NCBI GenBank assembly: GCA_026770025.1
Contig: JAMXDE010000030.1
Location: 124,001 to 188,000, forward strand
Source: Craspedostauros australis
Taxonomy: Eukaryota > Bacillariophyta > Bacillariophyceae > Mastogloiales > Achnanthaceae
DNA length: 64,000 bases
Direction: 5' to 3'
Below the pieces are notes generated by a model. That model had not been told where the DNA came from and ran no database searches. It saw nothing but the letters and a program-made list of their open reading frames with translations. Below are positions 1 to 64,000 of this stretch, piece after piece. Position numbers and translations under genes: made by a program. Position 1 is the stretch's first letter; every line of letters starts with the position of its first letter.

Positions 1-179
1 GCTGTTTGTTGCTGTGGTGTCCTCGGGCTCGCAATGTGTTGTTACGGCGATTCCTGCGTTGCCTTGTCGTTGTGCGGTTGGTCACGTGGAATATCACGCA
101 GCGATGAAGATGATCGCCTCGCGCGACGCAACGTGGGCAAGTCGGCGGCAGCGGCAGAAGCTGAGACTGCTCGGACAGC

Positions 180-902
180 CTAGGCACCGACGGAGAAACG
201 GCGGCCGATGGCGCGCATCCCCCGCTTCAGCCGTCCTCCCTTCTTCCTCCCGTTGGCAGCACCGTGAGCGTCGTCATCGTCGGTCTCTTCGCCGGAGGCG
301 GACGAGGTGGAGGAGAGGGCCCTTGATGATTCCCGCATCTGCTCCGGCTCGTCGGTGTCCTCAAGCTGCTGCTGCAGGATGCGGTCGGCCTCGCTGGTGT
401 AGTGCGCGGAGGATCCCACATCCCCCGGAGGGGCGCCGTCGATGCCCCCGGAGTAGTGCGGGACGTTGCTTCCGGGCACCATGTCCAGGCCCTGGCCGTT
501 GAGGATGCCCTTGCGGAACTGCTCGATGCGCTTCTCGTTGTCGGTGTGCTCCCTGGCGACCGTGGCGGCCTCCTCGTTGGCCACGAGCGAGTACCTGGTG
601 ACGGAGTTGCGCCTGCGCGGGCGGTGAGCGCGGGGCTTGGGCTGTCCGCTGCTGTCCACGCTTCCGTTGCTGCTGGAGGTGCTCATGTTGTCGTCGCTCT
701 CGTTGCCGTCGCGCTTGTATCGCCTCATCTTGCTGTCGCCCTTGGAGTCGTCGTTGTAGCCGGCCTGGTACTCTCCGTCCGGAGCAGCGTCTCCGTACCC
801 GTACTTGTCGGTGTCTGGCTTGGCATCCCCGTATCCGTAGGGGTCCGCGTTCGTCTGGTGCGCCACATCCGGTGTGCCGTCTCCGTATCCGTAGTCCACC
901 AT
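180..902 (-). CDS. YGYGD-repeat low-complexity protein, 240 aa
   Basis: A single open frame from an ATG at 902. The N-terminus carries three copies of the motif YGYGD followed by a PD-containing linker (residues 4-8, 22-26 and 34-38). A Ser/Asn-rich stretch follows, then a basic block RRRNSVTRYS (96-105). The protein ends with a basic tail closing in RRFSVGA. Both RRxS sequences match the consensus of basophilic (PKA-type) kinases. There is no signal peptide or membrane segment, so a soluble, largely disordered protein is expected. From memory, proteins combining YGYGD repeats with an RRR-x-SVTxYSL block recur in diatoms, but I know of no assigned function. The ATG is well placed because the repeat begins at residue 4. 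Function is unknown; the coding call is fairly secure because of the repeats and codon regularity. Confidence 0.75.
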   Translation of the reverse strand: MVDYGYGDGTPDVAHQTNADPYGYGDAKPDTDKYGYGDAAPDGEYQAGYNDDSKGDSKMRRYKRDGNESDDNMSTSSSNGSVDSSGQPKPRAHRPRRRNSVTRYSLVANEEAATVAREHTDNEKRIEQFRKGILNGQGLDMVPGSNVPHYSGGIDGAPPGDVGSSAHYTSEADRILQQQLEDTDEPEQMRESSRALSSTSSASGEETDDDDAHGAANGRKKGGRLKRGMRAIGRRFSVGA

Positions 903-3900
903 CTTGCTCGAGGTTCGTTCTGCTTGGGAAGGGGGCCTTCTGTGCTTGCTGGTGCTTCTTGTCTGTTGGTGGCGTAGATCGTGCTGGTGCGTGTATCTGG
1001 CTCTCTGTGATTATATGAATATGATGTTGTAACAGGAAAGAGGGCGATTGCGATGTGTGGGATGATGCGTTGCACGTGTTGCTTCGATGGATCGATGGAT
1101 CGATGGCTCGTTTGTGTCTTGGTGAGTTGTGTTGCTTCTTGTTCTGTTGTCTTGCTTGGTTTTCGGTCATCGCTTGTCCTGTCACGTCGTGCTTTGCGCT
1201 TTTGCGTCGCATTGTTGGCGTCGTGGAAGCAAGAAGCACGAGTGTTGCAGGACCTACGGCCTACGCATGTCAGTACGGATGCTTACCCACGGAACTGCGC
1301 GCAGGTGACGCACTATCTTGTCGCACCCAATTCCCAAAAGGCGAGCGCCAGGTGGCGCGGAGGGGCGGCCGTGTCTGCTTGTTTGTTTTCGCTTCTTCGT
1401 GCGCTCAGTTGGACCAGGGTGCGCGGCAGACAAGCCAAAAACGCGTGTGGGCCGCTCGATGACCATGACTCTCACGGGTGCCATTCTCCATCCGGGAGCA
1501 TTTGTGCGATGGAGCACTCCACGCGCACTCGTGCCGCAACTTGGCAAACATCCCGTGTGTTCTCCTGTGTGCCTGATTTTCCTGCATCGAGATTCACGTC
1601 ATTCCGGCCAAAGTGCCTCCCGATGACTGGGTTCCACGATGAGGATAACCACAACAAATCAAACATTTGCATTGGATATCATACGAAGCTATCCCCAGCG
1701 TGTTCCTTCTGCTGTGTATTCCACTGTATCCGCCATTGTTCTTCGACACACAACAGAGCTCACCGGCCTCTTCCACTTCTCAGTCATTGCTTCAACCAGC
1801 GGTACGTTCTGTGTGTTCGACATTATCCCTAGATAGTACTGCCCACCAACGAGCTTCGATACATACTGTGCTTGCGTTCTAGCCATATCCAAGATGGGGA
1901 TTATGCCACCCCAACAAACAATCTCGGACGGAGCCGATCAGTCCATCGAGTCAAAAACAAGACAACAGGCCCAAACGCCCGTTTTCGCTCTGTTGTCTGC
2001 CGCCGAGACAGGCAGAAAAGGCGTTCTGCAGTGCACAAACCGACTGCCCACCAAAGCGCTCACCTTTCTTGTCCCAGGTTTCTTGGTTCCTCTCTCTGTC
2101 ATCTCCATCGTGGTCATCGGCGGCCGCACTCGTACCCGCAATGATGGACGCAGCAACGATGAAGATACTTGCGGATTCTCCAGCATCTGGCCAAGTGCGA
2201 GCAGCATCAGCACCTCCCCAAACACTAGCCACCCTGCTTTCCAGATGGAGATCACAAGCAATGCAAACACTCATCGCAGCATGCAAGAGACATCCGAAGC
2301 ATCTTCGACCACTGCAAGTTCCCATCCAACGACTAATCGGACGAGTATTCGCGACGCAATACCCGCGCGGTCCGATGCAACGCAAGGCAACGCAGACAGC
2401 AGATCATGGTACTCGCACGAACATGGCAGTAGCGCAAGTGTCGAGAGTGGAGCGAAGTGCCCCGCCCCGCTCCGCCGTCCCACCAAATACCTTTGCAGTT
2501 GCATCGTTGTGAGCGTCCTTCGTCTCCTCCGTTGATACGAGCGGCTTTCTCCCAAGACAATCGTCAAGCCCTCCGTTCGTGACCTCCACCACGCGCACGC
2601 GATGACACTTTCGTTAGGAGAGACCCGCCCGCAACTTGTCTTCTCCTTCTCTGGATTCCAGCGAAGGTGCGAGCTACTCTGCGCGTACGCGTAGAAGTCA
2701 CGGTCAACTCGACCTTCACTCCCACGCAGATTCGCACGGGTTAGTCGTACCTCGTGGCTAATAGCCAGTATGAATTGATGTGAGCATCTGCACCATACGC
2801 GTACGACCTACGACTGCGCAGCGTAGACGCCGCAAACGCTGCCTTCCCTCTGTGGTGATATTTGTCATGTGCCCGCAGCCCGCTGTCATGTTCCCTTCTC
2901 TCGGAGCGGCGTGATCCACTTGCTCGACATCCAACATGAGTAGTCGTATGCGTACGATCTACTCGCACAGTGAAATCCTGGCCAATGCCCGATCCAGCAC
3001 ACTCTGGTCGCCACACACGCAAATGGAAGTCCTGTGGAGTCATCCTTGCACATCCTTTTGTGGTCATCTCTCATCTTCAACTGCAACGGAAGAATGCAAG
3101 GGCATCGAGGACTGGTCGGATGTATCATACGACTGCACCGCCTGCGACACCAGAACATGGTTACGACCCACTGGTACGACGACGGTCATGAATCTTCTTG
3201 ATGCCCCTGCGGCGAGATGTACCAGACCATGACATGGGCTATGATAGGATCAGATGCCAACTAATAGCAGGCAGCCTTGGATTGGCAGCAGCAAGAGTCA
3301 TTTCATTTCGTTCGCTTATTTCAAAACGCCCTAGTCCATTGCAATCTGCCATCATTCTTTGGGTGCCCAGTCGTCACGTGTGCATGAGTTGATCGTACCC
3401 GTATGGAATAGAGAGCGCTTCCAGACATGAGCACAAACCAACGCCAACACCACCATCTGTCACGTGCCCTACAGAAATTGTTCGATTTGCCTCCTGATCA
3501 GTTCAAATTACACGGCCAAGCACGTTCCACACCACCATGGCAAATATTACATGCTGGAGAATGTTCACGCCAGGCCAAACATGCCGTCATCTGTTGCTCG
3601 TTCCTCGCTTGCTTGGTGGCAGCAGTATTGTGTACAATTTTCATGATTGCCATCCCTCTCGGCTTACCCGTAGAGTATTTGGTTGGTTGGTTGGAGCGCT
3701 CGTGTTATTGTCCTTGGGCAAGCGGTATGCTTTGGAACAACTTTGTGATGTGCTCAATGAACAAGAGGACGCGGAAGTAGCCGATTTGGTGGTGTATGCG
3801 CTGTGTCGAAAGATGCGCTTGGATCCGCGCAATGCACGCGTGTCGACGATCACTCCTCGCCTCAATTTCGTCGAGCTTGCCATCCCCGATGTCGCCAATC

Positions 3901-5745
3901 CTCCATCAATTTCGTCGATGCAAATCGGGCAAAGCCGGCCAAGCAGCTTGCACTCTGTCCATGTTGCTTGAGCCATTTGTATGGCAGTGCATGGTACGGA
4001 TAGAGCGCGTTGAATCGTTGCTTTTGTGCTGGTCTTTGCTTCATTGTCGCATTGACGGTATCGACATCATCGATCATTCTCTGTCCTCGGCCTGTTTCAT
4101 GTTCATTGTGTGCAGTGATCTCACGAGTCCGTGCTCAAGAAAGTGCATGGTGATGGTGTACTCGTACATGACGGCAACAATGCCGCCGCCGCTACTGTTG
4201 CTGTCTATGCGCCTGCTGATCACAATGTTGGCACTGACGATCGTCACATCATCGTCGATGGCGAAACACCATTTTGTATCCTTGCACGGAGCTTTGTTGT
4301 CGTTGTTACGGATGTTCCAGTTTTTGTGACGCGATGTTGTGAGAAATATGGTGAGCAATTTTGTGTGGTCACAGAAGCTCGGCTTGCCGTATTCCTCTCT
4401 CAACGGAAGTCGGGACTTAGCGAGTCACATGTTCATTTGGTCATGTTGTTAGGATGAGTGCCACATGGGACATGACACACTCGCAAGCACATGCGGAACA
4501 CGATGGACAGGCGCGATCTCTCCCTCCAATCAAAAATTGATGTCTAGCCAAATTGTTCGATGTCACGTGTGAAAATGCTCTGTTGTCCGATAGTTTGGGT
4601 GTGCGGACAGCGACATCGGAAGCAAGAATTCGGAAAAGACGGTCAGACACAATCCAACGCTCTGGCGACAGCGCTGAGAAAGCTCACAACGTGCACATCC
4701 CACGAATCTGCTGCTTCCGTGTTTTTGGTGTGTATTGTTGCCACTTTACTGCGCGATCTGTCCCAACAATTTTCGCTCTTTCCCACTTGGACGTGTGTGT
4801 GGAGCGTGTGCGCGCGTGAATTGCGCGAATTGCGCGAATTGTGCAGAGAGAGGTACGGCTGGTTGTTGGAAGCGAATGGTGTGACATGAGCGGAAGAGAC
4901 ACGAGGGCGGTGCGGGTGAAAAGGAATGCAAAAACAAGTGGAGGAAGAAAACTGAGGGGAGACAATGAGCACCACACAGAGTCGTGATACCAAACCACAC
5001 GATCGCTTCGTTGCTCCCAAATTTGGAAGTTGTTCCTTTGCTCTGGTGTTCTTGACCTCTGCCACTGGCATCATCTCAGGAAAGCACCTCCGCTCAATCG
5101 GATCTTCCGTTGAAGAGTCTCAGAAGGCAGAAGAGGCCTGTCCGCACCCGGTCATAGCACTGCAGAGGTCACCATCAGCAGTGACAACATCAGCGACGGC
5201 ATCAGAATCGAGTGGCAGTAGAGCGGTCAAGTACGAACTACTCGTATTCCAGGACTTGCGATCTGCTCCCAACAAAGAGTTCCATCTCCGACAACGCATC
5301 ACATCACATCACAACGCATGACAACACCACAAGCGAGCATCACAACTCAGCAAATCGAAGCACAAGGAAGAAGCGCAAGGCACAGCCCAACACGACCGAA
5401 CACACACTTGAACACGATAGAAGAGAAATCGACAGGAGGCGCGAAGCCAAGAACTCACAAAGCGGGAACACAGATATCAGTTTTGCGTCGGATACTTGAG
5501 GACAAGCATCTGCCGATTCCAAGACCGACAGGCTCGTACACTCCGTATTCGTAATTCTCTCTCCCAAAGGTCACGAATTCACACAATTCGGCTGCGCAAC
5601 AGATCAGAGGACCATACGACCAACCAATACGATACGAGCCACTTCGAGTTGAACAGAGTAGTCACATTAGTGCTACAACTATACTCTGCCAAGGCAACGA
5701 GTACGAGCAGACACAGAAAGTTAGATAGGCAGAACAGGATTGAAG
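903..5745. other. Gene-poor interval, no recognised gene
   Basis: 4.8 kb with many short overlapping frames on both strands and none that I recognise. The most protein-like pieces lie at 3537-3971 and 4131-4457 (plus). The second is open for about 110 codons with an even amino-acid mix. They are in different frames with no convincing splice pair between them, so I do not annotate a gene. Around 4818-4842 the sequence ttgcgcgaa is repeated about three times. The segment next to 902 should contain the promoter of the YGYGD gene, and that before 5746 the promoter of the RING gene. Confidence 0.4.
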
Positions 5746-8191
5746 ATGGAGATCACAACTTCCGAGATCGACGTGATCGACGTGGTGCCTCTTTCATCTG
5801 AAGATGCGAATGGAGATGCAGACGGCCCCTTCTCTCCCAGTATGAGCAACAGCATCAGCAGCTCTGCAGACGAAGGGTTGACAGATGCCACCTTCCCTAC
5901 CTTCCCTCCCACAACGATCTCTTCAGGCCTGACGTCTTTGACAGATCCGCTCGATGCCATCTCCAATTCTACCTCTAATTCCACTTCAGCATCAGACGAT
6001 GGGAACAACGGCGGGCATCACTCCAAAGCCATGACTACAGATGACATCTTCCTCACGGCTTTGGCCGTCGCGCTCATCTTCATCATGCTGGGATGCTCAC
6101 GATCCTCCATCCCTCCACCAGAGCTGCGCAGAGGAGAGCAGATCCGTCAGAGAGCTCAGGAAAACCTCCAGAGGCGCAGGCAGAGGCGGGAGCGACGCCG
6201 CGAGGAACGGGAGGCCAGAGAGAAGATCAAGAAGGACACTCCGGAACAGCGCAAGCTGTGGATGAGAGCCAACATGTACGAAACGGTGAGTCCGATCAGA
6301 AATCGCTGTGGTGGTCAACGTCACAGGCATGGTCACTGTCTATGTCGCTGTCACTTGAAAGCGTCGTCCATGATGTACGCGTATGGTAGAGTACTCAATT
6401 GCATTGCCATCTACCAATACATCCACCTCCTCACCCGTGCCACTGCCATCGCCACTGCCATCGCACCAACACTCCTAATCCTCACTCATCTTTCAACAGA
6501 CCATCCAAAAGCAAGAACCGAACGGTTACTTCTACTGGACAGTGCAGGAGGTGCTGGACTCATTCCACCTTTCCAACACCCTCTCTCGCCCGAGCAGCGC
6601 GGCTTACGAATCCAAAGGCGGTCTTGACATGAATGAAGATGAAGATGCTGATATGGATATTGAGCAGGGTGGGTCGCATTCTCAGACCAGCGCTACCGCC
6701 CGCAACAACAGCAACAGCAACATGGACGGTAGAACTACATCAAAGCTACCACTGCCACCACCAACCTCCAGCCCGTTCTGTGTGCCCATTCTCACCAATG
6801 AAATGCTCAACAGCGATGTGGAAGAGGAATCAACCTGCATCATCTGCATGGAGGACTTCCAAGTGAACGACGTCGTCTCATGGAGCTATCAGAACAACAA
6901 GCCATGCACGAGATCACGATCGAAGTCAAAAGCGACCTCGGTATCGACAGCAAGAGGCGCTGGCTCAGACAATGATGCAAGCGCAAATGCAAATGCAACG
7001 GAAGAGTCTTCACCGTCATGGTGCTGTCGACACGTCTTCCACGTCGACTGCATCCAGCTGTGGCTGTGTGATCAGCGTCAGGATGATTGCCCGGCATGTC
7101 GCACAGAGCTTCTCGTGCGCAACCCGCATGACAGTGGCAAGACTGTGGATGTGCCTCATGCGAAGCAGCTAACGGGATCGATAGATGTGATCCATGAGGT
7201 CGGCACAGCCAACGATGGAACAGCCGATAACAACTCAGGGCAGCCTCGAGCAATGCATGGGCGGGAGACTGCACTCAACACATCGTCGGACACCGCGGAT
7301 ACCATCTTCTCCGACAGCGGCAACGACACTGACAGCGATAATGACAATGATAACGACAACGAGAACGACAATCAAAGCAACAGCAGCACTGGCAGCACCG
7401 ATCACGATTCGGACAGTGATGCTGACAGCGCCAGCAGCAGAAATAGCAGCACGGAGGACGTCTTCTTCATCATGGGAGGTCTGCTTGTGAGAAGATCCTG
7501 CGCCATGCAGTCATCCGCCGCTGCAACCGCATCCATGGCATCTCCCATCCACACCAAGCCCGTGATGACGCGCTCCAGCTTCCTGCAATCCGCTCTCAAC
7601 ATGATGCCCATGTCGCCCATGATACCCTCCATCCCACTCAGACGCACGTTCTCTCAGGGAACACAGCAGCAGCAGCAGCATGGCGGCAGATTCAACAGGC
7701 GCAGCTCCGAGGTGGAATTGCAATCAAGATCATCATCGCTCACGGTGACGCCAGGTGCAGCGCGGTCGGGGATGGCAGCAAGATCAAGGTCCGCTTCGAT
7801 GGAGATGACCAATGATGTCATGTCCGCGATCTCCTTCAACCAAGCAAGTGGACTGCCTCCATTGCCATTCCAGCCGCCGCCCTTCGTTGACAGTGCCGAT
7901 GATGAAGACTACACGCGTCGTCATGAACAGCAAGCACATTCGCAGCAACCGAGGCGACCGTCCATCACGGCATCGTTGATGTCGGTGCTGTCCAGCCCCA
8001 TCTCCATGCGTCGATCTCAGTCGGAGGGCATCCGACGTCAATCCCGGACTGCGCCATCATCCGCCTACCAGCAGGTCCTCCAGGACGGCGAATATGGTGA
8101 AATCAGCGAATACGACGACGAAGAGTCATTGACGATGTTGGTCTCATCCGACGCGGACGTCGAAGGAGGCAGCGCACCGCTGGTTGCATGA
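5746..8191 (+). CDS. Single-pass membrane RING-H2 finger protein (putative E3 ubiquitin ligase), 743 aa, one intron
   Basis: Exons 5746-6285 and 6500-8191; the 214-bp intron begins gtgag and ends ttcaacag. Both exons are phase 0 and join as MYE-T/TIQK. Residues 1-98 are Ser/Thr/Asp-rich, followed by one hydrophobic segment (about 100-118, FLTALAVALIFIML). A strongly basic Arg/Glu helix comes next. The RING-H2 lies at residues 293-380: CIIC, then WCCRHVFHVDC, then CPAC, which is the C3H2C3 order. The gap between the second and third zinc ligands is stretched by a Ser/Ala/Asn-rich insert. The C-terminal half has long Asp/Asn and Gln runs and ends in an acidic tail. The family transfers ubiquitin from E2 enzymes; membrane anchoring suggests substrates at an endomembrane. 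The target is unknown. The ATG at 5746 is the first in frame. Confidence 0.85.
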
Positions 8192-9082
8192 TGATGCGAC
8201 TGCTGTCCATGAACGAACTAAGTGACGGAAAGGATGCACATCACCACCACATTATCAATATGCACAACAATCACACCAACATTCACATCCACAATCGTAA
8301 AGGCACGGTATCACAACGTGCCATGCAACCAAACCCAACCCCATATTAGTACGAATATTCATACTCTACTCACTCTACGAACATACGCAGATGCGCAACA
8401 CAATCGATGGCACAATGAATCAGTGTCCTTTCGGACGAGAATGACGCACAGCACAAGCACGATGTGCCCCACATGGTAACAATAGTACTCTGCTCTACTC
8501 TACAAGTATCCCGTTATGATTCAGAACATTGTAGCAGTGACATCCAACCGACAGCGTCACCACCACAGGCCGAGATGACGGGACGTCGTGATTGCTGTAC
8601 CGCTTCATTCCAACTTTCATTGCAGATGGAAGAACCACACCATCCTGCTCGTACTGGTGCTCGTACTCCAATTGTCACGACAACAGAACCTCCATCGTGA
8701 ACAGCAATCAAAAGACGAGGAATTGCACAGAAAAGGTGAAGCAGGTCTGTGCAACGGTGACCCAACCATGCAATTGCTCATAGCGATACCTGCGACTATG
8801 CGGGGGACCCGCTCCGCAAAGCGCCGCCAATTTCCGCGCCATCATTTACAATAGTATGCACTTCGGAGTGAGCGACATAAAGCAGACTATCCTGTTATGT
8901 GCTACTACTACTAATACTGGTGTGTGCGATTTCATGTATGCCTACCACGGGTGATGGTCGGTAGACTCATGCAACACCACGCCGGATGCCGACAATGAGG
9001 TACACTGTGCGCGCTTGTGCGTGTGGTGGTGCATATGCTTGTGCTCGTCCGTGGCAGACCTGCGGATCTCTCTGCCCACTTC
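8192..9082. other. Intergenic region between convergent genes
   Basis: The RING gene (plus) and SIT (minus) converge here, so this stretch should contain both 3' untranslated regions and their polyadenylation sites. I see no convincing coding frame or RNA gene. Confidence 0.6.
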
Positions 9083-10741
9083 TCACTTCTGCACAGTGAC
9101 ATCTTCGTCGGCGTCGGCCTCGATGTCAGACGACGACGCTTCCTCCTCTTGGTTGAGCACATCCATGGCACGCATCTCCATCTTGAGGCTGGTCTCGAAC
9201 ACCTTGCGCTCGGACTCGGTTTGGGCAGCTTCGGCCTCTGCGCGGATGGTCTTGATGTTGGACAAGATGCGCTCGCGACGGACAGAGTAGGACTCTGGTC
9301 GAGAAGAAAGAGCATTTTGGATCTCAAGGTACTCGCGCGGGATCTTTCTGGCACCGGCTTCGCCGGTGAGGACGTTGGTTCCCAAATGCATATTGCGGTT
9401 GCTCTGGTGGTCTGGCTTCATACCGGCCGCGCGCTCCTCTGGGGTACCGACGTACACCTCATCGAGCTGGAAGCCAGAGATGGCCTTGTGGATGGAGGCA
9501 AGAACCCAGGCTCCGGAGCAGATACCAGTGGCTTCCAAGGCCAGACAAATCCGGAGGAAGATGTACACCAGTGGGTTGGAGAGGAAGGCGATTGGGAAGA
9601 CGGATGCGACGAGCTGCCAGGTGATGGAAGCGACGATGGTGGTGATGAGGGCTCCCAGAAGTCCAGTGTTGAAGAACTCTTGGGCGGTGTCAGAGACATC
9701 GAAGATGTTCTCGCCTTCGCCCACCTCGACATCGAGAGTGGTGACACGGGCGATGATGAAGAAGCACATGGTGACGCAGACTTGGCGGCCGATCATGAAT
9801 CCTGGAAGGTTGCGTCCCTCTCCACGGAAGAGAAGTTCGCAAGTCTTGCGGGCAATTGGGTGGTCTCCACGTTCATTCTTTGGGAGCTTGGCGACCGCGA
9901 AGAAAGCGATCTGCATACCCTCGAGCATACCGACGATGGACATGAAGACGAAGAAGAGGATGACGGCGACTCCGTTTGGAACTCCAGACCACATGGTGGT
10001 CTTTCCATCGAAGAGAGCGGCGAGGGTGACGGCCATGGCGTAGCACAGGATGGCGAGGGAGAGGAGGATGCGGCCCCAGTGGAAGGCATTCTGGGCACCG
10101 TCGCGTGGTGCTTCCTTGGACTCGATTTCCTTGCCGGAGACCCAGACGAAGAACATCTGGACGAGGTAACACGAGTGCAAAAGTCCGGAGAACTCGATGG
10201 CGAGGGCGACGTAGAGGGTGAAGACGGCGAAGTAGTTGTTGATGTAGTCAAGCATGCAGAGGGAGGCATTGACTTGGGAGTTGAGCTGTCCAGCCATGGT
10301 GGTCATGAGGATCATGGCGACTCCGGACTCGAGGAAGATCTTGATCATGATGTCTGGGAATCCGAAGACCTCGGCATCTTCGAGCGGGGCACCGCACTGG
10401 TTGATGGTGAAGACCATGAGGAGGACCATGAACTGACGTCCCATGAGGTATCGGTCGAGGTTGTCACCCCTGTGGGCGAGGGAGGTGCACTTGTGGCTGG
10501 TTGGGTGGGATTCGACGTAGAGGTCGCGGTCGACTGGTGGGAGACCGACGAGGGAACCCTGTCCTCCCTCCACCATGTTGAGCCAGATGAGGGCCGTAAT
10601 CATGACGACCAAGGCGAGGGCTGGGTGGACCTCGGACGAGACCTTGGTCTCCTCGTTGAAGATCAGTCCGCAGACGATGACGAACGAGAAGATGAGGAGT
10701 ATGGTGGAGTACACCGACTTGAAGAGTTGGAGAGGATCCAT
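9083..10741 (-). CDS. SIT: Silicic acid (silicon) transporter, SIT family, 552 aa
   Basis: Diatom SITs import silicic acid, coupled to sodium, across the plasma membrane (and possibly internal membranes) for frustule building. The frame is intronless with about ten hydrophobic segments. The family motifs are all present: EGGQ (58-61) and GRQ (101-103) in the first half, CMLD (162-165), then EGMQ (274-277) and GRQ (318-320) in the second half. This is the paired EGxQ/GxQ arrangement of the internally duplicated fold. The C-terminus (about 470-552) is a charged predicted coiled coil ending in an acidic tail, as in full-length SITs. The start is the ATG at 10741 (MDPLQLFK); the frame stays open upstream to 10918 but that part is Asn/Pro/Thr-rich and looks like 5' leader. 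Length and motifs indicate an intact gene. Confidence 0.96.
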   Translation of the reverse strand: MDPLQLFKSVYSTILLIFSFVIVCGLIFNEETKVSSEVHPALALVVMITALIWLNMVEGGQGSLVGLPPVDRDLYVESHPTSHKCTSLAHRGDNLDRYLMGRQFMVLLMVFTINQCGAPLEDAEVFGFPDIMIKIFLESGVAMILMTTMAGQLNSQVNASLCMLDYINNYFAVFTLYVALAIEFSGLLHSCYLVQMFFVWVSGKEIESKEAPRDGAQNAFHWGRILLSLAILCYAMAVTLAALFDGKTTMWSGVPNGVAVILFFVFMSIVGMLEGMQIAFFAVAKLPKNERGDHPIARKTCELLFRGEGRNLPGFMIGRQVCVTMCFFIIARVTTLDVEVGEGENIFDVSDTAQEFFNTGLLGALITTIVASITWQLVASVFPIAFLSNPLVYIFLRICLALEATGICSGAWVLASIHKAISGFQLDEVYVGTPEERAAGMKPDHQSNRNMHLGTNVLTGEAGARKIPREYLEIQNALSSRPESYSVRRERILSNIKTIRAEAEAAQTESERKVFETSLKMEMRAMDVLNQEEEASSSDIEADADEDVTVQK

Positions 10742-12010
10742 GGTTGCTTGGTTGGGGACGAGTTGGTGATGGTGGTTTGGTTTTGGATTGATTTCCGTTG
10801 TGTTGAGCTGGGCTGAGTTGGCTTGTATTGATCCACAATTCAATTTTATGAGAGGAAAGGAAGAGTTGTTTGATGCGGTCGCAATCACAGCAACAGCAAC
10901 AGCAACAGAAGCAAACACAGTGAAAGCAAGCGCCTATGCGCTAGCAGATGTGGATGTGGGGCGATGATCAACGAGATCGCGAGCTGCGATGTCTTGCGAT
11001 GCTGCAGATGAAACTGCCGGATCGCATGTAGGACTGTGCTTTTCTTTGTCATTTGTTCTCATGCAAGATGCTCAAGATACGTAGGACTTGGTACAACTTG
11101 CATGAGACATCAACGACAAGATCCTCGGCTGCAACGGCCATGGGGCAATACCATCTGCCCATACCAATGATTCGCCAATGATGATCGAATGCAAACTGCG
11201 TGCCGCTGGTTACGACAACACAGCATCCCAAACAGACGGATGCAAACTTGAATGCTGTACGGTCCTGCAGTACCGACACTTCGACCGACGCACGATCGCA
11301 ACGGCAAGCTCAGGCACAAACTCCACGCACAAGCGCAACCTGAGGAAGATGGCGATCAGAAAAAATGACAATGACGGAACCAATTGCCATGCGAAATCAG
11401 CTGGGTTGTTGTCGTTGCATTTCGCCAAGGAGTTGTAGTTTGTGTGAGGAACTTCATCTGTCGTTCTTCGTTGTTGCTTTGCTGCGTGACATGTTCTTTT
11501 CTTCACCCAGACACCAACAAGACAGAAAGCGCCGGGCGAGCGTATCATGACAAAGAAAGCAGGATTCTCCACAACGCCTGTGCATCCGGCCACGACCAGT
11601 CCGGCGTGTTCATCGGATAGAATCAACCATCATTGGGTTCTTTCTCGTTGTTGTGACATGATTGGTGACCTACAGTCAATAATAAATTTAATCAGCGAGA
11701 CTTTTTCGTGGGATTGCTGGCGCGCTCGTTCGCTTGTTCGTGAATGATCGGAAAAGCGGTTATGATCAACACATTTGAAATCATGAATGAAAGCGAACCC
11801 TGATGACTAATCGGACTGTGAGTACAAACACGCAAAATCTGACGAAGTACAGACTTAATATCGAATACGTTGAAATGCTTGGCCGTATTGTCGCAAGCAC
11901 ACAAAGGGACTGACTATCCCAAACTTGCACGGAGAAGATCACATGCAAACACCACACAGGTGTGATGGTCACATCAGCAATTCATCAACGAACTGTTCGA
12001 TCATCTGGCA
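10742..12010. other. SIT upstream region, no gene seen
   Basis: This interval lies upstream of the silicon transporter and should include its promoter. Only short frames on both strands are present and none is recognisable. It ends abruptly at 12011, where an LTR-like terminus begins the mobile-element cluster. Confidence 0.5.
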
Positions 12011-12032
12011 TGTTGGAAATCTGGGGTTATGA
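12011..12032 (-). repeat. Truncated end of the LTR-like repeat family
   Basis: Twenty-two bases starting TGTTGGAAATCTGGGG are the exact reverse complement of the last 22 bases of the LTR-like repeat ending at 29936. The similarity stops at once, and within 8 bp a different 810-bp repeat arm begins (12040). This is a remnant left by deletion or recombination, and it marks the left limit of the mobile-element cluster. Confidence 0.7.
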
Positions 12033-12039
12033 CCCGGTT

Positions 12040-12849
12040 TGTTGGCAAGTTCCATGAATGGAAGCCTACGATCGTGGAAGGTGGTGTTGGTTGATAGTCG
12101 TTCGTTTGCTATTTCATTAGTTGCCTACTCCGATCCTCTCGGTGTACGCCCGTTCTCTTGCCCGATGCTCTTGGCATGTTAATATGTTTTGTAGATTGGG
12201 TCTCCAACTATGAGTTGGTGTGCGAGATGCTCTCTTGCTGCTCTTTGTATTCTCTCTCTCTCTCTGTTAACATCGTGTGCTCGCGCTACACGATACTCCA
12301 TGTTCGATGCGTACTCCGCATTTGACACTCCGTTCGTTCAGTACTGGCTCCTACTCCATGAGTACTTACCATTTGAACTTCACCTTCTGTATCCGTGATG
12401 CTGATGCCCTTCGGTCATCGGATCTTTGCCTCCTGTTCTGACTTGGAGACAGATGTTGACGTGGTGACACGATGACATCCTGTCGACGTCAGAAGGCGTC
12501 CTTCTGCTCTCCAGATGTCACGTTCCATTGGTGATGCAGCAGTCTGTCAGATGATATCGTCATCTGAGGTTTAGTTGGGAAGTACCTCGAGATTCTCTTG
12601 GTACCATACGTCTCCATTGATGGATGGACGGACGATGTTTCTAATTCTCTCAGAAATCGTCGATTGCAAATTTCCTCCAGAAATTCTGCTCATTTTCGTG
12701 TGTTCCATTTCCACTGTAATTCTGACGAATCACAGCATACTATCGACACGAATGTAGTTGTACCGTCCAAGTACGTATGAGAGAATAACGGGTGAACGAT
12801 GCACATATACACGTACATCTCGACATATACTCACATGTACATCTCGACA
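12040..12849 (+). repeat. Left arm of an 810-bp inverted repeat
   Basis: This segment is the near-identical reverse complement of 14903-15711. It begins TGTTGGCAAGTTCC, ends CTCGACA (a TG...CA outline) and has an internal CT run near 12242. The inner 250 bp (12600-12849) match almost without difference; the outer part has scattered substitutions and a few small indels. The first codons read outward as GKFHEWKPTIVEGGVG-stop, which matches the C-terminus of the unknown protein encoded at 15657-17363. The arm could be a long terminal inverted repeat or one of two LTRs in opposite orientation. Confidence 0.9.
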
Positions 12850-13181
12850 CGCAGACACGTTCGGGAAAGAACTTTTTTTGACGGGTTGCGCACGGAACTT
12901 GACATTTCAGCGACGTCATTGTTCGACCTGTCCGAACACGTTTTTGGAATATCTAACCGTTTGTAGACGTTATCATTCAAATTCATATTTGACTCTCGTC
13001 GCATGTCACAAATCTCCTTATATTTTGCCGCCAAATCGAATTTTGCTTTTCTGCGGTGGCGTGCTGTGCTTGTGGCATGTTCATGTAGTTCTTGTATTGT
13101 CACCTTCTTGCACTCCTCCTGCTCAGTTCACTTCCATCAATACTAGTCTACTCTATCCACCTATCAGTACCAATCAGCATC

Positions 13182-14902
13182 ATGCCCGTCTCTACCACGA
13201 AAGCTGCGTCGAAAGACGCCAATCCTTCTCCCTCCAAGAAGCAGCGTTTTCCCTCCTCTCCATCTGTGCGCCCCTTCCCATCCGATCCTATTGATCGCAA
13301 GGAACTGTTCGCGCTGTCTGCTGCTGAGAAGCTCTTGCCTCCATTGGATATGGATGGTAACCAGCACAATCGGGCTTCTGCAACAGACAAGCTCCTCCCT
13401 TCTGTGCTCGAAGGCGCGACCTTCGACAACGAGTGTGACGTTGAGATCTTAGGCAACCACGAGCAAAATCGCACACTCAATGCAACCAACGAGAAGCTCT
13501 TTGTCCATGTGCACATCACCACCAACAATGGCATGATTCTTGACACCTCTAAGGTCACAGTGCAGGCCTTTGGACAGGGCTGCAATGCTGGGACAAAAGT
13601 GCATGTAAAAGTCTGCGTCCCGACTCCTCCAGCTTTCCCCGCACCCCTTCCCGCACCGACTATCCAACCAGCAAAGAAAGGCAAACGCATCCAATGCCGC
13701 AAGGCTGGTGACGACGAAGCCTTCCGCCCCAAGGGACGCAACAAAATCAAGAGCAGGAAATCAAACGCGGGAAGATTCCAAAACAAGCACAACACGAACA
13801 AGAGAGATGCGTTTGAAACCATCCACGAGGTTTTGCAAGAGCTTGGAGTGAAGAACCTTGCGACTGTGCTGGCCGACTTGCCGCGTTACAGGCTTGTGTT
13901 GGGGCGCAATTCTGACAAGCAAGTGTGAAGCAAAGCAAAGAAGATCTTTGTGGTGGCCTCCAATGCGCTGTGGTAAGCACTGATCCCAGCCATGACCTTG
14001 CCAGTTCCACAGATGGAACAAGTGGTTGCGTTCATGTGCGCAGGAGTGGACTTGCCGCCAGTCAAGCTGGCTCCCAATCTATACACGATTTGCCTCGTCG
14101 GCGAGAAGAACATTGCACGAACAGCAAGGTGCATTCTTGCCATGTCTGCCTTGCCACGCCAGTGCACAAACCTCCTCACCCAATCCAAGGGCGAACTTCC
14201 CGACGTTCAGCGTCTCAGCCTCTTGCCACAGCAATACACTGTCACACGGGGCCAGCTCTTCACTCTGCGCAACTACTATGAGCTGTTGCGCGAGGGCAAC
14301 GTGGCTGGTGCTGCTGTCTACAACTATCGTGTCAGCGCTTACAGCTTGGCTGGCGTGGTGTCCTTCATCAGCAACACTACCACATACAAGGCAGGCCTTT
14401 GTCACAATATCAAATGGGGAGGGGTGATATTTGAAAACGTGCCAGTATCCGAACGTGGCGGAACGAGCGTGGGCGAACTGTTCCAATGTACAAAACTACG
14501 ACGAACAACCCAGTTGGGGAGCAAGCATTCCGATCAATGACAGGAATGCTCACGCGCAGAGGCAAAGTGGTTACTGGTCTCTCCTCTTTTGAAAACTACT
14601 TCTGGATGGCAACAAAGACGCTGAAGGAGATGCTCGTGCGCTTGAATACCCTACTCGAGGATTCATTCAACAGTGATGACGGGCACGACGACTTAACTGT
14701 GGAGTATATTCAAACCTGTGAGACATTGGTGCGCGATCTGGACCTAATGATCACATTCCTCAAGTGGGAGTATACTGATTCGCACATGCAGATCAAGTGC
14801 GAAGAAGACCCCATGCACTGCGCTCATTTCGCGCTTCGCCGCAATTCAAAAATACGACAGGATAAATCTACACTCAGCACCACCACCACAACAGCACCTG
14901 CC
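13182..14902 (+). pseudogene. DD35E transposase-like family, copy 0, lacking the catalytic domain
   Basis: Frame from ATG 13182 (MPVSTTKAASKD) to a stop at 13928. It continues in the same frame after a second stop, from 13992 to 14540, then shifts frame at about 14500 and runs to about 14860. The middle and last parts align with the open copy at 23650-25980: VVSFISNTTTYKAGLC against VVQFITHNTHFKPGLC, and FLKWEYTDSHMQIKCEEDP against VQWEYGFLHMQKMCSED. The sequence stops before the RNase H-like DDE region, where the right inverted arm begins. The N-terminal 248 residues are Pro/Lys-rich and have no counterpart that I can identify. The two in-frame stops and the frameshift mean it is not functional as it stands. 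It sits inside the 12040-15711 inverted-repeat unit. Confidence 0.7.
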
Positions 14903-15711
14903 TGTCGAGATGTACATGTGAGTATATGTCGAGATGTACGTGTATATGTGCATCGTTCACCCGTTATTCTCTCATACGTACTTGGACGGTACAACTACAT
15001 TCGTGTCGATAGTATGCTGTGATTCGTCAGAATTACAGTGGAAATGGAACACACGAAAATGAGCAGAATTTCTGGAGGAAATTTGCAATCGACGATTTCT
15101 GAGAGAATTAGAAATATCGTCCGTCCATCCATCAATGGAGACGTATGGTACCAAGCGAATCTTGAGGTACCTCCCAACTAAACCTCAGATGACGATGTCA
15201 TCTGACAGACCACTGCATCACCAATGGAACGTGACATCTGGAGAGCAGAAGGATGCCTACTGACGTTGACAGGATGTCAACATGTCACCACGTCGACATC
15301 TGTCTCCAGGTCAGAGCAGGAGGCAAAGATCCAATGACCGAAGGGCATCAAGATCATGGATACAGGAGGTGAACTTCAAATGGTAAGTACTCATGGAGTA
15401 AGAACCAGTAGTGAACGAACAGAGTGTCGAATGCGGAGTACGCATTGAACGTGAAGTATCGTGTAGCACGAGTACACGATATTGAGAGAGAGAGAGAGAA
15501 TACGAAGAGTAGCGAGAGAACATCTCGCACACCGACTCAAAGTCGGAGACTGAACCTACAAGACAGGACAAACGTGCCGAGAGTATCGGGCAAGAGAACA
15601 GGCGTACACCGAGAGGATCGGAGTAGCCAAGTAATGAAAAAGCAAACGAACGACTATCAACCAACACCATCTTCCACGATCGTAGGCTTCCAATCACGGA
15701 ACTTGCCAACA
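14903..15711 (-). repeat. Right arm of the 810-bp inverted repeat
   Basis: Reverse-complement partner of 12040-12849. The two arms enclose about 2.05 kb, giving a 3.67-kb fold-back unit. Its outermost 55 bases supply the last codons and stop of the unknown protein that runs leftward from 17363. I could not find a matching short target duplication: the five bases outside the arms are cggtt on the left and gaggt on the right. Confidence 0.9.
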
Positions 15712-17437
15712 GAGGTGACTTGCTCATCGTCTCCACCTGCAACCCGTCCTCTTGGAATGACATGTGCCTGCCGTTTCCGCTCTGCCCTTTCTCTGGCAGC
15801 CTGCTTTTGCAGTGCCACCCTCAGCTCTAGTTCGGCCACCCTCCCAACCTGGCATTCCAATTGTGCCTCCAACACCTCGGTCACCTGCGTTGTCACCGAT
15901 TGATCATCTACAGACACCATTCCCAGTGCCTGGACGGTGTGGAGACTCTGCATTGTTGTTGGCGATTGCAAGGGTCGTTGGATGCGGCTGGCCATTGGGG
16001 TCACGGGTTGGATCGTCTGTGGCCATAACGATGCCTTGCGGATGTTGCTGGTAGATGGTGAGTTGGTGGAATTGTTGTTGTTGTTGTTGTCATTGTGGAA
16101 GGGGATTGTGTGTGCCTGTGATGAAACCATGTGAGACTTGGCTCCCTTTGCGATGTCATTGCTTTGGCCTGAGCTGAAACCAAGTGAATGCATTTTTGAA
16201 AATCTGCATGTCATGCCCACAGTGGTTGTCTTCTCCTTCAGCCTTGTTGACAAAATGAGCACTTTGCATGGTGCCCCAGTGTTGTCTGACATCACATGAT
16301 TGAGCCAGACAACGCCCCCAAGTGTGCCGCAAGCGGATGGGCAGAACATGGTGTCAATTGCAAAGGGCATTGGCACGAGCATTTCGCACTCGTGCCCATT
16401 CAAACAACTGGCCTTCTGCATTTGTCGGTCATGTGCTTGCGCCTTCTGTGTTGCATCCACCAACTCCCTTGCCTGCAGCTTGCATATCACCTTTGTGACA
16501 CCCCCTTCTGCTCCAATTACCACTGGAGGCTGATACTTCAGTACCACAAATGAACGAGGCACGCTGTCCACATCACAATATTGAATCGTGAGCTGGGTGT
16601 CTTCTTGTATGGTCCCTGCTAGCATGTAGAAGTTGATGCTGATCATCCTGAATGCCTCTCCCTTCGGTCTCCACATTTGCGTTGTGTAGAAGACGTCCAC
16701 ATGTTTTGCAAGGGAACAGAAGTTGGAGACGCGAGCGTTTTCGGACATTCCAAAGAAATGCCCATACCTTGCTGTGAGTGGATCATACAGTGGTGGGCAT
16801 GACATGCCCACAACTGCAATGTCATCATCGAAATCCATGTCCGCACCAACCACTGACGAAATCTCTGCTCCAAAGTCACTGATGACCCAATCATTGTTGA
16901 GGCAGGTGTCATTTTGTGTGGACGTGTCAGCTTCGGATGCCATTTTGGAGGTTTGGCTGGGATCTGACTCCCCATGGTGGCTGTTGTCTGTGTTGGTTGC
17001 AATGTTGCATGGTAATTCAGGCATTGTGGAAGCTTTGGTTGTTGCTGTGTTGGCCTTGGCAGGAGGGGACTTCGAAGGCTTGGTGTTGTCAAAGCCATCA
17101 GGCTCATCAATTGGGCGAAGGTGCATGCCCAGATTGCCGGACGCGTCCGGATTGAAGCCACCATTTGCTGGCACACTCAGAAACAAAAGCACAAAAACAA
17201 TGAAGAGATGGAGTTCCTGGTGAGTGTTGATGTCATGGCAAGTAGTGCATGAACACAAGCTGCAGAATGACAATTGCAACAAGGTTATCACCAGCATCCC
17301 AAACGAAGCTGCCCATCCAGTGGAATGATTCACTCTTTTGTTGCATTGGCAACGACTTACCAAAGAAGATCTTGTTCTTGACCAGCGTTTTCTTGAGTGT
17401 CACGTACCCTTTGACGAAGTTCTTTTCTGGGTACTTG
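15657..17437 (-). CDS. Unrecognised Cys-containing, coiled-coil protein of the element cluster; 5' end cut by an LTR-like repeat
   Basis: The main exon is 17167-15657 (503 codons plus part of a split codon). A GT-AG intron fits at 17360-17168 (donor GTAAGT, acceptor GTGCCAG), and the phase matches an upstream exon at 17437-17361 reading YPEKNFVKGYVTLKKTLV. That exon is interrupted at 17437 by the LTR-like repeat, so the start is missing. The protein has an acidic Ser/Thr/Asn-rich N-terminal part, then a central Cys-rich domain (SCLNGHECEMLVP, then MFCPSACGTLGG). Near the C-terminus there are Asn repeats and a charged coiled coil (LEAQLECQVGRVAELELRVA). It ends in GKFRDWKPTIVEDGVG inside the right inverted arm. 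I do not recognise a family. Its location suggests an element-borne gene, but a disrupted host gene is possible. Confidence 0.5.
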
Positions 17438-18216
17438 TGTTGGAAATCCGGGGTATAGATACTGTAGTTTAACCTTTATACACCTTCATTTCTCAATTCC
17501 TCAAGTCGTTTGCCCATGATGATGCTGGTTGCGCCCTGAAGTTGCTCCTGCAATCATCATAGCACACCCTCTCCATCATTCACATCTCATTGCTCATGAA
17601 AGGTTCATTTCATCATGTTCAATCATAGAGGTTTCCTCCTACACTCCTGCAGTGCATGCATGCCGATGCTGAGTTTCACTCTCTTCCGATCAGGCATCCA
17701 TCACTCATCCAGTGCACTCTTTCATGTTGTTCACTCACTCTTCTCACATGTTCACTGTTGGTCACATTTGGTTCAGAACATAGAGTTCTGGCACGATCAG
17801 TCCAGTCCTTCGATACTGTTCCAGTCCGCGCTTTGTTCTCCTTCGGCGGTTCTCTGTTAGTCACGTAATCATGGTCTGAGTTTTGATTGATACAACAGTG
17901 ATGGCATTTTCGCATGATGGCATTTTCGCATAGGTGTTTCGGTTCGACTGGTCAACCCTCGTGATTGGAACACTTCGGTGTTCCAGTCTCCCTTTCGCAT
18001 CCACTGTTCGCCATGTTAGTTTGCCAATCATCTCAAAACATGTCACATCATTAGTCTGTCCTTTGTCCGTCATACTCTTGACACACAGAGGGCGAAGGTC
18101 CACAATCGACTTGGGAGTGTGTCCGACTTTGGTAGATCGGTCAGTCTATTTTTGGTATTATGGGAGGTGTGGCAATCTAGGATAACACGACATTGTCGTA
18201 CCCTCGATTCCTGACA
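17438..18216 (-). repeat. LTR-like repeat A, reverse polarity
   Basis: It starts TGTTGGAAATCCGGGG and ends CGATTCCTGACA. It is strongly similar along its length to the reverse complement of 56688-57477 (shared blocks include GTTTGCCCATGATGATGCTG and TTCTCACATGTTCACTG). I define forward polarity as TGTCAGGAATCG to CCGGATTTCCAACA, the direction this family has before the gag gene at 62286. Both ends have the TG...CA outline of LTRs. The flanking five bases (acttg and agcaa) do not form a target duplication. Confidence 0.85.
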
Positions 18217-18483
18217 AGCAACAGTGGGCAGCAACAGTGGGCAGCAACAGTGGGCAGCAACAGTGGGCAGCAACAGTGGGCAGCAACAGTGGGCAGCAAC
18301 AGTGGGCAGCAACAGTGGGCAGCAACAGTGGGCAGCAACAGTGGGCAGCAACAGTGGGCAGCAACAGTGGGCAGCAACAGTGGGCAGCAACAGTGGGCAG
18401 CAACAGTGGGCAGCAACAGTGGGCAGCAACAGTGGGCAGCAACAGTGGGCAGCAACAGTGGGCAGCAACAGTGGGCAGCAACA
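18217..18483 (+). repeat. 13-bp tandem array, about 20 copies
   Basis: The unit agcaacagtgggc is repeated about 20 times with essentially no variation, starting at the first base after the LTR-like repeat. Because 13 is not a multiple of three, each strand can be read openly in all three frames as a 13-residue repeat (for example QQWAATVGSNSGQ), which explains the overlapping long frames here. The homogeneity implies recent expansion. A single unit also occurs near 52866 in the second element cluster. Confidence 0.95.
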
Positions 18484-18715
18484 CAGTAGGAGCATGAGCA
18501 GCAGAAGATGCAGTGGTGGATGCAGCAACAGCACCACAACCCAGCCGCAGTAACACCAGCGGCAGACAGCAACACCAGATGTGGTGGCAATGCAACAAAC
18601 AATGATGCCAGCAGCGCCGCAGCCAAGCTGAAGCAGCAACTAGAGCACCATACCACAGCAAATACAGAAATATAGACATTGGATACTCTTTATTGAATTC
18701 AGTCCTCTCAGATCT

Positions 18716-20078
18716 CTAGTTCAGTTTTGTATGGTAGGCCTGCACTGTCTGCGAGGATGTCTTTGATGTTCGTTTTCGTTTCTTGGGTTGTCCTTGTTCT
18801 GGTTGTGGTACGATCGATGCAGTTTCCTTTTCTTCTCGAGTTCGACTGCAAGTGCGAACAGTTGATTTGGACTTTGGTGGTAACGGTTTTCTCTTTGTGG
18901 TTGGTTTGGTTGGTGGCGATGATGGTGGTGGTTTCAGTGCACTTGTTAGCCGGAGTTTCACCGTTGATTTTCGCGGCGGTGTCGCGTTGGCCGTTGGTAT
19001 GGTTGTTGATGTGAGTGCTGGTGGGGGTTTGAATCCGGCGGTTGTCGCCATTTTCTCCCTTGGTCTTGTTCTGTTGAAATTGGCCTGCAGCCACTCATCT
19101 GTTGTCTGAAAGCGAAGCAATCAATCATGCTCGACCAATTCTTGCACCACTGTTTCCTGTCCCTCAGCCCCTGTGGCCTGCTTACGAGTGGATGGGTCAT
19201 TCAGCTTGTAGCAGTCATCAAGCAATGCTTTCACACCCAACACCAGACCTGCTTTCCTTGTGGATTTGGTGACTGCCCATCCAGCGCACATCTTTGGTGG
19301 CGTCGAGGCTGTTCTGGTAGCATTTCCTGGGCGTGTCCACAATACATGACTCTCCGCACCGCTCATGTTGACAGCTGCACAGAACACATTTGGGTTGTTG
19401 TGCATCTCTCCATCTGATTGCTCCTTGGCAACATTAGCCAGGCTCTTTGCCTTGCGCCGCTGTGTTAGTGACTTGGTTGTGAGAGCAGGCCCATCCGACT
19501 CCTCACCAACCTTGCAGTTGACCATCAGTTCTTGCCCAACAAATCGAACCAAATAGTCCCAGCTGATGATCTCAGGGTCAGTAAGATTCGAAGATGAATA
19601 CACCTCCACACGACCATCGAACCATTTGAAGTGATGGGTGGCTCTGACTCCGACCTTCTGTGTCCTGAACTTGATGTCATTGATGCCGTTGGATACAATC
19701 AACCCTTTCAATTCCGATGCATCCACAAACACAGCCGTGGTTCCTGCAATCTCCGCAAAGTTCATTGCCTCGAAGATGCCCAATTCTGTGGTGATCTGGT
19801 TCCCTTCCTTGATGTATGCATTCAGCACATGGGCGATGAAGCTGAAGTGAGTGTCCAGCCGACTCTACCCTATCTGTGCTTCGGTGTACACCCATTCCCT
19901 GATCTTGGGAAGATTCTTATTGTCTGCATGGGCATTCCAGCCAAAGATGAATGTGATCAATTGCTGGCTTGCGAAGCAACTAGCATTGTCACTTTGCACC
20001 ATGATATCCTTCACATTAGGGTATTGTGCAACATTAGGGTATTGGGCATGAATCTGCTCCATCAGGAACGACAAGACA
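18716..20078 (-). pseudogene. DD35E transposase-like family, copy 1, C-terminal half
   Basis: Read leftward, the frame enters at 20078 from inside the protein and contains SDNASCF (catalytic Asp), then 35 residues, then the catalytic Glu in YTEAQIG. It meets a TAG at 19865 but continues in the same frame (LDTHFSF...) to 19121. A basic Pro/Lys-rich tail follows in 19120-18716, possibly after a tiny intron or a frameshift. The region after the Glu aligns with the end of copy 2 (VRATHHFKWFDG against TRATHQVDILDN). The N-terminal half and first catalytic Asp are missing because the 20079-20702 unit interrupts the gene. A short in-frame duplication gives QYPNVAQYPNV just before the Asp. Inactive. 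Confidence 0.75.
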
Positions 20079-20702
20079 TGTCAGGAATCGAGCGTGTGAC
20101 TATGTTGCGATACTCGTAGATTGCCGCACCACCCAATACTATCATGAGGCCGAATATAATCAACTCATGGTGATCACACTTGGACAACCTTGTCCCTGTC
20201 ATGAAGCCTGTCCCTATCATGAAGCCTGTCGCTACCAGCTTTTCCATTCTGTTCAGCTCTTGCTTCTCTCTGTCTGTGAAGAACAGTGTGACTGGGACAC
20301 CCTTGAAAGAGTGTCTCAATCGCTTGCGATCTATTGGCACGATCGATTTGTTCCTTTTTGTGATGTTCCAATCCATACTTCGTCCTCCTTCATTATCCAT
20401 TCACATACAGCCTCATGTTCTGGGTTGTGAAGGATAAAACAGGAATGGCGCATGTGCATACATGTTGGCACACCAGTCAACAGCCATGCTCAGAACACTT
20501 CATCATTCCAGTCTTTCTTCATTGCTCATAGTTCACCATGTCTGTGTCTCATCCATCCGCCTTGTGAAATGCAGGGAGGACAGGCTGCAAGAGAATCAGA
20601 AGTGTGTCCGTCTTTGATGGATGGACTGGTTCAATATTGCTAGTATGGGAGGTGCGGCAATCACAGGGTAAGTCAACTAAATCGTACCCTCGATTGACGA
20701 CA
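20079..20702. repeat. 624-bp unit with inverted LTR-like ends between two head-to-head transposase copies
   Basis: The left end reads TGTCAGGAATCGAG, later GATTGCCGCACC; the right end reads GGTGCGGCAATC, later CCTCGATTGACGACA. Each end resembles the TGTCAGG end of the LTR-like family, in opposite orientations, for about 75-110 bp; the middle is unrelated and contains a short tandem repeat (ccctgtcatgaagcctgt) near 20193. It may be a small inverted-repeat (MITE-like) element or two truncated LTR ends fused together. No target duplication is visible (agaca and catac). Confidence 0.65.
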
Positions 20703-23134
20703 CATACTGCCATAGACAATGAATCTGTTGATACCATCATCGAGGAGGATGCTGTGGTGTATGATGCTGCGATGTATGATGATGACAGTGCAGAGCTCCT
20801 CAACAATGAGATGGCAAGTGATGACAGCCAGGAGGATGGCAGAGATCTTGAGTATGATGAAATGGAACATATGTGGACAACATGGGATGGCAATACAAAG
20901 TCTTGGGAGAAACTGTCCTCCATCATCAGCATGGCCCAACACAACATGCATGGTTTGAGAGACTTCTGCAAACAAGGATACAGCACGATTCCTGGCAAAC
21001 ATGAGACACAGAAGTGGTCAATGATCAACAGAGCATGGGAGCGGTTGATCACGATCTCATCGCACATCATCTTTCCCAACAGACCATGTCTGCGCCAATT
21101 TGCCAATGTGATGAGATTTGTCAGAGATGACAAACGCCTGCCTTAACTCGCCTTGGAAGAAACTGTCTGCCTGATGCTCTTCTTTGGCAATAGAGAGGTG
21201 TCCAAAAATGGCAGGTGCAATCCTCGCGTCAACTTCAACCTGCAAAGACTGTGCTGCCATCCTCACGCACCACTACAAGTGCCTCTCTCCAGAAGATCAG
21301 GCAAAGGTCATCTCCATGCGGACTAAAATGCACAGCTCCAAGCACAAACGGCTGATCCGTGCCACCAGAACAATTCTCAGGAGCGGACCAATTCCTGTTG
21401 GGAAGGCGAGAAGCCGCCTTGGTCGTGAGAAACTGCAGGAGGTAACTTCCTTCCTCGCCTCTGTCACAAATTTCAAGCCAGGCAGATCGTGCAAGGTGAA
21501 GCTCCATGGCGTGGTGTACGATGGTTTGCCTATCTTCCTCCGCGGCAACCAGACTGTCAGACAGCTATTTCGCCAATACAAGCAGACAGCAACAAAACTG
21601 GTGGGATTCAACACGTTCCACAAGGTCTTGCCCTCCTCACCAAACATGGCAACTGCAAAACAGGTCTTTCATCCTACTATGTGGATATTTTGGAAATGTC
21701 CATCAAGTTTACCGATATGCTCATGCGAATCATCGAAATGCTGGGCACAGATGATGCCACCAAGGATCTGCGCAAAGAGGCACTCGAAATTGGCGAAGAG
21801 TGGAACGAAGTCTTCACCTTGTCAAATGGGAGTACACACCTTCTCATGTGCACATCCAACGTGAGGACGACCACCTCCACTCAGCACAATTTGCTCTCAC
21901 CACCGGCGAATGTGACGCCCAACAGGAAGGCTGTGCACGTTGTGCGCATGCAATGATGTTCTTCTCCTTCCGTGTCACGGACTACCTTGAACGCACCAAG
22001 GCTCACATCCACAACCAACAGGACCAAGCAGAGTTCAACACCATGTTTGGGGCTGTGTCTCTGTGTGATAAGCAGCTTGGTGTGTACATGTCACACAAGG
22101 TGAGGGCAATGGTGCAATTCGAGCAAATCCGAAAGGAGAAGGAATCACTTATCAATGAAGAAGACAAAATGATCATTGTGCTTGATCACAAGCAGAAGAT
22201 ATTGCCCATCTGCAGCAAAGAATGTCAATCAGCATATTTTGCCAAAAAGGGAATGTCACTTCTGGGTGTGATGACCATTACTTATGAAGGAGGTGAGTAC
22301 CACTATCGCTTTGTGGACATGCTGATAAAAAACTACCATGCACAAGATCAAGTGCAGGTTGCAGGACTTCTCAAGCTACTTATGGCAGACATCTTTCCTG
22401 TCATGCATCCGGACAAGAAAAAACGTCATCCAGAGTGACAACGCAAGCTGCTTTGACAGCCCATCATTGATGCACTACATTTATGGGCTGAACCGAGGAG
22501 AACATGATGTGAAATTCAACCCCGAAGGCACCGCGGAAGAAAAGGCCCAATCATACACCGATGCAAAAATGGAGATCAACAACATCACCACCCATCCTGA
22601 TGCCTCCTGCAGGACAAGGCAATGAATAAGCCACCCAACCACCCAATCCACGCCCAAGATTGCCAAGTGCATCTACACTGAAGCACAGACTGGAAAGGGG
22701 CTCCTTGATGCACATTTCAGCTACACCAATGGCAGGCTCATATGGTACATTGATGGGGCCAAAATGGTAAGGAACAAACAGAAGAGGATGTTTTCCATGT
22801 GCTTGTGGAAGGGGAAAACTTATTGGCACCGCTCTTGTTTCCAGTCAACGAGAAGCGAAAATCGACCTTCTCCACCACGATTAAGCTCCGGACAAGAGCA
22901 ACCCACCAGGTGGACATCCTTGACAATTGTGTACATGTCACAGCATCATCCGGAGTGTCCAAACCAGAAGTTGTTGCACACACACAGCTTGATCTGTACT
23001 ACATGCAGGACCTTGACATCTGCTTGTTGGAAGGGGAAGTGAAACCAGTCACTGCGGCGTTCACATCCAAACCACAACCAAAGCAAACCGCTCAAGCAAC
23101 GGCGAACGCGAAAAAAGAAACGCGAGCAAACTGA
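20703..23134 (+). pseudogene. DD35E transposase-like family, copy 2, full extent but frameshifted
   Basis: Pieces in several frames: 20703-21146 (acidic N-terminal region), 21184-21700, 21650-21810, 21800-22438 (zinc-binding and first DDE part), 22430-22625 and 22670-23134. They follow the order of the open copy 3. Recognisable parts are KWEYTPSHVHIQREDD, CDAQQEGCARC, the first catalytic Asp in VLDHKQKILP, the conserved KKGMSLLGVMT, SDNASCF with the second Asp, and TEAQTGKGLLDAHFSY with the Glu. An insertion lies between the second Asp and the Glu. The C-terminus is basic (KPQPKQTAQATANAKK). At least four frameshifts mean it is inactive. A degenerate LTR-like repeat follows immediately. Confidence 0.75.
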
Positions 23135-23441
23135 TGTCAACTGGTGTCACACTGGGAGGCACGATGTGGTATGTACTGCACGAATGTAGATAGAAAACAC
23201 TGTGGATATGTATGATAAGGTACAGCAGTGAAGCAAAATGAGACACCTGGAGTGTATGAGACAAAACAAAAAGAAGTAGGGGAAAGAAATCATGTACACA
23301 AGGAGGAACATTGGGTGGTACTGTGGATTATACTTGCTATCTAAATTGGAATTGAAGGAGATGAAGAGAGTGATCTCAGAGTTCTAAAAACGGTACAATC
23401 AAATGACAGTTAGATCTACGTTGACTACATCCCGGATTTTC
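23135..23441 (+). repeat. Degenerate LTR-like repeat, forward polarity
   Basis: The last 130 bases align with the end of the repeat at 29200-29936: AAATTGGAATTGAAGGAGA, GAGTTCTAAAAACGGTACAAT and a decayed terminus ATCCCGGATTTTCCATATG. The start is too diverged to place exactly. Together with repeat A (17438-18216, reverse polarity) it brackets transposase copies 1 and 2. Confidence 0.6.
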
Positions 23442-23649
23442 CATATGTATGGATTGCGCCCGTGTCCCGCTGGTGAAGGCCTCACAAGTAGGATGAAGCA
23501 GGATGGCATCCATTTCGTATGTTGCTTGCATCCAGAAGGGAGGCAACCGAAGATCGCACGGGAAAGTCGCACATATTTTGAAACGCCTCTTGTTCCGTTG
23601 TTGCCTTGTGACCCGACCTGACCCGACCCGACCTGACCGCCTTGCGTAG
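23442..23649. other. Short spacer with CCCGACCTGA repeats
   Basis: Non-coding spacer between the degenerate LTR-like repeat and the end of transposase copy 3. Around 23610-23640 the sequence is a short run of cccgacctga-type repeats. Nothing else is recognised. Confidence 0.5.
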
Positions 23650-25980
23650 TTACCAACATACAAAGTGGAAATGTGTATTGATTGGGCACTTGCCAGTTTG
23701 AGCTTCAGTATTCACCCATTGCATGATTTTTGGTAGATTCGCCATTGCCTCTTGGTTCTGCATGTGGTAGATGAATGGGACAAGTTGTTGACTTGCAAAG
23801 CAGCTCGCATTGTCACTCTTGATGACAAGGGTTTTGGCGCCCGGATGCATCTCCTGTACAAGCCCTGGCAAAATGGTCAACACCGCCGCCACCATCCTGT
23901 GGTCTTGAGCTTTGTGACCTTTGACCAGGAGGTCAATGAAACGATGGTGACAGTCACCTTCTTTGGAAACTGTGGTCATGACACCAAGCAGCGACATGCC
24001 ATTCTTCCCGAAGAAATCCTGTTGTGACTCCAATCGCTCTGAAGGTAAGATCTTCTGTTTGAAGTCAACGATGCAAAGGACCTTGCCTTCCTCCAGCTTC
24101 AGACTCTCTCTGATCTCGCGAAGCTTGATGAATTGCACCTCGGCCCAGATCTTGTGAGCCATGAATGACTGCAAGTAAAGTTGCAATTCGTCCATGGCGT
24201 TCACCATGGTTGCTAGTTCTTGTTCGTATGCTGTGCCCTTCATTTTGTTCAGGATGGCAAAGATGCTAGGCTTCACAATGCAAGGAAGGAATGCCATGGT
24301 ATTTCCACATTTATCACAAGATCCCTCCCAAGTGGAACACTTATCTTTCTCAAGAGCAAATGAAGTGCAGTGGAATGTGTCTTCAGAGCACATCTTCTGC
24401 ATATGCAAGAAACCATACTCCCACTGCACAAACACTGAGATTGTGTGCCATTGCTTGAGCACTTCATTGCAAGTCACAGGAGACAGCAATATTGGCGGTG
24501 GGGGTGGAGGCTTTGGAACCTCATCAGGATTCACCTTGGCAGCCACCGGAACGTTGTCTGGATTCAGCTTGCTGGGCGTTGGGATGCTGCTGAGTCGATG
24601 GAGTATGTCTTTGAATATCTCCGATGGGCTGTAAAAGTCCACATAGTAGGGCAAGAGGCCAGCATGACATTGGCTTTTCTGGGTGAGCGATTTGACCAAT
24701 TTGTAGAAGGTTGGCCTCCCAACACCATCAATGGTGGACTTTTGGTACTCCTGGAAGAATTCGTGGATGCTCCAAGCACCCAGCCCGAACACAGGAAGAT
24801 TGGGGAAGTCCTTTCCCCGGAGCTTGATGGACCAGCACAACCCAGGCTTGAAGTGAGTGTTGTGGGTGATGAACTGAACGACATTGTCCAGCTTTGCTGA
24901 AGCAATCTGGAAGCTGTTCTTCCTTGTGGGGAAATCCTTTCCAGCAGCAAGAACAGCATTGATCTTCTTCAGTTTGCGATGAGTATGATCTGTTGTGTCC
25001 CACTGTTGTGCATGATGGTTGTGGGGGATGGGTGGTGAAATTGTGTGACTGCAGGCTTTCAGGAATGTATTTCTCTCCTTGACAGACTTGGCTGCTTCCA
25101 ACACATACTTGGAGCATTGAGAGGTTTGATATCTTGCGTTGAAGCATTGGGAAGCACAATTCTTGGCCGTCTGGACAGGATATATGGGCAGTGCCTCTTG
25201 GTAACAGTCAAAAGCATCCCTGAAGTCGACAGGAGCAACTTGATGCGAGACCAGAGTCTTCGATACAAAGTCATGAGCATCCATTTGAATGCCATGGTAG
25301 GTTCTCCAGGCACGAGGTTGAGTTTTGTCTGGGATGTGATGCCAACCATGTGGCGGAAAGTTGCGAAGTTTGGATGGATCTCTCTTCATGACGCAGTACA
25401 TCTCCATGAGAACATCACTGGTTGTAGGAGTGGATGGAGTGGCTGCAACGGGCACACTAGAATTGTTGATTGATTCTATCTCACTGCCACTGTCATTGGG
25501 TAGTTCGAAAGCAGGATTGGATCTATCATCGTTGCTGGTGCTGGTGTCATCGCCTGGCAGATCATTGGCACTTTTATCGCCATGAAGTGCCATGTGGTGG
25601 GCGATGGGCATGGTCTCTGGGAAACGGACAGCACAATGCATGTCGTTGGAGAGAGGCTGGAGTCGATTGTGGTGGACAAAAACATTCAAGGAAGACTCCA
25701 GCAATGTACTTGGGATCAAGATATCAGCATAGCCCATTTGGTTGGGAGGGTGAGGCTGGTTGAAGTTTGGAGTATGCAATTGGCAAGCACACAGATAGTT
25801 TGCCACTGGACCCTCTGACTTGGTGCTGTTATAATTGAGTGTGGCGTTTTGGTTCATGTGGAGGATGCTCCAGGCATGACATCTGTGGATCGAGGAGCCA
25901 CCAAATTGGTAGCTGCGAAGATAGTCAATGATGTGATGGTTCATTGGTGAACCACCATTGACAGCAGCACCACTGTGCAT
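23650..25980 (-). CDS. DD35E transposase-like protein, copy 3, open frame of 776 aa
   Basis: The only uninterrupted copy of the family, from ATG 25980. The N-terminal 250 residues are Ser/Asn/Pro-rich. A middle region follows (VVQFITHNTHFKPGLCWSIK, later LTQKSQCHAGLLPYYVDFY). Then a Cys/His cluster (FHCTSFALEKDKCSTWEGSC and DKCGNTM) suggests zinc binding. The last 130 residues form an RNase H-like catalytic region: Asp in IVDFKQKILP, 83 residues later Asp in IKSDNASCF, and exactly 35 residues later Glu in VNTEAQTGK. That D-x83-D-x35-E layout fits transposases and integrases. I cannot assign it to a named superfamily. The C-terminal domain seen in copies 1 and 2 is missing, because the frame ends 15 residues after the Glu, so this copy is probably 3'-truncated and may be inactive. 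Confidence 0.7.
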   Translation of the reverse strand: MHSGAAVNGGSPMNHHIIDYLRSYQFGGSSIHRCHAWSILHMNQNATLNYNSTKSEGPVANYLCACQLHTPNFNQPHPPNQMGYADILIPSTLLESSLNVFVHHNRLQPLSNDMHCAVRFPETMPIAHHMALHGDKSANDLPGDDTSTSNDDRSNPAFELPNDSGSEIESINNSSVPVAATPSTPTTSDVLMEMYCVMKRDPSKLRNFPPHGWHHIPDKTQPRAWRTYHGIQMDAHDFVSKTLVSHQVAPVDFRDAFDCYQEALPIYPVQTAKNCASQCFNARYQTSQCSKYVLEAAKSVKERNTFLKACSHTISPPIPHNHHAQQWDTTDHTHRKLKKINAVLAAGKDFPTRKNSFQIASAKLDNVVQFITHNTHFKPGLCWSIKLRGKDFPNLPVFGLGAWSIHEFFQEYQKSTIDGVGRPTFYKLVKSLTQKSQCHAGLLPYYVDFYSPSEIFKDILHRLSSIPTPSKLNPDNVPVAAKVNPDEVPKPPPPPPILLSPVTCNEVLKQWHTISVFVQWEYGFLHMQKMCSEDTFHCTSFALEKDKCSTWEGSCDKCGNTMAFLPCIVKPSIFAILNKMKGTAYEQELATMVNAMDELQLYLQSFMAHKIWAEVQFIKLREIRESLKLEEGKVLCIVDFKQKILPSERLESQQDFFGKNGMSLLGVMTTVSKEGDCHHRFIDLLVKGHKAQDHRMVAAVLTILPGLVQEMHPGAKTLVIKSDNASCFASQQLVPFIYHMQNQEAMANLPKIMQWVNTEAQTGKCPINTHFHFVCW

Positions 25981-27221
25981 TCTCTGTTGTGGGGGGCGGT
26001 CTTGATCAGAGCTGGCAGAATGGCAGTGGCGAACTGGGGGCTGTTTGCTTCATCCTCATTCCCAGGCCTTTGAGGTGTTGTTGCCAGTGATTGCTGGTGC
26101 CCATCAATTGGCAGAGGCTTCGAGCTTGTCATGGTTGGAAATGCTGGTGGGTTGCTCTTTTTGGCAGGCTATGATGCACAACAATAGAGTGAAGCTGGTT
26201 GTGGTTGGTCCAATGAGCCACACAGTAAACAGTCTTTGCTGAAAGAATGGGCTGGGAGTCTTTTTGCAGAGATGAGATCCTTTGTGGAGGATGATGGAGG
26301 AGGTGGGTGTCACTGTGGCAACAGGAGGGGCAAAATCAAGGGAGGTCGGAGGTGAACGGATGCCCCTGGCATTGCGCATGAAGCAAAGCGAAGCCCCATG
26401 GTTTCGGGGAAACAGTTATTGAGAACCAGCAGTTGTGCAACAGAATTGCAAGGGGTATCGCGTTGGTGCGTATGGGAACAGTGATGCGTGAAGTGCTGGT
26501 TGCTGGACACAAGAGTTCGGAACCACCACCACAACAACGATGCGAAACACCACCTCCACAGACACGTCCGCAGGGATCCTACGGGGTCCCCAAACAGTTA
26601 CAACACTAAGTTAGTACTATGTCAATTTGCACTCAAAACGGACTCGACCACCCTGTTGTCCGTTGCTTGTCGAACTGTTTGTGGTGCCATCGTCATCTTG
26701 ACGAAAAACTGGTGTGCATATGTGACCACCGATCCTGTGTCCCCTCCGATGGGAAGCCTTGGTGACAGTGAGGTCTCTCATGCACAAAGAAACAGCTGTA
26801 TGCATCTCTCTTATGATGCAGCCCATTTATGGAACATGACCATGATAAAGGATACACGAACAACACCTGAGCCCATTGACATCGTGGTCATGGCTTTCAA
26901 GGAAGGAGGTCCCACCCTGGGTGAAGTCTGATCTTGTTTCAACAACCTGCTAACCTGTCCTTCTGCATTGCTCACTAACACCCCAGCCCTAATCATGCAA
27001 CTATCTACTTGAAACCTACCATCGGATAAGACTTCCTCTGCCAACTGCAACTGGGACTTGAGCCCCAACCAACCAACACCAAGCTTGCCAGACGAGCCAC
27101 TAGCAGTTACAGAGTGAATCCAGTGCACACTTTCCGCCAATTGGAAGTTGGATCGAAGCTGCAGCCCACATCGATCGATTTCACCCTCCCTGAGGACAAA
27201 GGATCCCTGACACTCCCATCA
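25981..27221. other. Spacer inside the element cluster
   Basis: 1.2 kb between the start of transposase copy 3 (minus) and the gag-like pseudogene (plus). A frame at 26488-26931 (147 codons, plus) is open but unrecognised. No LTR-like terminus (CCGGATTTCCAACA) is found before the gag-like start, so the pseudogene has no visible 5' LTR. Confidence 0.5.
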
Positions 27222-29199
27222 TGAATGAGGGCAGAGCACCCGCAGGCGGCCAGCCAGAAGCTGGTAACATGCCTGCAATTGAACCCACTGCCAAGCAGCT
27301 TGCTGCCGAGCAACGCGCTGCCAAGCAACGTGCTGCCAAAGAGCAATGACTTGCCACCAAGCAACACACTGCCGCAGATCAACAACCAGCTGCCAACAAA
27401 TCCTGTGACTCCGCTACCAGTCCGCAAGCAGCAGCGGAACAACAACCGCAGATGCAAGACATCCAATTGGCCATTGAGCAGATCACTAATCTCCGCGCCG
27501 AACTGCAGCAGCAACTTGATGCAATGACTGCACGCGAACTGGACCTCCAAAACAGGGAGGCCACTCTCGAACAAGAGCAATGAGCACTTCAGGCCAAAAG
27601 TGCCAAGCTCCAAACCCGCGCTGTTGAGTTCAACACGATGGTGACCTCGCCCATGGACTCACCTTCAGGAGGCGACGAGCCTGACAAGCGCATCATGAGC
27701 ATGCTGGATGATGCCACATCATTCAGAACTCCCACTCCATGCAAGCCCATCAAGCCTATCATGGGCAACATCATGGAGGAGGGAGGACAGTTCTTCCCAT
27801 GGACTGGAGGCATGCCCTTGAGTGACTGGTCAGGACTTGCTGATGACACCCTTGGGTATCAGCACAGCTACCAGAAGCCCTCAATCCACAACGGAGCCGA
27901 CGTCAAAGCCCAAACGAGAGATCGAGAAAGATATCACACCGCGATTCAAGAGAAGAGACGATATCCAGCGCTTCTTCCGCCTCTTCAAGCATGCTTGCAT
28001 CCTTTGAGGTCTTGATTCTGTGACGTACCTTCCAGGCAACCACAACAGGACCAAGATGGTATGCATCCTCGACTCCCCAGGTCTCTTCAACTTCGACAAT
28101 GTCCTTGCCGCCATCGATCAGTGCATGCCGTTGTATGATGAATACAACAAGCGTATCCTGGTGTCCGTCGCGGAACCCTTCCACAAGAGTCTGCACCACT
28201 CCTTGGAGAACAACCTCACCAAATGCTTGGACCCAGCATATGTCGACAACATCTGTATGCTGATCATGGAGCTCATGAACGAGATCGATCCTGGCATTGA
28301 GGATAGGTTCCCCAACATCCGTGACACCATCCGCAAGATCACTCCCCAGCAGTACCCAGGCGAGATCATCCGTTTGATGGCAGATGACATCATCAGACTC
28401 GCGCAACAACTGACGGACAACGACGAGTTTTTGCTCGACCTTCTCCGCTCCATGGTGGACAGCTTCCTTCTCGGTGGTGCCCAAGACAACATCTTGGCCA
28501 ACTACCAACATGAGTTGCGGATCTTGTCCTTGGATGTTCGGAAGGGCCTGCACGATGTGAAAAGTCTTCTGAAGGATCGAGCCATGCATGAGCTGCTGCA
28601 ACGCAAGCTGATGTGGCGTAATATCTGTAACACAGCTTCGGATCGGTACAAGCATGAACTGAATGCCGGGCGCTGAAGGGCAGCTTTGCAGACCAACAAC
28701 CGCTGTGTTCCTTGCTACGGAGCACATCTCGCATCCGAAGCCAGCCAAGAGCTCGCCATGGTCATCACTCCCAGGAACAGCCATCAAACCACCGGGCCTA
28801 CGCGCTACAAGCACGGAGGAGGCAAGAAGGGGGCATCGAATGCACCCAGAAAGTCTGCTCAGGGACAGGGCAAGTGGACCAACAACAAGAAACGAGGAAA
28901 GAACAAGGCCAACGAGTGGAAGACCATCGCACCAAAGGCAAACAAGCCGCACCAGAAGATGGTCAACAACAAGACCTACTACTGGTGTGCCAAGTGCAAC
29001 CATTGGCACTTTTACCATGGCACTTCTAGTCACAACGATGACTACAAGTCGAACCAGGCCGTTGCGCATGGCAACATCGTCTTCGACCCCTCAGCATGGA
29101 CATGCATGTTTGGTGCTTCGGACAGCCCCATTTGGTGGATACCACAATCCCTCGATGTCATCACACGCATGATTTGGACTCATCTCATCATGATGAGCC
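27222..29199 (+). pseudogene. Broken copia-like gag with zinc-finger-like motif
   Basis: It starts with ATG 27222 (MNEGRAPAGGQPEAGN). An Ala/Gln-rich coiled segment is interrupted by two in-frame TGA codons (near 27347 and 27581). The frame then shifts at about 28000 into a helical region (28020-28676, GLFNFDNVLAAIDQCMPLYD onward), and again at about 28680 into a Lys/Asn-rich segment. That segment contains YYWCAKCNHWHFYHGTSSH, a Cys-Cys-His-His arrangement resembling the zinc-binding motif of diatom copia gag proteins as I remember them. The sequence runs straight into the LTR-like repeat at 29200 without protease, integrase or reverse transcriptase, so it is an internally deleted element. 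The assignment to copia gag is an inference. Confidence 0.6.
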
Positions 29200-29936
29200 T
29201 GTTAGGAATCGAGAGTACGGCTTTGTCAAGATACCCATGATTGTCGCACCTCCCAAGATTATCAATCACGACTGAACAAACCGAATCTTATTGATCACAC
29301 CCTTGACACGACTGAACAAAACGACTCTTGTTCATCGCGCCCTCTTACCAAGAAAACAAGCCTGTCCTCCTCTAACAAGAAAACCAAACGGCGCAAGGCA
29401 GCATGTCCCAACATCAAACACGACAACGCGCCAAATCAACCGACGACGTCATGGGAGAAAGATCGATGACCAACCGGCAAGTGTCGCGCCCCATCTGGAG
29501 AAAGACATCAAGTGCCTCCCACGGACTGGATCATTCGTATGATTAGACAATCAGAATGATTCAGAAAAGCAATCAACATGACACCAATCGTAAAACAGGC
29601 GCAATCAAGACATCACGGGATTGAAGGCGAAACCTGTGACGATATAGATGCATGACTGCGGAATCGTACTGCATGAATGTAGATGAGAACGAGCATGAGG
29701 ATATGCATGATGAAGATGCCTGATGAAAGGCGTCATGAGATACATACGAAGATGCATGATGAAAGGACATGATGACAACACAAGAACACAGCAGTATGGC
29801 ATGATGCTATCACGGAAGATGGCTGATATGAAATTGAAATCGAAAGAGATGACGAGTTTGAGCTCACAGTTCTAACACGGTACAATCTAATAATAGCTTA
29901 GATTACTACTACTATCATAACCCCAGATTTCCAACA
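29200..29936 (+). repeat. LTR-like repeat D, forward polarity
   Basis: It starts TGTTAGGAATCGAG and ends CCCCAGATTTCCAACA (737 bp). It is the reverse-orientation relative of 55170-55901, with which it shares long blocks such as the region around CGTGATGATAGCATCATG-like sequence and the terminal TACTACTACTATCATAACC. It directly follows the gag-like pseudogene, as a 3' LTR would. Flanking bases gagcc and gtgat give no target duplication. Confidence 0.85.
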
Positions 29937-30066
29937 GTGATGGGAGAGCAGAAGAAAGCACAATTTGGCTGCTTTTGAATTGAGCACAACATTGTTGAAG
30001 ACTTACTAAGTACAATATTTTTGAATGTTGACGGCAGCACGGTAGACACAACATGGAACGGTCGTA

Positions 30067-30138
30067 TCCGACATAGTATAGTGGCTAGTATCCCCGCCTG
30101 TCACGCGGGAGACCGGGGTTCGATTCCCCGTGTCGGAG
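30067..30138 (+). tRNA. tRNA-Asp (anticodon GTC)
   Basis: A 72-nt cloverleaf without intron. The acceptor stem TCCGACA pairs with TGTCGGA, the anticodon stem CCCGC pairs with GCGGG, and the loop CTGTCAC contains anticodon GTC at 30100-30102. The T arm is CCGGG-GTTCGATT-CCCCG, with B box GGTTCGATTCC at 30117-30127, and the A box lies in TAGTATAGTGGCTAGTA. A run of T starts three bases after the end (tttt), suitable for RNA polymerase III termination. CCA is not encoded, as expected for a eukaryotic nuclear tRNA. An LTR-like repeat ends 131 bp upstream. Confidence 0.96.
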
Positions 30139-31053
30139 CATTTTGCTTTTGTGCACGAACACGGAACAGACAAGAACAAACACGCCGCAGTCTCCTCTTG
30201 CCTTTTCGATCCGTTCATCGACTGATGAATTGTCCAACACGAGGACGATGATGACACATTGTCTCCTTTCTCCCCACAAGTAGCTCGTCCATCGACGCAA
30301 TGGGGCATGGGCAACTTGGCCGACATACTTGTACGCTGCCGATTGTATTCTGTTTTCCTTTTCGCTGCTTCCAACTCTTGCGGCCATGATGTCACATAGC
30401 TCGTACATCATCGTCGTCTGCGTTGTGTCAATTCGCCTGCATCAAACACACTCGCGGAGCCGTGCAGGTTCACCGCTGCGCTCCTTGGCCACATTGGGTC
30501 CAGTTCGCGCCCGCTGCTTTCCATACGAGTACGTGTAATTGGATACAGGTGCGGTTTGAGTTGAACAGAACAGAGTGCTCGAGAATGTAATACAATAGAA
30601 CTGATAGAATGCTTGGTTATCAATAGTGCTTTTCGCAATCGTTGCAGAATACAACTGTGCACCTGTACTACTACAGCGTTCAACCACTGTACTCGGATTC
30701 CATTTCTGTATGTCTATGTTTGTATTTATTATATTATATAATAGCATAAAATAGTATTATATCATTCATGTCGACGCAAAGTTGCTCAGTGCCCCGGTTG
30801 CTTGCTTCTCTCTCTGTTGCTCCACTTTCCACGAAGCATGGCGCGGCGATGTTCCGGCTTCGTGGGCACTGGCGGTACTTTCGTTTTCGCTGTTCCTCAG
30901 TGCCTTTTGAGAACCGCGAAGATTGGCTGATGGATGTTGGCGCTGACGTAGTTGATGCGTGTTGTGTGCACACTATTTTCGCCACATGCAGGTGTCAGCC
31001 CCCATTTCTCTCTGTCTCTGTGCGTGTTCGCCTGATGACATCGACGGCGATCC
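30139..31053. other. Intergenic region
   Basis: No convincing gene. A very AT-rich patch at 30721-30765 (tattatattatataat) may belong to the 3' region of the HA-domain gene or be simple sequence. Confidence 0.5.
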
Positions 31054-32577
31054 TCACTTCTTCGCGCTGGCTTTGAGGCGGCCGTTCCATGCGAAACCCA
31101 ATTCGTTGAGTCGATCGATTCTGTATGTCGTCATGGTGGATGGCTGGTTGCTGTGGAAGAACTTGTACTGACGACGCTGGCGTTTGATCCAGATGGCAAG
31201 CTGCGGGTTCTGCGGGTACTTGCTTGGCACGTTGCACGAGCCATGCACACTCTTGTACTCCTTGAGCTCTTTGAGACGCTCCTCCCAGACAGCATCATGA
31301 GAATTCCAGACAAAACCGAGCATTTCGAGAGCGTGGATCCGATCATCCGACATTGTGGAATGCTTGCCGAGCATCCTCAGCTTCTTTTGATACCGCTGCC
31401 TCTTCACCCATTCCGCGAGGCTTGGATTGTCCTGGCACGCGTTTGGCACCATGCAATGGTTGTGCTTGAGACGATACTCTAGCAGCTCCTCGTACTTCGC
31501 CGTCCAGTTCTCCGCCTGGTACGATCTGAAGCGAACTGGCGCGTTTTCAGGTTCTGACGTGTGGCCCAGCCCTGGAGCCGTCACAGTGGGTGCAGCTGCT
31601 AGTTGGGATAGATCGGCAGGGGCATTCTGCATAAACGCTGGCTGGTTGACCATATCATTTGCATGGATATGGCGATGCTGCTGCAAGTTTGCGATGTCAG
31701 CGTGGTTGTGGACGACGGCCGTCTCCTTCATCGAATGCTGCTGGCTGTTGGGGAACGCCATGGATGCCTGCGGGAGACGATTGTTGCTGCCTTGCATCCA
31801 GTTCATGAGCTGGTTCGCGAATGGGTAGTTTGCAGGCGGGACCAATGATGATGGTGGTGACGATGATGATGACGATGGCGATGTCGACGTGCGTGGTGAA
31901 GATGTGGACGACGCGGCAGATGGCGATAGCGATGGCGACGGCATCGATGCTGAGAGCTGCTGCTTCGTTGCTGCATGATGATGGTTGATGGACTTGTCGG
32001 GCAGGAACTTTCCATTCTGTTTCGACCGTTTGAGAAGACGCCTCATGGATGGAGAAGATTGCTTGAGGTGATTTTGGATGTGGTTGGTGGTCACGAGCGA
32101 TGCGGCCTTGTGTTGCTGCTGAGATAGCTGCGAACGCGCATGAGCAAGCGCAAGGCTGCTCTTGCTGGTTGCGCTGATGGCGCTTGCAAGTCGCATCAAT
32201 TCGGCATTTGCGTTGCTGTGGGAGGCCGTGGAAGACATGTTTGGTTGCGTTGTGAATGGGTTGGGCATCGACGCGCTCGTGCCTGCCGGTCCCGACTGGT
32301 TGACCAATCCGTTGCGCTTGGCTGCTTGGTCCATGTGCGACGACTTGGCGATGTTTTGGTATCTGTTGGCGTCGATGTTGGCACCGATGTTGGTGGTGCT
32401 GCTGTTTGTGCTGCTGTTGGACAGCAGCATCATCTCCCAAAGGTTCGAGTGCGACAATGCAGAGGCCAGATCGACTGCGGTTGGTTGGGCCTTGTGGCTT
32501 GCGTTCTGCGTGACAGCCGCAGTCGCAGTTGCATCTGCGTACTCGTATTGCTCATCCTTCTTGATGGCTGATGTCAT
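31054..32577 (-). CDS. Helicase-associated (HA) domain protein, probable DNA-binding regulator, 507 aa
   Basis: Intronless frame from ATG 32577. About 340 N-terminal residues are low complexity (Ser, Asn, Gln, His and Ala runs), typical of disordered regulatory regions. Two tandem HA domains close the protein. The first (about 360-425) reads WTAKYEELLEYRLKHNHCMV and SLAEWVKRQRYQKK. The second (about 432-498) reads VWEERLKELKEYKSVHGSCN and LAIWIKRQRRQYKF, with the repeated ending LxxLGFxWN. HA domains are small three-helix units, expanded in diatoms as stand-alone proteins and thought to bind nucleic acid. There is no helicase core here. Nuclear localisation is likely from the basic patches (for example MRRLLKRSKQNGK). 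Confidence 0.88.
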   Translation of the reverse strand: MTSAIKKDEQYEYADATATAAVTQNASHKAQPTAVDLASALSHSNLWEMMLLSNSSTNSSTTNIGANIDANRYQNIAKSSHMDQAAKRNGLVNQSGPAGTSASMPNPFTTQPNMSSTASHSNANAELMRLASAISATSKSSLALAHARSQLSQQQHKAASLVTTNHIQNHLKQSSPSMRRLLKRSKQNGKFLPDKSINHHHAATKQQLSASMPSPSLSPSAASSTSSPRTSTSPSSSSSSPPSSLVPPANYPFANQLMNWMQGSNNRLPQASMAFPNSQQHSMKETAVVHNHADIANLQQHRHIHANDMVNQPAFMQNAPADLSQLAAAPTVTAPGLGHTSEPENAPVRFRSYQAENWTAKYEELLEYRLKHNHCMVPNACQDNPSLAEWVKRQRYQKKLRMLGKHSTMSDDRIHALEMLGFVWNSHDAVWEERLKELKEYKSVHGSCNVPSKYPQNPQLAIWIKRQRRQYKFFHSNQPSTMTTYRIDRLNELGFAWNGRLKASAKK

Positions 32578-34241
32578 GATGTGCGGTTGCTTGTTGATGC
32601 TTGAACGTTGCTGATGTTTTGGTTGCTGTTATTGTTGCAGATGTTGGAGTTCAGCGCTCTTGATTTTTGTGAGAGAGGCAGGTGGTTCGATGATTGATTT
32701 TCTTGGTCTGGGACCTCACTTGCCATTCCGCTTGTGTTCTGCAACTTCGCATTCTGCGGACATTCACGCCGCTCGAACCCATCCAATGCGAGTGGCGTTC
32801 GCGCCGCTTGTGTTGCGAGTCGCAGCGTCCGACGATGGTTCGCGGCTTCGTTGCGGCGTCGCCGCGACATGTTGATCCTTGCTGGGTGTGATCGTGGTGT
32901 GGGTGGTTTGGCTGCAACTTCGTGAACGGTTGCAGGTTTGGGCTGTTTGGTGTGCAGTGCCGATTTTGTTGGGCATTGATGGGATCGCCAGTCATTTTTC
33001 GGAGAAACGTATTGTTCTCTGTGACCTTCAACTAGCCGGAATAATTTCTTTTTCGTTCCATCCATCCGCGATCACAACATGGAAAAGAAGTCAGTGGTTG
33101 TCATGAACAGTTCGACTCTCGTGAGCATTCTACGCACTCATATGTAGAGCGTAGGACGAGCTGCAGTACTCGTATCATACAAACATACATACGCCGCTGC
33201 AGTTGATTACTCCAGAGTAGTTGCACGTGGTGCGATGCCATACGATGCCATGTCATGCTATACATGCGGCATCTCCCACCTCCGGTCCTCCTCAAGGAGC
33301 AGCAGGCGGCAGTTCCTCCGCACAGATGGCGCATGGCAACGCATCCCTGGGGATGCATCCACATGAATACGAGCAGCTCGTACACGTGGAGGCAGGGAAG
33401 ACAAACGCGCGTGCACACGTGTAGATGCTCCAGCTCCAGAACATCGCCAACCACACGAAGAGACCCTTCCTCGATAGCTGTCATAGTTCTTGCTCAACTT
33501 CGTCCCTCTGTTGTGTTGCATCACACGTGCATCTCTTCGATGGTATTCTTACGCCGAAGTGGAGACGAACATCAACAATTGATGTTGGCAGGTTGTTCTG
33601 TCACAGCAGAAATCCCCCTTAACGATCTCCTTGCAGATTGCCCAGACTGTGCCGTTTGGATTCCAGCCAAAAGGATTCCACGAATGCTCATCTTCCAAGC
33701 ACATACAATCTCTCACGGGTAATGCAAGGGTTGCGCGTGCTGCATCGTGTCATGCAAGTAGTGGTACATGTATTATACTCGAATGCTATTCGCATGCACA
33801 TACGAGCTACCATGTCAGAGAGGGAGCCTGTCTAGTTCGAACAATCAGTTGCATGATGGGGCTGGACAGGATGAGTACCCCAATATTGGTACTTCTCTAT
33901 TGTTATTTTCGTCTCTATCACAAGACTGCATGCCGCAACGGCGGAATTGAATCACGGAGTCACACACTTTTCCACAAACGCCAACGGACCCACAATTCTT
34001 GTGAAAACAACCAACGCAACGGTCACAACCACCACATCGACAACATCCATCACATCGTGCCCTTTTGAGTCTCTCTCTCTCTCTGTGGTCACTTTCACAG
34101 TTGTGTGATTCCCTCTTGGTCATTTCTCATCGCGACGACGACGACGACGACGACCACTACCACAGCCGAAGCCGGCATTGCAACAAGCGATACCGCCAAC
34201 ACCACCAAGGACCATCAAAGCAGGCAAGCTACACTTGCAAG
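32578..34241. other. Divergent intergenic region
   Basis: Upstream DNA shared by the HA-domain gene (minus) and the apyrase gene (plus). Only short unrecognised frames are present. A CT run (34072-34084) and a GAC run (34135-34153) lie in the presumed 5' leader of the apyrase gene. Confidence 0.5.
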
Positions 34242-36152
34242 ATGGCCTCCTTGCGATTGTCACGAGCACGCTCGACGACGTCTCCGAAGAGCGCAAACTA
34301 TGCATTGCCAACATACTTCCATTCATCGTCGATGTCAAACAATGACATGCTGCCTCTGACGCACAGCCACAGCACGCAGACCTTGGGCAACGGTAGTGGC
34401 GGTGGCGGCGGCGGCGGTGGTGGTGGCAACAACAGCGTCCCCAAAACGATCAGCCACGGCAACATCAACATGAGCAGCAACAGCACGGGAAACCTGCATT
34501 ACGCATCGTCGGCGGGCATTTCCGGATCGTCGGGTCCGTCCTCTTCGCCGGCTGGGCAGTTCACGTCGCGTGCATATTCGCACCACCACAATGCTCCGAA
34601 TGCGAGGATCAGGCGTTTCCTTTTCGGTGACAAGCATCAGTTTGGGTTCTGCGGCAAGCCGTTCCAGGCCATGGTCGCCACCATCTTCTTCGTCATCTTT
34701 GTGGTCGTGATAAGTTCGGATGATGTCCGCACTTGGGAGCTTGGTTCTCAGCAGCAGCGGGATCTCGTCCAACCAAGGGCGGCAGACTTGGCACAGCAGC
34801 AAAAATCACTCCCGACCAACGGCGCGTCGTTGTCCAATTCCCATTTTCCATCGCAGACCCCAGGTGGAAACTCGCAGACTGATCCTAGTCGCCGTCAGCA
34901 GCAGCAGCAGCAGCAGCAGTTGGCGTCATCGACGCTGATCAACCAGGGGCAGCCAATGTACGATTCGCACTTTTTGGGAGCCGTGCAGTCTGGCTACTTC
35001 CATCCAGAGGATGCCACCATGCCCGATCACACGAGCTTTAAATTCGTCGCAATCACCGACCTGGATCGTCTCAGTCTCGTCCCCGATGCGAAGAAGCCCT
35101 CCTTTCGTGCAGAGCTGCTGTCCGGCATCATTCATCGCGATTCTGCCCACGTGCGCGGCGGAGCGCAATATTCCATCGCCGTCGGTGAGAGCAGGGAGAT
35201 CGTCACACGTCACAACGAGGCTGGTCGCGGCGCGGAGTACTCCGATCTGGTGCTGTACGAGCGAAGGCTGCTCACCGTGGACGACCGCACCGGCGCGCTG
35301 GTGGAAATTCTCAATTCCAACGATGGCGCGTCGTCGAGGGTCATACCTCGGACGGTCTTCATGGAGGGTGATGGGACATCGTCCGATAAGGGGATGAAAT
35401 GGGAATGGTCGGCCGTGAAGGATGGTGAGCTGTATTTGGGGAGCATCGGCAAGGAGTACACCAACCGCGATGGGTCGATCCGAAGCATGGCGCCCCTATG
35501 GGTCGTCATCATCTCACCGAACGGCCAGGTCCGACGCGAGAACTGGACCAGCAAATACGACTACATCCGCAAGGTCATGCATGCGCAGTACCCTGGATAC
35601 TTGGTGCAAGAGGCCGTGCGATGGTCCGAGCACCTGCGCAATTGGGTCGTCTTGCCACGTCGCATCTCGAAGCACGAATACGTCGCAGCTCTCGACGAGA
35701 GGCTGGGTTCCAACAAGATCGTTCTGATCAATGAAGACTTTACAGATTCCACCGTCATCCAGGTGGATTATCATGATTCGGAGGCAGGACTGCGTGGCTT
35801 CGCCGCATTCTCATTCGTTCCCAACACCAAGGATCACCACGCCCTCATCGTCCGCAGCGTCGAGGAGGATTGTGCTGGTGACACCATGGAAGAGCTGTGG
35901 CGCGATTGCAAGCAGCGAACGTACCTTTCCGTCCTGGAAGTTACGACGGGCAACATTCTGATGGAGGAGGTGGAGTTCCACGGAAAGCTCAAGTTCGAGG
36001 GCATCGAATTCGTGGACATCGACACGAAACCGCCGCCGATGCTGCCGCAGTCGGAGGCCGACGCCAAGCAGCACGAGAACATACAGAATCAAAGGGCTGC
36101 CGGCGACGCGAACGGAAGTATCGGGGCCTATGATGGCGCATCCGCTAGATGA
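34242..36152 (+). CDS. CANT1/SCAN-type calcium-dependent apyrase, type II membrane protein, 636 aa
   Basis: Apyrases of this family hydrolyse nucleoside diphosphates and triphosphates (UDP and GDP preferred) in the ER/Golgi lumen, supporting glycosylation. ATG 34242 gives a cytosolic N-terminus with Gly and Ser runs, one membrane segment (about 143-163, MVATIFFVIFVVVIS) and a luminal Gln-rich stem. The five-bladed catalytic domain spans about 265-590. Family motifs appear in order: FVAITDLD, GRGAEYSDL, VDDRTGALVEI, a GDGTSSDKGMKWEW block, LYLGSIGKEYT, PGYLVQEAVRWSEHLRNWVV with LPRR, and KFEGIEFVDI. The frame extends upstream to 34065 but only from a TTG, so the ATG is preferred. No introns. 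The long low-complexity N-terminus is larger than in animal CANT1. Confidence 0.9.
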   Translation: MASLRLSRARSTTSPKSANYALPTYFHSSSMSNNDMLPLTHSHSTQTLGNGSGGGGGGGGGGNNSVPKTISHGNINMSSNSTGNLHYASSAGISGSSGPSSSPAGQFTSRAYSHHHNAPNARIRRFLFGDKHQFGFCGKPFQAMVATIFFVIFVVVISSDDVRTWELGSQQQRDLVQPRAADLAQQQKSLPTNGASLSNSHFPSQTPGGNSQTDPSRRQQQQQQQQLASSTLINQGQPMYDSHFLGAVQSGYFHPEDATMPDHTSFKFVAITDLDRLSLVPDAKKPSFRAELLSGIIHRDSAHVRGGAQYSIAVGESREIVTRHNEAGRGAEYSDLVLYERRLLTVDDRTGALVEILNSNDGASSRVIPRTVFMEGDGTSSDKGMKWEWSAVKDGELYLGSIGKEYTNRDGSIRSMAPLWVVIISPNGQVRRENWTSKYDYIRKVMHAQYPGYLVQEAVRWSEHLRNWVVLPRRISKHEYVAALDERLGSNKIVLINEDFTDSTVIQVDYHDSEAGLRGFAAFSFVPNTKDHHALIVRSVEEDCAGDTMEELWRDCKQRTYLSVLEVTTGNILMEEVEFHGKLKFEGIEFVDIDTKPPPMLPQSEADAKQHENIQNQRAAGDANGSIGAYDGASAR

Positions 36153-36378
36153 CGGCGATGAATGCGGCACGCGACGAGTGGCAGAAGCAATGACGAAGCA
36201 GACTGCTATAGAATGCTACTACTTAATTGTATAGACTACCGAATCGTAGAGCAGACCAGAGTAGAGTAGTCTTGAGAGAGTGAGGAAAGCAGTAACCGGA
36301 TTCTGTTGATATCTCATGAGCACTCGGACGATCGATTCGTCCGCGCACGTATGCTCGTCCATCAGTTTCGTCGTCGTC

Positions 36379-36412
<34 letters not shown>

Positions 36413-37529
36413 AGTGACATTGGGGGTAGTACGATGGTAGTGTCCCACGACTCCTCCACGATCTGTCACGGAGGACGTGTGTACGGACAGTCTTTAAGTA
36501 TGCCATTTACTTTCTGTACATCTTCGTATTCCCCCAAATGGTGAGCTCTCTGCAACACATGGAAAGGGGGCGGAGGTTGCAGCGACAACGGAGGCAACTG
36601 GAACTGCCTTCCCCAAAGGCGAAGGATGTGCTGCATTGAAGTGGGATTCATAAGTGAAGTCGTGTTTTCCACGTCAGACTGGCGGTCTTATCCACATTTT
36701 GAACCTGAGAATGAACAAAAAGCGGAAGCGACGTGCGTGGTGGAGAGTTCGACGCGTCTGCTTCTCATCACGTGCTAGACCTTGGTGTCCCCAGCGCAGC
36801 TCGTGACGCCTCCGGCGACTTGACGCACGCTCGATGGCTGTTGGAGAAGAAGGAAATGGCCGCGGGCATGCCGTCACGCTCCCGCGGCACCTACCTCCCT
36901 TCCGCTCGTTGTTGTTTGGGATTCGAGGAACTTCGAAGAGGAAGCCGTTGGTTCGGTGGATGGGAAAGAAGAAGAGAACTTATCCGATGAATCCAGGGAG
37001 GCTTCTGGCATCCATGGATTCAAACACCGTAACTCTGCGATTACTACACGATGCAACCGAAGGACATCACTCAAGGGGGAGAGGAGGTGGGAGAGAGAAA
37101 GAGAGGATTGCGGTGATTCCGCAGAGGATGGGAAAGAACGATGCGAGAAAATGTGAAAGTAACGGTTTCTTCTTTTCTGCAACAACGAAAGGACGGCATC
37201 GCTCGTATCAGCACACACACGTATGATGTAGGGAACAGTACGGACTGAGTTTGGTGTGATGCAAGTTAGGCCGTTGCTGTCGTCGACGTGGTCGTCGTCG
37301 ACATCATCGTTGTTGCAGTTGCTACGTCGTTCTTACTTCAAGAGGCGACGACAGGTCTCTGGCTATCATCGAAGTCCACAGACAACTACTATCATACTCC
37401 ACAAACTCCACAAACTCCACATACTTCACAAACTTCACACAAACATAACGCGACAACAACAGTGCGCAACATCATACCAACACGATCCTCTACCTTGGAG
37501 TCTTCCCCACTACACCACAGTGAAGCAAC
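36153..37529. other. Intergenic region with CT microsatellite
   Basis: No supported gene. A pure CT/GA microsatellite lies at 36382-36413. The part before 37530 should be the promoter and leader of the SulP transporter gene. Confidence 0.5.
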
Positions 37530-40151
37530 ATGATGCCATCTCCATCTCCATCGTCGTCGACGCAATCCCAATCGTCGTCGTCGTCGTCGTCGTCATCATC
37601 GGCCTCATCTGGATCGACACCTGTGTCGATATCAGAGAAAGTTGCGGCGCCGCTCTCATCGTCTCCGCAGACACAAGCGCGATCTCCAACGAACAAGCAA
37701 CCGCCGCGGTCAGCGCCCAGCATGCCTCTGCGGGAGCCCTTCTTCGCGTTCGTCCCCAGCCTCCTGGCATGGATCTGCGGCATCATCTCCAATGAGGCCT
37801 CCATTGTGCAAGACGCCATCACGATGGGCCCAGGATGGTTCAAGTCCTACACGACGGAGTCAGTGATGTTCTACAAGGCCAACCCACGGACGCTACTCAA
37901 CGAAGTCGTCTCGGGTTTCACCGTCGCCATCATGCAGGTGCCGGAGTCCATCGCATTCTCCATCGTGGCTGGCGTGCCTCCGCTGAGCGGATTACAAGCG
38001 ACCTTTTGGATGGCATTCATCACCGGCATCTTTGGAGGCAAACCTGGAATGATTTCAGGTAAGTTCTACTCGACTTGTATGATACTATTTTATATTATAT
38101 TATATGACGTAATACATATTACGATGCTCCACTTGCATTCCACAGCATGATACGACTCTACCGTTACTCCGCAATGACTCTGCTATTACTCCACGATTAC
38201 TACCAGGACAAGACGCTCACCCGCTCACCCACTCACATCGCCAACGATTTCCATGCCACTCATTCACACTCCGCTGTAATACAACGATCGATACACAACT
38301 TCTCCTTTCGACCTTCTCTCTCATCTTACTCGTTCTTCAGGTGCCGCCGGTGCATTGGCCGTTGTCGTTGCGGATCTGACGCGCGACGATGGCCCGTTGG
38401 ATTATCTCACGCCAGCGCAGCGAGTCAATGCCCTCTTCTTCACCATGTTCCTCTGCGGTATCATCCAGATCCTGTTCGCTGTGTTCCGCCTCGCCAAATT
38501 CGTCAGACTGATCCCAGAAACAGCTCTCATCGGCTACATGAACGGCTTGGCCATCATCATCTTCGTCTCGGAGCTACCGGCGTTCCAATACTGCGACGCC
38601 GAGCCTCTCATCATCGACTGCACGGAAGAAGAGAAGCAATGGCTCACATTCCAAGGAGAGTTGGTCCAGACTTTGCTCACCATCACGCAAGTCATCCTTT
38701 GCATGGTCATCATGAAGTACTTCCACCTGGTGCCTGCCATTGGAGACAACATCCCATCATCGTTGGTCGCGCTGCTTGTCGGCACGGTCCTCGAGCACAC
38801 CGTGTTTCGGTTGCTGATCGGAACCGGAACCCGCATCGTAGACGAGACGGCGCCAATCAGCGGATCCTTCCCCGCCTTCGACTGGCCAGACGTTCCTCTG
38901 ACTTCCGACACGCTCACCACCATCCTCACTTACGCGGTTACCGTCGCCACCATCGGCGCTCTCGAGTCCATCCTCACTCTTAAGGCGTGCCATGAAATCA
39001 CGGACACCGTCCCCAAAGTCTCCGAATCCAACCAAGAGCTCTTCGCCCAGGGCTTGGGCAATCTGCTGAGCGGACTGACGCGCGCCATGGGCGGTGACGC
39101 AATGATGGGCCAGTCCACAATCAACCTGATGAACGGAGGAGGTCGAAGAGTCTCGTCCACGATCTGCGGCGTCTTCATGCTGCTCTTCATCGTCGCGCTG
39201 GGGCCGATCATCAATCTCATCCCCATCGCGACTCTCTCCGGGGTCCTGTTCATGGTCGTCCTGTCCACGTTCCAGTGGAAGACCTTCATGATCTTGCGCT
39301 ACGGACGCCTGGCGGATAGCATCTCCATCATCCTAGTCACGGTCATGGCCGTCTTCTTCAACGTGGCCATCGCCATTATTGTCGGGGTCGTGTTTTCTGC
39401 TCTCGTCCACGCATGGGACTCAGGTGATCACGTCCAGGGTGACATCGCTCAAAAGCAAATGATCGTCAATGGCGAAGAGAAGCAGGTGATGTACGTGCAT
39501 ATCAAGGGTGCGATCTTCTTTTCCTCAATGCACAAGCTCATCGATCTTTGCTCTCCCGAAGTCGGTCCGTCGACCATCATCCTCGATTTCCAGGACGCTC
39601 TGATCGTGGACCATTCGGCAGTCGTCGGAATCCAGGGCATCGTCCACCGAGTCGAAAAGGCGGGCAAGCGAGCGCTGCTGGTCAACCTCCCGTGCTCGAG
39701 CTGTATCATGATGCACCGGACCGGCAACGAGGACTCGCTGCGCAAGGACCTTGGGACGAGGCACGTGCTGGCCGACCTCATGTCCTCACACTTCGACGAG
39801 GAGGCGCCAGCCACCATGTCGATCGCGGAGCACATGTCTGTCGAATTCGAAATTCCGGTAGAGGTAGAAGTCCCCGACGCGGACGCCGCGTCGTCTCACC
39901 ACGAATCGCCGTTCGAGTGCCAAGGCCTCATGGATGAAACACGTGTGGGTGGCACTTTGGAAAGTCTGAAGATGTTCGATCTTGGCGTGCAGCCAATCGA
40001 TCAGGAGCTTGCTCAGCTTGGGCAGTTGCAACCGCGGTTGAACATCATCGAGAAGGATGAAGTGAGCGGAACGCGCCGTTTGCATTCCAGAATCAGCGGC
40101 ATCTCGATTCTTGGGGACGTTGATCAAGACAAGTCGGGTCCTCCAGAATAG
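37530..40151 (+). CDS. SulP/SLC26-family anion transporter with STAS domain, 779 aa, one intron
   Basis: Exons 37530-38058 and 38341-40151. The 282-bp intron begins gtaagt and ends ttcttcag; the split codon is phase 1 and restores GMIS-G-AAGALAVVV, the signature region of the family. Residues 1-70 are poly-Ser and Pro-rich. The membrane domain then shows VSGFTVAIMQVPESIAFSIV, FGGKPGMISGA, and a repeat of hydrophobic helices to about residue 530 (for example GMMGQSTINLMNGGGRRVSS-like segment at about 430). A cytosolic STAS domain follows (about 545-660; VMYVHIKGAIFFSSMHKLID, TIILDFQDALIVDHSAVVGI). Members carry sulfate, bicarbonate or other anions, usually with sodium or in exchange. The STAS type and length resemble the bacterial-like SulP branch, so bicarbonate or sulfate is plausible, but the substrate cannot be read from sequence. 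Confidence 0.92.
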
Positions 40152-40409
40152 AGCATCACATACACACGTACACGTATTGGCACTTGCGCTTGTGCTTGCT
40201 CTTGTGCTCGCTCTTGTGCTCGTACATACATACCTGTTCATACCATACCATACCATGCGCACCAATAAGCAAATGGTCTGTATCGTAAAATACGATAATA
40301 CATAATACATGTCCTAGCAGTATCTACACTACTACCTGTAGCTCGTATAATAGTATGACAATGGTTCTCAGAGCCGGTCTACTCGTGCGCGCACCCGTAC
40401 GAGCTACGC
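40152..40409. other. Short convergent intergenic region
   Basis: 258 bp between the SulP gene (plus) and the ABCC gene (minus). It contains repeated tgctcttgtgctcg units around 40196-40225 and should hold both 3' ends. Confidence 0.6.
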
Positions 40410-43400
40410 TTACGATTGCAATTCGGTCATCGACAGCCGAGCGATGTCATTCAGTGCCCTCGAACTCTCCGTGCCGGTCGCGTCAACCAGTTCGGAGAAC
40501 AGGCCTCCTTGATCCAGCAACTCGAACGGATGCCCGAACTCGACCGCTCTGCCTTTGTCCATGACCAGGATGAGATCATAATCCATGATCGTGTTGAGGC
40601 GATGTGCGATAGTGATCAGTGTGGTGCCCTCGAAGCGCTTGCGCAGCATTTGCTGGATCAGCGCGTCCGTTTCACCGTCGATGCTGGCCGTGGCTTCATC
40701 CAGGAGCAAGAGCTTGGGCTTCGCCAGCAGAGCACGAGCGAGGTTGAGGAGCTGGCGTTCTCCGACGGAAAAATTGGAGCCGCCTTCTGCGACTTCAGTT
40801 TCCAACTCATTGATTGACGCCGATTCCTCAATCAGCTTCACCGTACTGAGGGCATCAAGGATGTCCTTATCATCCGCCAACCCAAACGGATCCACGCACT
40901 CCCGCAGGGTCGTGCCCGCAATAAACGGATCCTGCGGAATGATGTTCATCCCTCCCGTCCGACCACGGACGTCATTCAGACCAATGCGTGACAAGTCGAC
41001 GCCGTCCAGCATGATCTGACCGGACTCGATCTCGGTGAGGCGGAAGAGGGCGACGGTCAGGGAGCTCTTGCCCGCTCCGGTGCGTCCTACCACGCCAACT
41101 CGTTTGCTTGGCGGTATGACGAATGACAGACAGTCCAACGCCAACGGAAGACCCTGCCTGTACCTGAGACAGACGCTGCTGAATTCCACCCTGCCTTGGC
41201 TTGGCCACGACGGGGCCAGTTTCATCGACGCGTCCGTGGACATGGCCTTTTCCTGGGGGATGGTGGTCATGGCATCAACACGTTCGATGGAGGTAATGGC
41301 CGCTTCGCCTTCCGCGAAGTAATCCACGAGGAATCCCAAGGTAACTGTAAAGTTGCTGGCCCAGATGATCAGCAGCGCCGCAATTCCCGCGGTGAGATCC
41401 AGCGAATCATTGATGGTGACGATCAGAATGGAAGCGATGAGGACGATGAACGATCCGAGGATTTCGATCCGAACGCCGAGCCATCGCTGCACCGAGATGA
41501 AATTCAGCAGAGCGGAGCTCGATTTGTCTGTCGCCACGAAGAACTTGTCGATGAATGTGTCGAGCTGTGAGAAGACGCGGATGGTCGATGCGCCATCCAG
41601 ACCTTCGGAGAGCATGGCCTGGATCGGGCTACGCGCGACAGCATCGATGCGCTGGAGATCTGTGCCTGACTTTCTGTAGTGCAGCGACAGATTCCAGTAC
41701 AAGATGACGGCCGGGATGAGAGCAAACCCGATCCATGGCATGATGGTGACCATGATCGCCACGCCAGCCACGAACCAACCAGTTGCGATCATCAGGATGG
41801 ACATGGCCTCGGTCAGTGCCAGATCGATGACCTCTGTGTCGTACGTGAAGCGGTTCAGAATGCGTCCGAGGGGCGTGCTTTCAAAGTAGGAGATGGGCGC
41901 CAGAAGGACCTTGTCCAGCATGGCCGAGAACACCCGCTTGGAGCATCTCCCACCTCCGGTCACCGCCCATTCCGATCGAAACATTGTGAAGACGATGCTG
42001 GACATGATGATGACTGCGTAGACCGCGAGGTATTCGTACTGAGCTGACCGGCCTTCAATTTGGGCCGGATAGATGAAGCCAAACACCTCCACCGGCTCAT
42101 CTTCGCCCTCCGTCCATCGGGCGAGCCAGTACTCGCTTGCCACGTACGCCACTCGGTCGAGCGTCAATAGGAGAGCCTGTGTGATGATGAATGGTAGACC
42201 GCCGGCATGAGAAAACCAAAGCAACCATGTGCGAATGCTGGATAGACCATGCTTCCTCTCTTCGATTGTCATGAGCTTGTCACCGTTCTTTCCATCATCG
42301 ACGTTTCCCATTGCCTTCTTTGCATCATCTTTCGGAGAAGGCCGATGCTTTTTGCTGGTCCTGCTGGTGCCGTCGCCAGCATGGTTGGTATTTTCAGTGC
42401 TGCGGTCCTGTTCGCCACCTTCATCGTCGTCGCTATAGCCTTCCTGGACAGACGAGATGATGAATTCGACGGCGTCGTTCGTCTTGTCATCCTGACTCTT
42501 GAACTTTGACAGGTCTGACCAGGTCCCGTAGAACTTCCCTTGACCTTCCACCACCACGAAGATGTTGTCGACGCGATTCAGGAAATGCGAAGCATGCGTG
42601 ACAAGCACGATGCCGGTGTTCTTCAGCATGGAGCCCTTGGACTTGACGAGAGTGTCGAAGATCTTTCTTGCCGTTCCAGCATCTACAAGGTCCTCGGAGC
42701 ATGTCAGCGGTTGGGAAGGTGTGGATGGGAGTGAGAGTGACGACTTGAAGACGATGCAGTGAGATCAGATGAATGGGAAGCGGTGGAGAGCCTCAACGAA
42801 ACAGAGTAGAATCAAGCCTGCAACACATGGACTGGTCGGCACACACTGCAAAATCATGAATGCATATGTCTTACCGAGTGCAGAGATGGGGTCATCCATG
42901 AGAAGGAGATCAGGCTTGGCATAGATGGCCCTAGCGATGGACACGCGCTGCTTCTGCCCGCCCGACAAAGTGACACCACGTTCACCAATTTCCGTCAGGT
43001 CGCCGCTCGCGCCCAGCTGGTTGAGGTCAGGGAGCAGGCAGCACGCCTCGATCACCGTATTGTACCAGCTTGCGTCGTACGGCAGCCCGAATAGGATGTT
43101 CCCCCGCAGCGTGGTGTTCAGGACTAGCGGTGTTTGGCTCACATAGGTGGTCTTCCCGGTCCTCGAAAGCTTGGTTTGGCTGGATGACTGCACTTCGTCG
43201 ATCAATCCGCTGATGATGGTGGACTTGCCACTACCGACCGGACCCACGATTGCCAGAATCTCGCCGCGCTTCACAGAAAAATCAACGTCCGACACTGAAA
43301 ATGCGACGTTCGCTCGTGAACGTCTCGTATCGTCAAGGTCTTGACTGTCGTCGTTCTTGCCTTCACCTGCGCGCTGCGTTACTTGGCTGTCACCGATCGT

Positions 43401-45231
43401 GAACACTCCATTGTTGACCGAAAGCACGGGACTATCGCTGTCTTCATTGTCGCCTGTTGCGGATGGCTTGGCCAAGACTTTGTCATCATCCGTGTTTCGA
43501 ACGCTTCTCTGAAGGAAGCTTTCAATGCGACGGATGGACTCCAATGCCTGCGCCGCTCGGCCAATCAACCGACCGGTGTAGGAGATGGGGAAACGCAGTG
43601 CTTGGAAGAGCAGCAGGACAGCGAATGTTCGCGACGATGTTAGAACATTGCCGTCATCTACCAGGACGTAGGCCACGAACGTGGACGCGCTCGCCTGTCA
43701 CGGGTGGGGAATTGGCAGCGGGAGTGGCAGGGATAGCGACGAGAAAAGTTGGATAGAGTGCGTGGTGGAGGGTGAGCTTGTACCAGATCGGGGTGTGATA
43801 TCTTGTGTTACTTTACGGACACGAGCGTTGCACAGCATGGAACGGCACAACACGACACGACAGGGGACTTACGATCAATGGCGAGACGACGGTGATCACC
43901 AGAGACATGGCCCACCATGCGAGTTCCTTGCGGAGCAATGCATGTTCTTCGTTTCGTATCTTTTCGATTCTGCTCCTGTACTTGTCCTCGTAGCTGTTGA
44001 GTTTAGTGACTTTGATCTGCCACATGGCGTGAGGGTGAGCGAGTGGGTGGAACGAAATAGAGCAAAGCAGAATGAGAAATAGGTTGGAGCATGAGAATGT
44101 GCAAGCAAAGGAAGCGCCCGTGGTTCGATGAGGCATGGCACATGGCATGGTCACATGATGGAGGCACTGCGCCCTTCCGACACTCTCATGGCACTCTTGC
44201 ATTCGCACCCAATTGTATACAGTGCCGTACTGGTACGACTAAATACTCACTCCTTGCAGCATGGAGCTGATGACTTCGACTCGCAGGTCCGTCTTCTTGA
44301 CGCGTTCATGGCGAACCCCAAGCATCTTGGTGGCCACACGTTCCACGGCCGGCACGAAGAGAACGAGCACCAGCAGCCCAATGATAGCGGTGGGGCCGGT
44401 GATGATGATGAGGCAGATCGTGACCAAAGTGACAGAGAGAGGCATGGACCAGGCGAGGTGCGCCTCTTGGGTGACCTCGAAGAGCTTGTGCGTGTCGATC
44501 GCCACGAGCGTGTTGGTCTCGCCAGATGTGAGACCGGCACGGCCAGCAGGCGAAAGGTGCAGAATACGGTGATAGATGACACCGACGACGACCGATCGCA
44601 GCAGGATACCCGCCTTGGTCGCCAAATGGCGATGCCTGTGATTTGCCAACGCATTGAAGAAGAGACAAAGGAAGATGCCAATGGCCAGTGGCAAACCCTC
44701 CCGCTCGATCTTCTCGCCGGGATGGTCCTCCAGCAGCTTCAGCAATTCCCGCACCAGCATGGGCATCGTGACCTGGCAGAAGACGGTGGCGAGCTGGCAG
44801 AATCCCGCAGGCAGGAAGACCGGCTTCGACAAATCGAACAAGGTCCGTGTCAGCCTGTGATTATCCTCGCGGTGCTTGCGAAACAATCCATTGAATTGAT
44901 GAACAAGCTCCGATGTCCTCATGTTCGGCGGCACCGCAAACAGATCATCCTGCGTGAGCTCTTCCCCCAACATCTTGTTGCGCTGGCTGCCTTTTCGTAG
45001 CAACGGATTCATATAGGTGTAAATCCAATCGGACGGGTTGATCGATGCCCAGAGCAGCCCCGATTGCTCGACAGTATGCTCCGGCCATGGTGTGAGTACC
45101 TTCTCTGAGGATGGCTTGTGAGGTGATGGTGGACCGCTGGTTCCATTCTCCTCCCATGCCGTGGCATCACCTGCACTGTTGCAGGCCGCCGTTGTTGGGG
45201 GCTTTCGCTGATGCTGTTGGTTGGGTGCCAT
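40410..45231 (-). CDS. ABCC (MRP)-type ABC transporter, 1405 aa, four exons
   Basis: Exons on the minus strand: 45231-44251, 44016-43873, 43694-42875 and 42682-40410. All three introns (234, 178 and 192 bp) are GT-AG and phase-consistent; the last restores the D-loop DDPISALDAGTARKIFD. The protein is a full transporter. TMD1 (about 120-440) includes the ABCC-typical DLRVEVISSMLQGIKVTKLN coupling region. NBD1 has Walker A GPVGSGKS (526-533) and LSGGQKQR (618-625). TMD2 follows (about 780-1070). NBD2 has Walker A GRTGAGKS (about 1180), FSVGERQ (about 1288) and LLLLDEATASID. Family members export conjugates, heavy-metal complexes or lipids, often into the vacuole. There is no extra N-terminal TMD0. 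The frame extends 5' of 45231, but MAPNQQHQ is the first reasonable ATG. Confidence 0.93.
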
Positions 45232-46334
45232 GCTGTGTTGGTGCTTGACGTCGGTGATGGAGTGCGAAGTGTCCACTGTGGAGTTTTTATGATCTATCGA
45301 TGTGGCTGGGCAACCATCGACTCGTCGTGCTCGTCGTCGTACTCGCAAAGGTGCTCGCAGCCCCACAGATCAATTGCACGATGGATGCTGGCACCTTTGA
45401 CTGCGTCGCCGTTGGGTGCCAATACGGGCAGCTCTGCAGTACTCTCTATCTCCCTCTCGTCCGCAATCAGTGGCCAGCACTAACAGACTGAACACGAGCA
45501 GCTCGCAAAGGGTTTGGAAATGTCTGAGAGCCCAATCGTGCCACAACAATGATGTGAGGAACACGTTGGATTTCCTTCGTTTTGCTCTTCGATTCTCCAA
45601 TCTTCAAATGAATGCTCTCTCTCTTGTCCACACGATGCGTTTGAGCCCAAGGGACGTCTTTGTGACAGACAAGTTGCTTGTGGTGTGCGGCACGAGTAGC
45701 TAGTGCAGGTGGTGGGATGACGCTGGAACTTCGGTTTGGGACCATGTTGCCTCGTCATCCCGTCGCGACCCTTGTCATCGTCCTGGGGCTTCCATCGAAG
45801 CCACACCAGAGAAATGGCCACGCGATGCACAATCCGATCTGACGCGACATAGTTGTCTTCTTGTGTGGTCGTGATGCACACGGACCGAAAAGGGGAGAAA
45901 AGTGTGATGGGTTGTGGGGAGAACAGCGGTTGGTCCAACACCCCGAGGTACTGTTGTAGACCCATTGAGGTTCTCATCTTTTTCGAAACGCAACGGACCC
46001 AATTCACACAACCACAACCAACACCAACGGCTCGCCGTGGGTGAGTGGATGTGTTCATCGACAATGCCATCGCAGGCACAAGGAAGAACACACTCCATAG
46101 CACATACGGGGACACCCAACGCATGTTCCCAGAGGTGCAAGCAGAACCAATAGAACCAACTGAAGTGGAGCGAAGTGAAGTGAAGTGACGCATCGAACTG
46201 CTCTCCTCTTTGTCCGAGTACTTCTGGAGCGCCAGGGGACCACAATTGGACCTTCCTCATTGTCCGGAGCAGCAACAGCAGCGGCAGCGGCGCCAGGCCA
46301 GGCCAAATCAAGCCGAAGTAGAGAAGGAGAAGCA
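45232..46334. other. Divergent intergenic region
   Basis: Between the ABCC gene (minus) and the first SET-like gene (plus). A minus frame (45480-46193) is open but its composition is not protein-like and it matches nothing I know. It presumably contains two promoters. Confidence 0.5.
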
Positions 46335-47273
46335 ATGATTGCAACGTCTCGAATGGCCAGATTCCATCACGGCAGAATGAGCATTCTGCATTTTCTTGTC
46401 GCCGTCGTTTGCATCGCTCTCACCGTCGGCAGTGCGCACACTGACAGTGATGGCGCCACCGAAATCGAAGACACGGATGGGACTATTGATGCCAAGGATA
46501 CTTCCTTTACCAAGACCAGCGACAGCAGCATCCAGATACCGGCAGCCAACGATGTCAACGATAAAGAGCATGAAGAGAACGAGGAGGAGGAAGAGTCCTA
46601 CCACATGGACCCACCCGTTGGATACTACGACAACGGCTTGGAGATTCTCCAAGAAAATGTGTTCGTCTTGGAGGATTCCTTCGTCACATCCAACTACGGC
46701 AACAAGGAGGCCATGCGAAGTGAGATCGGGTGCTACGAACTGGAAAGTCCAGGACCCATCCATGGCGAAAAAGAATTCATGCTCCTGCGAGGTGCCTACC
46801 AGGCCATCGTGGGATCCGATGCATCCAGCCTCCAAGACATTCAGTATGGAAATGGATACGAGGTTCCCGTCTACGTCGGATATCACCCCCTCATGGGACG
46901 CGGCGTCTTTGCGAAAGCATCCATTGCGAACGGCACGAAGATCTGGGACGAGCGATACACGGGATGCTTCGAGCAAGGTTGGCAGTACCGAAACTTCCTC
47001 CTCAGCATTCCCGTGCGGTTGGCCTGCGACGTGATGGTGTGGTCCTACGTGCTGCGTTTGACGAACAATACCAAGGTGGCGATATGTACGGATCTGGACG
47101 AATCTTCCTTCACGAATCAGGCGTACTTCGAGAGCCAGGTGAATGTGTTCGAAGACCAAACGTTGGACCCGTCGCAGCTGTTCGCGGCGAGGGACATTGA
47201 ACCTGGCGAGCAGCTCATTGTGGAGTATGGTGATTTTGTCTACAGCAATGGATGGAAGCATTTCGGTCTGTGA
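46335..47273 (+). CDS. SET-domain-like protein with signal peptide, tandem copy A, 312 aa
   Basis: ATG 46335 is followed by a short basic stretch and a hydrophobic core (ILHFLVAVVCIALTVGSAHT), which looks like a signal peptide or anchor. An acidic linker (about residues 80-95) precedes the domain. The domain spans about 150-312: GRGVFAKASIANGTKIWDE (the N-SET pattern), CDLDESSFTNQ-type region, and ARDIEPGEQLIVEYGDF (the C-SET tyrosine region), ending in WKHFGL. SET proteins methylate lysines using S-adenosylmethionine. Here the usual NHS/C motif is replaced by FTNQAYFESQVNV, so catalytic activity is doubtful. Secretory targeting is odd for a SET protein. Its close paralog lies 476 bp downstream. 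The frame is open upstream to 46185, but without an ATG. Confidence 0.75.
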   Translation: MIATSRMARFHHGRMSILHFLVAVVCIALTVGSAHTDSDGATEIEDTDGTIDAKDTSFTKTSDSSIQIPAANDVNDKEHEENEEEEESYHMDPPVGYYDNGLEILQENVFVLEDSFVTSNYGNKEAMRSEIGCYELESPGPIHGEKEFMLLRGAYQAIVGSDASSLQDIQYGNGYEVPVYVGYHPLMGRGVFAKASIANGTKIWDERYTGCFEQGWQYRNFLLSIPVRLACDVMVWSYVLRLTNNTKVAICTDLDESSFTNQAYFESQVNVFEDQTLDPSQLFAARDIEPGEQLIVEYGDFVYSNGWKHFGL

Positions 47274-47749
47274 CGGAGTTACGAGTACAGTACGAAGAGC
47301 ACCCGAAAGAGCAACAAGTTGGCTTGTATTCATCTCCGGAACGAATGAGAGAGAAGAGAGGAACATGCGACGGGGCGTACGAGTAGCTAAGGTATGGCAT
47401 AAGCATTTCCGCAGTATTAGGTGTGAAATGCTGCACTGTGCTGTACTATGGAGTATGCACATACAACCACTCTACGAATATGTTGCACGAGTAGTTAGAG
47501 TCGAGTCGAGCCGAGTACTCCAGAGGGGAGGGCGCTGTGCGCGATTCTAGTTTTGTTGTTCGTAGCTCGTACTCGTTCATGTCCTTGTGGAGGAAGGAAC
47601 AACCACCCACACTCGATTCCTTGTGTCTTCGCGTCTTCGTGGAAAGATCGTGACTGCTGATGGCATGACGGCATGACGGGGAGTGAGAGCGAGAGAACAA
47701 GTGCAAGCCGGCACAGAAGACAATCACGACGACGACCACTACGGTGGCC
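47274..47749. other. Spacer between tandem SET-like genes
   Basis: 476 bp holding the 3' end of copy A and the promoter of copy B. No other feature is seen. Confidence 0.6.
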
Positions 47750-48682
47750 ATGATGATGATGATGATGATGATGATGGGCAGGATGATGACGCCACGCTGT
47801 CTTCGGTCCTTACTTGTACACATTGTCCTCCTGATGCAGTTATGTCTCGCTCCAACTGCATGGTGCGAAGATGTCACGAGTGATGAGCCGAGCTATGGTG
47901 GAACTCAACGAAGCGCCGATCCATCGAGCGATACCAGCGATGATGGATCGATGCAGCAGCATGATGACCAGACAAGGACAGAACGCGCCGGGAGCCCGGG
48001 ACACCACGACGATGCAGAGATCGAGACATTCAACAATGGGAAAGAGGTGAATGTCGATACCATCTTTCGGTTACCTCGGTTCCCACACTTGAACACGAAT
48101 CATGGCATTCTGCCTGAGATCGGCAAAGCCATGGGCTGTGAGATTGAGGACGGCATGCCTGATCCAATCCACGGCGAGCAGGAATTCATGCTTTTGCGAG
48201 GTGCCTACCAGGCCATCGTGGGGCCTCGCGCATCCACCCTACGATCGACGCTGTATGGCAACGGATACGTTGTTCCCATCTACGTCGGCTACCATCCGCT
48301 CATGGGACGAGGCGTCTTTGCGGAAGCGCCCATCGCGTTTGGCACGAAGATTTGGGATGAGCGACACACGGGATGCTTCGAGGAGGGATGGCAGTTCCGC
48401 AACTTCCTTCTCAGCATCCCGGTCCAGCTGGCGTGCGATGTCATGATGTGGTCCTACGTTCTGCGTTTGGAAAACAACACGAAGGTGACAGTGTGCTGTG
48501 ATCTGGACGAGTCTTCCTTCACCAATCAGGCGTCCCGCACGCGCCAACTCAACGTTTACGAAGACCAGACGGTGGAACCATCGAATCTGTATGCGATCGA
48601 CGATATCGATGCTGGGGAGCAGCTGCTGACAACGTACGGTGACTTTGCATTCGCAGATGGTTGGAAGCACTTTGATCTGTGA
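47750..48682 (+). CDS. SET-domain-like protein with signal peptide, tandem copy B, 310 aa
   Basis: Paralog of the gene at 46335-47273: over the last 170 residues most positions are identical (for example YHPLMGRGVFAEAPIAFGTK, GCFEEGWQFRNFLLSIPV, LDESSFTNQAS, AGEQLLTTYGDFAFADGWKH). The N-terminal half differs. The start lies in a run of nine ATG codons (47750-47776), so initiation may occur at any of them or at the ATGATG at 47783. A hydrophobic stretch (LLVHIVLLMQLCLAPTAWC) after TPRCLRS looks like a signal peptide. As in copy A, the NHS/C motif of SET enzymes is altered (SFTNQASRTRQLNV). The order and spacing point to a local tandem duplication. Confidence 0.75.
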   Translation: MMMMMMMMMGRMMTPRCLRSLLVHIVLLMQLCLAPTAWCEDVTSDEPSYGGTQRSADPSSDTSDDGSMQQHDDQTRTERAGSPGHHDDAEIETFNNGKEVNVDTIFRLPRFPHLNTNHGILPEIGKAMGCEIEDGMPDPIHGEQEFMLLRGAYQAIVGPRASTLRSTLYGNGYVVPIYVGYHPLMGRGVFAEAPIAFGTKIWDERHTGCFEEGWQFRNFLLSIPVQLACDVMMWSYVLRLENNTKVTVCCDLDESSFTNQASRTRQLNVYEDQTVEPSNLYAIDDIDAGEQLLTTYGDFAFADGWKHFDL

Positions 48683-49042
48683 CACTCCAAGGAAGCATGG
48701 TACATATTCGCATGAGGTATAGTACTCCCAAGCAAATTCCTCGCCTTCCTGCAGTCACACTGCAATGCATACTCGTACTCGAATGTACCAGACAGGTCAA
48801 GGTCGGCCCTCTCACGTTCCAACCAGCACAGTCGGAGCGAAATGGCAGGCTAGCTGCTTGTGACGTGGAGCAAGTATACTTTCGGCTCGTCGACTAAAGA
48901 GATTACGAGGATCATGTATTGGTAGATATTGGTAGAGTGGAAAAGCACATGACTCTAGAGAGGATTGGTACTAGAGCACGAGTATTCTACGTGCAGTGAC
49001 AAACGGATGCGTTACGGAATGGTTGCGCGCTTTGGCGCTTGC
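48683..49042. other. Short convergent intergenic region
   Basis: 360 bp between the second SET-like gene (plus) and the coiled-coil gene (minus). No gene is seen. Confidence 0.6.
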
Positions 49043-50240
49043 TTACTCTTCCTCGTCCTCTGGCTCGAAGAATGTGAAGAGACCGCCTCCGGAGTCGTCG
49101 TCACCCGATTCCATCATCTTCTTGGCAATCCCCATAATGGCTGCAGTGTGTGTGTGCATTTTGTGCGGACGTGTTGGACCATGGCAAAGGATGATGCGAT
49201 TGAATGGCAGTGAGTTGCGCGTCAGTACTGATCCTAGTCATCGGCTGGGCACAAAGTACAAGGTCTTCTGCAGAGCAAATGACAGTTGCTCGAACCAACA
49301 AGGCAGCATGGCCATTCGAAGCGGACAACTCGCACGAGTAGAACTTACCGTCCAGGGATCTTCCGTTGTCGACAATCATCTTTCGGATGGAGTCTTCCTT
49401 GAGCTGAACGCCCTGGACTCCCTCGAGGTTGATGATTAGCTGGTCGATCTCGTCGTCATCGAGCATCATGTCTCCATCATCGTCGCATGCCAGGGCCATG
49501 CTGATGAGGTTCTGAAGGATGTCACCCTGCAAGTTTTTCTGCATACCGGCGTAGATCTTCTTGGACTCCTCGAGCTGATTCTGCAACTCGTCCAGGGCCG
49601 CACCCTTGGCGGTTTGGAGCTTCTGGAGCGAGTCTTTGGACTTCTTGAGGCTCTTCACTGAGGATCCCAGACTCTCCAACTGGGTCGTCAGTCGCACATT
49701 CTCGTTCTTCAAGTGGTCCACCTCCTCAGAGACTGTGATGATGATGATGATGGTGGTGGTCGTAGTTGTTGTTGTTCGGGAGTGGTGGTAATTCATTGGC
49801 CAATGCAGCGCAGCGTGGGACGAGAAACGCAGACGTGAGGAACGCAGATACTGTCAGAGTGAGGATTGTCATTCATTCAACTTACGAGTACAATGCAATG
49901 CAATACGATACAATACTCCAGCACACTTGGACGTACACTTCTCGTTCGTCTCTGCCAAGGCCTTCGCTTGGGTGATCTTCTGCTCCTGGAAGGCTGCGAA
50001 TGGACCAGCAGCCACACCCAAGAGACTGCTGACGAGGAAGATCGGGTTGAGCACGATGGCATTCAAGATGAGGCTGACCACGTTGACGATGACGGAGATG
50101 GCCGCTGTTCCCGCGACGGCCTTCTCCGTGATGGATCCTCCCTCCGGCATTGGCTTCAACATTCCTTCCTCATCGGCTGGCACGGCCTCGCCGCCAGTCA
50201 ATGGCGCGGCCTCTCCGGTTTCGACATCAGCGCTCGACAT
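49043..50240 (-). CDS. Two-helix membrane, coiled-coil and EF-hand-like protein, divergent copy 1, 261 aa
   Basis: Exons 50240-49937, 49732-49349 and 49140-49043, with introns of 204 and 208 bp (GTACGT and GTAAGT donors; CACAG and CTGCAG acceptors). All phases agree and the last exon ends FFEPEDEEE. Residues 1-40 are acidic. Two hydrophobic helices follow (about 45-82, ISVIVNVVSLILNAIVL and FLVSSLLGVAAGPFA). A long coiled coil runs about 100-165 (VDHLKNENVRLTTQLESLGS). Then comes an EF-hand-like loop, ACDDDGDMMLDDDEIDQLI, with Asp at the usual calcium-ligand spacing. Function is unknown. The same architecture appears in the divergent neighbour at 51209, so the two are probably paralogs. Confidence 0.75.
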
Positions 50241-51208
50241 GGTGTTGGTATCGTAGTGGTATGGGTGTTTGGTTTTTGGCAATGGTGTTGCTTGGCAATG
50301 GCGGTGGTGGTGTCGCAGGTCGGTGCTTGTTGTTCGGAACTCTGGGTAACTCTCTGGTGACCCAAGGCGAGAACCAAAGGAAGCTGGACAGTGCTGTAAC
50401 GTTTCTCCTCGCGCTTTTCGTTGGTTGCTTCCGCCTCTCCTTACCGTTCCACGCAGGTTACTGCGCAACCGTTGTTGGTTTTTCTCCGCACAGTTTACGA
50501 TGGATACCAACAAACCGATGCGCACGCATCTGCGAAAGATTTCTCTCGCGCCCTCTCTCTAGCATTACGGGATTGGTTGTCGACAAGATATTCGTGGGAG
50601 AATGTTGAATTTGATGGGTGCTTCGAATGCCAACGCTGGGGATAATGGATCTGGAGAAAGATATGGTTGTTGGCAAGGTTCGTCGCCATGCACAAACCGC
50701 GCACTCTCACCAACACAGGAACGCACACACACAAAAGAGGCGAACCACTCCAACAGAAGTGCGAGGAAGTAGCTCGCTGCAGCGAAAGTGCTCGCAGCAA
50801 CCACAGCAACAGCACGGAAGCGGCTCGGTTTGGTTGGTTGGATCCCACCACCAGCACAGACACAGAGACACAGAAGAGCAACGGAAGCAGACACACAGAC
50901 CAAGACGCACGCCTGTACGCAAATCAGATCCTCGATCCTCCACACAACACAACACCGCACTGTTGTACAGCACATACGAACTACTCGACTTGCGCAAGCA
51001 CCAACTCATGCAACGCAGAAGATTTTGGAACCACCATCACAACCAAAACCAAAACCGCAACGACGAGCGCAACGATCAGCAGCAACAGCATCGGCAGACG
51101 ACTGCAACTTTAGATCTGCCATTCGGATTAGCATTCCCAGGCGGAGTCGCATCGAGAGCACCGGCTGCAGTAACCGAGACACCCAAACCAAAGAGAGGTA
51201 CTTTCACC
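50241..51208. other. Shared divergent promoter region
   Basis: 968 bp between two divergently transcribed paralogs. Frames here are open (for example 50618-51208 plus) because the sequence is CA-rich, but they look like 5' leader. The arrangement would allow co-regulation. Confidence 0.5.
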
Positions 51209-52366
51209 ATGGCGTCCCAATTCCAGATGATGCAGATGATGATGAAGGCCAAGGGCTTCATCAATTCCATCGGAGAGAATCCATACGAGAGAGATGAGAA
51301 CGGCGAACCAGTCGTCAAGGGTCAAGAATCCGACGGCGCCGTCAGCGGAATGAGAATGGGCATCCTCAACATCATCTGCGCCGCCGCCATGGGTCTCGCC
51401 AGTAAGTACCAGAGCACAACACTACCAATATACTGGCCTGGACCACATTGCTCTTTCCTGCCATGATTGGATCTGCTCAACTCTGCACAACTGCCGTGCA
51501 TGCAATGCAGGCATTGCACATGATGGTTGCTTCGTTGTTGTCATGGTCTGTTCTGTTTCGTGTTGCCCAATGCTCTGTGGAATGTCAGCCATGCGAATCT
51601 GGAATCTCATGAGCCTTCCACTCCCAACCTTCTTCTTCTGCTGCTGCTGCTTGCACTATCTCGCCTCTCCACCATTCAACACGCACTCAACAACTCAAAC
51701 ACCCACACCCACACAAACGAAAACAAAAACACAAATGCAGTCTTCTGCCTTGTGCTTCCGATCAACCCCGTAACCACCGCTGGATCGGTGTTTCTCCTCG
51801 CCTTCTCACCATACATCATGTATCAGAAGTGCCAGCTCGATGCGCTGGGAGGCATGCGCGGGCAGATCAACATGCTCCGCAACAGCGCCAACGAGTTCCA
51901 CGCCGAGAACGACAAGCTCTCCGGCAGCGTCGACGTCCTGGAGGGCCAGGTATCCGACCTCAAGGGAGTCGAGCAAGAGCTCAATGACATCGCCGCGGAG
52001 GCGGGCACCCACGTTGAAACGCTGGTGAACATCATCGACGAGAACGGCAAGCTGCAGGACGAGATCAACAAGCACCTTGAGGCCGAGGTGATGCAGACGA
52101 TCCTCACCACTGTCCTGGCCGTCGACACGGACGAGGACTTCAACCTGGACAAGCGAGAACTGAAGATGCTCAAGGTCCGACTCTCCAACCTGCCAGCCAT
52201 CGAATTCGACCAGGACAACTTCGACAGGCACATCGGTGGCGACTCCATGAGTCTCGAAAAGCTTATGGAGATCCTCCGCAACCTCACAGACGAAGATGCC
52301 CCAGCATCGGAACACATCTTCCGCTTCCATCCAGAGAGCCTCCTGGAGGAGAAGAAGGGCAAGTAA
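51209..52366 (+). CDS. Two-helix membrane, coiled-coil and EF-hand-like protein, divergent copy 2, 272 aa
   Basis: Exons 51209-51401 and 51741-52366, with a 339-bp intron (gtaagt to aaatgcag) splitting an Ile codon in phase 1. The N-terminus is Met/Gln-rich (MASQFQMMQMMMKAKGFIN). Hydrophobic segments (about 50-72 and 77-90) read MGILNIICAAAMGLAIFCLV and SVFLLAFSPYIMY. A coiled coil follows (about 95-185, MLRNSANEFHAENDKLSGSV), then an EF-hand-like stretch (AVDTDEDFNLDKRELKMLKV) and a charged C-terminus. Overall order and length equal those of the 49043-50240 product, though sequence identity is low outside the EF-like segment. No function is known to me. Confidence 0.78.
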
Positions 52367-52649
52367 ACACACATTTTCGTTCACGCACGTGCTACGGATC
52401 GCCTAGTTCGTAGAATGCCACCACAATAGGTAGAGAATTCTCGCAAATAGTCACTTCCCAATTCTAAGCGCCAACGAAGATAGAGATGTAACGCAGGTTT
52501 GCCTGATTCTGGAAACGGGAAATAGTTGTTCGAAGGAATCAATTTCGCATCGTTTCATGAACAAAAATAATCGGATAGTTCCGCCATGGTACTGATTCAG
52601 TTCTTATTAGTCTAGTCTTCTATCTTCCGATGACGTGAAGCCGCCACCG
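52367..52649. other. Intergenic, right edge of the gene island
   Basis: AT-richer sequence after the coiled-coil gene, with no feature seen; it leads into the second element cluster. Confidence 0.5.
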
Positions 52650-53929
52650 AGCATCACAGGTTTACCAACGCATTCACCTTGGCACGGCATCCGTGTGATG
52701 CAGGCGTCGCCTCCGCGGAGCGCAACGACGACTCCCGCACCATGGCTGTCACCGACGACTTGCCCTCTACAACACCGCAACCTCCGGAGCAGAAGAACAG
52801 CAAGAAGGCATACCGTTGCAAGAAGCTGCCAGCTCCTCCTACCATGGCCTTCAACGTAGCGACAGTGGGCAGCAACAGGAATCAGCGCACTTCATGACAT
52901 GCTGCCACCACCACTGTTGGCAAGGCCACACCGTGTTCCCCTCCGATGTACTATGAGCTGAAGGGAAAGGTGGACCACTTCCCTTGGTTGTACACCCAGC
53001 AACCATATGACAGAATCTTTGTCAATGTGGTGATCAGGCTTCCAAACAAGCAATGGATACCACTCATTGGCACAGCATAGGGGATCATCTGCAATGCTGT
53101 ACATGGGTAGAACTTGTCTGTGTTTCCGAAGGTGCTGTGGGAGACCACATTGGCCAACCTATTCGAAAATCTCATGGAGTCCACCAAAAATTTCTTGAAG
53201 GGCACCCCTCACTGCACCAGCATGACAGAGAATGTGAAGCAGTGGCTGGATGAGCACACCTGCCTCCAGCATGAGCGCAAGGACTACACCAAGGATTGAA
53301 TTGCCTTGGAGCAAAGAATCCAAGGACACAAGAGCATCACCAACAGGCAAAGGTCCCACATGCTCGCCCTGCACCCTGGTCAATCAAAGGAACTGGTCAC
53401 CAACACTGTGCACAAAAAGGATGACAGCAGGAAGAGATGAAAGCGTGGCATCTTTCTGTGTGTTCTCTACCAAAATGAAGCCCGCAAAGCAGCCTTGCAT
53501 GAGTGTGGAACAGAAGATGCAGCAAACTGCGAGCCTCCTTGACATGCTGGACAAAACTCAACACAAGCTCGCAGATTGGCTGCATGCAGCAATGCCTCTG
53601 GCTCCTGCCCAAGCTGGGCCACATCCAATCATGGCAGTCTGGTCTGGTCCTCCCCTTGCAATACCAGCTGTGAAGGCAAGGGCACGCATCCACAACCACA
53701 GCAACGACCACAGTAACAGCAACAGCAACAGCAATACTGGCAACAACGGCAACAGCAGCAACAGCGGCAACAACATCAACAACCAATTCATGCAGCTCAT
53801 CTTGAATCAGGAACAGACGATGCACAATATGTCCGCACGGGACAAGAACACGAATAATTTTTCTCAAATACACATTACATGAAACCCCACCTCCTCCGTC
53901 CACCTCTCCACGTCCCCATGGGATGAAAT
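52650..53929 (+). pseudogene. Decayed element coding sequence, Gln/Asn-rich end
   Basis: Overlapping remnants in two or three frames: 52679-52897, then YELKGKVDHFPWLYTQQPYD (about 52950-53080), FPKVLWETTLANLFENLMES (53114-53299), and an Asn/Ser-rich run in 53250-53882. Stops and shifts separate them. At 52863 one unit of the 13-bp repeat (cagtgggcagcaac) appears. I do not recognise the family; the position next to a Harbinger transposase would suit an accessory protein of that element, but this is only a guess. Confidence 0.4.
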
Positions 53930-55128
53930 TGATGTCCTCTTCGAATGTGAGCTTGTGAGAACAGTGGCTCACAGACTGCTCAATGCCGTTCATAGCACAA
54001 TGAAGGGTGGTGAGAAAGGCAACAATGTAGTGGATGTTGATGAGATGATTCTGAAGAGTCTTGTTCACGCTGTGGACAGTTGCCAAAGGGAAATTCTTGG
54101 TAGTCTCCTTGAACTCCCACTCAACACAGATGCCTTCCAATGCCATGTTTGCGATGCACTGCCCCTCTGGCAATCCTTGGACGGTGCGTTGAAATGCACG
54201 GAATATGTAAGGCGTATTGGGATGCGCGGGGTCGCTGTCGAGACGGAAAGGCGGATTATTGTCATCCATGAGCATCAACACTTTCAGTTCCTCCTCGATA
54301 CGGCTATTGGAGAACATGCATCTGTCACCGCGTCTACCCGCAATCGGCCCAAAGTAGTGGATGAGCAAGCCAGCTGGCACGACAACACCCTGATACTGCA
54401 AGCCATGTGCAAGTTTGCAACCGGAGTATAGGTCACTTTGCTTCTCCACAAGACAACACGTTGCCCAGAAGGTACCGTCGATGCAAGCACACACATCATC
54501 TACCAAACTATGGGTGAGACGATGGTTGTGCTGTGCATATTGAGGGAAACGAGGATGGAACAAACCAATGTTTCTCAGGTATGGGCTGGCAATTGCGTAG
54601 AAGTAAGCATAGAAAATATAGAGGAAACTGGATATGCGGACGCTGTCCATGCTGAATGAATCTTCCATGTCGCACAATCGTCCACGATGTGCATGACGGT
54701 ACAGCAACACAAGCAATCCCATTTCGTACGATACAGTGCATCCCTTCTTCGCTTATGCAAGTAGGGTCATTCTTGCCAGACACTGCCTGGAACTTTGGCC
54801 AGAGACGGTCGGCCAAGCATTGGAGGTAGCATGCTCGGAAGCGGAAATGAGGCACGGTTTTGGTGACCTCCCACTCTGCGATGGCGATGTCTCGATTGGT
54901 GTACAGAAGAGGAGGACCTATCGGACCGAGATATAGCTGCTGCATCTCCAGCACGTGGTGGCCCAATGCAACGATGTTGCTGTAGTGCTGCAGAAGCATG
55001 GCAACACCAGCATAATGCAGACCCTGCACATGAATCTGCAAAAGCTTGGTGACAGCCTCCACAAATCTACGATGGGCTTCCTCCAAAGCATGCCTCTCGG
55101 AGACAGTGTTCCAAGTACATAGTACCAC
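53930..55128 (-). pseudogene. PIF/Harbinger-type transposase, one frameshift
   Basis: Harbinger transposases cut and paste using a DDE nuclease. The N-terminal part (55128 to about 54690) contains FRFRACYLQCLADRLWPKF. The frame shifts near 54700 and continues with RLCDMEDSFSMDSVRISSFL, then CIDGTFW (first Asp, about 54479), YSGCKLAHGLQYQGVVVPAG, GPIAGRRGD (second Asp, about 54326), and ANMALEGICVEWEFK (catalytic Glu, about 54122). This order and wording match DDE_Tnp_4/HARBI1-like enzymes. Downstream of about 53930 the frame stays open but becomes low complexity and is not conserved. The frameshift makes it inactive. The 5' side is cut near 55170 by an LTR-like repeat. Confidence 0.85.
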
Positions 55129-55169
55129 AGGGATAATTCGGAGAATGGCTAGTGCGCGGAGAACGAGCG

Positions 55170-55901
55170 TATTGGAAATCTGGGGTTATGATAGTAGTAG
55201 TACTCTAATCTCTTATTAGATTGTACCGTCTTAGAACTGTGAGCTCAAACTCATCATCTCTTTCCATTTCAATTTCATACCGGGCATCTTCCGTGATCAT
55301 GTCATGCCATACTGCTGTGTTCATGCGTTGTCATCATGTCTCTTCATCATACATATTCGTATGCATCTCATGATGCCTTTCATCAGGCATCTTCATCATG
55401 CGTATCCTCACATTCGTTCTCATCTACATTCATGGTACGATTTTGCAGTCATGCATCCATCTCGCCACAGGTTTCGTCTCAATCCCTTGTTGTCGTTGAC
55501 TCCACCTGTTTTACGATTGATTGGTCTTAATTACTTTTCTGAATCTTTCTTGTTGTCAATCATACGATTGGTCTTGTCCGTCAGGAGCACGTGCATCACT
55601 TGTTTCTGTTTCTCCAAGTGGGATACGATTCCTACCCGCTGCCCCTGCGCCCCTTTTGGATATGCCTCACCGACCAAGAGATGTCTTGTCGGCTTGGATC
55701 GGGACTCCCTGTTGTGTATTGTCATGGTGTTCATGTTAGAGGAGGACAGGCTGTCTTTCTTGGTGAGACTGAGTTCAGTCACGTTCGCATTGGGTCAAGG
55801 GTGCGATCAACAAGAGTCGATTTATTCAGTCGTGATTGATAATTTTGGGAGATGCGGCAATCATAGGTATCTTGACAAATTCGTACCCCCGATTCCTAAC
55901 A
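55170..55901 (-). repeat. LTR-like repeat E, reverse polarity
   Basis: It starts TATTGGAAATCTGGGG (a one-base change from the consensus TGTTGG) and ends CGATTCCTAACA (732 bp). It is the inverted relative of 29200-29936. The bases after its end (gccct) begin directly inside a copia reverse-transcriptase fragment. No target duplication (gagcg on the other side). Confidence 0.85.
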
Positions 55902-56687
55902 GCCCTATGATCTGCAAGGCCTCCAGCAATGACCCCAACACGCTGTCCTACGATGAGGCAATGACAGATGATGACAAGGAACAGTGGATGAAGGCAGCTG
56001 AATCCGAGATCCGCAAGCTCATCAACAAGGGCACCTGGACCGAAGTCACCAAAGACAAGGCAACCTCCCGCATCTTCCCTGGCACATGGGTGTTTCGACG
56101 CAAGCGTCTCCCTGATGGTACTATCAAAAAGTACAAAGGGCACTGGTGATGCTGTGGGGATCTCACGGAGAACGACAAATCCGTCTACACTCCGGTCATC
56201 GCTTGGTCCAGTGTCTGCACTTTCCTCATCATCACAATCACCCTCAGGTGGAACACCGTATTCATCGACTTTTCGAATGCATTCGTGCAGGCCAAGATTC
56301 ACAAGCCTGTGTTTCTTCATCTACCCCAAGGCTTCCGGTCAACAAGTGGAACCAACACATGCCGTTGCCTCAACAAGAGCCTATATGGACTGAACATCGC
56401 ACCGCATCTATGGTATGAATATCTTCTCAGAGCGCTCCACGCCAATGGGTTCCGTGCTTGTGACCAAGAGCAATGTCTGTTCATCCAAAAGGGCATGATG
56501 ATTATTCTCTGTGTCGATGATGCCAGGATTGCATGTAAGACCAAGACTGAAGCAAACACTTTCATCCTATCCATGCAAGCTTGAGGATTTGAACTGAAGA
56601 AGGAAGGTTCATGCACAGAGTTTCTCGGAATCAAGCTCATCCGCAACGCCATGGACGGATTGGTGCACTTGCTACAGCGTAGTCTCA
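55902..56687 (+). pseudogene. Ty1/copia reverse-transcriptase fragment
   Basis: It begins mid-protein with LSYDEAMTDDDKEQWMKAAE, then TWVFRRKRLPDGTIKKYKGH, matching the start of the RVT_2 domain. A stop and frameshift occur at 56147. The next frame contains VYTPVIAWSSVCTFL, VFIDFSNAFVQAKIHKPVFL, LNKSLYGLNIAPHLWYEYLL, and the active-site region LCVDDARI (normally YVDD). Another stop at 56582 precedes FELKKEGSCTEFLGIKLIRN. RNase H is absent. It is squeezed between LTR-like repeats of opposite orientation. It is dead, with at least two breaks. Confidence 0.9.
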
Positions 56688-57477
56688 TGTCAGGAATCGT
56701 GGGTGCAACTATGTCGTGTTATCCTAGATTGCCGCACCTCCCATAATACCAAAAATAGACTGACCGATCTACCAAAGTCGGACACACTCCCAAGTCTATT
56801 GTGGACCTTCCCCCTCTGTGTGTCAAGAGTATGACGGACGACGGACAGACTAATGATGTGACATGTTTTGAGATGATTGGCGAAGTAACATGGCGAACAG
56901 TGGATGCGAAAGGGCGACTGGAACACCGAAGTGTTCCAAGCACGATGGTTGACCAGTTGAACCAAAACATCTATGCGAAAACGCTATCACTGTTGTGTCA
57001 ATCAGAACTCAGAACATGATTACGTGACTGACAGAGAACCGCCGAAGGAGAACAAAGCGCGGACTGGAACATCATGGAAAGAGTGGACTGATTGTGCCAG
57101 AACATCATGTTCTGACCATGTGTGACCACCAGTGAACATGTGAGAAGAGTGAGTGAACAACACGGAAGAGTGTACTGGATGAGTGATGGATGCCTGATCG
57201 GAAGAGAATGAAACTCAGCATCGGTATGCATGCACTGCAGGAGTGTAGGAGGAAACCTCAATGGACGAGCATGATGAAATGCACTTGTCATGAGCAATGA
57301 GATGTGAATGATGGAGAGGGTTTGCTATGATGATTGCAGGAGCAACTACAGGGTGCCATCAGCATCATCATGGGCAAACGACTTGAGGAATTGAGAAATG
57401 AAGATGTTGTTCTCACAGTTCTAAAACGGTACAGTTTAATAAGCATTAGACTATACTACTACCCCGGATTTCCAACA
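56688..57477 (+). repeat. LTR-like repeat F, forward polarity
   Basis: It starts TGTCAGGAATCGTG and ends CCCCGGATTTCCAACA (790 bp). It is closely similar to the reverse complement of 17438-18216, including the block TTTTGGTATTATGGGAGGTG near the TGTCAGG end. It follows the copia RT fragment as a 3' LTR would. Flanks tctca and aaaac show no duplication. Confidence 0.87.
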
Positions 57478-57605
57478 AAAACAGAATCGAACTTTTCCTG
57501 TTGTGAATGATTGAAGACAGCAGCGGGATTGGTGGTGCCAACAGCAATAGATCGATTCAACAGATGTGCTGAAAGCACAGCCCATACTCGCAGCATTCCT
57601 CCAAG

Positions 57606-59720
57606 ATGCTCACCATTGGTGACTATGTTTACATTGCTGCTCATCAAGACAGCAGTAGGAGATCCATTGAAGGCTCCCATGGGTTCATGACAGTGTTGAG
57701 GAAGAGGATGCTGGATGGCCAGACCATCGACTTCTCCACAGAGGGTACCGACACATGTGAAATTGAGGATGGTGATGAGCTCATCATGGGCATATGCCAG
57801 GCAGGATCCAAAAGGATTCGAAGAGAACTCCTGGCATCCCTTTGTTCAACAGCTCAATTGGATAACCTCACATGGCATCAAAAGGGCGATGATAGTGATA
57901 GGCCTTCGCTTCTATCACCATCACACCATCCAAGCTCCAGCAGGGTCTTCAAGACATCCACTGCAAAGATGAGGCCACCACAACTATCGAAAGTGGCTGC
58001 ATGGTCTGTGTTGGAGCTTGCTGCAAAGCAGCCATCAAGTGTGATTGAAGTTCTTCAGAAGAAGAAGGGAAATGCAACCAAAGGATGGCTGCATAAGCAT
58101 GTGGCACAATCTATCCAGACAGATCCCTCCAAGTGAACATCAACTAAGATGACCAAAGCTTGGTCCAAGATGAAACCAGGGATGAAGTTGTCAATCCACA
58201 GCAGCATGCCCCCAAAAGGAAAGAAGCCATCCAAACAACATCTGACAGCGGAACAGAAGTAACAAGCCCTCACCATGCATCTATCATTGAAGTCCATCAC
58301 AGGGTCTACTCTCTGATTGCACATGCTTGGGATGTGACACCAAAGACAGTGCACATCATCGTGAACCAGGCCAAATCAACAAGAAACACTACAATCGCTC
58401 GCCCAACACAGAGCGATTCAGGAATGTCAGTCCTTGCTAACAAGTCCATAAAAGTGCAGATTTTTACTCCCTATCATGCTCTCTGCAGGCAATATGCTGC
58501 ACAGAATATCGGGACAAAGCTTACCAGGATTGGCCTCGCTGACGTCTGGCCTTGTGCAACACCAGAAGCAAGAGACATGGCCTTGGAACAAGCAGATGGG
58601 TGGAGGCAACGCGCATCGCATCTGATGGGTGAAACACAGTGTGCATTACATGCATGCAACGGTGTGGGATCGTGGTCAGCACTGGCCAACATGGTAGCAG
58701 GTAATGGCATCCTCCAAATCATCTCCGCCAACACAATTCGAGCTTACGTCATGAATCTTGAAATAGCACCTATCAAACCACCTCAATCCTACTAAGCCTC
58801 AACCCACGGTCTACACAACAGCGCTACAACTGGGCCAAAGAGTTCTGGGTGTTTTGGGAGTCCGCAAAGCAATTCCACAAGGTCGAAATCATTCTGGTCC
58901 GCATGGACAAGAAGTGGTTTTGGTCTATCGTGGTTCGGCGGAACCTCAAACTGATTCCTGCCTTGGGCATTGAACCCGTGCAACATGGGGGTACACCACA
59001 AATGCCACTTTGGACAAGACGATGGTAATTGCCTTCACAGTGTTTGTGCTCAAGAACACATGGATTGCAGAAGGAGGTGATGCATATCTGATCAGCTTTG
59101 AGCATGTTGGCCATTTCGTGCTGGCACAAAAGGACTCTTACTGCCATGTCTATCGATATGACGGTACATATCACCACCCACCAATCCCTCAGAACATTCT
59201 CTGCGCGAAAGGTGAGATATACTTCCACAATCTTGAGATCACTGGAAGCAAGGAGATGGTGGGAAAAGGTGAAGCACAGCCTGAAGAAGTACTTTGAGGA
59301 GAAGGAGATCCTGGCATTGGATCGGATTGCTCTGCAAATTGCAGACTTGACCGCAAGAAAGGTGGTAGTAAACTGTCAATTGGACGGAGAAGGTCCGCAT
59401 CAAGATGGAGAGTTGCAAGAGTTCCTTGGAACTGAATTTGGGTGCCAAGGATGGCATCTTTGGAGACAGCCACCCAATTCACCTATCACGAATGTGAAGG
59501 ACGACTGCGTCTTTCCAGCTATGTCTTAACACGCCTCGGGTCAGCAAGGTATATCGAAAGGGAGTCAAGTTCTGGCTCCAGACGAGATATGGGATACAGC
59601 ATTGCTCTGCTGGAAACAATTCCCACTCACCAAAGTTGCCCAGGTGTACGTGCGCCATTCCCAAGTGACTTGCGCACTTGTAAAATACAAGGGAGGTGAT
59701 CAATTTTTTGTGGGAGCGAG
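57606..59720 (+). pseudogene. Tc1/mariner (IS630)-type transposase, heavily frameshifted
   Basis: Pieces in order: 57606-58136 (N-terminal), 58160-58795 (a helix-turn-helix-like stretch WDVTPKTVHIIVNQAKSTRN), about 58830-59030 (FHKVEIILVRMDKKWFWSIV, first Asp), 59010-59297 (DAYLISFEHVGHFVLAQKDS) and 59230-59529 (CQLDGEGPHQDGELQEFL with the second Asp, then QPPNSPITNVKDDCVFPAMS with the third acidic residue). The DxD-type layout and the PPNSPITN motif before the last Asp resemble Tc1/IS630 enzymes. The tail resembles a Trp/Lys-rich C-terminus to about 59700. Several frameshifts and stops make it inactive. Confidence 0.75.
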
Positions 59721-60590
59721 GGCAGAGACATGAATGTTTAGCAATGTTGTGTTCCAATAGCCCACAGACAGGGCAAGTCAATTGGGGTGGAGATTATAGT
59801 AGAGCTCAACCAACATAGAATATGAAGAAGACACTACCTGTACCAGCGACCCAACTTACCATGGCCCGACACAAGCCATTGAAGAGATCTTTGGGACTCG
59901 GGATCCAAAGGATGAGTTGAATTTTGTCAGTTTGCGTTGTTTTTGCGTCTCTTCTTATTGTGGAGTGTCCAAGATGTTTCTGTTGGTGGAACGAATCCGG
60001 CTTGGATTGTTGTTGTTGTTGACATTGAGAACCGACTTTGTGTTGTTGTTGCTGTGAGACCAATGTTTATCGTATTGCCTTTAGCAAGCTTTCAATGTCG
60101 TAACTCAGACCGACAAGTGAAGTCGTTTGATGTCGGAGCTTACGATGGAGACGAGGGTGGATGCAATTGATTGTACTGATGTGAAGAGTGTGTTTGAGTT
60201 GTGAACTTTACATTTTTTGATTAAGTTGAAGAAGCAGCAGCCATGCAAGACATGTTTCTTGGCAGTGTTGTTTGCATGAGATTTTCTGCAGACAACGATG
60301 TATTCCCTGCAGTGCAAGACATGTGGCTGTGTGCCTTGTTTCACTTCCTTCTTGCAATGTATCGACTGTTCCTGCATCTCCAGCTCTTCTGCTGATTGTG
60401 ATTAGTCTTGAAATGACAGAGATCTGTTTCACGTGACCCTTTTTTCTAGCATGCTGATCGTATCAAGGGCTGGGATCTTGCAGGCAAGAAGTCTTTTCAA
60501 GTCAATCCAACTACTCTTGTGATTAGAACATAACCTGCAATAATTCACTTGACAATTTCTTGGGTCTGATAATCTCCATCCCCTTGTTCC
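59721..60590. other. Spacer inside the second element cluster
   Basis: No coding sequence is recognised. TTG-rich patches occur around 60005-60050. It probably represents decayed element sequence. Confidence 0.4.
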
Positions 60591-61525
60591 TTGGTGGTTC
60601 ATAGTTGGTCTTGATTCATGGCGAAAGGTACGGGGCATGCATCGGTGGACAGTCGCGAAAAGACACGGCCAACTATTTTGCAGGAAATGCCAAGTTCGAC
60701 TAATCCGATTAGATGGCAACTCCGAAGAGTGTCCCACTTTTGAACGTCAAAGGCCTCACGTTGAAACTGGATCCCAATGATCGGACCATTGGAACCCTTT
60801 TTGCAGGACCTGTGATGCACAGGTTCTGGTGGGGGATGTCTAATGGGATATGGTAGTACCCCATTGACAGGTCGAACGCTGTGGCATACTTGAACTGCCC
60901 CAATTTCTTGAGAATGTCCTGTATCTTTGGCAATGGATGTGGTTGCTGTTTCAGGTGCTTGTTGAGTTCCCGGAAGTCGGTTGGTACTTGCACATCGCCA
61001 TTCTTTTTTGGCTGGATGAAGCTGGACGCAGTCCAGTAACTATATGAGAAGCTCCCCCACACTCCGATCGCCTCAACTCATTTGCTTTCCTTCTTTGTTA
61101 CCTGCTCATAGGCTTTGGACACCAGAAAGGCCTTGCCAAAGCAATTCGCTGCATGTTTGTATGTACGCATTGGGTAATTGGTAGATGCGCTGCTACTAGA
61201 GCTGATATCGTTGTTGTCCTGGTTCAATTGACGAAGGTAGTTGGCGTTTTCATCGTTTTCATCGGTGATGCAACACTTCTTCTTTGGGCTCCGCTTGCAC
61301 AGCAACGATCGAACGGGTTGATGGAAGACCTCTTGGGTCAAAACCACGTTGACGTTTCCATCGCTCTTGTTGGAACCCTTCTTACCCTTGTACGGGACAT
61401 GCCAACTGCTTGGGCGGATGCTTGCATTCTTCCAATCATTCCAACATGTGCTGGTTTCATGTCAGGTTTGGCCGCATCTCCCACACATGGGAATGGATTT
61501 GCTGGCACTTCTCTTGTTGCATTTA
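60591..61525 (-). pseudogene. Ty3/gypsy gag-pol remnant (zinc knuckle and reverse transcriptase)
   Basis: Read leftward from 61525: a zinc-knuckle relic C-x2-C-x4-H-x4-C around 61480-61435 with a stop inside it. A Ser/Lys-rich linker follows, then (61062-60709) the reverse-transcriptase start SSFIQPKKNGDVQVPTDFRE, LNKHLKQQPHPLPKIQDILK and FDLSMGYYHIPLDI. The fingers/palm motifs are typical of gypsy RT (the first catalytic Asp is in TAFDLSMGYY). Later RT motifs are missing or out of frame. The fragment is cut at 61525 by an LTR-like repeat. Confidence 0.85.
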
Positions 61526-62206
61526 TGTCAGGAATCGAGGGTACGACTCTGTCGGAAAGATACCCATGATTGCCGCAACTCCCAACATTATTTGTCACAC
61601 CTTTGGATATTATTCGTCACACCTTTGAATATTATCCATTCCACCCACGACACGAATCACACGGGAATGACCTCAGTCTTACCAAGCAAACAAGCCTGTC
61701 CTCTGTGAATCAAGAAAAGGCAACGATATCTAAATCATGTGAAGGAAGATGATGACCGACACATTGATGATCACCCCATCTGGAGATCATGGCACGTGTC
61801 ACCCAGGGACTAGAACAACTCAGAAAGGGCATCATCCATGACACCAATCATGACACCAATCGTAAAGTTCGGTGTCAGGAGATCAAGAGCGAAACGCAAG
61901 ACTGTGGAATCGTACCGCAGGGAATGTAGAATAAGGATATGCACGACGAGGTGCATGGCAAGAATGCCTACGGATATACACGACGATATGCATGACAAGG
62001 ATGCCTGCGGGTGAGATCTCATGCATGCAAGCGTTGATCCATGATGATGAGATACTTGAATACAACAGTCTAACACGATGCTGCTGCAGGAGATGCTACA
62101 TGAGAAACGAAAGGCAAAGGAGCTGAAGAGAATGAGCTCACAGTTCTGAATAGTACGATCTAACAACCAATTAGTTCTTACTAACACTAACCCCGGATTT
62201 CCAACA
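61526..62206 (+). repeat. LTR-like repeat G, probable 5' LTR of the copia element entering at the right edge
   Basis: It starts TGTCAGGAATCGAGGG and ends CCCCGGATTTCCAACA (681 bp). A copia-type gag begins 80 bp later on the same strand, the spacing expected for a 5' LTR, so this copy fixes the family polarity. The sequence after the end (cgtttcgaaacg) should include the primer-binding site, but I could not match it to a tRNA. The five bases to the left are attta; the matching 3' LTR would lie beyond the window. Confidence 0.8.
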
Positions 62207-62285
62207 CGTTTCGAAACGTTACGATTGAAATCCTACGTTTCCATCATCACCAACACAGCAACAAACGACTCTCACCATCATCACC

Positions 62286-64000
62286 ATGACGTCCTTCCTC
62301 GGTAAGACCGATCGTTACATGATCATGTTCGACGGCAAGCGATCCTCCTGGAAAGCTTGGAGTGCGCAGTTCCTCGCCCGCGCCAATCGCAAGGGTTACG
62401 GAGACTTGTATCTCAAGGACTTGGGTGAAGTGATTGTGAAGACCGAGGCTTTTGACCCCTCTCCTCTCGCCTCCATCGTGGGAAGCGAAGAGAAGAAGCT
62501 TAAGGCCTCGAAGTTATCTGCCATGTCTCCTGAGGAGAAGGCGGAGTACAAGATGGCTCTGGCCAAGTACGCGTTTGAAGAACTGACCATGGCAATCAAC
62601 CATGAAACCACCGAAGGCGATGTCGCCTTCATGGCTGTGTTGGGATGCGAGGGCAACATCTACGAGGGAGGAGACCCTCGTAAGGCGTGGAAGGCTCTCG
62701 AGCGCATCTACGAGCAACGCACTGCGCCAATGAAGGCAAAGTTGTTGGCTCAACTCAACGGGATGCGATTGAAGAAAGGCGAACACCCGGATACCTTCCT
62801 CACCGAAATGGAGGTGATCCGTAACCGCCTCAAGCACGCGGGAGTTAACATGGACATGGAGCTGTACCACATGCTCGTGCTCAACGCTCTCGGAAGGGAC
62901 TACGAAATGGATGTGAAGCTCATCGAGCTCAAGTTCGAGAACATCGAAAAGCAGATGACCATCGAAGACATCCGCGAAGCAGTGAGTGCAACCTACGACG
63001 CACGTCACATCAAGCAAGGAGGTAGTAAGCGCGAGAACAATAGCAAGGAAGAAATGGCTCTCGCCGCCACTGGTGGCTTCAAGGGCCACTGCCGCAACTG
63101 CGGCGCCTACGGGCACAAGAAGGCTGACTGCCGCTCTGCACCTAAGAACAAAGGTGGCAAGCCCACGAAGAAGAACAAGAGAAGTGATACTGAGGACAAG
63201 ACCAAGTTCAACGGAAACTGCAAGTACTGCGGTAAGAAGGGACACAAGATCCTCGAGTGCTTCAAGTTGAAGGCAGCGATGAGAGCAGCCGACGCCGCCA
63301 ACGTGGCCACCGACGGTATGGACGGAACAGACGACGTCGCCCTCGTGATGGTCGAGGAACCGATGTGGCTACCCGAAGACGCCGCGGCAGACAACGCCGC
63401 GTTCGTCGTGGTAGATGAACCCATGTGGATGCCCGCCAACGGCGGAGAGGACGAAATCGGTCTCGTGATGACCGATGAATCAATGTGGTTACCCGACGAA
63501 GACAAGTCGGTCAACAACGAAGAACTGGTGTGTTTCCCCACCGACGAGCTCGAAAACGACCCCGTTGAGGTCAAAAATGTGACCAACCCAAGAATCGTGA
63601 CAATCGACGAAATCACGAACATCAAGAAAAACCAAACAATCAACACCACCGACATGGCGCACTACGAGTCGTTCATCGACGACATGGCCCTCGCAACCAC
63701 CGACGAAGACATGACCGGACTCGACCTCGAAGAAGAGGCCGAGTACTCCGAAGAGGAACGAGAGGCCCACACCCCGAGTGTGTACGGATACTACGGACCC
63801 CCAGTTGCTGCAGTTGAGACCATCAACCGCGAGCACTTCCCATCAAGCGACGAAGACGATTACACCGACGAAGATAATCTCTTCGAAGGGATCGTCTACG
63901 AGGATGAATCCCTCAACGTCGGAGACATCATGGAGAATGAAGTAGCGATGCCTGGAGTCGACCATCGCGTCACCTCCACCATCTACTCTCGAACCGAACC
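62286..64000 (+). CDS. Ty1/copia gag (gag-pol start), open to the window edge, at least 571 aa
   Basis: ATG 62286 opens MTSFLGKTDRYMIMFDGKRS and no stop occurs before the end of the window. Residues 1-230 form a UBN2-type gag domain, with FDGKRSSWKAWSAQFLARAN, KAWKALERIYEQRTAPMKAK and the helical core. Two CCHC zinc knuckles follow: CRNCGAYGHKKADC (about 269) and CKYCGKKGHKILEC (about 312). Then three copies of an EPMWLP-like motif (EEPMWLP, DEPMWMP, DESMWLP) are spaced about 20 residues apart in an acidic region. No aspartic protease signature is visible before the edge. The clean frame and codon use suggest a young, possibly active copy. Gag forms the virus-like particle that packages element RNA. 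Confidence 0.92.
   Translation, partial: MTSFLGKTDRYMIMFDGKRSSWKAWSAQFLARANRKGYGDLYLKDLGEVIVKTEAFDPSPLASIVGSEEKKLKASKLSAMSPEEKAEYKMALAKYAFEELTMAINHETTEGDVAFMAVLGCEGNIYEGGDPRKAWKALERIYEQRTAPMKAKLLAQLNGMRLKKGEHPDTFLTEMEVIRNRLKHAGVNMDMELYHMLVLNALGRDYEMDVKLIELKFENIEKQMTIEDIREAVSATYDARHIKQGGSKRENNSKEEMALAATGGFKGHCRNCGAYGHKKADCRSAPKNKGGKPTKKNKRSDTEDKTKFNGNCKYCGKKGHKILECFKLKAAMRAADAANVATDGMDGTDDVALVMVEEPMWLPEDAAADNAAFVVVDEPMWMPANGGEDEIGLVMTDESMWLPDEDKSVNNEELVCFPTDELENDPVEVKNVTNPRIVTIDEITNIKKNQTINTTDMAHYESFIDDMALATTDEDMTGLDLEEEAEYSEEEREAHTPSVYGYYGPPVAAVETINREHFPSSDEDDYTDEDNLFEGIVYEDESLNVGDIMENEVAMPGVDHRVTSTIYSRTE

Follow-up and report, generated by a model that had tools for sequence, protein, structure and literature searches.

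Few transposase superfamilies have been catalogued in eukaryotes, and protists are sparsely covered among them. Sola is the named superfamily that best fits the family presented here, as compared by description only. In one account, Sola elements have 4-bp target-site duplications (TSDs), a DDD transposase, lengths mostly of 2-9 kb with some above 15 kb, and terminal inverted repeats (TIRs) of 11-1124 bp (PMC10741241). Other papers describe giant Sola-1 elements in a brown alga (PMC12477816), a choanoflagellate Sola1 with ITRs of 32 bp and a TSD of 4 bp, in which no functional domain was identified (PMC6875170), and Sola2 TSDs of the form AWWT (PMC3627910). Among other described systems, Ginger elements have termini of the form TGTNR and target CCGG/CCGT or RTATAY (PMC2836005), fungal IS3EU families have a 6-bp TSD and TAYGG..CCRTA ends (PMC12730594), Zisupton has an 8-bp TSD (PMC12730594) and piggyBac a TTAA TSD (PMC5199201).

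The window analysed is a 64,000-nt stretch of the diatom Craspedostauros australis (contig JAMXDE010000030.1, positions 124,001 to 188,000). It holds four fragments of one transposase family, whose closest subfamilies are G, E, F and A for copies 1-4, respectively (Table 1). With copy 4 as tblastn query, the other three were matched within the window at E values of 7e-21, 1.5e-15 and 1e-35, further window rows (E >2) being counted as chance; recovery of all three at 1.5e-15 or lower bears out the initial annotation, which had joined the four places into one family. All four copies are degenerate and none is whole; the window contains dead copies only. With a probability of about 0.88, we consider them to be what is left, in inactive form, of a DNA-transposon family that is autonomous, encodes one large transposase and inserts at NTAN.

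Table 1. Family fragments in the window and proposed active-site codons of copy 4
Feature	Position	Strand	Basis
Copy 1: G-subfamily transposase, N-terminal half, broken frame	13182..14866	+	tblastn and blastn
Copy 2: E-subfamily fragment, SDNA-x35-TEAQ	19058..20077	-	tblastn; x35 counted
Copy 3: F-subfamily fragment, frame changed several times, both protein ends missing	20703..23154	+	blastn and tblastn
Copy 4: A-subfamily relic, best-kept of the four	23450..26606	-	blastn and tblastn
Copy 4 D1 codon (DFKQKILP), proposed catalytic	24064..24066	-	computed; invariant in 10 aligned rows
Copy 4 D2 codon (SDNA), proposed catalytic	23812..23814	-	x83 from D1
Copy 4 Glu codon (TEAQ), third residue of the initial annotation	23704..23706	-	x35 from D2
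Copy 4 codon at the LDxHF Asp position, alternative third residue, Asn here	23677..23679	-	computed

Each fragment aligns with a relative elsewhere in the genome. Copy 1 matches L074 over aa 26-467 at 79% and aa 465-591 at 90% by tblastn, blastn giving 87% over 13182-14902, and it stops short of the Cys cluster and is without a DDE domain. Copy 2 is 76.5% identical to L111 at 20077-19682, its tblastn alignment to G runs on to 19058, and an in-frame stop directly follows TEAQIG. Copy 3 aligns with L033 2701-5188 at 90.3% (blastn) and at 58-89% in pieces (tblastn). Copy 4 aligns with L002 1308-4448 at 89.8% (blastn), and by tblastn with aa 91-926 at 82% and aa 6-91 at 91%; its 799-codon frame (23650-26049) has a frame change near 26040 and has lost the C-terminal part, being truncated relative to the 1,238 codons of L002.

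Across the genome, tblastn with copy 4 returned 67 rows, copy 4 included and some rows being pieces of single copies, and candidate places at first look number in the hundreds. Stop-free frames of 1,190-1,325 codons occur in 19 distinct copies. The transposase consists of a variable N-terminus, a helical region, a conserved H..AL..C..C cluster, a catalytic core predicted to be RNase H-like and a GWA stretch that is conserved in the C-terminal part. The motif order KWEY/QWEY, Cys/His cluster, KQKILP, GMSLLG, SDNA, TEAQ, which the initial annotation ascribed to all four copies, is kept in 10 aligned rows from seven subfamilies with few substitutions (the E row, L111, reads EGEY, KQKQLP and GMSMLG).

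The proposed DD35E spacing fared differently. D-x83-D-x35-E, said to have been counted in copy 3, is present in copy 4, and D-x35-E in copy 2; copy 3 itself has a broken frame, and in its relatives L033 and L034 the spacing is x80. Since copy 1 ends before the Cys cluster, x35 cannot recur there as had been claimed. In 25 long frames, which represent 23 distinct copies (L014 and L031 are the same DNA, likewise L022 and L032; L023, with TEVQ, was left out), D1-to-D2 spacing is x83-x84, and D2-to-Glu spacing is x35, x36, x68, x80 or x98-x100. Thus x35 is not constant across the family but ranges up to x100, and a fixed DD35E signature does not describe it. Both the TEAQ Glu and the LDxHF Asp are found in 26/26 long frames (24 distinct copies), and this Asp, nine residues past the Glu and conserved in 10/10 aligned rows, may be the third catalytic residue.

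Structure prediction, which had been suggested as a check, gave for the 382-residue core a model (pLDDT 78.7, pTM 0.79) with the strand and helix order of RNase H and with D1 and D2 at the expected positions; the longer model was poor (pLDDT 61.3). In the L002 model, D2 closes strand b4 and the TEAQ Glu directly follows strand b5, and model and alignment together (each alignment comprising 10 sequences of a single genome) place the conserved Asp at the beginning of the helix after b5. Foldseek returned no match under E 0.001 in any structure library searched, and TM-scores were low. The 14 best PDB matches of the core model are NurA or terminase nuclease, all weak, and the likewise weak lists also rank Argonaute, Mos1 and Hermes for the longer model and RNases H in the viral library; we take all of these to be RNase H-like. 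Unrelated folds (acetyl-CoA carboxylase, chimallin, glucokinase) also appear in the lists. The core is predicted to be RNase H-like.

Sequence searches found no Pfam-A family above its cut-off, and no convincing relative among PDB sequences, phages, IMG/VR or prokaryote genomes, the last two being scanned for exact short peptides. An animal protein family with similar motifs was considered and rejected as a lead; three of these motifs, written as DNA patterns, hit 36, 1 and 1 IMG/VR stretches, with no relative among them. The view of a transposase family that has no convincing match stands for the libraries searched. This absence says little, because eukaryotic transposons are scarce in these collections and a relative in IMG/VR or the prokaryote genomes would be seen only through exact short peptides.

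Complete elements, ends, TSDs and empty sites were established for group D, within the same genome. A complete group D element is ~6.0 kb long, with GAGCC..GGCTC termini and a TIR (measured in the C7 copy) that is perfect over 27 bp and imperfect to ~170 bp. The TIR pattern gave 46 matches against 0 for reversed-pattern controls; inward-facing ends formed 14 pairs at 6.00-6.11 kb and 5 longer ones, and 8 ends, unpaired, were left out of the TSD set. A 4-bp NTAN, identical on the two sides of the element, was found in all 15 copies read at both ends (5/5 and 10/10); these TSDs include CTAG, GTAT, ATAG, ATAC, GTAA and CTAT. Three of the 7 small stretches fetched for second ends contributed to these 15; paired copies with 3 mismatches were read in 10/11 cases (C15:1141579-1162825 left out). 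Also outside the set are L070 (one end only) and L069, L071 and L073 (no end in the fetched stretch), whose ends lie 14-20 kb apart. Interiors were inspected in five of the 15 copies (C7, C18, C52, C77 and C25), and each contains a transposase. Moreover, one insertion interrupts a Copia-like frame whose register is restored with exactly one TSD copy retained, and 6 paralogous empty sites were found against 0 in the control. Large single open frames with no recognised domain might suggest genes of the host or of a virus instead of a transposase. We regard this as the least probable reading, given that group D frames sit within exactly delimited repeats, for which TIRs, TSDs and empty sites were all seen, and that no IMG/VR or phage relative was found.

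These ends and targets bear directly on the superfamilies first proposed. SDNGxxF is an integrase motif, and SDNAxCF here resembles it; moreover, as in Ginger1 and Ginger2, a zinc-binding-type Cys cluster precedes an RNase H-like core (predicted here), and Ginger1 has a 4-bp TSD. That the elements are Ginger-like or carry an integrase of the retroviral type (rve) is nevertheless highly improbable, and the Ginger assignment was abandoned: the GAGCC..GGCTC ends and NTAN TSDs of group D disagree with the termini and targets described for Ginger, and six long family proteins have no rve match, unlike Ginger1/Ginger2, which have high identity to Gypsy integrase. None of 89 listed rve places (150 of 600 candidates scored) coincides with a listed family place. 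IS3EU, likewise a eukaryotic TIR DNA transposon, is ruled out, as described for the fungal families, by the 4-bp TSD and GAGCC ends of group D. Zisupton (KDZ) shares a large transposase and long elements, and is ruled out by a TSD of 8 bp versus 4 bp here. For piggyBac and Kolobok, both with TTAA TSDs, the 4-bp length agrees, and they are ruled out because TTAA is just one of the 15 group D TSDs.

Two placements remain to be weighed. For a divergent Sola branch, perhaps nearest Sola1 since the Sola2 target differs, we see slightly less than an even chance. The family shares with Sola the 4-bp TSD (15/15 in group D), TIRs and a range from several-kb to giant elements, and possibly a DDD triad, the Asp that is predicted to open the helix after b5 being as expected of a DDD enzyme; Sola1, in the one report, likewise has a transposase with no recognised domain. 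Against it, CTAG, GTAT, GTAA and ATAC are unlike the AWWT of Sola2, one literature search for transposons with an NTAN TSD found no paper, and the comparison is one of descriptions. That the family is a superfamily still without a name, or branches off deeply and separately within the DDE/D transposases, is a serious though tentative possibility. It agrees with the lack of a convincing relative in Pfam-A, PDB, phages, IMG/VR and prokaryotes, with the lack of a close fold, and with a TSD centred on TA whose outer bases are free. The collections searched, with few eukaryotic transposons and with Repbase outside the comparison, and the lack of a recognised domain in Sola1 too (PMC6875170) weaken it. 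More tentatively still, we propose an unnamed superfamily of eukaryotic DNA transposons whose transposase has ~1,200-1,300 codons, a Cys/His cluster and an integrase-like but DDD core SDNAxCF...TEAQxGKxxLDxHF with widely variable D2-to-third spacing (x44-x109), with TA-centred NTAN targets and recent activity.

In the mechanism we propose, the transposase would bind GAGCC-type ends and cut them with the help of metal ions, which D1, D2 and one more acidic residue (the TEAQ Glu or, likelier, the LDxHF Asp) would coordinate, and the element would thereby be excised. Joining to the target with a TA-centred 4-base stagger would then leave gaps whose repair yields the 4-bp NTAN duplication. Group D proteins are 50% identical to G and 26-32% to the remaining subfamilies over a long alignment; through this protein homology the window copies appear linked to group D, and A, C, E, F and G would presumably move as it does. 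L035 and L036 are 99.77% identical across 5,261 bp in different flanks, which indicates recent movement. As young elements are present in full, their ends and duplications cleanly defined, the placement, third residue and target preference are directly testable. Should an element prove active, its preference for inserting at 4-bp sites centred on TA, with the outer bases free, could also be put to use.

Ends of other subfamilies were seen in part. WTAW comes next at 8/8 right ends read in B, for this end only, and B elements are probably longer than 11 kb. L031:1091 was rejected as a genuine B end and is read as a break within L031, because the sequence beyond it is common to L032 and L064-L066. 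D-type ends for G are unsupported: the two C6 proteins near D-like terminal sequence are absent from 51 G-search rows. The ~810-bp inverted repeats flanking copy 1 (12040-12850 and 14903-15711) were likewise rejected as family TIRs. They start with TG and finish with CA, and a 401-bp query from 13 bp outside the left one detects a repeat of high copy number (40 of 1,138 first-look candidates scored), whose flanks are unrelated among the five loci inspected; on these grounds we read them as LTRs.

The four transposase fragments in the window (copies 1-4; see table) are ordinary dead remnants, each truncated or with a broken frame, of a real, poorly catalogued transposon family that has clean, young elements elsewhere in the genome and is worth recording. 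The initial annotation had assigned the four places to one family, and tblastn with the 798-residue copy 4 as query duly recovered the three further pieces in the window. Upon comparison with relatives from the same genome, the four copies had four different nearest subfamilies (lettered A to G by us), and copy 4 has Asn where other members have the Asp of LDxHF.

Features in and around the window fragments (positions within the window unless a contig is named; L-numbers are loci of the same genome)
Feature	Position	Nearest subfamily	Remarks
Copy 1	13182-14866	G (L074)	ends ahead of Cys cluster
Copy 2	19058-20077	E (L111, only 400 residues)	stop directly after TEAQIG
Copy 3	20703-23154	F (L033)	spread over several frames
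Copy 4	23450-26606	A (L002)	lacks C-terminal part of 1,238-codon relative
Inverted repeats	12040-12850, 14903-15711		about 810 bp, TG...CA ends, either side of copy 1
Repeats with TGTYAGGAATCG-type end	17480-18216, 29199-29936, 55172-55902, 56688-57407, 61526-62206		CA terminus seen in two
Short pieces with TGTYAGGAATCG-type end	20079-20135, 20601-20695
Tandem array	18217-18489		about 20 near-perfect copies of 13-bp unit; starts at exact end of 17480-18216 repeat
Direct repeat	46755-47274, 48164-48683		about 520 bp, 77% identity, 1.4 kb apart
D-type end pair	C32:477651-497192		19.5 kb apart; encloses B-type transposase place (C32:489433)

The inverted repeats flanking copy 1 are probably retrotransposon LTRs, and their sequence is of very high copy number (>1,000 candidate places at first look). 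The TGTYAGGAATCG-type repeats are probably whole or fragmentary LTRs from related retrotransposons; since such pieces adjoin copies 2 and 3, the region is nested transposon debris.

Complete elements were supplied by subfamily D. Homology common to the copies on contigs C7 and C18 stops at sharp edges, where the ends are inverted copies of GAGCCCCCCGAGTGAGTCGATCAAGAC, perfect over 27 bp and imperfect to about 170 bp. With up to 3 mismatches allowed, GAGCCCCCCGAGTGAGTCGATCAAGAC matched the genome 24 times forward and 22 times in reverse (reversed pattern, 0 and 0), giving 14 inward-facing pairs 6.00-6.11 kb apart, the remainder being 5 pairs spaced at 12-21 kb and 8 ends without a partner. Identical 4-bp flanks were found in all five two-end copies of the exact-match group (TTAT, TTAT, CTAG, GTAT, ATAG) and in 10 of the 10 copies read, of 11 paired, in the 3-mismatch group (CTAT, TTAA, TTAG, CTAT, ATAA, ATAT, ATAG, ATAC, TTAT, GTAA), i.e. 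a target site duplication (TSD) of the form NTAN in 15/15 copies read at both ends. Complete copies with terminal repeats and target duplications, which the initial annotation had proposed to seek in other diatom genomes, exist for subfamily D in this genome. Transposase was seen within 5 of these 15 elements (C7, C18, C52, C77 and C25, the five whose interiors were examined), with 75-89% agreement to the D protein in 800-bp samples from C77 and C25. The D-type end pair on C32 seems to represent one family member nested inside another.

Group-D insertion is precise. By our reading of the flanking frames, the C7 copy appears to sit in a Copia-like frame: joining the flanks with one TTAT keeps both halves in register (SSAITLCDNNT), and register is lost with two copies of TTAT, none, or half. 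Moreover, the joined 36 bases of this site matched 6 other genome places with 1-3 mismatches (control, 0). Loci L035 and L036 share 99.77% identity across 5,261 bp but lie in unlike flanks; movement was therefore recent.

The window occupies C28:124001-188000 in a genome of 74.8 Mb and 90 contigs. Genome-wide searches with copy 4 and with the G protein gave at least 67 rows (56 scored of 373 candidates) and at least 51 rows (46 scored of 577), respectively, both being lower bounds for the family in which some rows are parts of one copy. Among the fetched loci, 19 distinct copies have stop-free frames of 1,190-1,325 codons, measured stop to stop (L011 is cut by the locus edge). Of the 51 rows of the G search, 19 combine a listed frame of 1,150 codons or more with a match free of stops, and four partial rows on C24 are additional to these. 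As the listed length runs through stops outside the match (L024 is listed at 1,295 codons, truly 1,014), intact genes cannot be counted from it. Aligned members share residues from the helical region onwards, across the core and as far as a GWA stretch on the C-terminal side.

The signature claimed initially for the window copies, with exactly 35 residues between the second Asp (D2, of SDNA) and the Glu of TEAQ, is only partly right. Across 25 long frames, which represent 23 distinct copies, the first Asp (D1, of DxKQKILP) and D2 are separated by x83 or x84, whereas the D2-E spacing differs by subfamily, at x35 in A, x36 in D, x68 in C, x80 in F and x98-x100 in B. The x35 spacing thus holds for copies 2 and 4, as it does for L111 of subfamily E (G has x36), but not for the whole family. 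In enzymes of the RNase H fold, the third acid usually lies in the first part of the helix after strand 5, e.g. in HIV integrase. In the L002 core model this helix-start position is D257, the Asp of LDxHF, and the TEAQ Glu ends the strand; counted to D257, the spacing from D2 becomes x44 in A, x45 in D, x77 in C, x89 in F and x107-x109 in B. The order SDNAxCF ... (E)AQxGKxxLD also parallels integrase SDNGxxF ... PQxxGxxE. Both acids are kept in 26/26 long frames (24 distinct copies), so conservation does not settle the choice between them.

That model (AlphaFold2, 382-residue core, 10-row alignment; pLDDT 78.7, pTM 0.79) predicts three strands, the first containing D128, followed by a helix, a further strand that ends at D212, another helix, strand 240-247, E248 and helix 254-272 with D257 in it, which is the RNase H order. 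The best 14 Foldseek PDB matches of the core were all NurA or terminase nucleases, with Hermes and RNase H lower; viral matches included RNases H and terminases, and a longer, poorer model ranked Argonaute, terminase nuclease, Mos1 and Hermes. Because no match reached E 0.001, TM-scores were low and unrelated folds were also listed, an RNase H-like fold is supported, not proven.

Neither four pieces from the window nor six long proteins gave a Pfam-A match that passed its family's cut-off, the weak matches, few in number, being unrelated, and no PDB sequence matched the A1 protein at E ≤ 1; four matches of A2 (E 0.2-0.7) were phosphatases aligned beyond the catalytic residues. A phage search gave no relative, and peptide-pattern scans of IMG/VR (14 and 21 stretches matched) and of prokaryote genomes (54) had none confirmed. 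TSD or termini disagree with Ginger and IS3EU, the branches suggested initially, and with piggyBac/Kolobok and Zisupton. Sola agrees in TSD length, size range, terminal inverted repeats and possibly DDD, and we put a divergent Sola at roughly 45%; the Sola2 target AWWT (PMC3627910), however, differs from the NTAN of this family. As Sola was compared by description only, the family is not filed there, and an unnamed superfamily, an only slightly less likely reading, is kept beside divergent Sola. No paper combining NTAN, transposon and TSD was found among open-licence PMC papers.

Read inwards, the right end of B elements is GACCCGCCTGAG, with WTAW directly outside in 8/8 loci read; it resembles the group-D end, a likeness known from the right end alone. 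Among the open frames listed for B elements (L031-L032, L039-L042, L064-L066) no second gene is obvious. B elements are probably longer than 11 kb, of which about 5 kb lies upstream of the transposase frame. Two family proteins on C6 have sequence resembling the D terminus (82%) close by.
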